From the NCBI RefSeq assembly GCF_003611635.1, contig NZ_RAVZ01000004.1, positions 1 to 64,000 on the forward strand: a stretch of DNA of 64,000 nucleotides, given 5' to 3'. Made by a program: the position numbers and the translations under genes. Positions 1 to 64,000 of the stretch are shown piece by piece. Below the pieces are notes generated by a model. The model was not told the DNA's origin. It made no database searches and saw only the letters and a program-made list of their open reading frames with translations. Source of the DNA: Corallococcus terminator. Lineage in GTDB: Bacteria; Myxococcota; Myxococcia; Myxococcales; Myxococcaceae. Every line of letters starts with the position of its first letter. The stretch's first letter is position 1.

Positions 1-1500
1 GCCTGGGGTTGCGGGGGCGGGACGAAGCCGTCCGACCCGATGGACTGCCAGGACACGGCGGCGGGGTGCCCGGCGGGGCAGCCCGCGGTGCCGAACGACG
101 TTCCACCGCCCCCCACCGAACCGGAGACACCGCCAACGGAGCCAGACACCGGCTCCAACGAAACACCGCCTCCCGACAAGGAGCCGGAGCAGGTGCCGCC
201 CGCGTCGGGCGCCACGCTGTGGCTGGCCAGGGAAGGCTCCGCCCAGGACGACCTGGCGCTGGACCTGGCGGTGGACGCCTCCGGGGACTTCTTCAGCGCG
301 GCGGTGCACGACTACGACGACCTGGACGCCCGGGCCCCCACGGACGACTCCGTCCAACTGGTGCTCACCCGACGTTCGGGCGCGGGCCAGACGCTGTGGA
401 CGCAGGCCTATGACGTCCGCGTGGCCACGGCGCCCCTGGCGTTGCGCGCCGACGTCCGGGTCCGCATCGCGACGGACGGCGCGGGCGGCCTGCTGGTGGC
501 CGGCAACCACCAGGGCCTCATCGACCTGGGCACGGGAAAGCTGGGCGACGGCACCTTCGTCGCGAGGCTGTCCGGAGACGGCGCCACGCTCTGGGCCCAC
601 GCATTGCCGGCCCTGACGGTGGCGGACGTGGCGGCGGATGCGCAGGGCCGGCTGTACGTCGCCTATACCGCCCCGGGCACGGTGGACCTGGGCGCGGGCG
701 TGAAGGGCCCCAGCGCGGGCGTGGCGGTGTTCGCGCCGGACGGCACCCCGGAGCGGGCCTTCGCCGTGGGACAGGCGGAGTCCGACGGCGCGGGCGCGCA
801 GCCGCTGGCACTGGCGCTGGCGGAGGACGGCAGCGTCGCGGTGGCGGGGCGGTACGAAGGCACCGTGCGCTTCGGCCCCCACGCCACGCAGGCCGCGGGG
901 TCGGGCAGTCCGTTCGTGGCGCTGTACCGCGCGGACGGGACGCTCGGGTGGGCCAAGGTCCGGCCGGGCGTGAAGGGCGCCGCGCGGGACGTGAGCCGCG
1001 GCCCCACGGGCGACGTGGTGGCCGGCGGTGACTTCCAGGGCGGCTTCTCCTGGGCGAACGCGTCGCTGAAGGGCGCGGCCAATCCCAGCCCCTTCGTCGT
1101 CGTCACCGCCGCGGACGGCACCGAACGCTGGGCGAGGGAGATGGGTCCGGACGCCCAGATGCAGGGCGTCGCGGTGCAGGCCTCCGGCGAGGTGCTGGCG
1201 GTGGGCTACACATACTCGTGGCTGGAGAACGGCACCACCGGCCAGGACGGCCTGGGCTCCGCGCAGCTCTTCACCCAGCGCTTCGATGCGACGGGGAAGG
1301 CCCTGGCCTCCCGCCTCTTCCTGGGCGTCACGCCGGAGCCCCGGGGTGAGCTGTATGGCGTGGAGGCGGTGCCCGCGGTGGTGCTGATGCCGGACGGGGA
1401 CGCGGTGCTGTATGGCCATACCGACCGCGTCACCGACTTCGGCGTGGACAAGATGAAGCCCCTGCGAGGCGACATCTTCCTCTTGCGCGTGAAGTACTGA
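1..1500 (+). CDS. Secreted lipoprotein with repeated propeller-like blades (5' end outside window)
   Basis: The frame is open to the left edge. The first visible residues are A-W-G-C-G-G-G, which looks like the end of a lipobox with the lipidated cysteine at visible residue 4, so the real start and signal peptide lie upstream; the first ATG in the window (position 40) is internal. A Pro/Glu/Thr-rich linker (visible residues ~30-65) is followed by ~430 residues of repeating beta-rich segments with recurring W-A and D-G-x-G-G motifs and short acidic turns, as in the SBBP/beta-propeller-like surface proteins common in myxobacteria. No catalytic motif is seen. It was probably exported to the outer membrane or cell surface. 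The function is unknown. Confidence 0.75.
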   Translation, partial: AWGCGGGTKPSDPMDCQDTAAGCPAGQPAVPNDVPPPPTEPETPPTEPDTGSNETPPPDKEPEQVPPASGATLWLAREGSAQDDLALDLAVDASGDFFSAAVHDYDDLDARAPTDDSVQLVLTRRSGAGQTLWTQAYDVRVATAPLALRADVRVRIATDGAGGLLVAGNHQGLIDLGTGKLGDGTFVARLSGDGATLWAHALPALTVADVAADAQGRLYVAYTAPGTVDLGAGVKGPSAGVAVFAPDGTPERAFAVGQAESDGAGAQPLALALAEDGSVAVAGRYEGTVRFGPHATQAAGSGSPFVALYRADGTLGWAKVRPGVKGAARDVSRGPTGDVVAGGDFQGGFSWANASLKGAANPSPFVVVTAADGTERWAREMGPDAQMQGVAVQASGEVLAVGYTYSWLENGTTGQDGLGSAQLFTQRFDATGKALASRLFLGVTPEPRGELYGVEAVPAVVLMPDGDAVLYGHTDRVTDFGVDKMKPLRGDIFLLRVKY

Positions 1501-1522
1501 AGCCACACGGTGGAGAAATGAA

Positions 1523-1554
1523 AACGGGCCCGGTGCATCCGCGCCGGGCCCGTT
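1523..1554. terminator. Bidirectional hairpin between convergent genes
   Basis: An 11-bp perfect inverted repeat (AACGGGCCCGG at 1523-1533 and its complement at 1544-1554) with a 10-nt loop lies between the end of the lipoprotein gene and the end of the leftward encapsulin operon. There is a short A run on the left and no strong U tract, so termination in both directions is inferred from position and stem strength. Confidence 0.65.
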
Positions 1555-1589
1555 CGCATGTCTTCAATTCAAGACATCAACTCAAGACA

Positions 1590-2987
1590 TCAGCTTCCGA
1601 TTTCGACGTTCTCCAGGACACCCAGCGCGTCGGGGACCAGGAGGGCGGCGGAGTAGTACGTGCTCACCAGGTACTCGCTGATGGCCTTCTCGTTGATGTC
1701 CATGCGGCGCACGGAGATGCCCGGCTCCACTTCGTCCGGGAGCTTTCCGGGGTGCAGGCCGATGACGCCCTGATCATCCGCTCCGGTGCGCAGCACGAGG
1801 ATGGAGCTCGTGAGCGTGTTGGAGATGGGGATCTTGTCGCACGGCAGGATGGGCACGCCGCGCCACCCCATCATCTTGCTGCCAGCCACATCCACCACCG
1901 TCGGGTAGATGCCCCGGCGATTGCACTCCCGGCCGAAGGCCGCGATGGTGCGCGGGTGGGCCAGGAAGAAGCGTGACTTGCGACGGCGCGACAGCAGCTC
2001 GTCCATGTCATCCGGCGTCGGCGGCCCGCTCCGGGTGTTGATGCGCTGCTTCAGGTCCGCGTTGTGCAGCAGGCCGAACTCAGGGTTGTTGATGAGCTCG
2101 TGCTCCTTGCGCTCCTTCAACGCCTCCAGGGTCAGCCGAAGCTGCTCGGCCGTCTGGTTCATCGGGTCGTTGTAGAGGTCCGCCACGCGGGTGTGCACGC
2201 GGAGGATGGTCTGCGCCAGGCTCAGCTCGTACTCGCGGGGCTTGAGCTCGTAGTCCACGAACCCGCCCGCCAGCGTGGGCTCGCCGTGGTGGCCGGCGTT
2301 GAGCGGGATGGCGGCCTGCCCTGACTTGTCCTGGGGCTTCTTCAGGTTCGCCTTGTACTGGGCCACGTGGGCGCTCAGCGCGGGGGCGTTCTTGATGAGG
2401 TCCTCGAACACCTGCTGCGGCAGCGCCATCACGGTGCAGGCGGTGTTCGCCTTCACCGTGAAGGGCCAGACGTCGTTGGACTCCACCACGGCCGAATCGC
2501 CGAAGTGGTCGCCGTCCGCGAGCGTGTCCAGGACGACGGGGTCGCCGAACTTGCCCGTGCCCAGCTTCGTCGCCTTGCCGTGCGCGATGAGGAACACGTG
2601 CTCGGCGGGCTGGCCCGCCTCCACGATGGAATCACCGGCCTTGTACTGCTTCTGCACGAAACGGCTCGCGAGCGCCCGGACCGTCAGGCCTTCCTCGTCC
2701 GCGTCGAACCCGCGCAGCAGCGGCAGCTTGAGCAGCTCCTGGGGGATGACCTCCACCTTGGTACCGACGTTGGTGAAGTTCAGCCGGTCGTCGCCCACGG
2801 AGTACGTGAGGCGCCGGTTGACGCGGAACACGCCGTTCGTCGCCACCCAGGGCAGCATGCGCAGCAGCCACCGCGGGGAGATGCCCTGCATCTGCGGCTG
2901 GGACTTGGTCGTCGTCGCCAGCTGGCGTGCACCGGCCGTACTGAGGCTGGAGTGCTCGGTGCCGCCGTTGTTGATGGGATTCGCCAT
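1590..2987 (-). CDS. Family 2B encapsulin shell protein (with cyclic-nucleotide-binding-like domain), copy 1
   Basis: This 465-residue protein has the Family 2B encapsulin layout. A flexible N-terminal arm (1-45) is followed by a cNMP-binding-like beta-roll (~85-205, with [21 protein letters not shown] and [10 protein letters not shown] tracts). The HK97-type shell domain (~230-465) carries the conserved [13 protein letters not shown] and [12 protein letters not shown] segments and ends in ENVEIGS. In the beta-roll the Arg that normally contacts the cyclic phosphate is replaced ([10 protein letters not shown]), so classical cNMP binding is doubtful. Family 2B shells form closed protein compartments around metabolic enzymes, and terpene cyclases are a known cargo class. 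The ATG at 2987 has GGAG upstream. It is the last gene of an operon, 34 nt after the second shell gene, with geosmin synthase as the likely cargo. Confidence 0.9.
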
Positions 2988-3021
2988 GAAGAGAGCTCCG
3001 GAAGTGCGTGGGGGCCTGGGA

Positions 3022-4416
3022 CTACGAGCGACCGATTTCGACGCTCTCCAGGATGCCCAGCGCGTCCGGCGTGAGGACGGCCGCGGAGAAGTACGCGGTG
3101 ACCAGGTAGTTCATGATGGCCTTCTCGTTGATGCCCATGAAGCGGACGTTGAGGCTGGGCTCGATCTCGTCCGGGATGCCGGCCTGGTGCAGACCGACGA
3201 CGCCCTGGTTCTTCTCACCCACGCGCATCAGCATGATGGAGCTGGTGCGGGACTCGGTGACGGGGATCTTGTTGCAGGAGACGATGGGGATGCCGCGCCA
3301 GGCGGGGATCATGTTCCCGTTGAAGTCCACGCTGGTGGGGTAGATGCCCTGGCGGTTGCACTCCTGGCCGAACGCGGCGATGGCGCGCGGGTGGGCCAGG
3401 AAGAACGACGGCTCCTTCCACACGGTGGACAGCAGCTCGTCCATGTCGTCCGGCGTCGGCGGGCCGCGGCGGGTGTGGATGCGCTGCTTCAAGTCCGCGT
3501 TGTGCAGCAGGCCGAACTCGCGGTTGTTGATGAGCTCGTGCTCCTTGCGCTCCTTCAGGGCCTCCACGGTCAGACGCAACTGCTGCTGGGTCTGGTTCAT
3601 GGGGTCGTTGAAGAGGTCCGCGACGCGCGTGTGGATCTGCAGCACGGTCTGCGCGACGCTGAGCTCGAACTCGCGGGGCGACGTCTCGTAGTCCACGTAG
3701 GTGCCGGGCAGCACGGGCTCGCCCTTGTGGCCGGCGGCCAGCTCGATGGCGGCCTGGCCCGACGTGTCCTGCTTCTTCTTGGAGCGCGCCTTGAACTCGT
3801 CGATGTGCTTGCTGAGCGACGGGGCCTGGGCCACCACCGCCTCGAAGGCGGACTGCTGGAGGATGAGCACCGTGACGGGCGTCACGGCCTTCACCGTGAA
3901 CTGCCAGTAGTCCTGCGACTCCAGCAGCGCCTGGTAGCTGTAGTGGTCGCCGTCGGCCAGCGTCTCCAGCACGGTGGGCTCGCCGTACTTGCCGGCGCCG
4001 ATGCGGTTCACCTTGCCGTGCGCGATGAGGACGATGGAGTCGGCTTCCTTGCCGGCCTCGGTGATGACCTCACCGGCCTTGTACTCCTTCTGCGTGAAGC
4101 GGTTGGCCAGGGCCGCGAGCACTTCCGCGTCCTCGTAGCCGCGCAGCAGGGGCAGTTCGCCCAGCTCCGCCGGGATGACCTGCACCTTGGCGCCGGTGCT
4201 GGTGAAGGTGACGCGGCCGTCGCCCACGGCGTAGCTCATGCGGCGGTTGACGCGGTACGTACCGCCGGACACCTGCACCCACGGCAGCAGCTTGAGCAGC
4301 CACCGCGAGGAGATGCCCTGCATCTGCGGCTCGGACTTGGTGGTCGTCGCAAGCTGACGTGCCGCCGCGGTCCCGAGGCTCAGCGAGTTCTCATCGTGCG
4401 TCTTGGAGTTCGACAT
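3022..4416 (-). CDS. Family 2B encapsulin shell protein, copy 2
   Basis: This 464-residue paralogue of the neighbouring shell gene has the same order of parts: an N-terminal arm containing the shared RQLATTTKS tract, a cNMP-binding-like beta-roll (~80-205), and an HK97-like shell domain ending in ESVEIGRS. The two copies are near-identical over the [13 protein letters not shown] / [14 protein letters not shown] stretch but differ widely in the beta-roll, including its outer loops. That pattern suits two subunits of one mixed shell exposing different outer faces. Here too the phosphate-binding Arg is missing ([11 protein letters not shown]). The ATG at 4416 follows a GAAAGGTG ribosome site. 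It lies 70 nt downstream of geosmin synthase and upstream of the other shell gene. The shell role is well supported; mixed assembly is inference. Confidence 0.9.
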
Positions 4417-4486
4417 GGGTCACCTTTCCCTAGGTTGAAAAGACAGAAGTTGAAGAAATCAAAGCCTGTTCACTGCGAAGACAGAA

Positions 4487-7027
<2,541 letters not shown>

Positions 7028-7675
7028 ATGCTTGCCCAAATCGTCCTCTTCGACGGCTTCGACCTGTTGGATGCGCTGGCCCCCTATGAAGTGCTGTGGG
7101 CGGGTGGCGACATCGCGGGGGGCGCGTTGAAGGTGGAGCTCGTTTCCTTCGAAGGCGCTCGCGAGGTGCCGAGCACTCCCACAGGTATGTCGGTGAAGGC
7201 CACGGGCCGCATCGACCTGGAGCGCGCGGACCTGCTCATCATCCCGGGCGCCGCGGGTTCGCTGGGTGGAGGTGGACCGGGCTCCATTCCGGCGCTGCTC
7301 GCCAGCGCCGTGGGGACGGGGCTGGCGGACGTGCTCCATCAGGCGTTGGGGAAGCCGGGGCTCACGGTGGGCACGGTGTGCGGAGGCTCGCTGCTGCTGG
7401 GCATGGCGGGGCTGTTGAAGGGGCGCCGCGCCACCACGAACCACTCGGCCCTGGAGGCGCTGAAGGCCACGGGGGCGGACGTCATCGCCGCGCGCATCGT
7501 GGACGACGGCAATCTGGTGACGGCCGCGGGCGTCACGTCCGGGTTGGACCTGGGCGTGTACCTGCTGGAGCGGACGGTGGGGCCTCGCGTCGCGCACGGC
7601 GTGGAAGCGCTCTTCCAGTTCGAGCGGCGCGGCACGGTGTGGCGCGCGCAGGGGCATGAAGCCCTGGCCTGGTGA
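7028..7675 (+). CDS. DJ-1/PfpI (class I glutamine amidotransferase-like) family protein
   Basis: This 215-residue protein opens with the family's [18 protein letters not shown] strand and contains LLIIPGA (residue ~70) and the nucleophile elbow [17 protein letters not shown] with the reactive Cys (~120), followed by [13 protein letters not shown]. This pattern fits the isonitrile-hydratase/transcriptional-regulator-like branch of DJ-1/PfpI proteins, without an AraC DNA-binding tail. I start it at the ATG at 7028, preceded by AAAGGA; the frame is open 38 codons further but that stretch looks non-coding. It is divergent from geosmin synthase. The substrate is unknown. Confidence 0.85.
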
Positions 7676-7713
7676 AGTCCTTCCTCTCTTCGACTCAACC
7701 GAGAAGCGCACCC

Positions 7714-7960
7714 ATGAACGACCTCACGAACATGACGTCCGTGTGTTCGGGGTCACTGCTGCTGGCCGCTGCGGGCCTGCTGCGGGGCTACCGCTCCACG
7801 TCGCACTGGGCGGCGCTCGAACCCGGCCCCTCCCTTCAACGCGGGCACGCCGGATGCTGCGGGCCCTGAGCTGACGCAGCGGGTGCTCCAGTTCCTTGAT
7901 GAATCCCAGCAGCACCTGCAGCGGCTCTCCGACGATGCCTGGAGCGCCATCGCGGCTTGA
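7714..7960 (+). pseudogene. Broken DJ-1/PfpI fragment fused to a second gene remnant
   Basis: After an ATG at 7714 the frame reads [30 protein letters not shown], which is the nucleophile-elbow region of a DJ-1/PfpI protein with its first ~100 residues and its C-terminus missing. Homology stops near 7815. In a different frame, from roughly 7820 to the TGA at 7958-7960, a protein-like tail reads ELTQRVLQFLDESQQHLQRL, as if the 3' end of another gene were joined here. It lies just downstream of the intact DJ-1 gene, so a decayed tandem relative is the simplest reading. Confidence 0.6.
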
Positions 7961-8035
7961 GCGGAAGCGGGGAGCGGGCCGCAGCATCACCGATGGGATA
8001 GCCTCCTGCGGCTTGCCCGAGAGTAGGAGGCTTCC

Positions 8036-8377
8036 GTGTATCGGCAGGAGAGAAAGGTGCGGATGGGGATGCTGATGGGAATCAGCATCCTCGGAACCTT
8101 GAACCCGCCGACAGCCCATGCGGAGCCTCCCATGACCAAGGCCCCCAGTTGCATCAAGCGGGGTTGGCCCGCGACCGTCACCTGCGGAAGCACACCGTGC
8201 TTCGTTTCGAGCTGTGGCGAAGGCAAGTGCCCCTACTGCTTCATCAAAGGCATGGACGATCTCGCCATCAAGGGATGGGCGGTCTACACGTGCGCGAGCG
8301 GTGACTCCGTGACGGGCAAGGCACTGCTGTTCAACACGCTGCCCTTCAACGCTCGCCTGGGGCCCTTCTGTGGCTGA
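8036..8377 (+). CDS. Small secreted cysteine-rich protein, unknown function
   Basis: The 113-residue product starts at a GTG with a strong GGAGG ribosome site 6 nt upstream (8026-8030). Residues 10-29 form a signal peptide ending in AHA. The mature part has seven cysteines, clustered as CIKRGW, TCGSTPCF, SSCGEGKCPYCF, YTC and a final FCG, suggesting several disulfides and an extracellular location. The 3' end overlaps the next gene by 8 bp, so the two are probably co-translated. No family is recognised. Confidence 0.65.
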   Translation: MYRQERKVRMGMLMGISILGTLNPPTAHAEPPMTKAPSCIKRGWPATVTCGSTPCFVSSCGEGKCPYCFIKGMDDLAIKGWAVYTCASGDSVTGKALLFNTLPFNARLGPFCG

Positions 8378-8753
8378 GGCCGCGTGGGAACAGGAAGCGG
8401 CCTTCGTGGCGGAGGCGCTCAATCTCCTGACCGTGCTGGCCGCACCGCGGCTCTACGCGCGGTGGTGCACGCAAGCCCCGGCGGAGGAGCTGCGTACAGT
8501 GCTCCAGTCCCGCACGGCTGCGCTCGCGGCGTTCTGCGCGAAGGCGTGGGGGAGCCCGGATGCGGAGCGCTTCCGCTCAGCAGCCTCCAAGGTGCGAACG
8601 CTTGCCGAGTCCCTGGCGGGCGCTCCCCCCAGAAGCCTCATGGAACCCGGATGGAACACCCAGGCCCGCGAATGCCTGGGAGCGCTCGGTTTTCCAGCGC
8701 CTCCTGAAGGATGGGACGCCTTCGAAGGGTGGCGCGCCGACGGCGATTCCTAA
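8370..8753 (+). CDS. Small Ala-rich cytoplasmic protein, partner of the upstream secreted protein
   Basis: The 127-residue product starts at a GTG inside the end of the preceding gene (8-bp overlap), a typical translational-coupling arrangement. It is predicted alpha-helical, rich in Ala, Glu, Arg and Trp, with no signal peptide or membrane segment. Its TAA stop overlaps the stop of a reverse-strand histone-gene remnant. No family is recognised. The tight coupling hints that it works with the Cys-rich protein, but nothing in the sequence says how. Confidence 0.55.
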   Translation: MAEAAWEQEAAFVAEALNLLTVLAAPRLYARWCTQAPAEELRTVLQSRTAALAAFCAKAWGSPDAERFRSAASKVRTLAESLAGAPPRSLMEPGWNTQARECLGALGFPAPPEGWDAFEGWRADGDS

Positions 8754-8870
8754 CGGTGCGGCGAGCGACGCGACGGGCTTTTGCGAGCGCCCGCACGGGT
8801 ACCGTCGGGCCGCGCTTCGTGGTCGTCTTGCGCGCGCAGGCCCCCCGAGCCCCTGTCGTGGTGTCCTCTT
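8750..8870 (-). pseudogene. Decayed duplicate of the 3' end of the histone H1-like gene
   Basis: On the reverse strand, starting from a TAG stop at 8750-8752, the sequence matches the last ~100 bp of the intact histone H1-like gene (10414 onward), base for base over long stretches, including the stop codon and the codons for the RRSPSKR tail. About 45 bp in, small indels break the frame, and similarity fades by about 8870. There is no 5' part. It is a partial duplication 1.7 kb from its parent, not an expressed gene. Confidence 0.7.
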
Positions 8871-8929
8871 CCTTCACGCCACTCCGTTGACGGCGTCGAG
8901 CCCGAGAAACGAGCAAGCCCTCTCGGGCC

Positions 8930-9517
8930 TTACTGACGGGGTTGCACTGGCGCCGGAGGTACTGGCGCCGGGTGGGGAGGTGACGGTGGCACAGGGGAAG
9001 CCGGAGCCTCGGGCGCAGACGGAGAAGGCGAGGCAGGTGGAGCTATCGGTGCGAGCGGAGCAACCTCCTGGTCCGGAGGGGACCCGGCGTCAGGTGGCGC
9101 TGAATCCGAAAGGTCCTCGCCAGCCGGAGTCGGAGCTTTCGCAACCACGACGCCCTGGGGCGTCACCGCATACACCTCCCACCAGTCGAGAACGCGTCCG
9201 CTGGGTCCGCCGCAGCGATGAAACCGTTGGTCCACGACCACGAAGTACAAGTCGGACGTTGGGCCCGTGAAGACGGAGACATCCAAGCCCTGCTCCGGGC
9301 TTGAGCACCCCGCGAACAGGTCCGGAAACGGGTTGGTCCGCACCACCTCACGGATGGCCCCCGCCGCTGCGAGCGCGGCACCGGCTTCCATGGACTCGGC
9401 GACAGTCCTCGCCGAATGCTCGTCCGGCCACGTCACCTCGCCCTTCCAGACGACAGCGGGCGCAGCACACCCGTGAAGCAACGCGGCCCACCCAGCAAGC
9501 GTCAATGCCTTGATCAT
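8930..9517 (-). CDS. Lipoprotein with Pro-rich C-terminal tail
   Basis: This ~195-residue protein starts best at the ATG at 9517 (MIKALTLAGWAALLHGC), with AGGTG overlapping the upstream gene's stop; a GTG at 9526 is an alternative. The lipobox LLHGC gives a lipidated Cys. The central ~100 residues hold two more Cys (AGCSSPEQG, HRCGGPSG) and a DLYFVVVDQRF strand. The last ~70 residues are almost entirely Pro/Ala/Ser, as in wall- or periplasm-spanning tails. It directly follows, and is probably co-transcribed with, the JAMM-motif lipoprotein gene. No family is recognised. Confidence 0.65.
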   Translation of the reverse strand: MIKALTLAGWAALLHGCAAPAVVWKGEVTWPDEHSARTVAESMEAGAALAAAGAIREVVRTNPFPDLFAGCSSPEQGLDVSVFTGPTSDLYFVVVDQRFHRCGGPSGRVLDWWEVYAVTPQGVVVAKAPTPAGEDLSDSAPPDAGSPPDQEVAPLAPIAPPASPSPSAPEAPASPVPPSPPHPAPVPPAPVQPRQ

Positions 9518-9526
9518 TTTCCACAC

Positions 9527-10300
9527 CTAATCACGGAGTAACCGCAACCCACCGGTGCGACATTCGGGAGCCACGCTCCGGAAGGGCGGGCGAGCGCTGC
9601 GTGGGGCGCAGATTCCCAGCGTGACCCACCGAGCCCGGACATCGCTCCACTGCTGGACCTCGCCCGTGGGGAAGTAGCGCAGAAAGAGGCGAGTCCCATC
9701 CTGGCGCTCCGCCACCAGCGCCGAGGCCATCTCGATGGCGGAGTTCTTGAAGAGCGCCGGAACAGGGTTCCCAGGGATCAGGCGCACTTCCGCCATGGAA
9801 ACGAAGGGTTTGAGCACGTCCGTAGGCCAGACGCCGAGGTCCTGAGAAGACGGGGCCCCAGCACACGGATGGTTGTGGACATAGCCTACGACCCACACCT
9901 GCGAAGACGGGAAGTCATCGTCCTTCACCACGAAGAACGGCTTGCAGGCCTCATGGCTCCCCCGGATGGGCTCCGCCACCCGCCAGGACAGGGAGTCACG
10001 ACTGCCCGCCACATACACGGTCGAGCAGTACTCCGTGGACAACCCCACAATGGGACGCCGCGTTCCCGCATCACATGTCTTCGCCCCCGGAAGCTTCAGC
10101 ATCGCCTCCGCCACATCCCGCAGGAGTCCTATCGGGATGGAAGCATCCCCCGCGGGCATCACCACGGAGGGCACTTCCGACCACGGCCCTCGCGCCATCT
10201 CCGCATCGGGAGCGAGGATGGTGGGTGGAGTGGAAGCAGCGCATCCCCCCAGGAAGAGCAAGAGCGGGACGCCAAGCTTGAAGGAGCCGAAGGAGGCCAT
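9527..10300 (-). CDS. Lipoprotein with JAMM/MPN+-type metalloprotease motif
   Basis: This 257-residue lipoprotein has the lipobox FLGGC near residue 22. In the middle, VGYVHNHPCAGAPSSQDLG has exactly the JAMM spacing H-x-H-P-x5-S-x2-D, the zinc-binding signature of JAB1/MPN+ isopeptidases and RadC-like proteins. Several cysteines flank it (TCDAG, YCSTV, ACKPF, CAPRS, ECRTG). The family hydrolyses amide or isopeptide bonds, and an exported form would act in the periplasm or on the cell surface. The usual upstream Glu is not placed with confidence. I start at the ATG at 10300 because a further 25 codons upstream have no signal-peptide character. The next gene starts within 10 nt of its stop. 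Confidence 0.65.
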   Translation of the reverse strand: MASFGSFKLGVPLLLFLGGCAASTPPTILAPDAEMARGPWSEVPSVVMPAGDASIPIGLLRDVAEAMLKLPGAKTCDAGTRRPIVGLSTEYCSTVYVAGSRDSLSWRVAEPIRGSHEACKPFFVVKDDDFPSSQVWVVGYVHNHPCAGAPSSQDLGVWPTDVLKPFVSMAEVRLIPGNPVPALFKNSAIEMASALVAERQDGTRLFLRYFPTGEVQQWSDVRARWVTLGICAPRSARPPFRSVAPECRTGGLRLLRD

Positions 10301-10413
10301 CGGCGCCGAGTATAGAGGCGGCGGTCGCAGCCACTGCGCGCGCCCTTGCGGCGCGGGGAGCGCGCATCCCTTCACGGGACGGCCACCCTCCCCACCTCCC
10401 GCCAGCGAAAGTC

Positions 10414-10854
10414 CTAACGGCGCGGCGAGCGACGCGACGGGCTCTTGCGAGCACCCGCGCGGGTGTTCTTCCGAGCCGTCGTGCCGCGCTTCGCGGTCGT
10501 CTTGCGCGCGGTGCGACCCGCGGCGGCGCGACGGACCGGCGACTTGCGGGCCCCACGCTTGGCGGTGGCGCGCTTCGCCGTTCCGCGCTTCGCGGTGGCG
10601 CGCTTGGCGGTCCCACGCTTGCCCGCGGCCTTCTTCGCGGAGGGACGCTTGCCGGCCGCCTTCTTCGCGGACGTGCGCTTCGTGGTCGCACGCTTCGCGG
10701 CCCCCGTGCTGCGGCGGGGCGCGGCCTTGCGCGCGCTCTTGCGCTTCCCAGAGGCACGGCGGCGCGACGGCGTGGCGGACTCACCGACCGGCATCACGGT
10801 GTTGGACAGCGACGGGAACTCGTTCGGGTCCTGCGCGTTCGTTTCGGTGTTCAT
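10414..10854 (-). CDS. Histone H1-like Lys/Arg/Ala-rich DNA-binding protein
   Basis: This 146-residue protein has a short acidic/neutral N-terminal part (1-30, NTETNAQDPNEFPSL) and then ~115 residues made of near-tandem AKRATAKRG-, AKKAAGKR- and ARKTTAKRG-type units. The composition matches eukaryotic H1 tails and the histone-like KAKA-repeat proteins of myxobacteria. It very likely binds DNA non-specifically and affects nucleoid packing. The ATG at 10854 has GGAGG 7 nt upstream; an ORF extends 51 codons further without coding character. The repeats make the gene prone to unequal recombination, and a fragment of its 3' end lies at 8750-8870. Confidence 0.85.
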   Translation of the reverse strand: MNTETNAQDPNEFPSLSNTVMPVGESATPSRRRASGKRKSARKAAPRRSTGAAKRATTKRTSAKKAAGKRPSAKKAAGKRGTAKRATAKRGTAKRATAKRGARKSPVRRAAAGRTARKTTAKRGTTARKNTRAGARKSPSRRSPRR

Positions 10855-11014
10855 CAACAGCCTCCAGGTTCGAAAACACCTGGAGGGTACGCGCAACCGC
10901 ATGAAGTCAACCCATGCGCCCCCATGCAGATGCACGCCATCCAACGAATGCTCGCGTGACAGCCATCGCGCGAGGCCGAAAATCCGGCCCCGGCGCGCAC
11001 GGGTCAACGCTTCG

Positions 11015-12103
11015 CTACACAGCGCCCTTCAGGAACGCGGCCAGCTTCTCGTACGCCACCGCGAGCGGAGGGATGGGCGCGCTCTCGTGGAGCTGGTGCG
11101 CCTGCGCCGTCTCACCGGGCCCGAAGTTCACCGCGTCCACGCCCCACTCACCGAAGCGCGCCACGTCCGTCCACGCCTGCTTCGACGCGGCCGGCAGTCC
11201 CGTGAGCGCCATCAGCCGCTGGAAGAGCGGGTTGCCCGCCGCCACCGGTCCACTGGGCGACGCATCCGTGAACTCAACGTCCGCGCGGCCCGCCACCAGC
11301 GCCAACACGTCCTGCTTCGCCTGCGCCACGCTCTTGCCCGGGGCGAAGCGGTAGTTGAGGTTCAGCTCGAACGCCTCCGGCACCACGTTGCGCGCCCGGC
11401 CTCCCTTGGCCAGCGTCGCGCTCATCACCTCGTAGAAGGGGAAGCCCGCGACGTTCACTTCCACGCGCTCGCGCCCCAACAGCTCCGTCAGGAACGGACC
11501 CGCCTTGTGGATGGCGTTCTCCCCCTGCCACGGCCGCGCCGAGTGCGCGCTGCGCCCGTTGAAGCGCACCGTCACCTGCATGCTGCCGACACAGCCCACC
11601 TGCACCACGCCGTCCGTGGGCTCCATCGCGATGCCGAAGCTCACGCGCGACAGGTCCGGCCGCTTCTCGTACAGCGGGATGAGGCCACTCTCCGCGTAGG
11701 CCCCCTCCTCACGCTCGTACAAGAGGAAGGCCACGTTGACGGGCAGCGTGTCGCGGCGCAGGTCCTCCGCCAGCGCCATCATCACCGCCAGGCCGCCCTT
11801 CATGTCGGAGGCGCCCAGGCCGTGCACGCGCTCACCTTCGATGCGCGGCGTGCGGCCCACGTCGCCCGGATGCATGGGCACCGTGTCCAGATGTCCGATG
11901 AGCGCCACCGTGGGCCGGGGGTCGTCCAGCGACCCCAGCAGCAGCGTGTGGCCTACGCGGAAGACGTCTTCACGGCGGAAGTGACGCAGCGCCCAGCCCT
12001 CGACGTGGTCCGCGATGGGACCCTCGTGGCCAATGGGGCTGTCGATGCGGCACAACTCGAGCGTCGTATGGGCAAGACGGGCGGCGAGGTCGTTGGAAGC
12101 CAT
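11015..12103 (-). CDS. dapE: Succinyl-diaminopimelate desuccinylase
   Basis: This 362-residue M20-family metalloamidase hydrolyses N-succinyl-LL-diaminopimelate to LL-diaminopimelate in lysine and peptidoglycan synthesis. Visible signatures are the metal-ligand HLDTVP, the bridging Asp in GLGASDMKGG, the catalytic/ligand pair in LYEREEG, an Ala-Met-Glu-Pro segment, and GRSAHSARPWQGENAI in the dimerisation domain. The late His ligand is in TAQAHQLHESA. The start is set at the ATG at 12103 (MASNDLAARL); the extra 14 codons upstream are Gly-rich and unlike the family. dapD lies 0.8 kb away on the same strand, supporting the pathway assignment. Confidence 0.92.
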   Translation of the reverse strand: MASNDLAARLAHTTLELCRIDSPIGHEGPIADHVEGWALRHFRREDVFRVGHTLLLGSLDDPRPTVALIGHLDTVPMHPGDVGRTPRIEGERVHGLGASDMKGGLAVMMALAEDLRRDTLPVNVAFLLYEREEGAYAESGLIPLYEKRPDLSRVSFGIAMEPTDGVVQVGCVGSMQVTVRFNGRSAHSARPWQGENAIHKAGPFLTELLGRERVEVNVAGFPFYEVMSATLAKGGRARNVVPEAFELNLNYRFAPGKSVAQAKQDVLALVAGRADVEFTDASPSGPVAAGNPLFQRLMALTGLPAASKQAWTDVARFGEWGVDAVNFGPGETAQAHQLHESAPIPPLAVAYEKLAAFLKGAV

Positions 12104-12158
12104 GCGCGGCCCACCATACTCCCCGCCCCCGCCCACTCCCAGCACGCCGCCCGGGCGC

Positions 12159-12779
12159 CTACAGGTCCTCGAAGGCCGTCACGCCGTCCAACACCGTGAC
12201 GGCGATGCACGCGGGCCCCTGCAGGGCCGTGAAGTCGTGCATGGAGCCGTCCGTCTTCTCCAGCTCCTCGCCCGGCCACACCTCATGGCCGTTGTCCTCG
12301 CGGAAGCCGCCCTCCAGCACCAGGTTCCACTCGCGGCCCTGGTGGGTGTGGCGGGGGTAGCGCGCCCCGGGCAAGAGCCGGACGATGGCCGCCATCATCC
12401 CCTCGCGCGCGGGGCCCGTCTCCACCGGCATCAACTCCACGCCCTCCACCGGGCCCGGCATCCAGTTGTTCGGATCCGCCATGGACTCCAGCAGCGACAG
12501 CGCCCGCTCCTTCGTCACGTCCAGGAACGCGGCCACCTGCCCGCCCCAGCGGGCGAAGCGGCCAGGGCCTTCCATCTCCCGCATCAGGCGGGGAAGGGCT
12601 TCAGCCGGGGGCTGCACCGGGGCGATCAGCGTCCCGAGCGCATCCACGGCCGGCGTCAGTCGCGCCAGCTCCGCCCGGCACCGGGCACAGCCGTCCAGGT
12701 GAAGGGAGGCGGCGTCCCGGCGGGCCGGTTCCAGGGTCCCGAGCAGCCACTCGGGAAGGATGTCGTCGAGGTGTTCCAT
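12159..12779 (-). CDS. ChrR-like cupin anti-sigma factor homologue
   Basis: This 206-residue protein has two parts. The N-terminal helical zinc-binding anti-sigma domain has HLDGCARCRAEL (~residue 30), matching the H-x3-C-x2-C signature. The C-terminal cupin (~110-200) has RYPRHTHQGREWNLVLEGGF, metal-binding His residues and a Glu. This is the layout of ChrR, which holds an ECF sigma factor until oxidative (singlet oxygen) stress. No sigma gene is present nearby; it sits between dapE and dapD on the same strand. A partner encoded elsewhere, or a free sensory cupin, are both possible. The ATG at 12779 has only a weak ribosome site. Confidence 0.75.
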   Translation of the reverse strand: MEHLDDILPEWLLGTLEPARRDAASLHLDGCARCRAELARLTPAVDALGTLIAPVQPPAEALPRLMREMEGPGRFARWGGQVAAFLDVTKERALSLLESMADPNNWMPGPVEGVELMPVETGPAREGMMAAIVRLLPGARYPRHTHQGREWNLVLEGGFREDNGHEVWPGEELEKTDGSMHDFTALQGPACIAVTVLDGVTAFEDL

Positions 12780-12849
12780 TGGGTTCTTGGGACCGCGCAG
12801 GGTCACCGAGGTTCTATACGCGCCCCCGGCGACAGCGGATTTTCCGTCC

Positions 12850-13677
12850 TCACACGGGGACGGCGAACTCCCGCAGGGCCGCGTTCAGGCTCGTCTTCTG
12901 GTCGGTGGACGCCTTGCGCTGCCCGATGATGAGCGCACACGGGACCATGTACTTCCCGGCGGGGAACTCCTTCTCCCGCATCCCGGGAATCACCACGCTC
13001 CGGGCCGGAACGCGCCCCTTGTAGACGCGCTCCTCGGGACCGGTGACGTCGATGATCTGCGTGGAGGCCGTCAGCACCACGTTGGCGCCCAGCACCGCTT
13101 CCTCCTCCACCACCACCCCCTCCACCACGATGGAGCGGCTGCCCAGGAAGGCCCCGTCCTCGATGATGACCGGCGTCGCGGAAGGCGGCTCCAGCACGCC
13201 GCCCAGCCCCACGCCGCCCGAAAGGTGGACGTGGCGGCCCACCTGCGCGCAGGAGCCCACCGTGGCCCAGGTGTCCACCATGGTGCCCGCGCCGACCCGG
13301 GCCCCGATGTTCACGTAGCCCGGCATCACCACCGCGCCCCGCTCCACGAAGGCGCCGTAGCGCACCGTGCCCGGCGGCACCACGCGCACGCCCGCGGCCT
13401 CCAGGCCCTTCTTCAGCGGCACCTTGTCGTAGAACTCGAAGGGGCCCACCTCCATCACCCGCATCTCCGACACCGCGAAGAACAGGAGGATGGCCTCCTT
13501 CACCCAGGCGTTCACCCGCCAGCCTTCAGGGCCCTTCTCCGCGACGCGCAATTCGCCGGCATCCAGCAGCGCCAGCGTTTCGCGCACCGCCGCCACGGTG
13601 TCCGCGTCCTTCAGCTTCGTGCGGTCCGCGAAGGCCGCGGACACCCTCTGGGAGAGGTCTTCGATGGAGGTGGCCAT
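12850..13677 (-). CDS. dapD: 2,3,4,5-tetrahydropyridine-2,6-dicarboxylate N-succinyltransferase
   Basis: The 275-residue enzyme transfers succinyl from succinyl-CoA to tetrahydrodipicolinate, two steps before DapE in the succinylase branch of lysine/diaminopimelate synthesis. Hexapeptide-repeat left-handed beta-helix turns are obvious from ~100 to 240 (GAFVERGAVVMPGYVNIGARVG, then GSCAQVGRHVHLSGG). The C-terminal VPCALIIGQRKASTDQKTSLN is a family hallmark. The length is normal. The start is the ATG at 13677 (MATSIEDL). It is co-oriented with the cupin gene and dapE. Confidence 0.93.
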   Translation of the reverse strand: MATSIEDLSQRVSAAFADRTKLKDADTVAAVRETLALLDAGELRVAEKGPEGWRVNAWVKEAILLFFAVSEMRVMEVGPFEFYDKVPLKKGLEAAGVRVVPPGTVRYGAFVERGAVVMPGYVNIGARVGAGTMVDTWATVGSCAQVGRHVHLSGGVGLGGVLEPPSATPVIIEDGAFLGSRSIVVEGVVVEEEAVLGANVVLTASTQIIDVTGPEERVYKGRVPARSVVIPGMREKEFPAGKYMVPCALIIGQRKASTDQKTSLNAALREFAVPV

Positions 13678-13755
13678 GGGCCCGGGTTGAATCACACTTC
13701 AGCTTTTCGCGCCGCACCCGAGTGGCTTTCGTCCACCCCCGCCGGAAGCCCGGCC

Positions 13756-14061
13756 TCAGACGTGCGAAGCCCCCGGAATCAGGGCCAGCGGCAGGGTCTG
13801 GGTCGGGATTTCCCCGTGAAACATGGGGTCCGCCTTCGTCAGCGGGCCGGTGCCCTCGCGCAGGAGGACGGCGCCCTGGAGCACCCGTCCCACGGCGGAC
13901 AGGGGCACTTCCTTCCAGTGCCGGTTGAAGGGTGAGCGCCGGACATAGAGGTGCTCCTGACCGATGAGCGCCACGTAACCCAGCAGGGTCCCATCCGCGG
14001 CGCGCACGCGCATGCCGCTGATGATGGAGCGTCGTTCGAACGGCGTGTCGTCGAAAGCCAT
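13756..14061 (-). CDS. Small conserved-looking protein of unknown function
   Basis: This 101-residue acidic-to-neutral protein starts MAFDDTPFERRS. The middle (GMRVRAADGTLLGYVALIGQEHLYVR) resembles the two-stranded start of PRC-barrel/DUF2171-type domains, which carry a strand-turn-strand reading 'x-V-x-x-x-D-G-x-x-L-G-x-V'. There is no signal peptide or membrane span. It lies between dapD and the selenoprotein gene on the same strand. The PRC-barrel idea is a resemblance only. Confidence 0.55.
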   Translation of the reverse strand: MAFDDTPFERRSIISGMRVRAADGTLLGYVALIGQEHLYVRRSPFNRHWKEVPLSAVGRVLQGAVLLREGTGPLTKADPMFHGEIPTQTLPLALIPGASHV

Positions 14062-14182
14062 CGGTCGTCACCTCCCGTGGATGAGGCAGAGGAGGCAAAG
14101 GTGGGGACGACCGGGAGCGGACGCGAGTGGCCCCTGCCCGCCCGCCCCCCTTTGGGAGGAACGGGCGGAGGGGTCCGCCACG

Positions 14183-14419
14183 CTACGGACCCACGGCCTT
14201 CGCCACCGCGTCCACCACCTCCTGGTCGGTGGGGAATGCCAGACCCGCCTTGCGGATGACGACCCGGCCGTTCACGGCGACTTCATAGATGCCCGAAGAG
14301 CCCTTCTTCAGCTCTGCTTCCAACTCCAGCTCTTCCTTCAGCGCGGCCGCCGCACGGGCGGCCCTGGGGGCGTAGCCTCAAGCCGTGCAGTAGGTGATGG
14401 TCACCGTCGTCTGGGACAT
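14183..14419 (-). CDS. SelW/Rdx-type selenoprotein with in-frame UGA (Sec14)
   Basis: Read from the ATG at 14419 (AGGAGG 6 nt upstream) the frame gives MSQTTVTITYCTA, then TGA at 14378-14380, then continues uninterrupted for 64 codons to TAG at 14183-14185. Taking the TGA as selenocysteine yields a 78-residue Rdx/SelW protein: the redox motif C-T-A-U-G-Y-A-P (residues 11-18) matches the SelW CxxU-G-Y signature. It is followed by the typical helix (RAARAAAALKEELELEAEL), the IYEVAVNGRVVIRK beta-strands and the FPTDQEVVDAV helix. It is a small thioredoxin-fold thiol redox protein, presumably cytoplasmic. A GC-rich hairpin with SECIS geometry lies just after the UGA. A simple nonsense mutation is unlikely because the 3' part is intact and the motif position is exact. 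Confidence 0.85.
14345..14363 (-). promoter_or_regulatory. Candidate bacterial SECIS element
   Basis: On the transcribed (minus) strand, 14 nt after the UGA, lies GGCCGCC-CGUGC-GGCGGCC: a perfect 7-bp stem with a 5-nt loop. The loop begins 21 nt after the UGA and has G as its second base followed by U. Known bacterial SECIS elements sit in this distance window and carry a G in the first loop positions. It is within the coding sequence, as expected in bacteria. Confidence 0.7.
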
Positions 14420-14557
14420 GGAAGGCCTCCTGGCGTTTCGGAAGGTGCGCGGAGTGCGCACGCCCGGTCCCCCTTTGGGTAATTCACGCAGGGGTCCGGC
14501 GCCAGTCCCAGCAGGCGCGTTTCGCGTTCCACCGTCACCCGCTAGCCTGCGCCCGCC

Positions 14558-16015
14558 ATGACGACCGTTTTTGCGCCCTTGGAAGCCGCCTACGACCCGG
14601 AGGCCTTCCGGACCACCGCCCACACCCTGATGGACCAGCTCGCGGACTACCTGAAGGCCGCGCTGAAGGGGGGCGCGATGCCGGTGCTGCCTTGGGCCCC
14701 GCCTTCCGTGAACCAGGAGCGCTTCGCCACGCCCTTCCCGGAGGAGCCTCCCGCCGAACTGGCCCCGGCCTTCGCGAACCTCATGGCCCGCGTGCTGGAG
14801 GGCTCCCACCACCTGCACCACCCCCGCTACGTGGGCCACCAGGTGACGGCGCCGCTGCCGCTGGCGGCCCTGTGCGACGCCGTGTCGTCGCTGCTCAACA
14901 ACGGCATGGCCGTGTACGAGATGGGCCCGGTGGCCACCGCGATGGAACACCACGTGCTCGCGTGGATGGCCTCCAAGCTGGGCCTGCCGGAGGGCGCCCG
15001 GGGCGTGCTCACCTCCGGCGGCAGCGCGGGCAACCTCACCGCGCTGCTCGCCGCGCGCCAGGCGAAGGCCGGCTTCGATGCGTGGAACGGCGGCGCGCAT
15101 GCGGGCCCGCCCCTGACGGTGCTCGTTCCCCGCTCCGCCCACTACTGCCTGGCCCGGGCGGTCCGCATCATGGGCTGGGGCGAAGGCGGCCTCACACCGG
15201 TGGACGTGGACGCGTCCTTCCGCGTGCGGCCGGACGCGCTGGAGGGCGCGCTCCAGGAGGCCCTGAAGCAGGGGCGCAAGCCCATCGCGGTGGTGGCCAG
15301 CGCGGGCTCCACCGCCACCGGCGCCTTCGACCCGCTGGAGCCGGTGGCGGACTTCGCCGAAGAGCATGGCCTGTGGTTCCACGTGGACGGCGCACACGGG
15401 GCCGCCGCCAGCCTGAGCCCGAAGTACCGCGCGCAGGTGAAGGGCATCGAACGGGCGGACTCCGTGGTCTGGGACGCGCACAAGGGCCTGCTCATGCCCG
15501 CGCTGGTGACGGCGGTGCTCTTCCGCGACGGGGCGCGCTCCTTCGACGCCTTCTCCCAGGAGGCCCACTACCTCTTCCACGGCGACGACCCGCGCCCCTA
15601 CAGCGACGTGGGCCTGCGCACCCTGGAGTGCACCAAGGAGATGATGCCCCTCAAGGTGTACGCGTGCCTGTCCGTGCTGGGCACCCGCGTCTTCGAGGAG
15701 GCCGTCACCGCGTCCTACGACCAGGCCCGGCGGTTCGCGGCCATGCTCGCGGCCACCCCGGACTTCCAGGTGGCGCTGCCCCCGGACTGCAACATCGTCT
15801 GCTTCCGCCACACGCCCGCGCACGTGCCGAAGGAAGGCTGGGATGCCCTCCAGGCCCGCCTGCGGGAGGCGCTGGTCACCGGGGGAAATTTCTACCTGGT
15901 GCAGACGCGGCTGCCGGACGGGGTGTACCTGCGCACCACCCTCATCCACCCCCTCACCGGGGATGGGGACCTGGAGGCGCTCCTGGAGGCCCTCCGTCGG
16001 GCGGCGGGACCCTGA
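14558..16015 (+). CDS. PLP-dependent group II amino-acid decarboxylase
   Basis: This 485-residue enzyme of the aromatic-L-amino-acid/glutamate/diaminobutyrate decarboxylase superfamily has the main PLP-site features. These are GGSAGNLTALLAAR (phosphate region, ~150), the ring-stacking His in PRSAHYC (~193), HVDGAHGAAAS (Asp to the pyridine N, ~277), and WDAHKGLL with the Schiff-base Lys (~309). Substrate cannot be fixed from sequence; the HHLHHPRYVGHQV and CTKEMMPLK segments suit the diaminobutyrate/tyrosine-decarboxylase branch. It removes the alpha-carboxyl to give an amine and CO2 in the cytoplasm. It is followed 56 nt later by a glycosyltransferase gene, with no obvious functional link. 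Confidence 0.88.
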   Translation: MTTVFAPLEAAYDPEAFRTTAHTLMDQLADYLKAALKGGAMPVLPWAPPSVNQERFATPFPEEPPAELAPAFANLMARVLEGSHHLHHPRYVGHQVTAPLPLAALCDAVSSLLNNGMAVYEMGPVATAMEHHVLAWMASKLGLPEGARGVLTSGGSAGNLTALLAARQAKAGFDAWNGGAHAGPPLTVLVPRSAHYCLARAVRIMGWGEGGLTPVDVDASFRVRPDALEGALQEALKQGRKPIAVVASAGSTATGAFDPLEPVADFAEEHGLWFHVDGAHGAAASLSPKYRAQVKGIERADSVVWDAHKGLLMPALVTAVLFRDGARSFDAFSQEAHYLFHGDDPRPYSDVGLRTLECTKEMMPLKVYACLSVLGTRVFEEAVTASYDQARRFAAMLAATPDFQVALPPDCNIVCFRHTPAHVPKEGWDALQARLREALVTGGNFYLVQTRLPDGVYLRTTLIHPLTGDGDLEALLEALRRAAGP

Positions 16016-16071
16016 ATTTTGTGTGCAAGGGAGTCGCCCGGGGCCACGAAACGCGATAGGGGCGGGTCGCC

Positions 16072-16791
16072 ATGCTCGTCTCGCTCGTCATCCCCGTCTA
16101 CAACGAGATTCCCACCCTGGCGGAAATCCTCCGCCGCTGCATCGCCGTGGACTTCCCGAAGGAGCTCGTCCTGGTGGATGACTGCTCCAAGGACGGCAGC
16201 CGTGAATTCCTGCGGCAGCTTTCCGAACAGGGCCTGGCGCTCCTGGGGGGAAACCCGACGAACCGCAACGAAGTGCGCGTGCTCTTCCAGGACAAGAACC
16301 AGGGCAAGGGGGCCGCGCTGCGCCGGGGATTCGCCGAGGCCACCGGGGACATCATCCTCGTGCAGGACGCGGACCTGGAATACGACCCCCGGGACATCCC
16401 GCGCGTCATCCAGCCCATCCTGGACGGGGACGCGGACGTCGTCTTTGGCAGCCGGTTCATCGGTTCGCCGCGCCGGGTGCTCTATTACTGGCATACGGTG
16501 CTGAACAACCTGCTGACCATGCTCTCCAACATGACGAGCGGGCTCAACGTCACCGACATGGAAACCTGCTACAAAGCATTCCGTGCGGAGGTGTTGCGGT
16601 CCGTGCACGTGGAGGAGGACCGCTTCGGCTTCGAGCCCGAAATCACCGCCAAGGTGGCGCGCGGAAACTGGCGCGTGTTCGAGGTGCCCATCAGCTACCA
16701 CGGGCGCACCTACGAGGAGGGTAAGAAGATTGGATGGAAGGATGGCGTTCGCGCCCTCTACGCCATCGCGAAGTACTCCGTGAAGCGCTGA
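16072..16791 (+). CDS. Family 2 glycosyltransferase (dolichyl-phosphate mannosyltransferase-like)
   Basis: This 239-residue GT-A fold enzyme has LVIPVYNEIPTLAEIL at the N-terminus, ELVLVDDCSKDGS, KNQGKGAALRRGFAEATGD (nucleotide-sugar binding), and a metal-binding DADLEYDP (~98-105). The VVFGSRF and CYKAFRAEVL segments match bacterial polyprenyl-phosphate sugar transferases. No C-terminal membrane segment is present, so it is probably a soluble or peripheral enzyme making a lipid-linked sugar from a nucleotide sugar. The ATG at 16072 follows GGGGCGGGTCGCC, a weak ribosome site. Confidence 0.88.
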   Translation: MLVSLVIPVYNEIPTLAEILRRCIAVDFPKELVLVDDCSKDGSREFLRQLSEQGLALLGGNPTNRNEVRVLFQDKNQGKGAALRRGFAEATGDIILVQDADLEYDPRDIPRVIQPILDGDADVVFGSRFIGSPRRVLYYWHTVLNNLLTMLSNMTSGLNVTDMETCYKAFRAEVLRSVHVEEDRFGFEPEITAKVARGNWRVFEVPISYHGRTYEEGKKIGWKDGVRALYAIAKYSVKR

Positions 16792-17023
16792 AGGCCGCTC
16801 GGGCGGCCCGCCGGGACGCGACCGCGTTTCCCGGACTCCGCCCGCCTGGCTGCTGTCCTGGGGAGGATGCGGTCCATCCTCCAGGCGGCACGGCGGGAGT
16901 GCGGAGAATGGAACACAGCGGCCGCTATAGCTGGTTATCCAGCAGGCGGAACCCCAAGGTGCTTCCGGCTTTTCTTCCTCCGTATTGCGGCGCGTAGTAG
17001 TTTCGTCAACGCACTCCGTCTGA

Positions 17024-18103
<1,080 letters not shown>

Positions 18104-18128
18104 GCCTTCCGCCCCTTGCTGCACCGTG

Positions 18129-18165
18129 ACGGCGCCGGACCCGCTTCTTCAGGGGTCGGCGCCGT
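18129..18165. terminator. GC-rich hairpin at the mreB / large-protein convergent ends
   Basis: Inverted repeat ACGGCGCCG (18129-18137) and its complement at 18157-18165, extended by a partly matched GACCC/GGGTC inner stem. It sits 25 nt after the mreB stop and overlaps the last codons of the convergent gene. No U tract is visible. A shared terminator is inferred from position. Confidence 0.55.
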
Positions 18166-20551
18166 TCGCGTTTCCGGACACCGGGGTGCCTGCGGCGGGG
18201 GTGCCTGCGGCGGGGGCGCCCTTCGGCGGAGGCAGCCCGGTGGGCTCCACCACCCGCGCCTCGCAGTTGGGCCGGCGGCCCTCGCGATTGTTCTCCTCCT
18301 GGTTCCAACGCCGGATGAGGTCGCCCGTCAGCATGACCATGACGCCGTCGGGGGACTTGTGGGGCACCTTGGTGTCCATGCACGTGTCGAAGGCGAGCTT
18401 CATCCAGCCAGGCGCGGCGCGGACGGCGAAGCCCTGGAGCGCATCCAGCCCCGCCAGTCCGTCCAGCCGACCCGTGAACACCGTGTAGCCCTCCTTCGCC
18501 TCGCGGCGGGCGCGGACCAGCACGGCGGCGGCGCGCAGGTCGGGTGACAGGCGGGAGAACGCCGGGGTGACCTCACCGGAGTGCAGGTACTTGAGCAGCG
18601 GGTCGCGGGCGAAGAGCAGCGGCAGGGACGTGGTGAAGAGGCGCTTGCCCCGCGCATCCCCCGTGCGCGTGAGCTCCAGGGCCAGCAGCGCGACGACCTC
18701 CGGCTCCATGCGGGCCAGCACCGCGTCGGGCTCCTTCGCGGCCTGCGCCATCGCGCGCGCGGGCTGCTCCAGGAGGTCCCTCGTGAGGCCCAGCACCGTC
18801 TGGTCGATGGGGGACTTCAGCGCCAGCCGCTCCTCCTCCTTGAACATCCGCCGACCGGTGAGCAGGTCCAACAGCAGCATCCGCTCCGGCTGACGCGTCA
18901 TCGCCGGGGGAATCCAGTCGCGCAGCACGTAGGGCGTGTGCGCGGGCCCGACGACCTCCGCCAGCCGCCCGGCCAGCACCAGGAACTCCCAGCTCCGGTG
19001 ACGGGGGTCCTGCCCGAAGCGGTGCACCAGCGCCGTCGCCGCGTCCTTGCGCCACGCGCGCAGGTGGATGCGGACGAACAGCTCCAGTTGCTCCACGGTT
19101 TCGGGCGGGTGCTTCGCCGCGAACACCTCCACCTGGCGGGAGGTCTCCCGCACGAAGTCCCGGGTGGGGCCCGCCGTCTGCTCCCGCGACGCCAGCGGAT
19201 CCTCCAACTCCTTGCGCCAGCGAGTCTCCAGCAGGGCGCGGCCGACGTCAGGCGAGTCCGGGAAGCGCTTCGCCAGGCCCTCGTATTCAGGCAGGGCCAG
19301 GGAGGACAGCACGTCCATCGTGCGGGCCCGTCGCAGGTAGAGGGCGGGCAGCGGCTGGTCCCGGAACGCGTTCTCGTGCTCGTAGTAGCGCTCCAGGGCT
19401 TCCCTTCCCAGGCCCGCGGAAGCCATCAGGTCCTGCGCCAGGGATTGGGCGCCCAGGTCGTTCTGCCACTGGTGCATCAGCATCCGGGCGAAGGTCGCGG
19501 TGTTCTTCGCGCGCGGGTCGCCGGGCCGGTGGTCGTGGGTCTGCGCATCCGCGAGCAGGACGCTTCGGGCCGCCAGCTCACGCGCGCGGACGTTGCCCGC
19601 CTCCACCTCCGCGACGGCGGAGGCCACCTGCCCCGCGGCCTGCCAGCGGCCCGCCTCCATGTGGGCGAGCACGGTGGATTCCCAGTCCGCCTTCGTGACG
19701 ACGAGCGCCTCGTCCGGGAAGAGCAGCGAGCCGGTGTCCGACAGGGGCCGGCGGCCCAGCAGGCCCGTCGTGGGCGACGCCGGGGGCGCGTGGCCTTCCA
19801 GCGTCGCCGCGCCGCGCACGTTGTAGACGATGTGGTCGCCGTCCGTGGGCAGCACCACGTCCTCGAAGGGCCACTCCGAACCGGGCCAGTTCGCCCTGCC
19901 GTGCGGCGCTTCGTCCTTCTCCAGCGTCACGACGCCGTCGACCCGCGCTCCGGGCGCCACCTCCCAGTGCTGCGCGCCGATGCGCACCTCCACCGTCCGC
20001 GACAGGCCGTTGACCACCGACACGGCATGCTTGTGGCCCAGGGTGAGCAGCATGGCCCCCAGCCCCACGCCCACGCCGAGCCCCAACACCACACAGCCCA
20101 CGACGCCCGCGCGGCGCCATGCCCGCCGTGCCGGGGGCGGCACCTGCCCGATGACCTGGAGCGGCGCCGAGGCGACAGTGCGCACCAGGTAGTCATTGAG
20201 CGGCCACACCGGCAGCCCGAACACCGTCACGGTGCGCTCGGCGACGAAGGGGGCGTCAGGCGAGGTGGACGAGGGCTGGCCCTTCCACCGCAGGCCCGTG
20301 CCCAGGAAGGACGGCGTCCGGGGAGTCGGGGCCGAGGTGACGAACGCCCTTCGGTCCTCCAACAGCGCGGCGAGCAGGTCGCGCGTGGGCCCCGGGCGCT
20401 CCTTCTCCAGCCTTCGCACCAGCAGCGCATGCACCTTCCACGCGTCACCGGTCGCGAGCGCCTCCGACAGCGCGGCGTCCGGAAGCAGTTCGGCCAGACG
20501 CGGAGCGCGCTCCAGCAGGCCGCTGGGATCCGTGGGAAGGGCGAGGGACAT
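18149..20551 (-). CDS. Large single-pass membrane protein, unknown function
   Basis: The 800-residue protein has a ~145-residue cytoplasmic part with a PVWPLNDYLVRTV motif and one transmembrane helix (~147-172, GVVGCVVLGLGVGVGLGAMLL). A beta-rich segment (~175-260, VEVRIGAQHWEVAPGARVDG) resembles an extracellular sandwich. The remainder (~270-770) is alpha-helical with TPR-like spacing, and the tail contains a PAAGTPAAGTP repeat encoded by a 15-bp direct repeat near 18187-18216. The layout suggests a membrane-anchored scaffold with its helical domain outside the cytoplasm. No enzyme motif is recognised. Confidence 0.7.
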   Translation of the reverse strand: MSLALPTDPSGLLERAPRLAELLPDAALSEALATGDAWKVHALLVRRLEKERPGPTRDLLAALLEDRRAFVTSAPTPRTPSFLGTGLRWKGQPSSTSPDAPFVAERTVTVFGLPVWPLNDYLVRTVASAPLQVIGQVPPPARRAWRRAGVVGCVVLGLGVGVGLGAMLLTLGHKHAVSVVNGLSRTVEVRIGAQHWEVAPGARVDGVVTLEKDEAPHGRANWPGSEWPFEDVVLPTDGDHIVYNVRGAATLEGHAPPASPTTGLLGRRPLSDTGSLLFPDEALVVTKADWESTVLAHMEAGRWQAAGQVASAVAEVEAGNVRARELAARSVLLADAQTHDHRPGDPRAKNTATFARMLMHQWQNDLGAQSLAQDLMASAGLGREALERYYEHENAFRDQPLPALYLRRARTMDVLSSLALPEYEGLAKRFPDSPDVGRALLETRWRKELEDPLASREQTAGPTRDFVRETSRQVEVFAAKHPPETVEQLELFVRIHLRAWRKDAATALVHRFGQDPRHRSWEFLVLAGRLAEVVGPAHTPYVLRDWIPPAMTRQPERMLLLDLLTGRRMFKEEERLALKSPIDQTVLGLTRDLLEQPARAMAQAAKEPDAVLARMEPEVVALLALELTRTGDARGKRLFTTSLPLLFARDPLLKYLHSGEVTPAFSRLSPDLRAAAVLVRARREAKEGYTVFTGRLDGLAGLDALQGFAVRAAPGWMKLAFDTCMDTKVPHKSPDGVMVMLTGDLIRRWNQEENNREGRRPNCEARVVEPTGLPPPKGAPAAGTPAAGTPVSGNANGADP

Positions 20552-20651
20552 GGGGGCGCATTCAACCCGTCACCCGGAGGGTGGGGGCAAGCCCCCGGGC
20601 CCTGAATCCCATCCGTCATCGGGAGGGTGGATCGCCTCCGGCGGGTGCCCG

Positions 20652-20879
20652 ATGCTCCGCGCCATGGACGCGATGGACTTCTGGCTCCTCTCCGTGATTC
20701 TGGCGCTCGGGCTGGGGCGCTTCCTTCAGATGCGCGACATGCGCCGTGCACCCTCGCAGGAGGAGGCGGTGACTCCCCGCAAGCTGTCCCCCATGCGCAT
20801 CACCGCCCGGGTGCTGCTGGGCTACGCCTACGTCATGGCTGCGCTGCTGATGATCCGCTTCCTCGTCGGCCGGGCGTAG
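20652..20879 (+). CDS. Small two-helix membrane protein
   Basis: This 75-residue protein (MLRAMDAMDFWLLSVILALG...) has two hydrophobic helices (residues ~9-24 and ~52-70) separated by a basic cytoplasmic-type loop RRAPSQEEAVTPRK. The start could be any of three in-frame ATGs (20652, 20664, 20673); the second or third would still keep both helices. It is flanked by genes on the opposite strand. No family is recognised. Confidence 0.5.
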   Translation: MLRAMDAMDFWLLSVILALGLGRFLQMRDMRRAPSQEEAVTPRKLSPMRITARVLLGYAYVMAALLMIRFLVGRA

Positions 20880-20906
20880 CCATCACCCGGGCCGACGGGC
20901 CGGCCC

Positions 20907-21740
<834 letters not shown>

Positions 21741-21764
21741 GAGAGGGGGTCCTCGTCGGGGCTT

Positions 21765-22883
21765 TCAGTAGGTGGGCAGCTTGGGCTTGGGGGGCGAGGA
21801 CTGCCTGCCATTGGAGGCCAGATAGCCGGAGCGCACGGTGATGGGGTCGCGCTGCCAGAGGTTGTAGACCTTGTCCACGAGCCCCGACTCCAGCACGTCC
21901 ATGCGCCCCGTCCCACAGCCGTCGAACTGGCTGAACGGATCCGCGCGGTTCATGGGCACCGTGAGCGCGGGCAGGCCCTCCGGCGCGTACGGCCACGGCC
22001 ACGCGGTGGACAGCATCCCGTGGAACTGGATGTTGCCAATGCGGTTGCTGAGCAACTGGTGCGTGTGGCCGTGGATGACGGTGACCTTGTCGTACGGCTT
22101 GAGGATGGCCTGCACCTCGTCCGCGTCGTCGGTCCAGAAGTTCCAGGGCTTGTAATACTTGTAGAGCGGCGAGTGGCTGAACACGATGAGGGGCGTCGTC
22201 TTCGCCACCTTGGCCAGGTCGTTCTGGAGCCACTGGCGCTGCTCGCCACCGACCTCGAAGCGGGACTGGATGCCATTGTCCAGGCCGGCGACGATCTTCA
22301 TCCGCTCCATGGGGGTGAGCTTGCGCTCCGTCCAGAAATCCTTCTCATGGATGGAGTTGAGCACCACGAAGTGCACGCCCTTGTGGTCGAAGGAGTAGTT
22401 GGGCGCGCCGAACAGGTCGCGCCACAGCTCGCCCATGTCCAGGAACCAGTCGTGTTCGCCCACCATCATCTTGATGGGGGCCTTCACGCTCTTGAGGATT
22501 TGAGCGCCCAGCTTGAGCTCCCCCGCCTGTCCCAACTGCGCCAGGTCCCCGCCGAACAGCACGAAGTCCGGCTGCGGGTCCAACGCGTTGACGTCGTCCA
22601 CGGCCTTGAGGATGGCGCGCACGAAGCGGTCGTTGAGCTTGTTCTCATACAGGTGCGTGTCGGAGATGTACGCGAAGGAGAACTTCGGCTTCTCCCCCTG
22701 CGCCTCCGCCACGTTGACCAGTTGGAAGCTCTGCGGGGTGAGCTTGCCCATGCCCGCGACGATGCCGGCGGAGATGCCCGCGACGCGAAGGAAGGCGCGG
22801 CGATCCAACCGCTTCAGGCCCTCGAAGAAGGCCTCGCGTTCGGCGTAATGCTTGGACTCGATGCTCTGGAACTTGTTGCCCAT
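21765..22883 (-). CDS. Tat-exported calcineurin-like metallophosphoesterase
   Basis: This 372-residue protein has a twin-arginine signal at residues ~26-60 (LDRRAFLRVAGISAGIVAGMG), so it is folded before export. The five metallophosphoesterase motifs are complete: ISDTH (D-x-H), FGGDLA (GD), VGEHDW (in place of GNHD), FSHSP (H), and HGHTH (GHxH). They bind two metals to hydrolyse phosphate esters. The GNHD-to-GEHD change removes the usual Asn and is worth noting. It lies between two cytochrome genes, 12 nt from the peroxidase gene, so it likely shares their periplasmic process. The substrate is unknown. Confidence 0.87.
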   Translation of the reverse strand: MGNKFQSIESKHYAEREAFFEGLKRLDRRAFLRVAGISAGIVAGMGKLTPQSFQLVNVAEAQGEKPKFSFAYISDTHLYENKLNDRFVRAILKAVDDVNALDPQPDFVLFGGDLAQLGQAGELKLGAQILKSVKAPIKMMVGEHDWFLDMGELWRDLFGAPNYSFDHKGVHFVVLNSIHEKDFWTERKLTPMERMKIVAGLDNGIQSRFEVGGEQRQWLQNDLAKVAKTTPLIVFSHSPLYKYYKPWNFWTDDADEVQAILKPYDKVTVIHGHTHQLLSNRIGNIQFHGMLSTAWPWPYAPEGLPALTVPMNRADPFSQFDGCGTGRMDVLESGLVDKVYNLWQRDPITVRSGYLASNGRQSSPPKPKLPTY

Positions 22884-22895
22884 GGCGCGCCTCCG

Positions 22896-24206
<1,311 letters not shown>

Positions 24207-24386
24207 GACACCCCTCCCGCCAGCCTTCAGGAGCCCACGCGGGACATCCGCGCGACCTGCGACCGGATGGCTCTCATTTCACGCAAGGCGGGCAAGTCGG
24301 GCAATGTCACTCCGACCGAGGGATGCGTGAAGTGTCTTGGATTTGAACCTCCATACCCGCCGTGCGAGGTGGGTCCCGCGCGGGCT

Positions 24387-25313
24387 TCATCTTTCCGTGG
24401 AGGTTGAACGCTGGCTCGCGTCCGCGATGGCCTTGCGCAGCCAGACATGCGCCGGGTCGTGTTGCATGCGCTCGTGCCAGAGCTGGCTCACGGTGAAGCC
24501 CGCGAGTTCCACGGGAGGGCGCAGCAGCTTCAGCCGGAACGCGGGCCGCAGCAGGAGCGCCATGCGCTCCGGGGCGAGCAGCAGCAGGTCCGTCCGGGCG
24601 ACCATGAAGACGGCCAGGAAGAAGTGCGGCACCGCCACCATGACCTGACGGGACTTGCCCAGGCGGGCCAGGGCCTCATCCGCCAGACTTCCCGTCCCCC
24701 CCAGGGGCGCAACGCTGATGTGCCCGTGCTCCAGATAGCGCTCGAGCGTCAACCGTCCCTTCGTGACGGGGTGGCCCTCCCGGGCGAGGCAGACGAAGCG
24801 CTCCTGGAAGAGCGCCTGGACGCGGAAGGCGGAGGGCATGTTCGCGAAGATTCCGAGCGCCAGGTCCAGGCTGCCCCGCTCGAGCGCGTCCTCCATGCCC
24901 TCTCCGGGCCCGCGCACGCGCACGGACACGCCCGAGGCCACGCGGGTGAGTTCCTGCATCAACGGTGGGAGCACCACCATGCCGGCGAGGTCCGCCGAGG
25001 ACAGCCAGAAGGTCCGCCGCGCGGTGGCCGGGTCGAACTTGCGCGCGCCGTGCAGCGCCCCGCGAAGCTGCTCCAGCGCCGCGCGCAACACGGGCGCCAG
25101 CGACTCCGCCAGCGGCGTGGGCACCATGCGCCCGCCACTGGGGACGACCAGCGGGTCATCCAGCCGGTGGCGCAGCCGGGCCAGCGCGTGGCTCACCGCC
25201 GACTGGCTCACCCCCAGCCGGACCGCGGCGGCCCGGTTGCTGCCCTCGGTGAGGACGGCGTCCAGGAAGACGAAGAGGTTGAGGTCGCGAACATCGATGT
25301 GAAGGTTGTTCAT
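24387..25313 (-). CDS. LysR-family transcriptional regulator (NodD/SyrM-like)
   Basis: This 308-residue regulator has an N-terminal winged helix-turn-helix (DLNLFVFLDAVLTEGSNRAAAVRLGVSQSAVSHALARLRHRL) and a substrate-binding domain (~95-300). The opening DLNLF and the DDPLVVPSGGRMVPTPLA stretch place it in the branch that includes NodD and LeuO-type proteins. It is divergent from the APCDD1-domain gene with an 80-bp gap, the classic LysR arrangement, so it probably controls that gene and itself from the shared region 25314-25393. Confidence 0.9.
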   Translation of the reverse strand: MNNLHIDVRDLNLFVFLDAVLTEGSNRAAAVRLGVSQSAVSHALARLRHRLDDPLVVPSGGRMVPTPLAESLAPVLRAALEQLRGALHGARKFDPATARRTFWLSSADLAGMVVLPPLMQELTRVASGVSVRVRGPGEGMEDALERGSLDLALGIFANMPSAFRVQALFQERFVCLAREGHPVTKGRLTLERYLEHGHISVAPLGGTGSLADEALARLGKSRQVMVAVPHFFLAVFMVARTDLLLLAPERMALLLRPAFRLKLLRPPVELAGFTVSQLWHERMQHDPAHVWLRKAIADASQRSTSTER

Positions 25314-25393
25314 TTGGGAGGTGACGACGTTTCAGTCCATTCAATCACATCCTGGGGCTACTTTTCCTCGTGTCACCCACACCAGGAGCCGTC

Positions 25394-26011
25394 ATGAAGA
25401 ACTTCTCCCTCGCTGTCGTCGCCACGCTGTGCCTCGCCACCCAGGCGCTCGCCGCCGAACCGCCCAGCATCGTGGGGCACTGGAAGTCCACGCAGTGCGA
25501 GGTCCGCCCGGGCGGAGGGGAGCAGAAGTATTACGTGAAGCGCGACTTCACCTATTCCAAGACAGACTCCAAGGCGGTCATCACCTTCTACGCGGACGGC
25601 ACGTGCGACGAGTCAAAGAAGATGTCCCGCGTGGTCATCACCGGCCCCTATGCCGTGCGCTCCCCGGCCATCGACAAGGCGGGCGCGACACAGGGCGCGT
25701 CCCCCGCCCACTTCCTCTTCTCCACGCTGAAGATCACGCCGCTGGCGGAGGGCTTCGCGCAGTACCTCAACAGCGCGCCCCCTGGGACGTGTGGCACGCA
25801 GAAGTGGGCGGTGGGCAAGGAGCAGGATGTCACGGGCACCAATGGGTGCTCCATCATCTTCTCCTTCAACGCCTGCCCCTGGGAGCAGGACGTCGTGAAG
25901 GTCACGGGGGATGAGCTGTTCTTCGGAGCCCGTCCGGCCACCGGCGGTTGCAACGCCGACGCCACGCACATGCCGTCGGAGCTCCAGGTGCCGCTCAAGC
26001 GCGTGAAGTAG
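25394..26011 (+). CDS. Secreted APCDD1-domain protein
   Basis: This 205-residue exported protein has a signal peptide ending ATQALA (residue ~20). The mature part closely follows the repeat domain of animal APCDD1 (the Wnt-inhibitor domain): GHWKSTQCEVRPGG, RDFTYS, ITFYADGTC and GATQGASPAHF. KITPLAEGFAQYLN, CGTQKWAVGKEQDVTGTNGC and LFFGARPA then follow, in the same order and spacing. Seven Cys suggest disulfides. In animals the domain binds lipid-like ligands and Wnt; in bacteria its role is unknown. The ATG at 25394 is used because the signal peptide starts there. It is divergent from a LysR gene. Confidence 0.8.
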   Translation: MKNFSLAVVATLCLATQALAAEPPSIVGHWKSTQCEVRPGGGEQKYYVKRDFTYSKTDSKAVITFYADGTCDESKKMSRVVITGPYAVRSPAIDKAGATQGASPAHFLFSTLKITPLAEGFAQYLNSAPPGTCGTQKWAVGKEQDVTGTNGCSIIFSFNACPWEQDVVKVTGDELFFGARPATGGCNADATHMPSELQVPLKRVK

Positions 26012-26102
26012 CCGTCCTGCCTGAACCCATCCCTGCCGGCCTCAGGGCGCCCTCGGCTCGGCTGTCTCTCTGGATGTGACCCGGGTTGCCGTCGTCAGAG
26101 GT

Positions 26103-27278
26103 TCAGTAGGTCGTCACGCGCAGCGCCGTGTTGGAGACGCCCGAGACGCTCCGCACGGAAGCGTACCAGGTGCCGGCGGCGGGGCTGGGAATGGCGCAGT
26201 ACTCCGCATTGCCGCTCCGGTTCGAGCGGCAGGTGTACGTGCTCGTCGTGGGCGTGGCGCTGTGGACGTAGAGGTCCGCTTCGCCCGTCCCTCCCACCAA
26301 CTGCGCGTTGAGGGACGGGGTGCCCGCCGCGACGGTGATGGCGTAGTGGGCCCACCCGGTCCCCGCGGGGACTGACAGGACTTCGGCCAGGCGATGATTG
26401 ACGGGACGGTTGCGGATGTTCGTCACCCACGGCTCGATGGCCGAGACGCGGGCGGAGACGCTGGGGAAGCCGGCCCGGGCACAGCTCGCCGAGCCCCAGC
26501 TCGAGAGTCCCGCGAGAATCCTCCCGGACGCGCCGTTGACGACCACGGGACCGCCGCTGTCACCATGGCAGGCCCCCTCGTTCGCCACGCCGCCCGTCGC
26601 GAGCTGGTACTCGGTGAGCGGCTCGAACCCGGAAGGGCCTTCCGAGACAATGGCCATCTCCACCTTGCGCAGACCATCGGGAGGGGTGCCCCCCTGGACC
26701 GTGATGCCCCAACCCGTCGCGGTGGCGATGACGCCCACGTTGGTGCGGCCGGCCGCGACATCCGCCGCCGTGGCCATCGTGATGCCCTTCACCGTGGCGG
26801 TGTTCAGGGTCAGCGGAGAGGCGAGCCGGAGGAGCGCCACGTCCTTGTCTATCGTGCTGGAGTTGTAACCCGGGTACAGCAGGAAGTCGGCCACCTGCAC
26901 GACCTGTCCCGTGGACGCCATCGTGCTGCGCGTCGTGCTGCCCGCGCCGAGGCTCATGGTCCCGGGGTTCTTGCCGACAACGCAGTGCTGCGCGGTGAGG
27001 ACGTACCAGGGGCCCAGGATGGCCCCGCCACAGAAGTGAGAGCCGTCCGCGTTCCGCAGGGAGGCCTGCCACGGGAAGTCCGTGATGGCCGCGTTGGTGC
27101 CACCGACAATCTCTTGCGCTGTCTCCCCCACTCCCGCCGCGTCCACGGGCAGGCCTTCCGGACCACCACACCCACCCAGCCATGTCGCCCCCAGCACCGC
27201 GCCCAGGGCCCAGACGTCGTGGAAGCGGCGCGAAGACACCCTGGGAGACACTGCGGACTTCGACGGGAAGGAGGCCAC
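26103..27278 (-). CDS. Secreted trypsin-like serine protease with pre-peptidase C-terminal domain
   Basis: The 391-residue protein starts at GTG 27278 with GGAG upstream. A lipobox-like LGGCGG (~35) suggests lipidation. The protease domain begins IVGGTNAAITDFPWQASL (~58) and has the complete catalytic triad: His in TAQHC (~98), Asp in DKDVALLRL (~144), Ser in GDSGGP (~239). Arg/Lys specificity is not certain. The last ~95 residues are a PPC beta-sandwich (GEADLYVHSATPTTSTYTC...), often removed after export. It is paralogous to the broken gene at 28419-29313. Probably used in predation or surface proteolysis. Confidence 0.9.
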   Translation of the reverse strand: MASFPSKSAVSPRVSSRRFHDVWALGAVLGATWLGGCGGPEGLPVDAAGVGETAQEIVGGTNAAITDFPWQASLRNADGSHFCGGAILGPWYVLTAQHCVVGKNPGTMSLGAGSTTRSTMASTGQVVQVADFLLYPGYNSSTIDKDVALLRLASPLTLNTATVKGITMATAADVAAGRTNVGVIATATGWGITVQGGTPPDGLRKVEMAIVSEGPSGFEPLTEYQLATGGVANEGACHGDSGGPVVVNGASGRILAGLSSWGSASCARAGFPSVSARVSAIEPWVTNIRNRPVNHRLAEVLSVPAGTGWAHYAITVAAGTPSLNAQLVGGTGEADLYVHSATPTTSTYTCRSNRSGNAEYCAIPSPAAGTWYASVRSVSGVSNTALRVTTY

Positions 27279-27476
27279 GGGGAAACACTCCAGTTGAGAG
27301 GTTCGTGGCGGTCACTGCAGGCGGCATGCCCGTGGGCAGCCCCTGCCACGGCGTGAGACGCGAGCCCGCCGCCAGTGTCCGTGACACGTCAGGGCCCGCG
27401 CCTGACGCGTCCGCGACGACGGTGAGCGGCGCCTCGACGCTGGCGCCGCGCCCACTCGGGACCTACGCTTCCGGGG

Positions 27477-28394
27477 ATGACGGAATCGCGAGCCGCGGAC
27501 GCGTTCGAAGCGCTGGCCTCCTTTCTGGAGGCGAACGGCAAGGGCCACTGGCTCATCAGAGGCACACCGACCCCTGAGGCACCGCACCCGCTCTGGGCGC
27601 ACCTGGTGCCCTCCTCACTGCGCGCATTCGCCGCACGCTGCGGGTATCCGTCGCTCCTGGCTCCGAAGCTCCGCATGACACTCGTACCCCTGCACGTGCA
27701 GCCAGCCATCGGGCTCGCGGAGCCCGGTTTCGACTGGCACCTCTACAAGGCGCTCCTCCAGACGGCCGTGCGTCGCGCCAATGGCGCATTCTTCGCGGGC
27801 TTCGACTTCTCCGACGTGGGCGGCTGGAGCCTGAGGAACGATGGGCAGGGCGAGCGCGTCTGGGGCGTCGAGGACAGTCTCGCGATTCCCGGCGACGACC
27901 AGGGCCCCTTCGAGGACTGGCTCATCGCCCGGTTCCAGGAGGTGCACCTCCTGGCCAGCAAGGCACCGACGGCGGGAGGCACGGCGAAGAAGAAGCGGCC
28001 GAGCGACCCCTCCCATGAACTCCGCATGTATGACGAATACGTGCCCCTGTACCCCGCGACGGTGATGCAGGACGCGAAGTGGCCCAACGGCACCACCAAG
28101 TCGCAGGGAGCGTTTCTGGACAACAAACCCGAGGGGCCTTTCCGCTTCTTCTACGCGACCGGAGCGCCCCTGGCTTCTGGCCACTTCGAGAACGGGGTGC
28201 GGCAGGGCACCTGGCGGTATCACCTGCCCCCGAGCCACACCGAGGATTCCGCCGAGAAGCGGCTCTGGGGCGAGGGAGAGGTCAAGGATGGGCTCGAGGA
28301 GGGCCCCTGGATCGGCTCTGATTCAGGGAGCCCTCGGGAGCGGACGCGCGTGTTCCGCTCCGGCGTGATTGAAGCCCAGGAGCTTCGGGGCTGA
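27477..28394 (+). CDS. Unknown protein with MORN-like C-terminal segment
   Basis: This 305-residue cytoplasmic protein has no signal peptide. The N-terminal ~150 residues have Trp/Phe-rich helices (FDWHLYKALLQTAV, FEDWLIARFQEVHLL). From ~190 onward, short strand-turn units read KSQGAFLDNKPEGPFRFFY, LASGHFENGVRQGTWRYH and GEGEVKDGLEEGPW, i.e. the G-x-F/W-x-N/D-G-x-x-x-G-x-W pattern of MORN-like (toxin-antitoxin repeat) modules. It lies between two protease genes on the opposite strand. The role is unknown. Confidence 0.65.
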   Translation: MTESRAADAFEALASFLEANGKGHWLIRGTPTPEAPHPLWAHLVPSSLRAFAARCGYPSLLAPKLRMTLVPLHVQPAIGLAEPGFDWHLYKALLQTAVRRANGAFFAGFDFSDVGGWSLRNDGQGERVWGVEDSLAIPGDDQGPFEDWLIARFQEVHLLASKAPTAGGTAKKKRPSDPSHELRMYDEYVPLYPATVMQDAKWPNGTTKSQGAFLDNKPEGPFRFFYATGAPLASGHFENGVRQGTWRYHLPPSHTEDSAEKRLWGEGEVKDGLEEGPWIGSDSGSPRERTRVFRSGVIEAQELRG

Positions 28395-28418
28395 CCTGTC
28401 GAGCGTACCGATGGATGG

Positions 28419-29313
28419 CTAATAGCCCGTCGCGCGCAGCGTCGCGTCCGCGTAGTCGGCGGTCCCCAGCACGGAGACGTACCAGGTGCCGGCGGCCGGG
28501 CTGGGAATGGAGCAGTACTCCGCGTTGCCGCCACCGTTCGACCGGCAGGTGTATGTGCCCGTCGTGGGCGTCGCGGTGTGGACGTAGAGGTCGCCGTTGC
28601 CCGTGCCGTCGCCCAGCGCCACGTTGAGGGACGCGGCTCCCGCCGGGACGGTGACGGAGAAATGGGTCCACGTGCCCGTCAGGCCGGCCAGACCCGGCTG
28701 AGACAGGAGCGAGGTGGGCGTCCGGCTCGCGGCGTCGGTGAGCCATGTCTGGAATGACGGGATGCGGGCATGCAGGCGCGGGGTGTTGGGCCGCCCGCAA
28801 CTGTTCGAGCCCCAGCTCACCACGCCCGCGAGAATCTTCCCGGACGCACCGTTGACGACCACCGGGCCGCCGTTGTCACCCTGGCAGGTATCCGGGCCCC
28901 CCAGGGCAGGGGTCCCCGTGGCGAGCTGATCCGCGGTGATGAACCCGAACACGGGGATGGCGGAAGCATTGGAGACGATGGGCAGGTCCAGCTTGCGCAG
29001 GGTGTCCGGCAGCGAGAAGGGACCACTCAAGGCCGTCAGGCCCCAGCCCGTCACGGTGGCGGTGAGGCCCGGAGCGAGATAGCCCGCCGTCTCGTCCGCG
29101 GGCGTGGCCAGGGGAATGGCAGCCACCGTGCTGCCATTGAGTGTCAGCGGGGTGGCCAGGCGCAGGAGGGCCACGTCCTTGCCCTGGCTGGGGGTGGTGA
29201 AGCCGGGATATCGGAGGACGTCCGCCACCTGCACGACCTGCCCCGTGGAGGCCATCGTGCTGAGCTGCGCGCTGCCCGCGCCGAAGCGTTGCACGGGCTG
29301 CGCCGGGCCGCTG
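28419..29313 (-). pseudogene. Second trypsin-like protease: N-terminus lost at an IS66 remnant, catalytic Ser replaced by Asn
   Basis: From about 29313 leftward the frame matches the intact protease at 26103-27278 nearly throughout (GAGSAQLSTMASTGQVVQVAD, GKDVALLRLATPLTLN, then a PPC domain GNGDLYVHTATPTTGTYTC). The signal peptide, IVGG activation site and catalytic His are missing, because upstream of ~29313 the sequence becomes IS66 transposase. In addition the nucleophile motif reads CQGDNGGP, with Asn in place of the active-site Ser, so even a complete copy would have been non-proteolytic. The open frame that runs on to 29444 is antisense to the transposase. Confidence 0.8.
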
Positions 29314-29316
29314 CTT

Positions 29317-30402
29317 GGGCTTGAAAGAGGCGCCGCCCGCGCGGGTCCACCAGGTAATGGAATCACCGCGCATCGTGTCCGAGGTGAAGCAGTACGAGCC
29401 GCACGCGGGTTGGCGCGCCGGCTGCAATGCCTAGCGCTGCGCACCGTTGCCGGAAGGCGTACCCCAGGGCAACTTCGGCCCGCGCCTGACGGGCTTCCTC
29501 GCCCTGGCCACCGGACGCTTCCGCCTGTCCAGGCGCCTGGTGCGGGAGTTGCTGGAGGACGTGCTGGGCGTAAAGCTGACAGTCGGCAGCGTCAGCAACC
29601 TCGAGCAGTGTGTGAGCCAGGCCCTCGCGGCTCCCGTCAGTGAGGCGCGCGCATACGTCCAGACACAGCCCGCCGTGCATCAGGATGAAACCGGCTGGTG
29701 GCAGAAGCATGCACGCGCCTGTCTGTGGGTGGCCAGCACCGCGACCGTGGCCGTCTTCCTCATCGCCAAGGATCGCGGCAAGGCCGTCGCCCAGACGATG
29801 TTGGGCCGGGGCTTTCGGGGCACGCTCATCTCCGACAGGTGGTGTGCCTACCAGTGGGTGCACGCCCTCCAACGGCAGGTATGCTGGACGCCCCTGGTGC
29901 GTGAGTTCGAGGGCTTCGTCGAGCGTGGAGGAGAGGCGAAGCGGCAGGGAGCGCTGTTGCTGGCCGAAGTCTTCGTCCTCTTCGAATGGTGGCACCTGGC
30001 GCGGGATGGGTTGCTCACGCGCGCCACCTTTCAGCGGAAGATGCAGCCGCTGATGCGCGAAGTGGAGCGGCTCCTGGCGCAGGCCGCGGAGGTGTGCCCG
30101 AAGAAGGTGGCCGGCACCGCCAGCGAAATCCTCAAACTCAAGGACGCCCTCTGGACGCTTGTCTATACCGAGGGTGTCGAGCCCACCAACAACCTCGCCG
30201 AGAGGGACCTGCGCCACGCGGTCATCTGGCGCAAGACGGGCTTCGGCCCCAGAGCGAGGACGGCAGCCGCTTCGTCGAGCGCATCCTCACGGCCGTCATG
30301 AGCCTCAGGAAGCAGGAGCGCAACGTGCTCGACTTCCTCACAGCGTCCCTCGAAGCCCATCTCCACGGCACTCCCGCGCCCTCGCTGCTGCCCGGCACGT
30401 AA
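29317..30402 (+). pseudogene. Degenerate IS66-family transposase
   Basis: Reads as the C-terminal two thirds of an IS66 TnpC-type transposase: KEAPPARVHQVM..., LPEGVPQGNFGPRLTGFLALATGRFRLSRR, HQDETGWWQ (DDE Asp), LISDRWCAYQW (second Asp) and EGVEPTNNLAERDLRHAVIWRKTGFG (Glu region). It is inactive: a TAG interrupts the frame near 29431-29433, and a frameshift at about 30250 moves SEDGSRFVERILTAVMSLRKQ into another frame, ending at 30402. The N-terminal portion and accessory genes are absent. Its left edge truncates the second protease gene. Confidence 0.85.
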
Positions 30403-30477
30403 ATCCAGTTCACGCTCGTGAGAGCCAGAGCTCGTGAACGATTACACCCGGGCAACATGCGGAATCCCGCGCGTTAA

Positions 30478-30576
30478 GGGCCCGCTCAGAAATTACTTGG
30501 CAATGAGAGGCGTCCTCACCCTCGGGAAATCGGCCTCAGAGCGCAAAAATCGAACAAGTAATTCCTGAGTGAGCCC
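30478..30576. repeat. MITE-like 22-bp inverted repeat pair
   Basis: A 22-bp sequence at ~30478-30499 (ending CAGAAATTACTTG) recurs in inverted orientation at ~30555-30576 (CAAGTAATTCCTGAG...), with three mismatches. It encloses ~55 bp of unrelated, coding-free sequence, giving a ~99-bp element with IS-like ends but no transposase. Confidence 0.55.
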
Positions 30577-31076
30577 TAATCTCCACTCGGTCAAAGGAGT
30601 ATCCCATAAGCTTGCCGTTTCCCCTGGACTGCGCATCCTTCCGCCGCCGCTGCCATTGTACCTGTAGACGCACAGCATGCTGTGACAGCCTCACCTGGAA
30701 AGCGACTCCGTCCGCTCTTGGCTTCGCGACCCCTTCGTCCATGCCGCCGTTGAACCCGCGCGCGTTCGCAATGCCAATCCGTTCCTGAGCCTCACCGATG
30801 ACGTCGCGCCACGCACGCGAAAGCATTCTGGCTGAGCGAAAACAAAGGCAGGTGCTTGCCCCTATCCTTGTAGAGTTGCCTCCGCAAACAGGGCGAGCAA
30901 CTTCAGGTGCTCGGCACGCCCCCCCTCAAGGGCGGCAGCGACTCCGCCAGGAGTCGTTTGCGGCATATGGGACGTCACCGGGGAGCGGGACGAAGTGGAC
31001 AAAGCTCTGGTGAGCGATGGGCCATGAGTCAATGCAGGTGAGCGAGACGCGCACGAGGCCGTCGTCTCCATGAACA
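30577..31076. other. Coding-poor stretch downstream of the peptidase gene
   Basis: About 500 bp between the inverted-repeat element and the M24 gene. Short frames exist on the minus strand (for example one ending AEHLKLLALFAEATLQG at about 30862) that could be a gene tail, but no start, ribosome site or known family supports them. I see decayed sequence only. Confidence 0.4.
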
Positions 31077-32279
31077 TCATTCGATTTCGAAGATCTTCTG
31101 GGGGAACTTGTGCAGTCTCTCAGCCGGCCCGTCTTCCTTGACGAGGAAGTTATCGCACACCCAGCTATAGGTGCGCGCGGTGGCGTAGGAGGGGTGGATC
31201 ACGATGTTCATGTTCTTCCGCAGGAGCATCGGCTCATCCGCGCGAATGAGGGGCCGCTCCACCATGTCGTAGCCCTGCCCGTGGCTGTGGAGCCTCCGCT
31301 CTTCAGGTCTGCCATTCTTTCGCATGAAGGCATTGTAGGCTTCGAAGAGTTCACGGGGCGAGGTGCCAGGCACGAGCCGGCTGCGCATGAAGTGCTGCGC
31401 CTCCAGCGCGAAGGCGAACTCTTCCTTCATCTCCAGAGAGGCATTGCCCAGCACGCAGGTGCGGCCCAACTCAGTGTACAGACCGCCGGGACCATTGTTC
31501 TCCACCAGGAGAGTAAACTGGTCACCCGCCTGTATCACCCGCTTCTGCAAGTGGCGGTTGGCGAAGATGGCCGACACACCCACCGGGGCCGACGAGCACA
31601 GGAAGAGGCCCTGCTCGCTCCCCATGGCATGACCAACCTGCTCGGCAATGGCAGCCACCTCAATGTCGCGCATGCCGGGCTGGATGGCCTTGAGCACCAC
31701 CTCCATCACCTCATCCTGCATCGCGGCGGTGCCCCGAATGAGCGCCAGCTCCTCTTCACTCTTGACGGACTTGATGGTGTCGACCAGATCCGAGGCATCC
31801 ACGAAGTTCGCTTTGGCGAGGCTGTTTCGCTTGAGGTAGTCCACCAGCGCGAACGAGATAGCAGCCGTTGCCACCAGACCCACCGTCCCCGTGGCGAAGC
31901 GCGCGAGCGCCCTGTCCGCGAGCACTGCGTCATACTCAGACGTGTAGAATGCGGACGCGAAGCTGGGAGAGCCCAGAAAACGTCGGGTGCCTCGGCGCAG
32001 GCCATCTCCCTCGGGTGGCAATTCCCTATCCAGGCCGAGCGCGCCCTGCGCAACCACCGTCATCGGCTCGTCTCTGGGGAAGATGACGGCCACGGGATAG
32101 CCATTGGTTGATGGCACATCAGTGAAGTACTTGACATACCCTCCCATGAAATCGTTATTTGACTGAATCAGCAGCACATCAATGTCTCGCTCGGCCATGG
32201 CGGCCCTCACCGCCGCCCAGCGCCGCTCCAACTCTACCGTGGAAATGGCCATATTGATGCGCTCACTGATATCAACCAT
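31077..32279 (-). CDS. M24-family (Xaa-Pro aminopeptidase/creatinase) protein lacking metal ligands
   Basis: The 400-residue protein has the N-terminal creatinase-like domain (1-150, MAERDIDVLLIQSNNDFMGGYVKYFTDVP) and a pita-bread domain (~165-400). The five metal ligands of M24 aminopeptidases are changed: the first Asp is Glu (LLVENNG), the second is Glu (YTELGRT), the Glu in the I-E-P motif is His (VIHPSY), and the last Glu is Cys (VCDNFLVKEDG). Only the His of HSHGQG remains. That points to a metal-free hydrolase of creatinase, ectoine-hydrolase or lyase type rather than a peptidase. The ATG at 32279 has AGGAGG upstream. It lies 209 bp downstream of, and in the same direction as, the PKS/NRPS genes, so it may belong to the cluster. 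Confidence 0.8.
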   Translation of the reverse strand: MVDISERINMAISTVELERRWAAVRAAMAERDIDVLLIQSNNDFMGGYVKYFTDVPSTNGYPVAVIFPRDEPMTVVAQGALGLDRELPPEGDGLRRGTRRFLGSPSFASAFYTSEYDAVLADRALARFATGTVGLVATAAISFALVDYLKRNSLAKANFVDASDLVDTIKSVKSEEELALIRGTAAMQDEVMEVVLKAIQPGMRDIEVAAIAEQVGHAMGSEQGLFLCSSAPVGVSAIFANRHLQKRVIQAGDQFTLLVENNGPGGLYTELGRTCVLGNASLEMKEEFAFALEAQHFMRSRLVPGTSPRELFEAYNAFMRKNGRPEERRLHSHGQGYDMVERPLIRADEPMLLRKNMNIVIHPSYATARTYSWVCDNFLVKEDGPAERLHKFPQKIFEIE

Positions 32280-32488
32280 CCTCTGCCTCCTATTTCAGGT
32301 GGTTCTCTGGTCCGGGCGGCGCGATAGCCTCCCTCTTGAGAAAGGGCCAGAGCAGAAGTCCTCACGCACAAGCCCATCTCTTGCGTCTGTCTCCCTGAGC
32401 CATCCATGGCGCGAAGCCGCATTGCCGCGATGGATGGCACGGGGGGGAAGGCGGGGCCTCCATCGGCCCCGCTCCGCCTCACCCCGTT

Positions 32489-35400
32489 TCAGCTCCGTGC
32501 GACGGGATGTCCCTCCAACACTGACTCCAAGTGCTTTACGAGGGAGCTCAAGTGGGGCTCGCGCAGCATGGTTGAGTGCGAGCCCGGCACGTCGATGCTT
32601 TCACAGGGGCCCTGTACGAGCCGCTGCCACGCAGGCGTCATGTCGGTGGTAGCGGAGGAGGCCGCGCGCAGCCCGGATGTCAGCGCCTCGCCTGCCCGCA
32701 GCACCGTCGTCTTCAGTGGGCAAGGTTTTGGCTCGTAGCCAAGGATGATCCGCGCGTTGCGCTCGAAATCCCGGTAGAGCTGGGAGAGGGCCTGGATGTC
32801 CAGGTCCTGTTCGACCGCACCCTTCGCCAACTCCAGGACGTGCCGGAGCCGTTCCCCGGGAGCCATCTGATCCAGCAGCGGGCGCTTCAGGGCCGCCACC
32901 AACGCTTCTCCGCCCACGTCGCTCGCGAACCACAACAACAGGCTGACGTCGTCGGCTCCGTGCTGCTGGTAGGCCTCGGGCGTCCAACTGTCCAGCAGCA
33001 CCAGCCGCTCGATCTCCTCCCCCGCCTCACAAAGCTGGCGCGCCATTTCATATGCGAAGATGCCTCCCGTGGACCAGCCTCCGAGCAGATACGGGCCGCG
33101 CGGCTGCACGGCGCGCACCTGCGCGAGGTACCACGCCGCCCGCTGCTCAAGCGTTTCGCAGCCCTCGGCAGGCGCTACTGCGCGCAACGCATAGACAGGA
33201 CGCCCACTTTCCATCTGGGTGGCTAGCGGGCCATAGCAGCTCACGTCGCCCCCCGTGGGGTGCATCAGGAAAAGGGGCGCTGCGCGGTCGCCCTGCCGCA
33301 GCATGATGAGCGGAGTCTGGGCCGGTTTCGGGGCGCGGTTCGCGTCCAGCATCCGCGCCTGGGTTTCGATGGTGTCCCCCGTCAGCAGGCTGGCGATGTG
33401 GAACTCCTGTGAGAACTCCTTGCGGATGCGTGCGATCAACCGCACCGCGAGTAATGAGTGTCCTCCAAGAGCGAAGAAGCCGTCCTGGATGCCAATCGGT
33501 TTTTTCTGGAGCAGGTCCTCCCAGATCTGCGTCAGTCGCAGTTCGGTCGGGGTGCTCGGCGCCACGTACTGGGCACGCTTGAGCGGCAGGCTCTCCACGG
33601 CCGGCAGGGCCTTGCGATCCACCTTTCCGTTGGCCGTCTGGGGGAACTGCTCAAGCATCACGAAGTCCGAGGGAACCATGGGCGCTGGGAGGCGCTTCCT
33701 CAGGAACGCTGCGAGGTCCTCGGAAGACACAGGACCGGCGTGTCCCGATGCTGGCGTCATGTAGGCGATGAGACGCTTGTCCCCCGAGGAAACCTCCCGA
33801 ACGACAACGACGACATCCCTCACGCGTGGGTGCTGGGCCAGGCTGCGCTCGATCTCCTCGACCTCGATCCGGTGGCCCCGGATCTTCATCTGCTGGTCGA
33901 CTCGACCGAAGAACTTCACGTGCCCATCAGGCAGGAAGCGTGCGTGGTCTCCGGTGCGGTACATGCGCGCGCCAGGACACCCGCTGAACGGGTCCGGCAG
34001 GAAACGCTCGACCGTCAGTGCTGGCTGGTCGTGGTAGCCGCGGGCCAGCCCCTCCCCTCCAATGTAGAGCTCGCCAATCACCCCCACCGGGACTGGCTGC
34101 TTGCGCTCATCCAAGATGTAGAACTGCGTATTGGCGATTGGCTTGCCGATGGTGATGGCGTCCTCGCCGTGGACACGGGAGGTGGACGACCAGATGGTCG
34201 TCTCCGTGGGGCCGTACATGTTGTGCAGCTCGCACGGCAGCGATGCGAGGTCCTTGATGATGGAGGGGGGCAGCGCCTCGCCACCCAGCATCAGCTTCCG
34301 CAGACCGCGCAGCGCGTCGAAGGTGTCCGGGTCCGTCACCAGCATGCGCGCCAGGGACGGCGTGCACTGCAGGTGTGTGACACGGTGGCGCCGGAGATTG
34401 TCAGCGATGGACTCGTCCGCCCTGGGCCGCGCATTGCTCGACTCGCGCAGCTTGTTGAGGTGCACCAGGCTGGCCAACACGTCCCGGGTTTCGACGCCAA
34501 AGTCGATGAGGCACGCCACCTCATCGACGCCCAAAGCCTTGAGCTGCTCAATGCGGGACAGACACGACTCGGGCGTACCGAACAGACCGATGTCGCGGAT
34601 GAAGCGCTCCACCGCCTTGGACAGCAGGAAGTCCATGTCCTGCTGCGGCAGGCCCTCGAAGGACGTCGAGCCCGCGAGTTCGCCGAGCGCCGCCTTCATC
34701 AGGTCCGCCGACCGCCGCAGGTACTCCGTGAGCGGGCCGGGCACCGTGCGCTGTACGAAGTCCTCGTCGTGCGCGACGAAGGTATGCATCATCAGCGTGA
34801 CGTGGCCGGGGCCGGTGTGACCGGCCGCCGCCCACGCCTCACGGTAGAGGCGCAGGTTCTTCTCCAGTCCATTAAGGTCCTGCCCGAGCAGGTGGGTCAG
34901 CAGGCCAGCCCCGCGCTCGCCTGCGAGCCGGTACGTCTCCGGGTTCCCCGCCGCAGTGAGGAAGTAGGGCAGTTCGGCCTGCACGGGCCGGGGTAGCGTC
35001 CGCACCTGCGTCGCTTGGCCGGTGCCACCGACGAAGTCCAGCGTTTCTCCCCGCCACAGGCTGCGCACGGTGTCGATGCCCTCGATCATCAGCTGCCGAC
35101 GCGCGGCGTAGTTCTGCGGCATGAGCGTGAAGTCGTCCGCGTGCCAGCCAGAGGCGAAGGAGAGCGCGACGCGACCCTGGGAAAGGTTGTCGACGATGGC
35201 CCACTCCTCCGCCACGCGGATGGGATTGTGCAGCGGCAGCACGACGCTGCCCGCCCGGATGCCCACGCGCTTGGTGGCTGTAGCCAGCGCCGCGCTCACC
35301 ACCGAGGGATTGGGGTACAGGCCTCCGAAGTCATGGAAGTGCCTTTCCGGCGTCCACACCGCCAGGAAGTCGTTTTCGTCGGCGAACCGCGCGCCCTCCA

Positions 35401-38400
35401 TCAGCAGCTCGTAGGAGCTGTCACCACCGGTGGCGCTCGCGAAGTAGAAGAGGCTGAAGTCGATGCCCCTGTCCCCCTGTTCGCTGAGCCTGGGTGCCGG
35501 ACCGCGCGAGGACGTGGGTGCGAGCTGCAGGGGGCTCTGGAGCACCACCCGGAAGCCGCGAGCCAGCGTCCAGAACAGCTCCAACACCGAGATGTCGAAG
35601 GAGATGCTGGTGACAGCCAGCCACGTCCCCGGCTCGCGACCGAGCCGCTCGTCCATGCCGGTGAAGAAGTTCGCCACGTTGCGGTGGGTGACCTCCGTGC
35701 CCTTGGGCCTCCCCGTGGAGCCCGAGGTGTAGAGGATGTACGCAAGGTGGTGGCCGCGAGCGCCCGAGGCGAGGTTGTGGCCGGGAGCCTGCTGGAGCGA
35801 CACCCGCTCCGCGTCGAGCCAGACCCTGTTCACGCGCGCTCGCGACAGCAGGTGCTGCGCGCCGTCCCCCATGATGAGCACCCTGGCACCTGAGTCCTCC
35901 AGCATGTGGGCCAAGCGCTCCTCGGGATAGGTGGGATCCAGCGGTACGTAGGCCCCTCCTGCCTTGAGGATCCCCATCAGCCCCACCATCATGTCGATGG
36001 AGCGCTCCAGGCACAGCGCGACGAGCGTCTCGGGTCCCACGCCCAGCCCCCGCAGCCGGTGCGCGAGCTGATTGGCTCGCACGTTGAGCTGCGTGTATGT
36101 GAGCTGCTCCTGCCCGAAGATGAGCGCCACGGCGTCCGGGGTGCGCTCAACCTGGGCCTCGAACAACTCGTGGACGCACTGCTCGCGCGGGAAATCCACC
36201 GCCGTGTCGTTCCACTCCAGCAGCAGTTGGCGCTGCTCCTCCTCGCTCAGCAGCGAAACCTCCTGGATCCGCAGCGGGGGCAGCTCGCCGAGCGGGCGCG
36301 CGGGGTCGCCCTCGATGGCATCGAGGACCGCGCCGAAATAGCGCGCGTACCGTTCAACGGTCTCCCGCTTCCACAGCGCCGCGCAGTAGGCGATGCGGAG
36401 GTCCAGCGTGCCCCCGGCCTCGATGACCTCCAGGTTGAGATCATAGGGCGTCGCCCTGCGTGCGATCGGCACCTCACGGAGCGTGAGCCCGGGCAGTTTC
36501 ACGGCCATGCGCTCCTCCGCGTGCTCGTAGGAGAACATGACGTCGAAGAAGGGGTTGTACCCGTGGCCACCCACCTTCAGGCGCTCAAGGATGACGCCCA
36601 GGGGGAAGTCCTGGTGCTCGTTGGCTTCAAGGCAGCGCCGCTTCACTTCGGCGAGCAGTTCGCTGAAGGTGGCGTTGGCGCCCACCGAGACACGCACGGG
36701 CAGCGCGTTGACGAACATGCCCACCGCATCCTCGAAACCGCCTCGCTGGCGTCCAAGCTGGGCCGTGCCGAGGGTGATGTCACGCTGTCCCGTGAGCCGT
36801 TGCAGCAGCGTGTGGCAGGCGGCGAAGAGCACCATGTAGACGGACGCGCCATACTCGCGGGCCCGTATGCGCAGCTGCCGCGAGGGACGACGCAGGTGAA
36901 TCTCTCCGCCCTCGAAGCGCTGCACCGCGGGCCTGGGGAAGTCGAGCCACAACTCCAGGCGCGGCACTTCGTTCGAGAACCGCTCGCGCCAGTAGCGCTC
37001 CTGCACAGCCGCCCCGGACCGCAGGTACTTCTGCTCCCAGGTGGCGTGCTCATGGCCCTGCCGCGCCACTGGACTCAGCGCCTCACCCATGTAGAGCGCG
37101 ATGAACTCGCGCACCACGAGCGTGGTCGTGGTGCCATCCGCGGTGATGTGATGCATGTCGAAGGCCAGCACATACCTCTCCTCCTCCACCCCCAGCAGCC
37201 CCACGCGAAGGAGCGGAGGGCTCGCCAGGTTGAAGGGACGGATGAACCGCCTCAGCCATCCGTCGATGTCCGTGCCCGTAGCGTGCTCGAGCTCCAGGCC
37301 CGCCGCCGGGTGGACACGCTGGACGAGCCGCCCGTCGTCGTCCATCACGAACGTGCTGCGCAGGGCCTCGTGTCGCTGGAGGATCTCCCGGAAGCACGCC
37401 TCCACGCGGGTCGCGTCCAGGGCGCCGCGAACCTCCCAGGCACCGTGGTTGTGGTAGGCCATCTCCCCGTCTGGGAACTGGCACTGGAAGTAGAGACCGC
37501 GCTGGATGAAGGACGTGGGGTGATCCACCGGCCCGCCCGCCAGTGCCGGAGGAGGCACCGACACCGGAAGGGCGTGCGGTGCGGGGCCGCTTCTGGAGGG
37601 ACGAGGCCCGGGCGGAGGGGCGAACCCGGCCGCCATCATCTCGTCGATGCTCTCCGCCAGCGCGGCGCTGAAGCGGCGAATGTCCTCCTCCGTGTGAGCG
37701 GTGGAGAGAAAGAGGTTGCGCCCTTCCCACACGTAGACGCCCTTGCTCAACAGCCGATAGTAGAGGAGTTCCCAATCCCCCTTGAGTTCGAGGCGGAAGA
37801 GCGATCCGAAATGCACGACACGCACGGGAGCGCCCACACGCACGAAGTGCGCGTTGAGTTCGCTGGCAAGCGCGGCGGTCCTGTCATTGAGCCGCCGCTG
37901 CAAGCTGGGGCCCTCGTCACGCAAGTGCCGCAGCACCGCGCGCGCCGCGGCCAGCGACAATGGATGGTGACAGAAGGTACCCGCGACGAAGGTGTTCTGC
38001 ACCTTGGGGCCCGAGTCATCCCCGAAGCGCCAGGCGCCGCCGTCCACGGCATCCATGAAGCGCCGCGCGCCGGCCACGATGCCAATGGGCAGTCCGCCGC
38101 CAATCACCTTGCCGTAGGTGGACAGGTCGGCGCGGATGCCGAAGTGAGCCTGCGCGCCCCCTGGCCCGGTACGGAAGCCGGTGATGACCTCGTCGAAGAT
38201 GAGCGCCACCCCAGCGTCGGCGGTGATGCCGCGCAGTTCCTCCAGGAAGCTCCGGGGCTGGTGGTCCGGGCGCCGGCTCTGCACGGGCTCCACCAGCACC
38301 GCCGCGATGTCCGTGGCATGCCGGCGGATGACCTCGAGCGAGGCCGGAGCGCCGTACTCCAACACGATGGTGTCGCCCGCCATGCCCCGGGTCGTCCCTG

Positions 38401-41400
38401 GCGCCAGCGGCAGGCCCCGCAGCGCGTCGTCGGCGTCGGAGACCGCCAGCACTCCATCGAAGGTGCCGTGGTACGAGCCCGCGAACGTCACCACCTTCGA
38501 GCGGCCTGTGACAGCGCGTGCCAGGCGCAGCGCCACCATCACCGCTTCGGTGCCGGTGTTGTAGAAGGCGACCCGCTCGACGCCGGTGGCCTCGGCGAGC
38601 ATCATCGCCACCTCGCCCGGTAGCGGCGTCATGGGTCCAAGCGGCGCGCCTCGGTTCAGTTCCTCGGCCACGGCTTCGGCGACGAAGGCCGGGCGGTGCC
38701 CGAAGAGGAACACCCCGAAGCCCATCGTCATGTCGAGGTACTCGTTGCCGTCGACGTCCCAGACCTTGCTGCCCTCCGCGCGCGTGACGTGGAGGGGATA
38801 GATCATCTCCTTCCAGGACGACCGGAACCCAGCCACCGCACGGTTGTTGGCCACCGTGGGCCGGGTTTCATCCGCCAGGCGCTTCGAGCCCGGCGTGAGC
38901 GTCGTGAAGTCACCGATGAGCGTCTTCAGGAACAAGCCCTGACGTGCGTCCAACTCCGGGTCGCGGTGCGTGTTGATTCGCCGGTACGGCACGAATGCCT
39001 TCGGAGCTCCGGGCACTCCGGGCACGTCCACCGGCGCCGCCGTACCGGGTGTCGGCACGGGCCGCGGCTCTGTCTTCGGGGCGGGGGCACGGGGTCCCGT
39101 GGAGGACGCCTCGCCACCGACCTGCCGCAGCAGCGCGAGCTGGTCCGCGACGATGCGCTCCATCACCTCTCGCGAACCGCCCCCTCCCGTTCGTAGCAGT
39201 GTGAGTTGGTCCGCGACGATGCGCTCCAGCCCTCCTGACGAACCGACCCTGTCCTCCGCCAGTGGCAGGGGCTGGGCGGCCCGTCCCTCCGCGTCCGGCG
39301 TGAGGGTTGGAGTCTCTTGCGGAGTCGGCTCGGGCGGCATCATCTGGTCCAGGAACAAGGCCATCTTCCTGACGGTCGATACCTCTGCCTCGAAGGCATT
39401 GATGGGAATGAGCACACCGAAGCGCCGCTCGATGACCTTGCGCAAACTGAACAGCGCCAGCGAGTCCACCCCGAGCTGGAACAGGTCGTGGTCTGCGGAG
39501 AACTCGCCGGATGAATCGCCCATGAAGCCGCGGATCAGCTCGCTCAGCTCCGTGAGCAGGGTGGCCTCGCGGGCAGGGGCCGGCGAGGGCGCGTTGCCGC
39601 GGACCGCGGTGGGTTCCCGCTGAGGCAGCAGCGCGGGCGGAGGGACCGTGGAGGAATGGGAAGCCGGTGCCTGCGTCAGCGTGGGCGGGGAGACCTCAAG
39701 CCAGTAACGCTCCCGTTGCCAGGGATAGTTCGGCAATGAAACCCGCCGCCCTCCAGCGCCAAGGACGCCCGCCCAGTCCACCTGGAATCCGGCGCACCAC
39801 AGAGCACCCAATGCGTCCAGCATGCTCGCCGCCTCGTCGCGACCAGTGCGCAGCGAAGCAACCAAGGCGAGCTGCTCTTGGGGCAGGCTGGCGGTCACCA
39901 GACCGAGCAGCGTCGGCTTCGGGCCCAGCTCGACGAACGTCGTCGCTCCAGCCTCGCGCAGGGCCCTCACCCCGTCAGCCATCCGCACCGTTGTGTGCAC
40001 GTGGCGCACCCAGTAGCCGGGCTCCCGCGCCTCTTCCGTGATCAGCCTGCCACTGACGTTGCTGACCAGCGGAAGGGAGGGGCTCTGGTAGGTGATCGAT
40101 TCGGCCACGCGCCGGAAGGCGTCCAGCATCGGCGCCATGAGGGGCGAGTGGAAGGCATGCGACACGCGAAGCCGCTTGGTTTTCACTCCACGGGCGGCGA
40201 AGCCCCCGGCGAGCTCCTGCACAAGCTCTTCATCGCCGGAGATCACCACCTGCTCCGGCCCGTTGACTGCTGCGATGGATACCTTCCCCGCCTGGGGCGC
40301 CAGCGCGGGGGCCACTTCGCCCTCCGACGCGGCGATCGACACCATGGCGCCGCCAGAGGGCAGTGCCTGCATCAGTCGTCCGCGCGCGCCCACCAGCCGC
40401 ACCGCGTCCTCCAGCGAGAAGACGCCCGCCACACAAGCGGCCACGAGTTCGCCCAGACTGTGGCCCGCGACCAGTTCCGGCACCACGCACCACGAACGCC
40501 ACAGCGCTGCGAGCGCGTACTCCAGCGAGAACAGCGAGGCCTGGGTGTACACCGTCTGATCCAGCAGCGCTGCATGGGCGCTGCCTGGCGCTGCCCACAT
40601 CACTTCGCGGAGTGGCTGCTCAAGCTCCTTGTCGAAGAGCGCGAAGCAGCGCTCGAGCGCCTCGCGGAACACCGGCCACGTTTCGGAGAGGCCCCGGCCC
40701 ATGGCCGTCACCTGCGACCCCTGCCCGGTGAAGAGGAAGGCCAGCTTGCCACTCCGAGACGCGCTCGTGTCACGAGACACGCCCTGGGGTTTCTGTCCCC
40801 GTGCCACCGCCACCAGCGTCGCCCTCAGCGCCTCGCGCGAGGTGGCCGTCACGGCCAAGCGGTGCTCCATGGGACCGCGCGTCGTCGCCAGGCTGAAGGC
40901 CAGATCTCCGAGGCCGACCTCCGGCTGGGTCTCCAGGTACTGGCCCAGCCGCGCGGCCACCGCCTCCAGCGCCTTCGGACTCCGGGCCGACAGCACCATC
41001 AACTCCGCCCCCCGCGGCGGCGCAGCGATTGCGGGCTCCACCAGGGGAGCCTCCTCCAGCACCACGTGTGCGTTGGTGCCGCTCAAGCCGAAGGAGCTCA
41101 CGCCCGCCATACGCGGCCGGTCCGTCCGAGGCCAGGCCAGTGGCTCGGTGGCCAGGATGAGCGCGCTGCCCTCCAACTCGATATGCGCGTTGAGCCTGCG
41201 AAAGTGGAGATTCTTCGGGATGCGACCGTGCTCGAGCGCGAGCACCGCCTTGATGAGGCCAGCGATGCCCGCCGCCGCTTCCAAGTGTCCGATGTTGCTC
41301 TTCAGTGCACCCAACACACAGCGTGAGCCATCGGGCCGCATGCCCCCCAACACGTCCCGGAGTGCCTGGACCTCGATGGGATCGCCCAGCGAGGTGCCCG

Positions 41401-42420
41401 TTCCGTGGGTTTCGACGTAGCCAATGGCGTCTGCTTCGACGCGTGCGTCGCGCAGCGCATCACGCAGCAGCGCCTGCTGGGCAAGGACATTGGGCGCCGT
41501 GAGTCCCGTCGAGCGACCATCCTGGTTGATGGCCGAGCCGCGGATGATCGCCCAGATGCGGTTGCCATCCCGCCGCGCGTCACTCAGGCGCTTGAGAACG
41601 ACCAGGCCACACCCCTCTCCCCGGACGAAGCCGTTGGCCGAGGCATCAAAGGTACGGCAGCGCCCGTCGGGAGAGAGGGCCTGGGTGCGCGCCAGCCCCT
41701 CCATCAGTACGGGAGAGAGAATCATGTTCACCCCGCCCACCAGCGCCAGGTCGCTCTCACCCGAGCGCAGGCTACGGCAGGCCAGATGCACGGCCACCAG
41801 CGATGACGAGCACGCGGTGTCGATGGTCAAGCAGGGCCCCTGCAGCCCCAGCGCATAGGAGAGCCGCCCGGCGGCGATGCTGAGCAGGTTGCCCGTGGTG
41901 CTGTAGGCGTCCTGCTCCTCGTTCGGCTGGCGCGTGACGCTGTCCGAGTAGTCCTTGGAGCAAGCGCCGACAAACACCCCGGTGCGACTGCTGGAGAGTG
42001 CACCCGGCGGGATGCCGGCGTCCTCCAGCGCCTCCCAAGCCACCTCCAGCAGCAGTCGGTGCTGGGGATCCAGCGAGCGCGCCTCGCGGGGCGGAACGCC
42101 AAAGAAGGCCGCATCGAAGCCGTCCACGGGCTCCGTGAGCAACCCCGCCCAGCGCGGCACGCCCGCACCCGGCTGGCTGCCCACCAACGCCCAGCGAGGC
42201 TCAAGCGGCTGGACCGCGTCCCGGCCCGCATCGAGCAGTTCCCAGAACGTCCTGGGGGCGTCGGCGCCGCCGGGTAAGCGGCAGCCCATCCCGACGATGG
42301 CAAGTGGCTCATGCTGCTGCTGCTCCACCTGTTCGAGGGACGCGAGCCGCTCCTCCAGCCGCCGGATGACGACGGCGGCCTTCTTCAATCGCTCCTGTTG
42401 TGCGCCAGTGCTGGGAGCAT

Positions 42421-42424
<4 letters not shown>
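32489..42424 (-). CDS. Hybrid PKS-NRPS: KS-AT-ACP-AMT-C-A(MOX)-PCP-TE
   Basis: The 3311-residue megasynthase starts at the ATG overlapping the previous gene's stop (ATGA at 42421-42424). Domains (approximate residues): docking coil 1-35; KS 40-470 (Cys in DTACSSS ~204); AT 570-880 (GHSLGE; HAFH, malonyl type); ACP 950-1030 (GVDSL). A linker with a duplicated [12 protein letters not shown] follows. Class III aminotransferase 1130-1590 (PLP Lys in [10 protein letters not shown] ~1437); condensation 1630-2050 (HHITADG); adenylation from 2080 (A3 [10 protein letters not shown] ~2235). A luciferase-like FMN monooxygenase is inserted at ~2310-2655 between A4 and A5. PCP ~2988 (GGHSL); thioesterase 3035-3311 (GWSTGG). 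Substrate-pocket residues read D-I-L-Q-M-G-M-I-W-K, close to glycine codes. No KR: the beta-ketone is the substrate for amination. Confidence 0.93.
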
Positions 42425-51444
<9,020 letters not shown>

Positions 51445-51457
51445 CTCGATGTGCTCC

Positions 51458-52261
51458 TCACCGGGCAACCTTTTCATCCAGCCAAGCCGCGATGTCTGCA
51501 ATCACCCGTTCAGTCCCAGGCTCATCGACAATCCAATGGGCATGGTGGGCATACTCCAGGTACTTTCCAATCTGCCTGTATTTGTCTGCCACCAACCGCT
51601 GTGTCTCGATAGGGATGACCCGGTCCCTCGCCGCTCCGATCGTCAAGACAGGCACCTCGATGCGCGCCTCGTCGACGTACCCGGTCCGCTGGGGATCCCG
51701 GGCACGGTAGAACAGGTCCTGGTAGACGAGGCCCGAGTCGTAGCAGGTCCCTTCATAGAGACGCGCATGCCGAGCGCGCGGAACACAGTTCAACATCCCC
51801 CAGCTGAATCCTGCCTTCCAGAAGCGGTGTGCACGTGCCTCGGGCCTTAAGCTATAAAGGATGTTGGCAAAGATGAACCGAGGGGCCAGCGTCGCCTTGC
51901 GCGGGAGGCCCGAGGGCGCGGTGGATGCCAACAGCACCACCGCGCGGGTCATGCCTCGCTCCGCGAGCTTCTGCGCCAGGAGCCCCCCCATGGAGTGTCC
52001 GAAGACAATCGGCAACCGCCCCGTCTCCGCCCTGAGCCGGCGCGCCTCCAAGTCCATATCGTCCACATAGTCGGCCAGCCTTACCCCTAAGAGCTCAGCG
52101 GGCGGAGCACTGCCCAACCGAAGGTGGGGCCGCAGCGTCGGCGTTTCCACGCGCCAACCGACTTCCCGGAAGTGACCGGCCATGCGGCTCCATACCTCTC
52201 CCGTGCACCCCACCCCATGAACCATCAAGATGGCGCCCCTGGCACCCGAACGCTCTGTCAT
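51458..52261 (-). CDS. Alpha/beta-hydrolase, first gene of the PKS/NRPS operon
   Basis: This 267-residue hydrolase has the oxyanion HG in LMVHGVGCTGEVW, the nucleophile elbow GHSMGG (~100), an acid in IGAARDRVIP (~220) and His in YAHHAHWIVDEPG (~243), a complete Ser-Asp-His set. There is no lipase lid or signal peptide. The start is the ATG at 52261 with GAGGTG upstream. It lies 13 nt before the PKS gene, so it is co-transcribed. Possible roles are an editing (type II-like) thioesterase or a tailoring hydrolase; sequence alone does not decide. Confidence 0.85.
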   Translation of the reverse strand: MTERSGARGAILMVHGVGCTGEVWSRMAGHFREVGWRVETPTLRPHLRLGSAPPAELLGVRLADYVDDMDLEARRLRAETGRLPIVFGHSMGGLLAQKLAERGMTRAVVLLASTAPSGLPRKATLAPRFIFANILYSLRPEARAHRFWKAGFSWGMLNCVPRARHARLYEGTCYDSGLVYQDLFYRARDPQRTGYVDEARIEVPVLTIGAARDRVIPIETQRLVADKYRQIGKYLEYAHHAHWIVDEPGTERVIADIAAWLDEKVAR

Positions 52262-52450
52262 TCTTGACACCTCAACGCCAAAACCCAACGCCAAAGCCCA
52301 ACGCCCCCGCCGCCAGCGCAATTCTTGGCAAATCCACTACGAGCTTGGGAGTCAATATGCAATAGGCAACAGGCAACACAGCATTCAAAACCGCAATAGC
52401 GGAATTTTACTTAATCCTTTGACTACCCAGACAACCTCCTTCCAGACAAC
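52262..52450 (-). promoter_or_regulatory. AT-rich upstream region of the PKS/NRPS operon
   Basis: About 190 bp with markedly lower GC than the rest of the window, containing short tandem units (GCAATAGGCAACAGGCAAC near 52360-52378) and several T/A-rich hexamers. It is immediately upstream of the hydrolase-PKS-NRPS operon and has no gene. A promoter is expected here; no single -35/-10 pair is convincing. Confidence 0.4.
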
Positions 52451-52554
52451 CGCCTTATGGGGTGGCCTCCCCTGCGTCAGGCAGATGTGAAGAAGCATCG
52501 GAAGCAGGGCGAGGACGGCGGAGCGCGGTCACCTCTCCGCGAAGCGGAAGAAGG

Positions 52555-52830
52555 AGGCCGTGCTCCGACAGGGGAACCGCAAGGCGCGGGCTCGGTACCG
52601 TCTGCAGGGCGTGCGCACATCGAAGGTCCGCTGCCTGCGGCTGATGCACCATGCGGGGCTGCTGGCGCCAAGCCAAGCCCGACGCGTGCTGGGGACTCGC
52701 TTCGAAGCCCCCAAGCCCATTCTTCAGGGCGTCAAGGCCCGCTTCGGTGCGTACGACTGACGGTGTCGCCCCGGGCCTGGCCATCCGCCACGCCAACGGC
52801 AGCCAGTACACCTCCGACGCCTTCCAGCCT
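52555..52830 (+). pseudogene. IS3-family transposase (OrfB) remnant
   Basis: Two out-of-frame pieces of an IS3 integrase-type transposase are visible. One reads YRLQGVRTSKVRCLRLMHHAGLLAP (about 52590-52670), the other GLAIRHANGSQYTSDAFQ (about 52775-52825), the latter being the segment around the second catalytic Asp, here changed (HANGSQYTS where HDHGSQYTS is typical). Intervening and flanking parts are lost. The remnant separates the biosynthetic operon from asnS. Confidence 0.75.
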
Positions 52831-52935
52831 GAACGACCTTGCCTCGGGCGGCAGGCGGACTCCCGGGTGAAGTCGCTTGCCTCGGCGCCTGCCTGCGGCT
52901 AAGGGCGCTGTGGGTTTGCGAAGGGAGCGAAAGGC

Positions 52936-54336
52936 ATGCAGGTCATTAGTGTAAAGAAGGCGCTGGATGGGTCCATCGGACCGGACGCCAAGGTCGAGGT
53001 GCGCGGCTGGGTGCGTACCCGTCGCGATTCGAAGGCAGGACTCAGCTTCATCCATCTGAGCGACGGCTCGTGCTTCGCGCCCATCCAGGTGGTGGCCTCC
53101 AGCAACCTGCCCAACTACACCCATGAGGTACTGCACCTGACAGCAGGCTGCTCGGTGGTGTGCCGCGGCACGTTGGTGCCATCGCAGGGCAAGGGCCAGT
53201 CCTTCGAGGTGCAGGCCGACGAGGTGCAGGTCTTGGGCTTTGTGGAGGATCCAGACACCTACCCCATCCAACCCAAGCAGCACTCGCTCGAGTTTCTGCG
53301 GGAAGTGGCCCACCTGCGCGTGCGCACCAATACCTTCGGGGCCGTCGCGCGCGTTCGTCATGTCGCTGCCCAAGCCATCCATCAGTTCTTCAACGCGGAG
53401 GGCTTCTTCTGGGTCAGCACTCCCCTCATCACCACCAGTGATGCCGAAGGAGGCGGACAGATGTTCCGCGTCTCCACGCTGGACGCTGTCAATCCAACGC
53501 GGACCGACAGTGGGAAGATTGACTGGAGCAAGGACTTCTTCGGCAAGGAGGCCTTCCTCACCGTTTCCGGTCAGCTCAATGTCGAGGCCTACTGCCTCGC
53601 ACTGTCCAAGGTCTACACCTTCGGCCCGGCCTTCCGCGCGGAGAACTCCAACACCACGCGCCACTTGGCAGAGTTCTGGATGATCGAGCCGGAGATTGCA
53701 TTTGCCAACCTTGACGAAGACGCGGCGCTGGCCGAGCGCTTCCTCAAGTACGTCTTCAAGGCAGTGCTCACCGAGTGTGGCCCCGAACTGGCCTTTTTCG
53801 AGGAGCGCCAGCAACAGGGTGGCATTGCTCGCCTGGAGAGCTTCCTGAACACCAGCTTTGAGCGGCTGGAATATACCGAGGCCATCGAGATCCTGAAGAA
53901 GGCGCCCCGCAAGTTCGAGTACGCGCCGGAGTGGGGCAATGACTTGCAGACCGAGCACGAACGCTACCTGACCGAGGAGTACGTGGGGCGCCCCGTGGTG
54001 GTCGTCAACTACCCGGAGAAGGTCAAGTCCTTCTACATGCGCCTCAATGACGATGGGAAGACGGTCGCCGCCATGGACGTGCTCGCCCCGGGCATCGGCG
54101 AAATCATCGGCGGCAGCCAGCGCGAGGAGCGGCTGGACGTCTTCGATAGACGCCTTCATCAGTTCGGCCTCAAGCCCGAGCACTATCATTGGTACCGGGA
54201 TCTGCGGCGCTACGGCACGGTGCCGCATTCGGGCTTCGGACTGGGCTTCGAGCGGCTCATCGTCTATATGTGCGGATTGCAGAACATCCGCGACGCCATT
54301 CCCTACCCGCGCGTCCCGGGTTGGGCACTCTTCTGA
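52936..54336 (+). CDS. asnS: Asparaginyl-tRNA synthetase
   Basis: This full-length 466-residue class IIb synthetase attaches Asn to tRNA-Asn. The OB-fold anticodon domain spans ~1-100 ([24 protein letters not shown]). In the catalytic core, motif 2 is in [25 protein letters not shown] (~233-257) and motif 3 in [12 protein letters not shown] (~433-444), with the conserved [12 protein letters not shown] and the ISSGxQ-like [14 protein letters not shown]. All key residues look intact, so it should be active. The ATG at 52936 follows GGAGCGAAAGG. It stands alone among IS remains, back-to-back with the PKS/NRPS operon. It could be the sole housekeeping enzyme or an extra, drug-tolerant copy protecting against the cluster's product. 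Confidence 0.95.
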
Positions 54337-54353
54337 GCGGAACTGCGTTCCGC
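54337..54353 (+). terminator. Hairpin directly after asnS
   Basis: GCGGAAC-TGC-GTTCCGC, a perfect 7-bp stem with a 3-nt loop, begins at the base after the asnS stop codon. There is no U-rich tail, so it may act as an RNA-protecting or weak terminating structure. Confidence 0.5.
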
Positions 54354-54526
54354 CCGGTGGCTACCCGAAGGCCGGTCGCGGCATCGCTTCGTCAAAGCGC
54401 GTGTCATGTCGATTGAGCGACTCACCAGCGCGGCCGTCACCACCACGAGCGCTGCAAGTTCCCCAAGGGCATGGCAGAACTCAAGACGCTGATGGACTGA
54501 CTCAGCGCATGGGAGAGGCCCCCTAG

Positions 54527-55942
54527 TACTACTCGGTCACTTGAATCCAGGTGGCCGCCGTGATCTACGGCCGGGATGACACCGGCACATCTGCGCAAGT
54601 TGGACGAGGCGCTGAGCGCCTACCTTGAGGAGATGGTGGCGGGGATGGGGCGGCTGGAGAGGCGCCGCGCCATGGAGGCCTACGTGACAGGCCTGCTGTT
54701 GGACGGGGAGCGCAAGAGCATCGAGCCGATGGCGTCACGATTGGTGGAGGACGTGCGTGAAGTGGAGGCAATGCGCCAGCGGCTGCAGCAGTGCGTCTCG
54801 CAGGGGACGTGGAGTGACGAGGGGCTGCGAGAGAGACTGGCGCGGAAGCTGGAAGCCCAGGTGCCGGAGTTGGAAGCGCTGGTGGTGGACGACACGGGCT
54901 TTCCGAAGAAGGGGCAACACTCGGTGGGTGTGGCTCGGCAGTACTCGGGCACGCTGGGGCGCACGGACAACTGCCAGGTGGCCGTCAGCCTGCATCTGGC
55001 GGGGCCCCGAGGCAGCGGGTGTATTGGCATGCGGCTGTACTTGCCCGAGGACTGGGTGAAGGACGCGGCCAGACGCAAGGCGGCAGGTGTCCCCGAGGCG
55101 GTGGGCCTGGCGCGCAAATGGGAGCTGGCGCTGGAGCAACTGGACGACGCGCTGAAATGGGGCGTGCGGCGGCACGTCGTCCTGGCGGATGCGGGGTATG
55201 GCAATTGCCGGGAGTTCCGCGAAGGCCTTACGGCACGCGGACTGCCCTACCTCGTCGGCGTGCCAGGACAGCACAAGGTGTGGCCTCCGGGGGCCACGCC
55301 GCACCGCCCGGTGAAGAAGGCGGGCGAGTACGGACGCCCCCGGACGCGCTTCGTCGACGACAGCGGCGTGCAACCCTGGACGATTGAAGAGCTGGCGCGC
55401 CAGTTGCCCGAAGAGGAGTACCGCCGCGTCAGCTGGCGCGAGGGCAGTCGCGGCCTTCAGTCGTCCACTTTCGCCGCGGTGCGAATCCAGCCGGCCGAAG
55501 GCCACGTGGTGCGCAAGGAGCCAGGGGCTCCCGAATGGCTGCTCTGCGAGTGGTCCTCAGGGGAAGCCGCGCCGACGAAGTACTACCTCTCGTCGTTGCC
55601 GGCGGACACGCCGCTCAAACGCCTCGTCACCCTGGCGAAGCTGCGGTGGCGCGTCGAGCGGGACTACCAGGAGATGAAGGGGGAGGTGGGGCTGGACCAC
55701 TTCGAAGGCCGCACCTGGAGAGGCTTTCACCACCACGCCACGCTTTGCATGGTGGCCCACGGTTTCCTCGCGCTCCGTCGAGCGCTTTTCCCCCCGGAGC
55801 AAGACGCAGTGGACGCTGCCTCAGGTGCGCCGTCGGCTTCAGCACCTGCTGTTGCGCCGCATCGGCCACTGCCCGCTCTGCCTGCGCCACGTCGGCGCAC
55901 GCACCCCACCTCGCGGCCCCTCTCGCATCTGATCAAGTAGTA
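54527..55942 (+). mobile_element. IS701-family insertion sequence flanked by CTAG
   Basis: A ~1.4-kb element with terminal inverted repeats starting TACTACT on both sides (left TACTACTCGGTCA, right reading inward TACTACTTGATCA). It is bounded by CTAG at 54523-54526 and 55943-55946, fitting the 4-bp YTAR-type target duplication of IS701. It carries one transposase gene and is inserted exactly at the outer end of an IS5-family remnant. Confidence 0.8.
54576..55932 (+). pseudogene. IS701-family transposase, frameshifted near its 3' end
   Basis: Starting at ATG 54576, ~405 residues match IS701 transposases: RRAMEAYVTGLLLDGERKSIEPMA, VVDDTGFPKKGQHSVGVARQYSG (first catalytic Asp), VVLADAGYG (second Asp) and RDYQEMKGEVGLDHFEGRTWRGFHHHATL (Glu). 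Near 55790, in a run of C after TTTT, the proper continuation (TLPQVRRRLQHLLLRRIGHCPLCLRH...) shifts by one base and ends at 55930-55932, while the uninterrupted frame turns into Pro/Ala-rich nonsense to 55940. All catalytic residues precede the shift, so residual activity is possible. Confidence 0.8.
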
Positions 55943-55943
55943 C

Positions 55944-56564
55944 TAGCAGGCTGCTGAAGAAGTCGGTTTCGGGCTGGACGCGCTGCTCCACGCGGGTCCG
56001 GCTCGTCAATGAGAGGTTTTCGAGCGGTTTTCTGACGACCAGGGAGGCGCCCTGCTGCGGTTGCAGCCCCGTCCCCAGGCCCACCCGGGGCGAACTGCTG
56101 CCCGGCAGGCGCGCGGCGTGTCAGGCGGGCATGAGTCGGGCCATGCGTGTCAGGTTGTAGGCGGCGGCGACGAAGTAGGCCCACAGGCCCGTCCTCGCCT
56201 GGCCTCGGTAGCGTGTCTTCCTGAAGCCGCCCACCGTCTTCATCCAGCCGAATATCTCCTCGACTCGCTTTCTGGCGCGCTGGCTCAGGGCATAGCCCCC
56301 GTGGCGTGTTGTGCGTCCGTCGACTCGGCTGGCGCGGCGCACGTCGCGCGTCTGGGCCACATGGGGTGTCACCCCGCGCTCGCGCGTGCCATCCACGAAG
56401 CGCTGCACGTCGTATCCGGCATCCGCCCCCAGCGTCGTGGGCACCAGCCCCTTCTCTTTCTGCCGGTTGAGCATCCTGAGCGCGCCCACCCACTCCGCTT
56501 CGCCCGCTGCCACCTCCACCGTGATGTCCGCCACCAGCCCGGTGCGGTTCTCCATCAGCACGCT
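55944..56564 (-). pseudogene. IS5-family transposase fragment
   Basis: The minus strand encodes the C-terminal half of an IS5-group DDE transposase: VLMENRTGLVADITVEVA, TTLGADAGYDVQRFV (Asp), GVTPHVAQTRDVRRASRVDGRTTRHGGYALSQRARKRVEEIFGWMKTVGG (Glu). The coding end is at 56121, and an IS end (AGCAGGCTGCTGAAGAAG) lies at 55946-55963. The 5' half is missing where IS21 sequence starts at 56565, and it is not found on the far side of that IS21, so a deletion accompanied or followed the insertion. Confidence 0.8.
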
Positions 56565-56696
56565 TGTCAACGGCCGGGGTCATGGACCGCATGAGGGTCG
56601 GCCAAGCGGATCGGGGTGACGAGTTCGTCAGGCAGCCGCTGTTCGAGTTCGCGGCGATGGCGAGGTGGGGTCGGCCAAGCGGATCGGTTCCGGCGA

Positions 56697-57469
56697 CTAC
56701 CGAGCCTCCTGGGAGGAGGACTTCCGGCGTCGGGTGGGGGGCGGGTTGCGGAAGCTGTCGCCTTCGATGACGAGGACGTGGGAGTGGTGGAGGAGCCGGT
56801 CCATGGCGGCGCTGGCCATCAGCGGGTCGCCGAAGAGGGGCGGCCACTCCTCGATGGCGCGGTTGGAGGTGATGACGGTGCTCTTGCGCTCGTAGCGCTG
56901 GCGGACCACTTCGTAGAGGTCCGCGGGTTCATTCTGGGTGAGGCCACGCAAGCCGAGGTCATCGATGATGAGCAAATCGGGCGAGGTGAATCGCACGAGG
57001 CGCTTTTCGTAGCTGCTGCCATCGCCCCGGGCGGCGCGCAGTTGCTGGAGAAGCTCGTTGGCGCCCAGGTAGAGGGCGCTGTAGCCGGCACGGCAGGCGC
57101 GGTGGCCGAGGGCCTGGGCCAGGCGGGACTTGCCGACGCCGGTGGGGCCGACGATGAGGACGTTGTCGTGGCGCTCCAGGAGAAGCCGCACGTGCCCAGC
57201 TCCAGCACCTTGGCCTTGGGGACGCTGGAGTTGAAGTGGAAGTCGAAGTCCTCGAGCGTCCTTGCGTGCTCGAAGGAGGCGCGGCGCACGCGCTGGGACA
57301 GCTGCTTGGAGTCGCGCCGCTCCGCCTCGTCGCCCAGCAGGCGGTAGAGGAATTCAGAGTGAGAGAGATTATCGTCCACCGCCTGCTGGGTGCGCAGTTG
57401 AAGGGACTGGAGGACACCGGACAGGCGCAGCTTCTTGAGCAGGGGGACGAGCTCGTCAGTGGGACTCAA
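56697..57469 (-). pseudogene. istB: IS21 helper ATPase IstB, frameshifted
   Basis: The helper AAA+ ATPase starts at TTG 57469 (MSPTDELVPLLKKLRLSGVLQSLQ), overlapping the istA end by 14 bp with GGAG upstream, a typical coupled arrangement. The N-terminal part runs in one frame to KVLELGT near 57190; one base is missing there, and the rest continues in another frame from RLLLERHDNVL. That second part has the Walker A VGPTGVGKS, Walker B LLIIDDLG, and the sensor TSNRAIEEWP. Only the single-base shift breaks it; a sequencing error is the alternative. Confidence 0.8.
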
Positions 57470-59066
57470 TTTCAGACTCCTGGGGCACGACGGAGGGGTG
57501 CAGCAGCTCGGCCACGCTGCGTGCGAAGCGCGGCTGAGGAAGAGAGGGCGACGCCGGGGCCGCGAGCGCCAGGGGTAGCGGCTGCAAGTCCAGTCCCTGG
57601 CGCAGCAGATTCTTGATGGCCCGGGAGGTGTACGCGCCGTAGTAGTGGGCCCTGCGGGCGGCGGCCTGGGCGCGCTCGGCAGGGAAGCCCTCCAGGTGGG
57701 TGACGATGGCCTGCACCGCGCGCAACTGCGACAGCACGTCGTCGGAGTCGAAGACGGCGCGCACGTAGGTGAGGACGTCCTCGCCCAGCCTCGCGGCCCG
57801 CTCTTCCCAGTAGCCGCGGCTGCGGTGGCGCAGGTCCGCGCGGTGCTGGGGCAGGTGCGCCTCGTGGGTGCTGTAGAGGCCACCGCCGCGCCGGGCGTGC
57901 GTGGCCACGCGCACGTCGTCCGCGTAGGCCTCCAGGCTGGCGTCGGTGACGCGCAGCCAGACGTCGCTGCCGACGAGGCGCCAGGGCACCGAGTAGAAGC
58001 GCCGCTCGAAGAGGACGTGGCTGTCCTGGTGGACGCGCGTGGCCTTCCAGAGGACGGTCGTGAAGCGCTTCACGGGCAGGGGCCTGAGGGCGGGCAGCTC
58101 CTCCTCGCGGAAGACATCCACCGGGCGCCGGCCCGTCGTCCCGTGCCGTCGCACGTTGGCCACCTCCGCCAGCCACTTCTTCAAGTCCGCGCGCACGACG
58201 TCAACGTCCTGCCCCTCGCGGCCCTTGAAGAAGTTGGACTGGACGTACTTGACGCCCGCTTCCACCTTCCCCTTCTTCTGGGGCGCGTACGGCGGCGTCG
58301 GGTCCACCTTGAAGCCTTGGTGCCGCGCCACCTCGCGGTAGCTGCGGTTGAGGGCGGATGGCTCGTCCGGGGTGAAGGCCGCTCTCAGCACGGCGGCCTT
58401 CAAGTTGTCCGGCGCCACCGTCTGCACCACGCCCCCCAACTGCTCGAAGGCCTCCACGTGCAGCCGCAGCCACGTCGGCAGCGACTGCTCGAAGACGATG
58501 TCCGCCACCAGGTAGCGGCTGTGCGCCAGTACCAGGACGAAGACCCAGGCCTTCCTTGGCACCTTCTGCCGGGGGCACAGCAGCTTCCCCACGTAGCCGA
58601 AGTCCACCTGCGCCACCTCGCCCGCCGCGGTGACGACGGGAATGGCGACGTCCTCCGCCCTCACGCCCCTCGCCTTGCGCAGCTGCCGCACCATCCGCTT
58701 CACCGCCGAGTCGCTGGCGCTGAAGCCTTCCACCTCCAGCCGCAGCCTGTCGTGGATGGCGCGCGCGCCCAGCCCCTGGGCAAGCCACGCCTCCACGCGC
58801 GGCTGCCACTCCACCAGTGACGACGTCTGCTGCGCGGGCACCCTCGCAGGCCGGTGCTCCTGCACCAGGGCCTTGAGCGTCTCCAACTCGGGCACTTCCT
58901 CCGGGCGCCCCTCCAGCATCCCCGCCCTCGTGAGCGCCGCGCGGTACGCCCGCTCCGTATTCGGGCCCATCCTCAACAGCCGGGCCACTTCGCGCGCACC
59001 CGTCCCCATCCGGTGCAGCCGCACCAGCTCTCTCAACCTGTCCATGTCGACTCTCCGGTAACTCAT
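57456..59066 (-). CDS. istA: IS21 transposase IstA
   Basis: This 536-residue DDE integrase has an N-terminal helix-turn-helix (ELVRLHRMGTGAREVARLLRMGPNTERAYRAAL). The catalytic core includes AQVDFGYVGKL (first Asp), VAPDNLKAAVL (second Asp) and PYAPQKKGKVEAGVKYVQSNFFKG (Glu). The C-terminal IS21 Mu-like domain contains RRFYSVPWRLVG. The length and frame are intact. Its stop overlaps the istB start. Without a working IstB the element is probably immobile on its own. Confidence 0.92.
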   Translation of the reverse strand: MSYRRVDMDRLRELVRLHRMGTGAREVARLLRMGPNTERAYRAALTRAGMLEGRPEEVPELETLKALVQEHRPARVPAQQTSSLVEWQPRVEAWLAQGLGARAIHDRLRLEVEGFSASDSAVKRMVRQLRKARGVRAEDVAIPVVTAAGEVAQVDFGYVGKLLCPRQKVPRKAWVFVLVLAHSRYLVADIVFEQSLPTWLRLHVEAFEQLGGVVQTVAPDNLKAAVLRAAFTPDEPSALNRSYREVARHQGFKVDPTPPYAPQKKGKVEAGVKYVQSNFFKGREGQDVDVVRADLKKWLAEVANVRRHGTTGRRPVDVFREEELPALRPLPVKRFTTVLWKATRVHQDSHVLFERRFYSVPWRLVGSDVWLRVTDASLEAYADDVRVATHARRGGGLYSTHEAHLPQHRADLRHRSRGYWEERAARLGEDVLTYVRAVFDSDDVLSQLRAVQAIVTHLEGFPAERAQAAARRAHYYGAYTSRAIKNLLRQGLDLQPLPLALAAPASPSLPQPRFARSVAELLHPSVVPQESEIESH

Positions 59067-59355
59067 CCGCGCGCGCCCCTCCGCACACCGCTCCGGCGGT
59101 GCTCGGTGGGGCGCGAGGATGCATGGGATGACTGCCCAGGTAGGCTCTCAACCTACCCACTGGCCACGTTTCTTCTGACCGCCTACGCCCTGCACGGACC
59201 GCCTCTGCCTCTTCTCCGGCGGGCGATCCGCTTGGCCGACCCTGGGCCGATCCGCTTGGCCGCCCCGGCTACGAACAGCTTGGCCGACCCGGCTGCGATC
59301 CATTACCCCGACCCGTTACAATCGCGCGCGGCGTTACGGTGGAGCCGCGCGGGCC

Positions 59356-60741
59356 CTACGCTTCGGGGACCCGCAGGTCGCGCGAGCGCAACAGCATCGC
59401 GGACGCGGTGGCGGGGGCGAGCACCGATGCGGCGATGATGCACCAGTCCCACGGCCCCCGGGCCCGAGCCGCGTTGAACGTCACGGCCTGGACCAATGTC
59501 AGACAGGCATCCACGGTGGTGAGCCGCCCCAGCAGCGTGGCCAGTCCATCCCGCCAGCGGCGCATCAGGAGCAGCAGGCCCGTGACGAGCCCCGCGTCGA
59601 ACAGCACCCAGCCCCACTGCACCCAGGGCGAGGGGAACCACCGGGCACTCAACGGCAGTGCGAGCAGCACCGTCCACGGCACCAGCAGCGCGGTCAGCGT
59701 GCGCACGAAGAAGCGGGGCCGGCGCAGCAAGGTGACGAGCCCGAACTTCACCAGGCTGCCCCGCGCGAACGCTCGCAGCGCGTCGTAGACAGCCCACGCA
59801 GCCGGTTCATCCGAGGGGTGGGAGAGGAACAGGGGCACCCAGGCGTCGGGGCGGAACTTGGCCTTGAAGGCGCGCAGGCCCTCGAAGTCGAACAGGGGGC
59901 GGCCAGCGTTGCGCGCGAATCGCAGCCAGGGACGCACCGGGCCTGAAAGCGGCGCCAATCCCAGCGTCACGTACCGGCGGCCGTTCGCCGCGGCGGCGCG
60001 CATCGCCGCGTCCACCAGGGTCTCCGCGGTGCCGTTGGGCGCGGAGGGTTCGCGCAGCAGGTCCTGGAGGAACCAGCCGTCGCGCGCGAACACGGGCGTC
60101 ACGGAGAGGAAGCCCACCACGCGGCCCTCGACCTCCGCGACGAAGGCCCTGCGCTCACGGGCGAAGGCGTCCGGGGCCAGTCCCACCAGGAAGCCCATGG
60201 TCGCCATCCGCCGGGAGTCCAGCCAGTGCTCGGCCAGCACCTCCACCGCCTCGCGCAGTGGATGTCCCGGCGTCTCCATCACCTCCGCGGGCACCTCGCG
60301 CACGCGGACGGCGTGGGCCCGGGCGCGGCGCAGTTGTTCACGCAGGCTGCGGCTGCCGCGCACCACCGTCTCCCAGTTCGCCGGATCCCACACCGGCTGC
60401 TCGCCAATGGGCAGCTCGTGGAAGGGGACGAGCTGGGAGAAGCGGGACTCGGTGGCGAAGAAGCTCACGCGACGGCCCGCGCTCCGGGCCGCCTGGTGGA
60501 AGCCCTCCACCAGCGCCCGCACCCGCTCCGGCGCGGCGATGGGGCCGCCTCCCGCCACCCACGCGCCGCCGGTGTCCACGTACGCCACGCACCCGTCGCC
60601 GGCTGGCGCGAACCAGTAGCGGAAGCCCGGTTGCAGCACCTGGAAGGACGTCGCGTTCCAGCCGTGGCGGCGCAGCAGCGCCAGCACCCGTTCGCGTTCG
60701 TCCTCCACGCCTGGGGCGGAGGGGGGAGAAGAGGCGGTCAT
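59356..60741 (-). CDS. DUF2156 (MprF/LPG-synthase-like acyltransferase) protein with C-terminal membrane helices
   Basis: The 461-residue protein has, over residues 1-320, the GNAT-like DUF2156 domain found at the C-terminus of MprF phosphatidylglycerol lysyltransferases: FQVLQPGFRYWFAP, GPIAAPERV, EHWLDSRRMATMGFLVGL, GRVVGFLSVTPVF, DLLREPSAPNGTAETLVDAAM, LFDFEGLRAFKAKFRPDAWVPLFL. Residues ~335-455 add about four membrane helices, so the order (enzyme then membrane) is reversed from MprF. It probably transfers an aminoacyl or acyl group to a membrane lipid. Its 3' end lies 35 bp from the IS21 edge. Confidence 0.85.
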   Translation of the reverse strand: MTASSPPSAPGVEDERERVLALLRRHGWNATSFQVLQPGFRYWFAPAGDGCVAYVDTGGAWVAGGGPIAAPERVRALVEGFHQAARSAGRRVSFFATESRFSQLVPFHELPIGEQPVWDPANWETVVRGSRSLREQLRRARAHAVRVREVPAEVMETPGHPLREAVEVLAEHWLDSRRMATMGFLVGLAPDAFARERRAFVAEVEGRVVGFLSVTPVFARDGWFLQDLLREPSAPNGTAETLVDAAMRAAAANGRRYVTLGLAPLSGPVRPWLRFARNAGRPLFDFEGLRAFKAKFRPDAWVPLFLSHPSDEPAAWAVYDALRAFARGSLVKFGLVTLLRRPRFFVRTLTALLVPWTVLLALPLSARWFPSPWVQWGWVLFDAGLVTGLLLLMRRWRDGLATLLGRLTTVDACLTLVQAVTFNAARARGPWDWCIIAASVLAPATASAMLLRSRDLRVPEA

Positions 60742-60999
60742 GTCCTTTGGCGTTCACGCTACGTCCAGCATTGCCCCACCGCCAGACAAAGCCTCCCCCA
60801 GCTTCCTGCCGAGCGGGGCCTCGCGGACAGGCCTCCTTTCAAGACCCGGCGTGCGAGGCGCTCTGCCCCGGAGTGGAGCGCACGGGTGAATGGATCCAAT
60901 CGGGCCGGTGAAACGCACTGATGGAAGCCCGTCCCCGTTTTCCAGAGCGGATGCGTTGCCTGTACCGAACCTGGGAACGCGGTGGGTGGGTTGTAGCAA
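60742..60999. other. Non-coding gap
   Basis: The 258 bp between the DUF2156 gene start and the LysR terminator show no plausible gene. The part next to 60741 should carry the DUF2156 promoter; no clear signal is visible. Confidence 0.4.
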
Positions 61000-61047
61000 C
61001 GCTTCAGCGCCTCCCTGGGACGGCCCTCCCTTGGGGGCGCTGAAGCG
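61000..61047 (-). terminator. Strong hairpin after the LysR gene
   Basis: A 12-bp perfect stem, CGCTTCAGCGCC (61000-61011) paired with 61036-61047, encloses 24 nt. It lies 6 bp beyond the stop of the leftward LysR gene. No U tract is seen. Confidence 0.6.
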
Positions 61048-61053
61048 CGTGGT

Positions 61054-61980
61054 TCAGCGCAAGCGCTCGAAGGCCTGGAGACAGAACTCCACGAAGGCGC
61101 GCACCTTCGCGGGGATGAGCCGGCGGTGGGGATGGACCAGGAAGATGCCGCGCCCGACCACCGGGGTGTCCGGAAGCAACGGCACCAGCGTGCCCGCGCT
61201 CAGCTCGTCCCGCACCAGATACACGGGCAGGTTGGCGATGCCGCGTCCCTGGAGGGCGGCCTGCCGCAGGATGAGGTTGTTGTTGGCCTGGAAGGGTCCC
61301 GACACGCGCAGGCTGCGACGACCGCCCGCGACTTCGAGCTGCCACTCCATGGGGCCCTGGCCGCGCTTGAAGACCAGGCAGTCCTGCGCCATCAGGTCGT
61401 CCGGGGTGCGCGGCGTCCCTCGCCGCTGGAGATACGCGGGACTCGCGCAGAGGATGCGCTGTTCGGGAGCGAGCCGCCGCACCACCAGCGTGCTGTCCTG
61501 CAATTCGTCCGCGATGCGGATCGCCACGTCGAACCCTTCCTCCACCAGGTCCACCAGCCGGTCACTGGCGTCCAGGTCCACCTGCACGTCGGGGTGTGCG
61601 GCCTGGAACGCGGCGGCCATGGCGGCGACCTGGACCTCGCCCAGCACCGCGGGCACGGCGATGCGCAGCAGCCCCCGGGGGTGCTCGTCCAGGGCCGTCA
61701 CCGACAGCGCGGCATCCTCCAGTTCCGACAGCACCCGGCGGCAGTGTTCGTAGAAGAGGCTGCCCGCCTCCGTGAGGCTCACGTGGTGCGTGGTCCTCCG
61801 CAGCAGGCGAGCCCCCAGACGGGACTCCAGGTGGGCCACCTGCTTGCTCACCGCGGAGGGTGTCAGGCCCAGGCGCCGGGCCGCCGCGGAGAAGCCTCCG
61901 TCCTCCACGGCGCGCACGAAGGCGTGCAGGGGCATGACCTCATCGAACAGCAGGGGCGTCGTTCTTTTCCGCTGGGGCAC
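61054..61980 (-). CDS. LysR-family transcriptional regulator
   Basis: This ~308-residue regulator has a winged HTH (MPLHAFVRAVEDGGFSAAARRLGLTPSAVSKQVAHLESRLGARLLRRTTHHVSLTEAG) and a ligand-binding domain with LRIAVPAVLGEVQVAAMAAAF and DLVEEGFDVAIRIADELQDSTLVVRRL. It belongs to the common AaeR/DmlR-like subgroup. The chosen start is GTG 61980 with GGAGG 10 nt upstream; a TTG at 62010 and an ATG at 61935 are alternatives. It is divergent from the DoxX-deacetylase pair, which it likely regulates. Confidence 0.9.
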   Translation of the reverse strand: MPQRKRTTPLLFDEVMPLHAFVRAVEDGGFSAAARRLGLTPSAVSKQVAHLESRLGARLLRRTTHHVSLTEAGSLFYEHCRRVLSELEDAALSVTALDEHPRGLLRIAVPAVLGEVQVAAMAAAFQAAHPDVQVDLDASDRLVDLVEEGFDVAIRIADELQDSTLVVRRLAPEQRILCASPAYLQRRGTPRTPDDLMAQDCLVFKRGQGPMEWQLEVAGGRRSLRVSGPFQANNNLILRQAALQGRGIANLPVYLVRDELSAGTLVPLLPDTPVVGRGIFLVHPHRRLIPAKVRAFVEFCLQAFERLR

Positions 61981-62075
61981 AGGCGTCGTTCCTCCAGGCC
62001 ACGTTCCCAATCCGGACCGCGCGGCGCAAGAGAAGGACCACGGGGCGCGCGCGACGCGCTCCCGGAGGAGAAACC

Positions 62076-62558
62076 ATGCGAACGCCTTCCACCGGAACGC
62101 CCCCTGAGTCCGGACACCTGTTCGGCCTCACCGACGGCGAGGCCGGTTACGCCCTGCTGCGCGTCACCCTGGGCCTCAACATCCTGCTGCACGGAGTCCT
62201 CCGGCTGGTGGGCGGCCCCGGGGCCTTCGCCGACAGCCTGGTGAAGGCCTTCACGGGCTCCTTGATGCCCTCGGCGCTGGTGCGCCCCTTCGCGCTCGTC
62301 CTGCCCTTCGCGGAAACGCTGGTGGGCGCGCTGCTCCTGGTCGGTCTGCTGACGCGCCCCGTGCTCGCCGCCGGAGGACTGCTGATGATGGCGCTCGTCT
62401 TCGGCACGGCGCTGCGCGGGGAGTGGGAGACGCTGAGCGTGCAGATGCTCTACGTCGGCTTCTACGCCGCGCTGCTGGGCACCGCCCGCTTCAACCGTCT
62501 GTCCCTGGACCGGCTGCGATTGCCCGTCACGGCGGCCACGTCACATCCGGCGTCCTGA
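62076..62558 (+). CDS. DoxX-family integral membrane protein
   Basis: This 160-residue protein has four predicted membrane helices (about 28-45, 68-90, 94-112, 120-140) and the DoxX features GYALLRVTLGLNILLHGVLRLVGGP, LPFAETLVGALLLVGLLTRP and MMALVFGTALRG. Family members are membrane components linked to redox or sulfur metabolism, with no agreed biochemical role. The ATG at 62076 has GGAGGAG upstream. It is followed 27 nt later by the deacetylase gene. Confidence 0.88.
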   Translation: MRTPSTGTPPESGHLFGLTDGEAGYALLRVTLGLNILLHGVLRLVGGPGAFADSLVKAFTGSLMPSALVRPFALVLPFAETLVGALLLVGLLTRPVLAAGGLLMMALVFGTALRGEWETLSVQMLYVGFYAALLGTARFNRLSLDRLRLPVTAATSHPAS

Positions 62559-62585
62559 ATCCCCTCCCCTACCCTGGAGCCTCCC

Positions 62586-63542
62586 ATGAGCACCCGACGT
62601 CAATTCCTGTCACAGAGCGCCCTGGCCACGGGTGCGCTCGCGATGTCACGCGCCGCGAGCGCAGCCGCGCCGGAAGTTCCCCCGCGCGGCAAGAAGGAGC
62701 CCGCCGCCTCCACGAAGAAGGGCTTCTGGCCGAACGGGGCACGGCTGGCCATCTCCCTGTCCCTCCAGTTCGAATCCGGCGCGCAGCCCGAGCGCGGCGC
62801 GAGCAGTCCTTTCCCTCCCATCGACCCAAAGTACCCGGACCTGCCCGTGGCCACCTGGTACGAGTACGGCGTGAAGGAGGGCATCCCGCGCCTGCTGGAA
62901 ATGTTCGCGCGGCGGGGCATCCACGTGACCTCGCACATGGTGGGGCAGGCGGTGGAGCGCAACCCCGCGCTGGCGAAGGAGATCGTGGAGCGCGGGCACG
63001 AGGCCGCGGCGCATGGACAGACGTGGACGCCCCAGTTCTCCATGACGCCCGAGGAGGAGCGCGCCTCCTACGAGGCCAACGTGCGCGCCATCCAGCGAGC
63101 CACGGGACAGACGCCCGTGGGCTTCAATGCCTTCTGGATGCGGGGCACGCCCCGGACGCTGGAGATCCTCCAGGACCTGGGCTTCCTGTATCACATTGAT
63201 GACGTGAGCCGGGACGAGCCCTTCGTCGTGGACGTGCGGGGCAAGCCCTTCGCGGTGGTGCCCTACACACTGGGCATGAACGACATCATCAACTTCGAGT
63301 TGCGCAACTACACCGCCGAGCAGTTCGCCAGCGAGCTCAAGAACGAGTTCGACGCGCTGTATGCCGAAGCGGGTGGACGCCGCCGGATGATGTCCGTGAG
63401 CATGCACGACCGCATCTCCGGCAGGCCGGGGCGCGTGAAGATGCTGGAGGAGTTCATCCGCTACGCCCAGCGCCAGCCCGGAGTCTGGTTCGCGCGGAAG
63501 GATGAGCTGGCGCGCTGGACGCTGGAGCAGGCCGGAAGCTGA
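62586..63542 (+). CDS. Tat-exported polysaccharide-deacetylase family protein
   Basis: The 318-residue protein has a twin-arginine signal (STRRQFLSQSALATGALAMSRAASA, cleaved ~27). The NodB-like domain shows the PuuE/allantoinase-like pattern: GARLAISLSLQFE in place of the canonical D-D, VTSHMVGQAVERNP, and EIVERGHEAAAHGQTWTP (metal-His region H-E-A-A-A-H). VGFNAFWMRGT, FLYHIDD and a final MMSVSMHDRISGRPGR complete the fold. The missing first Asp pair suggests altered catalysis, as in the PuuE-type subfamily that cleaves C-N bonds in cyclic amides. It is co-transcribed with doxX and near a LysR gene. Confidence 0.87.
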   Translation: MSTRRQFLSQSALATGALAMSRAASAAAPEVPPRGKKEPAASTKKGFWPNGARLAISLSLQFESGAQPERGASSPFPPIDPKYPDLPVATWYEYGVKEGIPRLLEMFARRGIHVTSHMVGQAVERNPALAKEIVERGHEAAAHGQTWTPQFSMTPEEERASYEANVRAIQRATGQTPVGFNAFWMRGTPRTLEILQDLGFLYHIDDVSRDEPFVVDVRGKPFAVVPYTLGMNDIINFELRNYTAEQFASELKNEFDALYAEAGGRRRMMSVSMHDRISGRPGRVKMLEEFIRYAQRQPGVWFARKDELARWTLEQAGS

Positions 63543-63593
63543 AGGCCGCCGCCCTGACGAGGCGGCGGCCCGGCGACGCAACGGAAGACGGAC

Positions 63594-64000
63594 TCAGTGG
63601 TTGTACGCGACCGTGCCGCTGCAGGACGTGGTGCCGAAGCAACCGGCGCGAATGGTGTACGTGCCCGAGGAAGGCACCACGAAGGAGAAATTGGACCGCG
63701 AGCCGCAGGCGCCACCCGCGTCGTCGCTGAAGGCGACCTGCGTCCCCGTGGAGTCGTTGATCCGCAGGTAGGTGTCACCGGTGCCCGTGGCTCCCGGCAC
63801 GCCGCAGGTGGCCACCGTGACCAGCTGGCCTGCGTACAACACCACCGCATGGTTCGTCGTCCCGGTGGTCGCGGACGCCGTATTCGTCGCGGTGAAGCTG
63901 AAGCTTCCCTCGTTGGCCGTCAGGTCCGGGGAGCGCTCGCAGATGAACGGGAACTCCATGCTACAGGGGGCGTCATTCCACAGTTCGCTGCGGATGCTCG
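63594..64000 (-). CDS. Secreted protein: C-type-lectin-like domain end plus PPC-type domain (5' part outside window)
   Basis: The frame is open to the right edge. The first visible residues, SIRSELWNDAPCSMEFPFICER, are the terminus of a C-type-lectin-like domain (W-N-D-x-x-C-x4-P-F-I-C-E). A ~105-residue beta-sandwich follows (GDTYLRINDSTGTQVAFSDDAGGACGSRSNFSFVVPSSGTYTI), of the pre-peptidase C-terminal kind, ending GTVAYNH. Cysteines suggest extracellular disulfides. It is probably a large surface or secreted binding protein or enzyme; the catalytic part, if any, is outside the window. Confidence 0.75.
   Translation of the reverse strand, partial: SIRSELWNDAPCSMEFPFICERSPDLTANEGSFSFTATNTASATTGTTNHAVVLYAGQLVTVATCGVPGATGTGDTYLRINDSTGTQVAFSDDAGGACGSRSNFSFVVPSSGTYTIRAGCFGTTSCSGTVAYNH

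Follow-up and report, generated by a model that had tools for sequence, protein, structure and literature searches.

A very probable SelW-like selenoprotein gene with an in-frame UGA in Corallococcus terminator

Introduction

Is a short reading frame of Corallococcus terminator, in which a TGA falls inside a redox motif, a selenoprotein gene or the remains of a broken one? The frame lies in a window of 64,000 nucleotides, the whole stretch of DNA that was analyzed. Genes of this kind are frequently cut short or overlooked in annotation (PMC13188914), and in 20 test genomes the annotation was correct for 195 of 298 known selenoprotein genes (PMC12013277). Among the known selenoprotein families of bacteria are the SelW-like CxxU proteins, as PMC13188914 also states; they were already in the 2006 list (passages of PMC1794560), and with 427 sequences they were the most abundant selenoprotein family in marine data (passages of PMC2398784). 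For myxobacteria, Table 3 of PMC1794560 lists 11 selenoproteins of Anaeromyxobacter dehalogenans, SelW not among them. The part of the matches covered in a literature search held nothing on point for selenoproteins in myxobacteria or Corallococcus, and the portion of PMC9312934 covered has no mention of myxobacteria under the term searched. The survey of many genomes in PMC5029168 may already list these genera in its Supplementary Table S2. The family of the gene described here is thus known, while the literature searched yielded no report of it from this lineage; a first report is not claimed.

Results and Discussion

The gene, its family and its predicted fold

The following features were found on the minus strand.

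14183..14419, minus: SelW-like (Rdx) selenoprotein gene; ATG at 14419, TAG stop at 14185-14183, 78 residues
14380-14378, minus: in-frame TGA taken as the Sec codon, U14 of C11-T-A-U14-G-Y
14431-14426, minus: Shine-Dalgarno AGGAGG, a perfect match 6 nt 5' of the selW ATG

With the TGA read as Sec, the 79-codon frame from 14419 to 14183 translates as MSQTTVTITYCTA-U-GYAPRAARAAAALKEELELEAELKKGSSGIYEVAVNGRVVIRKAGLAFPTDQEVVDAVAKAVGP and ends at the TAG. There are 13 sense codons before the TGA and 64 after it, and the TGA occupies the second redox position of the CTAU-GY motif. The preliminary description, made from the sequence alone, had located the gene correctly at 14183-14419 and had omitted its strand, which is minus; the plus-strand reading of the same positions gives no sensible product. 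Its other statements about the frame hold on the minus strand: the TGA at the U of a C-x-x-U-G-Y motif, the 13 codons ahead of it, and the perfect AGGAGG before the ATG. Purine-rich sites resembling AGGAGG also lie upstream of selW in many relatives.

The claim that the 64 codons after the TGA encode an intact Rdx/SelW protein was borne out by two family models, both above their cut-offs. The product matches Pfam Rdx (PF10262) over nearly the whole model (49.1 bits, cut-off 22.6, E 6.8e-13) and NCBIfam TIGR02174 CXXU_selWTH nearly end to end (46.6 bits, cut-off 34.2). Membership in the narrower NCBI family SelTWH_Campy (NF041051) is not claimed, the score being 60.9 bits against a curated cut-off of 88. 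An AlphaFold2 model, built on an alignment of 47 sequences (the window and 46 of 61 prepared references), has a mean pLDDT of 82.4 and runs in the order strand-helix-strand-strand-strand-helix, which is the thioredoxin-like beta-alpha-beta-beta-beta-alpha fold of SelW. In the model, C11-T-A-U14 sits between the strand at 6-10 and the helix at 16-31, as the SelW family requires. Foldseek returned 22 PDB matches at E<=0.001, all of them from 3dex, 2ojl, 2obk, 2fa8, 2oka, 2p0g and 2ljk, 3dex having an E of 3.8e-06; mouse SelW (2npb) matched at E 4.5e-03 with a TM of 0.65. By their PDB titles, 2fa8 and 2p0g are SelW-related and 2obk is a putative Se-binding protein. Searching with the sequence of the product likewise brought up 2ljk and 3dex. 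With the known SelW-like (SELENOW-like) prokaryotic selenoproteins of PF10262 / TIGR02174 the gene shares the Rdx fold, the CxxU motif, the small single domain, and a UGA with a close downstream hairpin. It differs from them in its host, the GC-rich myxobacterium Corallococcus.

Selenocysteine machinery

The preliminary description implied that the organism has selenocysteine machinery. The genome that holds the window (10.35 Mb, 99.99% complete) was searched, and selA, selB, selC and selD are all present in it. By the presence of these four genes, the genome has the bacterial Sec-decoding trait. For tRNA-Sec (selC) there is one strong match (70.5 bits, gathering 47), identified by ARAGORN as tRNA-SeC (anticodon tca); of the further matches one scores 47.6 bits, just above the cut-off, and five are weaker. 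selA and selD score 559.6 and 395.5 bits, respectively. The selB product (323.1 bits, cut-off 242.25) carries the SelB-wing_2 and SelB-wing_3 domains, which are both of the SECIS-binding winged helices. The absence of selB or selC, which had been named as grounds for doubt, is not the case here.

Conservation of the UGA among relatives

PF10262 was searched in 144 genomes including that of the window, which are akin to one another and thus not independent. In 78 of the 144 genomes there was a match, 79 matches in all, and 77 of the 79 have one in-frame TGA at the redox site. The remaining two carry the Cys form, with TGC at the UGA site: one is in G092 and the other is the second, tandem copy in G036. 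In G036 (L062) the tandem Cys and Sec SelW-like copies lie about 370 bases apart. Named genomes were scanned with a 17-sequence alignment as the query, which gave 65 loci; TGA stands at the site in 64 of the 65, and TGC in one, that of Bryobacterales F-183 (L177). An alignment with SelW homologues had been proposed as a check on the gene, and the site is indeed Sec (TGA) or Cys (TGC) throughout the relatives and the named loci. The named loci come from myxobacteria, Acidobacteria, Planctomycetota, Bacillus and relatives, Desulfobulbaceae, Rhizobiales, and others. Among them, the locus of Corallococcus praedator is the closest to the selW of the window (97% over 64 residues). One record, L116 (BNCN01000005.1), is titled Comamonas sp. 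KCTC 72670 and has a Myxococcus-type locus; it is probably misnamed.

Among the same 144 genomes, selA is present in 124 (122 above the cut-off). It occurs in 75 of the 77 genomes with a TGA-type SelW versus 49 of the 67 others (Fisher p 2e-5, a rough guide given the relatedness of the genomes). Both TGA-SelW genomes that lack selA are incomplete, at 87% and 80%. G092, whose sole Rdx copy is the Cys form, is also without selA. In its gene (L021) a hairpin with the loop GGTCT follows the Cys codon at -8.6 kcal/mol; this may be a vestige left by a change from Sec to Cys.

The hairpin after the UGA

A 7-bp stem with a GU-containing loop, 14 nt past the UGA, had been described, and the description is exact.

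14345..14363, minus: bacterial SECIS-type hairpin; stem GGCCGCC/GGCGGCC at 14363-14357 / 14351-14345, loop CGTGC at 14356-14352

The stem starts 14 nt and the loop 21 nt after the UGA, and the loop is CGUGC in the transcript. The SECIS of the E. coli fdhF type has a loop of the GGUCU type, from which the loop of the window differs; a GGTCT loop is carried by the distant relatives L022-L024 and L026. The bSECIS rule, as worded in the Figure 2 legend of PMC13188914, specifies a loop of 3-9 nt, a stem of 4-16 bp, a G in the first two loop positions, a distance of 16-37 nt from the UGA, and an MFE <= -7.5. The hairpin of the window lies within all of these limits (7 bp, CGTGC, 21 nt, -14.5 kcal/mol), as do those of 66 of the 79 Rdx genes. 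The 13 genes outside the rule in its strict, unbroken-stem version are 12 of the 77 TGA genes and the Cys copy in G036, and they count against the element.

Is this hairpin merely a by-product of an Ala/Arg-rich helix in a GC-rich genome, with Sec inserted via some other signal? When the peptide of the window was recoded synonymously at local codon usage, the exact 7-bp stem arose in 10.9% of the recodings and some 7-bp stem in 43%. As a control, six neighbouring genes were scanned, and hairpins within the generic bSECIS rules followed 439 of 2393 codon places (18%), 23 of the 2393 at <= -14.5 kcal/mol. Both results are what a by-product would predict, and the hairpin of the window taken alone is weak to modest evidence for a SECIS. 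Across the relatives, however, the hairpin is far beyond chance. All seven stem pairs are present in 62 of the 79 Rdx genes; counted over 69 distinct segments, they are complete in 53, versus 5.6 expected from synonymous recoding (about 9-fold). In these 69 segments 93.2% of the cells are paired, while structures slid along the alignment pair in 23-71%. Cells with a double change number 28 versus 5.6 in shuffles, none of 500 shuffles being as high, and four of the seven pairs are changed on both sides. Moreover, the distant relatives L022-L024 and L093 have an altered stem sequence and retain the place of the loop. A by-product is highly improbable in the face of these figures, and I take the hairpin to be a SECIS-type element of the gene.

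Two further observations concern the same segment. In 60 of the 79 genes the loop has the rare CGT as its Arg codon, versus 6 of 148 Arg codons further downstream, which speaks for the element. Against it, the folding energy over all relatives lies barely under the level of synonymously recoded sequences (mean z -0.49). A lower hairpin including the UGA (columns 1-7/11-17) was tried and rejected; 72.7% of its cells pair, with one double-change pair, and it is unformed in the predicted fold of the window.

Loss of selW within the genus

The neighbourhood of selW is as follows.

13756..14061, minus: 101-aa ORF of unknown family, adjoining selW on the same strand; retained where selW is lost
14558..16015, plus: PLP-dependent decarboxylase gene, divergent from selW; conserved flank
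12850..13695, minus: dapD-like gene (tetrahydrodipicolinate N-succinyltransferase); conserved flank

Elsewhere in the window, at 10414-11007 on the minus strand, there is a 197-aa frame rich in AKR/AKK repeats that looks histone H1-like by eye.

Within the genus, selW is present in 12 of 16 genomes, that of the window included. The four selW-less congeners (G001, G004, G005, and G011) have all retained the decarboxylase gene, the 101-aa ORF and dapD at the locus. Three of the four hold no trace of selW. The fourth, G005, has a 5' stub (L183, about 1320-1380, minus) that runs from the start to the TGA plus a few codons, about 18 codons around the TGA, the rest being deleted. Loss of selW is the simpler reading because the decarboxylase gene lies close to selW in 18 of the 65 named loci too, including those of Myxococcus and Pyxidicoccus. 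Absent in 4 of the 16 genomes, selW is dispensable.

Does this mean that selW is also decaying in the genome at hand, its TGA a true stop and its 3' part a relic? The four absences and the stub of G005 would fit such a decay. Nevertheless, a TGA at this site followed by an unbroken 3' frame is found in the 77 genes and in 64 of the 65 named loci, over several phyla, and the hairpin covaries. The dN/dS after the UGA was obtained in 12 comparisons with the gene of the window: it is 0.09-0.32 against the five nearest congeners, 0.49-0.70 against five less close ones, and 0.28 against two genes of another genus. The low values against the five nearest congeners also speak against decay and, as far as sequence comparison can tell, there is purifying selection after the UGA in those comparisons; the higher values against the less close congeners weigh the other way. 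A decayed 3' part was among the points raised against the gene beforehand; here it is intact, and the congeners attest loss elsewhere, not decay here. Decay of the selW of the window is thus extremely improbable, and the frame is better read as an intact gene.

A second candidate, and the missing Sec-FdhA and Sec-SelD

Outside the window, PF02627 has four matches in the same genome, one of them with an in-frame TGA. The second candidate selenoprotein is the following.

L112:668-1330, contig C12, minus: AhpD-like peroxidase-related candidate selenoprotein, 220 residues, NACVF-U-LGSH = CxxU

A hairpin with a GGTC loop lies downstream of its TGA. The candidate has the same CxxU arrangement as the AhpD-like (COG2128) selenoproteins and is a peroxidase-related CMD protein; the AhpD-like family is known from passages of PMC1794560 and PMC2398784. 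When the protein was sought in 59 genomes including that of the window, all 21 matches had a TGA, one of them (G029) having two, and the TGA-containing gene was found in all 16 genomes of the genus. The four selW-less congeners all keep both selA and the AhpD-like gene. Thus, congeners without SelW still keep selA because an AhpD-like TGA gene is retained.

These data also bear on whether the UGA might be read as Cys or Trp by a near-cognate or suppressor tRNA and not as Sec. I found no point in support of such readthrough. The presence of tRNA-Sec, selA, selB and selD, the conserved bacterial-SECIS-type hairpin downstream, and a second, unrelated CxxU gene that has its own GGUC-loop hairpin and keeps its TGA in 16 of 16 genomes of the genus all argue against it, so that its probability is very small. 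Reading of the UGA as Sec is preferred.

Other selenoproteins were sought in the same genome. Its SelD (L018) has a Cys in CAGCAAK, which I take to be the Sec site. For a Sec formate dehydrogenase, none of three molybdopterin-family matches (L098-L100) has a TGA in the matched frame, and L100 reads as NuoG-like by eye. Likewise, none of 18 peroxiredoxin matches (PF00578, AhpC-TSA) has a TGA. At least two selenoproteins is a lower bound for this genome, since the search covered Rdx, PF02627, SelD, the molybdopterin family and PF00578, with DsbA, Trx, Grx, MsrA, GPx, HesB, UGSC and further families outside its scope. According to the portion of PMC1794560 (2006) concerned, FdhA or SelD was in every bacterial selenoproteome; the present genome looks like an exception to that generalization. 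It may be that Corallococcus keeps its Sec machinery without Sec-FdhA or Sec-SelD, the AhpD-like selenoprotein (16 of 16 genomes) maintaining the trait and SelW being an accessory that is readily lost (present in 12 of 16), a proposal to which I give even chances.

Proposed working of the gene

The frame at 14419-14183 on the minus strand can be regarded with near certainty as a genuine SelW-like selenoprotein gene, because the Rdx match, the machinery, the conserved TGA and the covarying hairpin all point to it, and it is very probably functional. The interpretation of the preliminary description is supported and was right in nearly every detail. I infer Sec insertion, the selenylsulfide chemistry and the physiological role as follows. 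The ribosome would start at the ATG behind AGGAGG. SelA and SelD would make Sec-tRNA-Sec on SelC, and SelB would deliver it to the UGA at codon 14. Binding of SelB to the hairpin just past the UGA would lead to Sec insertion and to the full 78-residue protein, while under selenium scarcity the product may end after 13 residues. The full product would be a small thioredoxin-like (Rdx) protein whose CxxU forms a reversible selenylsulfide, possibly with a thiol or peroxide redox role.

Significance

The selW assignment corrects a gene that would be hidden by stop-codon rules, under which the UGA is read as a stop. Selenoproteins are very probably made by Corallococcus, Myxococcus and soil bacteria related to them. 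The genome is offered as a case against the view that the Sec trait is kept only where Sec-FdhA or Sec-SelD is present. Because some congeners have SelW at this conserved locus and others lack it, the genus is also a natural experiment in selenoprotein loss.

What the first reader, a model, noticed from the sequence alone, without database searches (positions are those of the whole stretch)
32489..52261. PKS/NRPS assembly line predicted to make an asparagine-mimicking beta-amino amide
Seen: methylmalonyl-type fully reducing module, then malonyl-type KS-AT-ACP with no KR, then an aminotransferase, then C-A(MOX)-PCP-TE with glycine-like pocket residues. Known: AMT domains after a beta-ketoacyl-ACP (mycosubtilin type) give beta-amines; A domains interrupted by a monooxygenase (MtaG/MelG type) oxidise bound glycine at C-alpha so that the chain leaves as a primary amide. 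Inference: the product is R-CH2-CH(CH3)-CH(NH2)-CH2-CONH2. The CH(NH2)-CH2-CONH2 end is asparagine with its carboxyl replaced by a branched alkyl chain. With an AsnRS gene next door, this suggests a pathway for an Asn antimetabolite. I know of no described cluster with exactly this logic.
Basis: partly seen in the sequence, partly recalled or inferred. Interest (0 to 1): 0.9.

Follow-up and report, generated by a model that had tools for sequence, protein, structure and literature searches.

The report
Amide assembly line beside duplicate AsnRS
A myxobacterium has acquired a mobile 30-kb DNA island that encodes a small chemical assembly line, predicted to make a molecule whose end copies the amino acid asparagine, together with a spare copy of the enzyme that loads asparagine for protein synthesis, as if the spare protects the cell from its own antibiotic.

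Summary
Two intact, overlapping megasynthase genes (3,007 and 3,311 aa) encode MT-AT-ACP | KS-AT(mmal)-DH-ER-KR-ACP | KS-AT(mal)-ACP-AMT-C-A(MOX)-A-PCP-TE. The AMT is mycosubtilin-type. The A-domain code DILQMGMIWK indicates Gly. The MOX sits between A4 and A5 and groups with terminal modules of mta-type (myxothiazol) lines. The predicted end group CH(NH2)-CH2-CONH2 is therefore well founded, though inferred.

It has a malonyl-type AT and an N-terminal SAM methyltransferase but no decarboxylase, with an alpha/beta-hydrolase gene just upstream. This suggests a methyl-ester-capped malonyl starter (aurantinin-like logic), so R would be (Me)O2C-CH2-. This step is less certain.

It is a second AsnRS copy, found in 1 of 179 AsnRS-bearing genomes of the phylum sample. 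It lies in the same ~30-kb transposon-bounded island as the cluster, at a site uninterrupted in the relatives aligned. It is intact, under purifying selection, of foreign composition, and altered beside its active site.

Best reading: a singleton cluster for an asparagine-mimicking beta-amino amide, with a resistant AsnRS for self-protection. Product, target and resistance are untested. This is a new variant built from known parts.

The parts
51458..52261 (-). alpha/beta-hydrolase (267 aa, GHSMGG nucleophile motif), probable first gene of the operon; candidate methyl esterase
   Evidence: Pfam Abhydrolase_6; ATG at 52261, no internal stop, 13 nt before ORF1; PDB neighbours are monoacylglycerol lipases and bromoperoxidases, only weakly
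50515..51444 (-). ORF1 N-terminal SAM methyltransferase domain (loading module)
   Evidence: Methyltransf_11; best NCBIfam hit BioC malonyl-ACP O-methyltransferase, E 1.7e-14, below cut-off; no other match at E<=1e-20 in 195 genomes of the phylum
48922..50290 (-). ORF1 loading AT (malonyl type, HAFH) and ACP; no KS-Q or GNAT
42559..48876 (-). ORF1 extension module 1: KS-AT(methylmalonyl type)-DH-ER-KR-ACP
42421..51444 (-). ORF1, PKS, 3,007 aa
32489..42424 (-). ORF2, PKS/NRPS, 3,311 aa, ATGA overlap with ORF1
39347..42310 (-). ORF2 module 2: KS-AT(malonyl type)-ACP, no KR
37595..38899 (-). ORF2 AMT, mycosubtilin-type class III aminotransferase
   Evidence: Aminotran_3; MycA AMT 6kfm E 3e-160
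36224..37519 (-). ORF2 condensation domain
   Evidence: HHITADG
33623..36163 (-). ORF2 adenylation domain, glycine code DILQMGMIWK, interrupted between A4 and A5 by the MOX
34445..35458 (-). luciferase-like FMN monooxygenase (MOX, TIGR04020)
   Evidence: clade with mta-type terminal modules 95/91
32522..33538 (-). PCP and thioesterase
31077..32279 (-). M24 'pita-bread' hydrolase with a degenerate metal site (creatinase-like); same strand, 209 nt downstream of ORF2; role unknown
52936..54336 (+). second asparaginyl-tRNA synthetase (AsnRS2), 466 aa; candidate resistant target
   Evidence: TIGR00457; second copy in the genome; only duplicate among 179 AsnRS-bearing genomes of the phylum sample
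29290..59340 (.). mobile island: everything between the flanks that are adjacent in related genomes; carries IS66, IS3-like remnant, IS701, IS5/IS1182 and IS21 pieces

Best explanation
A horizontally acquired island encodes a short PKS/NRPS line for a small beta-amino primary amide that mimics asparagine, with a second AsnRS as self-resistance. Proposed steps follow. (1) The loading AT puts malonate on the first ACP; the N-terminal MT caps its free carboxyl as a methyl ester, since nothing decarboxylates it (inferred). (2) Module 1 adds methylmalonate and fully reduces it (domains shown). (3) Module 2 adds malonate and leaves the ketone (shown). (4) The AMT turns the ketone into a beta-amine (family shown, reaction inferred). 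(5) C-A(MOX)-PCP appends glycine, the MOX hydroxylates its alpha carbon, the carbinolamide breaks to give the primary amide, and TE clears the glyoxylyl stub (family shown, reaction inferred). (6) The upstream hydrolase may free the acid (inferred). Predicted product: HO2C-CH2-CH2-CH(CH3)-CH(NH2)-CH2-CONH2, its methyl ester, or its delta-lactam. The CH(NH2)-CH2-CONH2 end equals asparagine with its carboxyl replaced by a longer chain, so it should occupy the Asn pocket of AsnRS. AsnRS2 would keep translation running in the producer.
For: Complete domain set and intact motifs. AMT matches MycA AMT, PDB 6kfm, E 3e-160. Gly code near-identical to terminal modules of two lines with the mta D-G architecture, A-Ox-PCP-KS-AT-DH-KR | KS-AT-MT-KR | KS-AT-MT | C-A(MOX)-PCP-TE; window MOX is their sister, 95/91. 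Published chemistry: a MOX between A4 and A5 on Gly gives the C-terminal amide in myxothiazol and melithiazol (PMC10204066). Loading AT is malonyl-type with no KS-Q or GNAT; capping malonyl-ACP by methyl ester is a proven PKS initiation with paired esterases (PMC8302727). AsnRS2: second copy, only duplicate in 179 AsnRS-bearing genomes, in the same island, GC3 0.83 versus 0.97 for the housekeeping copy, dN/dS about 0.11-0.18, 25 changes at 341 positions invariant in 19 relatives versus 3 in the housekeeping copy, including T232A in motif 2 (T or S in the displayed solved AsnRS) and A167T/A173G in the flipping loop, while the catalytic residues are kept.
Against: No product, expression or assay data. 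The MT is only weakly BioC-like (54 bits, cut-off 185) and not close to any methyltransferase found in the Brevibacillus formosus genome, a species reported to carry an Art28 homologue. The hydrolase is not specifically BioH-like. AsnRS2 lies on the opposite strand behind an IS3-like remnant and before IS701, so it could have arrived separately. Its synonymous divergence is also high, so the long branch may mean an unsampled donor lineage rather than adaptation. Some active-site changes (A432S, A173G) occur in other natural AsnRS.
Confidence: 0.55

Rival explanations
1. The assembly line makes the predicted beta-amino amide, but its target is something else (an asparagine- or beta-amino-acid-using enzyme, or a signal or chelator role). 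AsnRS2 is an unrelated passenger moved in by neighbouring insertion sequences.
For: AsnRS2 is divergently transcribed, with an IS3-like remnant between it and the operon and IS701 just after it. IS elements crowd the island.
Against: Apart from transposase pieces the island holds only the operon, M24 and AsnRS2. AsnRS duplication is otherwise absent from 178 AsnRS-bearing genomes in the sample. AsnRS2 and the megasynthases share a lower GC3 than the flanks.
Confidence: 0.25
2. The glycine module does not end in an amide: the alpha-hydroxyglycine, or an oxidised or intact glycine, is kept and TE releases an acid, so the product is a beta-amino-acyl-glycine derivative.
For: In solanimycin a Gly-MOX module keeps alpha-hydroxyglycine (PMC10204066). 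A related MOX module in the genus sits inside a line that continues into further modules (L152).
Against: Solanimycin's MOX is inserted between A8 and A9, whereas this one is between A4 and A5 as in mta/mel; it ends in PCP-TE and is sister to mta-type MOX.
Confidence: 0.15
3. The loading step differs: the MT C-methylates malonyl-ACP, or the starter is another acyl group, so R is a branched alkyl or acyl chain without a carboxylate.
For: The MT is only weakly BioC-like. Other uses of MT domains in PKS initiation exist (LynB2, PMC10127204).
Against: The AT carries malonyl-type motifs including the carboxylate-binding Arg position. No KS-Q or GNAT is present to decarboxylate. Pfam puts the domain in Methyltransf_11 first rather than Methyltransf_12, the top methyltransferase hit for the in-module MTs of the mta-type line.
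Confidence: 0.35
4. AsnRS2 is a biosynthetic enzyme that supplies Asn-tRNA to a tRNA-dependent aminoacyl transferase, adding Asn to the product.
For: aaRS paralogues work in some pathways; agrocin 84's AgnA is a truncated AsnRS homologue (PMC4392301).
Against: AsnRS2 keeps its OB-fold anticodon domain and full class II core, and no tRNA-dependent transferase was found among the island genes.
Confidence: 0.05

Closest known systems
Myxothiazol/melithiazol terminal module (MtaG/MelG)
   Same: C-A(MOX between A4 and A5)-PCP-TE, Gly code, MOX sister group, terminal position
   Different: Fed by an AMT-made beta-aminoacyl chain rather than a bithiazole methoxyacrylate; C domain only about 28-32% identical to those of the mta-type lines
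Mycosubtilin MycA / microcystin McyE type AMT module
   Same: KS-AT-ACP-AMT-C order (McyE order from own knowledge), AMT 537 bits to MycA AMT
   Different: Those make beta-amino acids inside long peptides; here the next module is the last and is predicted to be sacrificed as an amide
Aurantinin Art28/Art9 methyl-ester initiation
   Same: Malonyl starter without decarboxylase, MT in the loading step, separate esterase-like hydrolase
   Different: Art28 is a free-standing trans-AT enzyme; here the MT is fused N-terminally to a cis-AT loading module and is not clearly of the Art28 clade
Agrocin 84 and other aaRS inhibitors with a resistant aaRS copy (AgnB2, from PMC4392301; mupirocin MupM, own knowledge)
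   Same: Biosynthetic genes on mobile DNA with a spare copy of the target synthetase
   Different: Those protect LeuRS and IleRS; no AsnRS case was found in the held literature
Known natural AsnRS inhibitors (tirandamycin B, rishirilide B, WS9326A congeners)
   Same: AsnRS as target (Brugia malayi enzyme tests)
   Different: None is an asparagine-shaped small amide; their cluster-borne resistance was not examined here

Membership tests
MycA/McyE-type PKS aminotransferase module | Class III PLP aminotransferase after KS-AT-ACP without KR and before C, with catalytic Lys | tested here: met
MycA/McyE-type PKS aminotransferase module | Converts beta-ketoacyl-ACP to beta-aminoacyl-ACP | not testable with these tools
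   needs enzymology or product
MtaG/MelG amide-releasing module | C-A-PCP-TE with MOX inserted between A4 and A5 and glycine code | tested here: met
MtaG/MelG amide-releasing module | MOX belongs to the clade of mta-type terminal modules | tested here: met
   95/91 support with two modules of mta architecture; those were identified by architecture, not by name, and the window branch is long
MtaG/MelG amide-releasing module | Product leaves as primary amide | not testable with these tools
   no metabolite data
Malonyl-ACP methyl-ester initiation (Art28/Art9) | Malonyl loaded on ACP with no decarboxylating KS-Q or GNAT | tested here: met
   (by sequence motifs only)
Malonyl-ACP methyl-ester initiation (Art28/Art9) | MT of the Art28/BioC type | tested here: inconclusive
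   BioC best NCBIfam profile but far below cut-off; no close match in the B. formosus genome
Malonyl-ACP methyl-ester initiation (Art28/Art9) | Paired methyl esterase | tested here: inconclusive
   alpha/beta-hydrolase in operon, subtype unresolved (fold failed)
Target-duplication self-resistance (AsnRS) | Second, intact copy of an essential target beside the biosynthetic genes, beyond the housekeeping copy | tested here: met
Target-duplication self-resistance (AsnRS) | Copy is functional (catalytic residues, purifying selection) | tested here: met
   (sequence evidence only)
Target-duplication self-resistance (AsnRS) | Copy resists the cluster's product | not testable with these tools
   needs compound and assay

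The most novel reading that the evidence does not exclude
The first assembly-line asparagine antimetabolite: a methyl-ester-primed, AMT-aminated, glycine-sacrificed beta-amino amide with a free or masked distal carboxylate that blocks AsnRS by mimicking Asn or Asn-AMP, with a cluster-borne resistant AsnRS, moved as a transposon-bounded island.
Probability: 0.45. Interest if true: 0.88.

Novelty: new variant of a known kind. Interest (0 to 1): 0.76.

Why it matters
AsnRS is an antimalarial target under current study (PMC10831071) with few natural inhibitors, none of those found in the held literature shaped like asparagine. If right, this locus supplies a small asparagine-shaped AsnRS inhibitor scaffold, a ready-made resistant enzyme that reveals how to discriminate it from Asn, and a compact biosynthetic recipe (capped malonyl start, transamination, glycine sacrifice to amide) for beta-amino amides. 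The product formula and masses are specific enough to look for directly.

Tried and rejected
Housekeeping AsnRS merely next door: rejected, since the genome has another copy on contig C190 and relatives have one. Known cluster: no close whole-cluster relative found. The best AMT matches (66-72%) sit in long lipopeptide-type NRPS lines in Sorangium So0157-2, Hyalangium and G072 with no MOX-TE end seen. The loading MT had no other match at E<=1e-20 in 195 phylum genomes. Plasmid DNA search gave nothing beyond short PKS or aminotransferase stretches. AlphaFold of the MT and the hydrolase from single sequences failed (mean pLDDT 35 and 38), so no fold search was run. Adaptive evolution of AsnRS2 by dN/dS: not supported, as the ratio is ordinary and both dN and dS are high. 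AsnRS self-resistance in a described cluster: none found in the held literature.

Full report
Observation. The window is part of a 10.35-Mb myxobacterial genome (contig C444). Two coupled minus-strand genes carry the assembly line. ORF1 (42421-51444) is MT-AT-ACP-KS-AT-DH-ER-KR-ACP. ORF2 (32489-42424, ATGA overlap) is KS-AT-ACP-AMT-C-A[MOX]A-PCP-TE. The active-site motifs looked for are intact. The C-terminal acidic tail of ORF1 and the N-terminal coiled coil of ORF2 look like docking partners (sequence; inference). A 267-aa alpha/beta-hydrolase (51458-52261) precedes ORF1 by 13 nt. An M24 hydrolase with a degenerate metal site (alignment: a ligand Asp reads Glu and a ligand Glu reads His) follows ORF2 on the same strand.

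Chemistry of the two extension modules. AT1 has VASH and GHSMGEVAAAHVAG, a methylmalonyl-type pattern; AT2 and the loading AT have HAFH, malonyl-type (motif rules are established knowledge). Module 1 is fully reducing. Module 2 has no ketoreductase and is followed by an AMT whose best solved relative is the mycosubtilin AMT (6kfm, E 3e-160). The expected intermediate is therefore R-CH2-CH(CH3)-CH(NH2)-CH2-CO-ACP.

Chain release. The A-domain pocket reads D-I-L-Q-M-G-M-I-W-K (hand-aligned from the motifs), a glycine code. The same residues recur, with one or two conservative differences, in two terminal modules of clusters whose full architecture is that of myxothiazol D-G: A-oxidase(nitroreductase)-PCP-KS-AT-DH-KR-ACP, KS-AT-MT-KR-ACP, KS-AT-MT-ACP, C-A-MOX-PCP-TE (the mta architecture itself is own knowledge). 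In a tree of 27 MOX domains the window MOX is sister to these two (95/91), although its branch is long. Published work holds that MOX between A4 and A5 on glycine releases the chain as a primary amide in myxothiazol and melithiazol, whereas an A8-A9 insertion in solanimycin retains alpha-hydroxyglycine (PMC10204066). The window matches the first case.

The loading AT has malonyl-type motifs, and no KS-Q or GNAT is present to decarboxylate malonate. An N-terminal SAM methyltransferase stands before it. Its best NCBIfam profile is BioC, the malonyl-ACP O-methyltransferase, but weakly (54 bits), and no other match was found at E<=1e-20 in 195 phylum genomes. Aurantinin biosynthesis starts in this way, with Art28 methylating malonyl-ACP and the esterase Art9 freeing the acid; Art28 itself shares only 19% identity with a BioC (PMC8302727). 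The hydrolase upstream could play the Art9 role. I put this starter model at about 0.6. It gives HO2C-CH2-CH2-CH(CH3)-CH(NH2)-CH2-CONH2 or its methyl ester, which could close to a delta-lactam.

AsnRS. The gene at 52936-54336 is a true AsnRS (655 bits against PRK03932) and is a second copy: the other is on contig C190, 79% identical. In the phylum sample of 195 genomes, 179 have AsnRS at E<=1e-100 and only this one shows two matches. The extra copy is closest (85%) to another genus, g8. It has GC3 0.83 against 0.97 for the housekeeping copy, in line with ORF2 0.85, ORF1 0.88 and M24 0.78, against 0.88-0.97 for the flanking genes measured. Its coding sequence is intact and dN/dS against relatives is 0.11-0.18, so it has been kept functional. 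At 341 positions invariant in 19 relatives it differs at 25, the housekeeping copy at 3. Several changes fall in or beside the active site: A167T and A173G in the flipping loop around the Asn-contacting Glu (the presumed equivalent, E279, contacts Asn in human AsnRS, PMC10831071), T232A two residues before the motif 2 Arg where the displayed solved enzymes have T or S, and A432S in motif 3. High dS too means that age or an unsampled donor explains much of the branch length; I do not claim positive selection.

Island. The flanking genes at 22896-24206 and 59356-60741 lie on one contig, 0.3 to about 9 kb apart, in the 15 same-genus relatives. Direct alignment with four of them shows the two flanks close together without the insert; in L148 and L149 window ~28.4-29.3 kb is followed directly by ~59.34 kb. 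Hence about 30 kb is inserted here. Besides transposase pieces (IS66, IS3-like, IS701, IS5/IS1182, IS21) the recognised genes in it are only the hydrolase, ORF1, ORF2, M24 and AsnRS2. The sole AsnRS duplicate of the sample and a line predicted to build CH(NH2)-CH2-CONH2 thus lie at one place.

Interpretation. Shown: anatomy, families, duplication, island, composition. Inferred: starter, amination, amide release, ester removal, AsnRS as target, AsnRS2 as resistance. The main weakness is that AsnRS2 is divergent and separated from the operon by an IS remnant, so it might have been carried in separately. Self-resistance by a spare synthetase is well precedented for other aaRS inhibitors (AgnB2 in agrocin 84, PMC4392301). 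I found no AsnRS case in the held literature; described natural AsnRS inhibitors (tirandamycin B, rishirilide B, WS9326A congeners) are unlike this.

Noticed in passing
window 31077-32279 (-): M24 pita-bread hydrolase with substituted metal ligands (creatinase or ectoine-hydrolase-like) directly downstream of the NRPS gene; its role in the pathway is unexplained.
   Followed up: partly
L108 (G078) 9556-13446 and L154 (G018) 489-4337: AMT followed directly by a luciferase-like MOX and then C-A, a different AMT-MOX cassette whose MOX forms a separate deep clade.
   Followed up: partly
L152 (G013) about 8747-17691; similar loci L006-L008, L012, L013: Gly-type C-A(MOX)-PCP followed by KS-AT-KR, i.e. 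the MOX module is mid-line in L152; MOX clade shared across several same-genus genomes. Useful for testing when Gly-MOX does or does not cleave.
   Followed up: partly
L075 (Sorangium cellulosum So0157-2), L104/L105 (G078, apparently Hyalangium versicolor), L106/L107 (G072): Closest AMT relatives (66-72%) in long KS-AT-ACP-AMT-C-A lipopeptide-type lines; products not identified here.
   Followed up: no
window 52460-52860: IS3-like transposase remnant between the hydrolase gene and AsnRS2.
   Followed up: partly
G000 (own genome): Eleven TIGR04020 matches in this genome, most of the strong ones inside very large NRPS/PKS frames, so interrupted A domains appear common in this genus.
   Followed up: no
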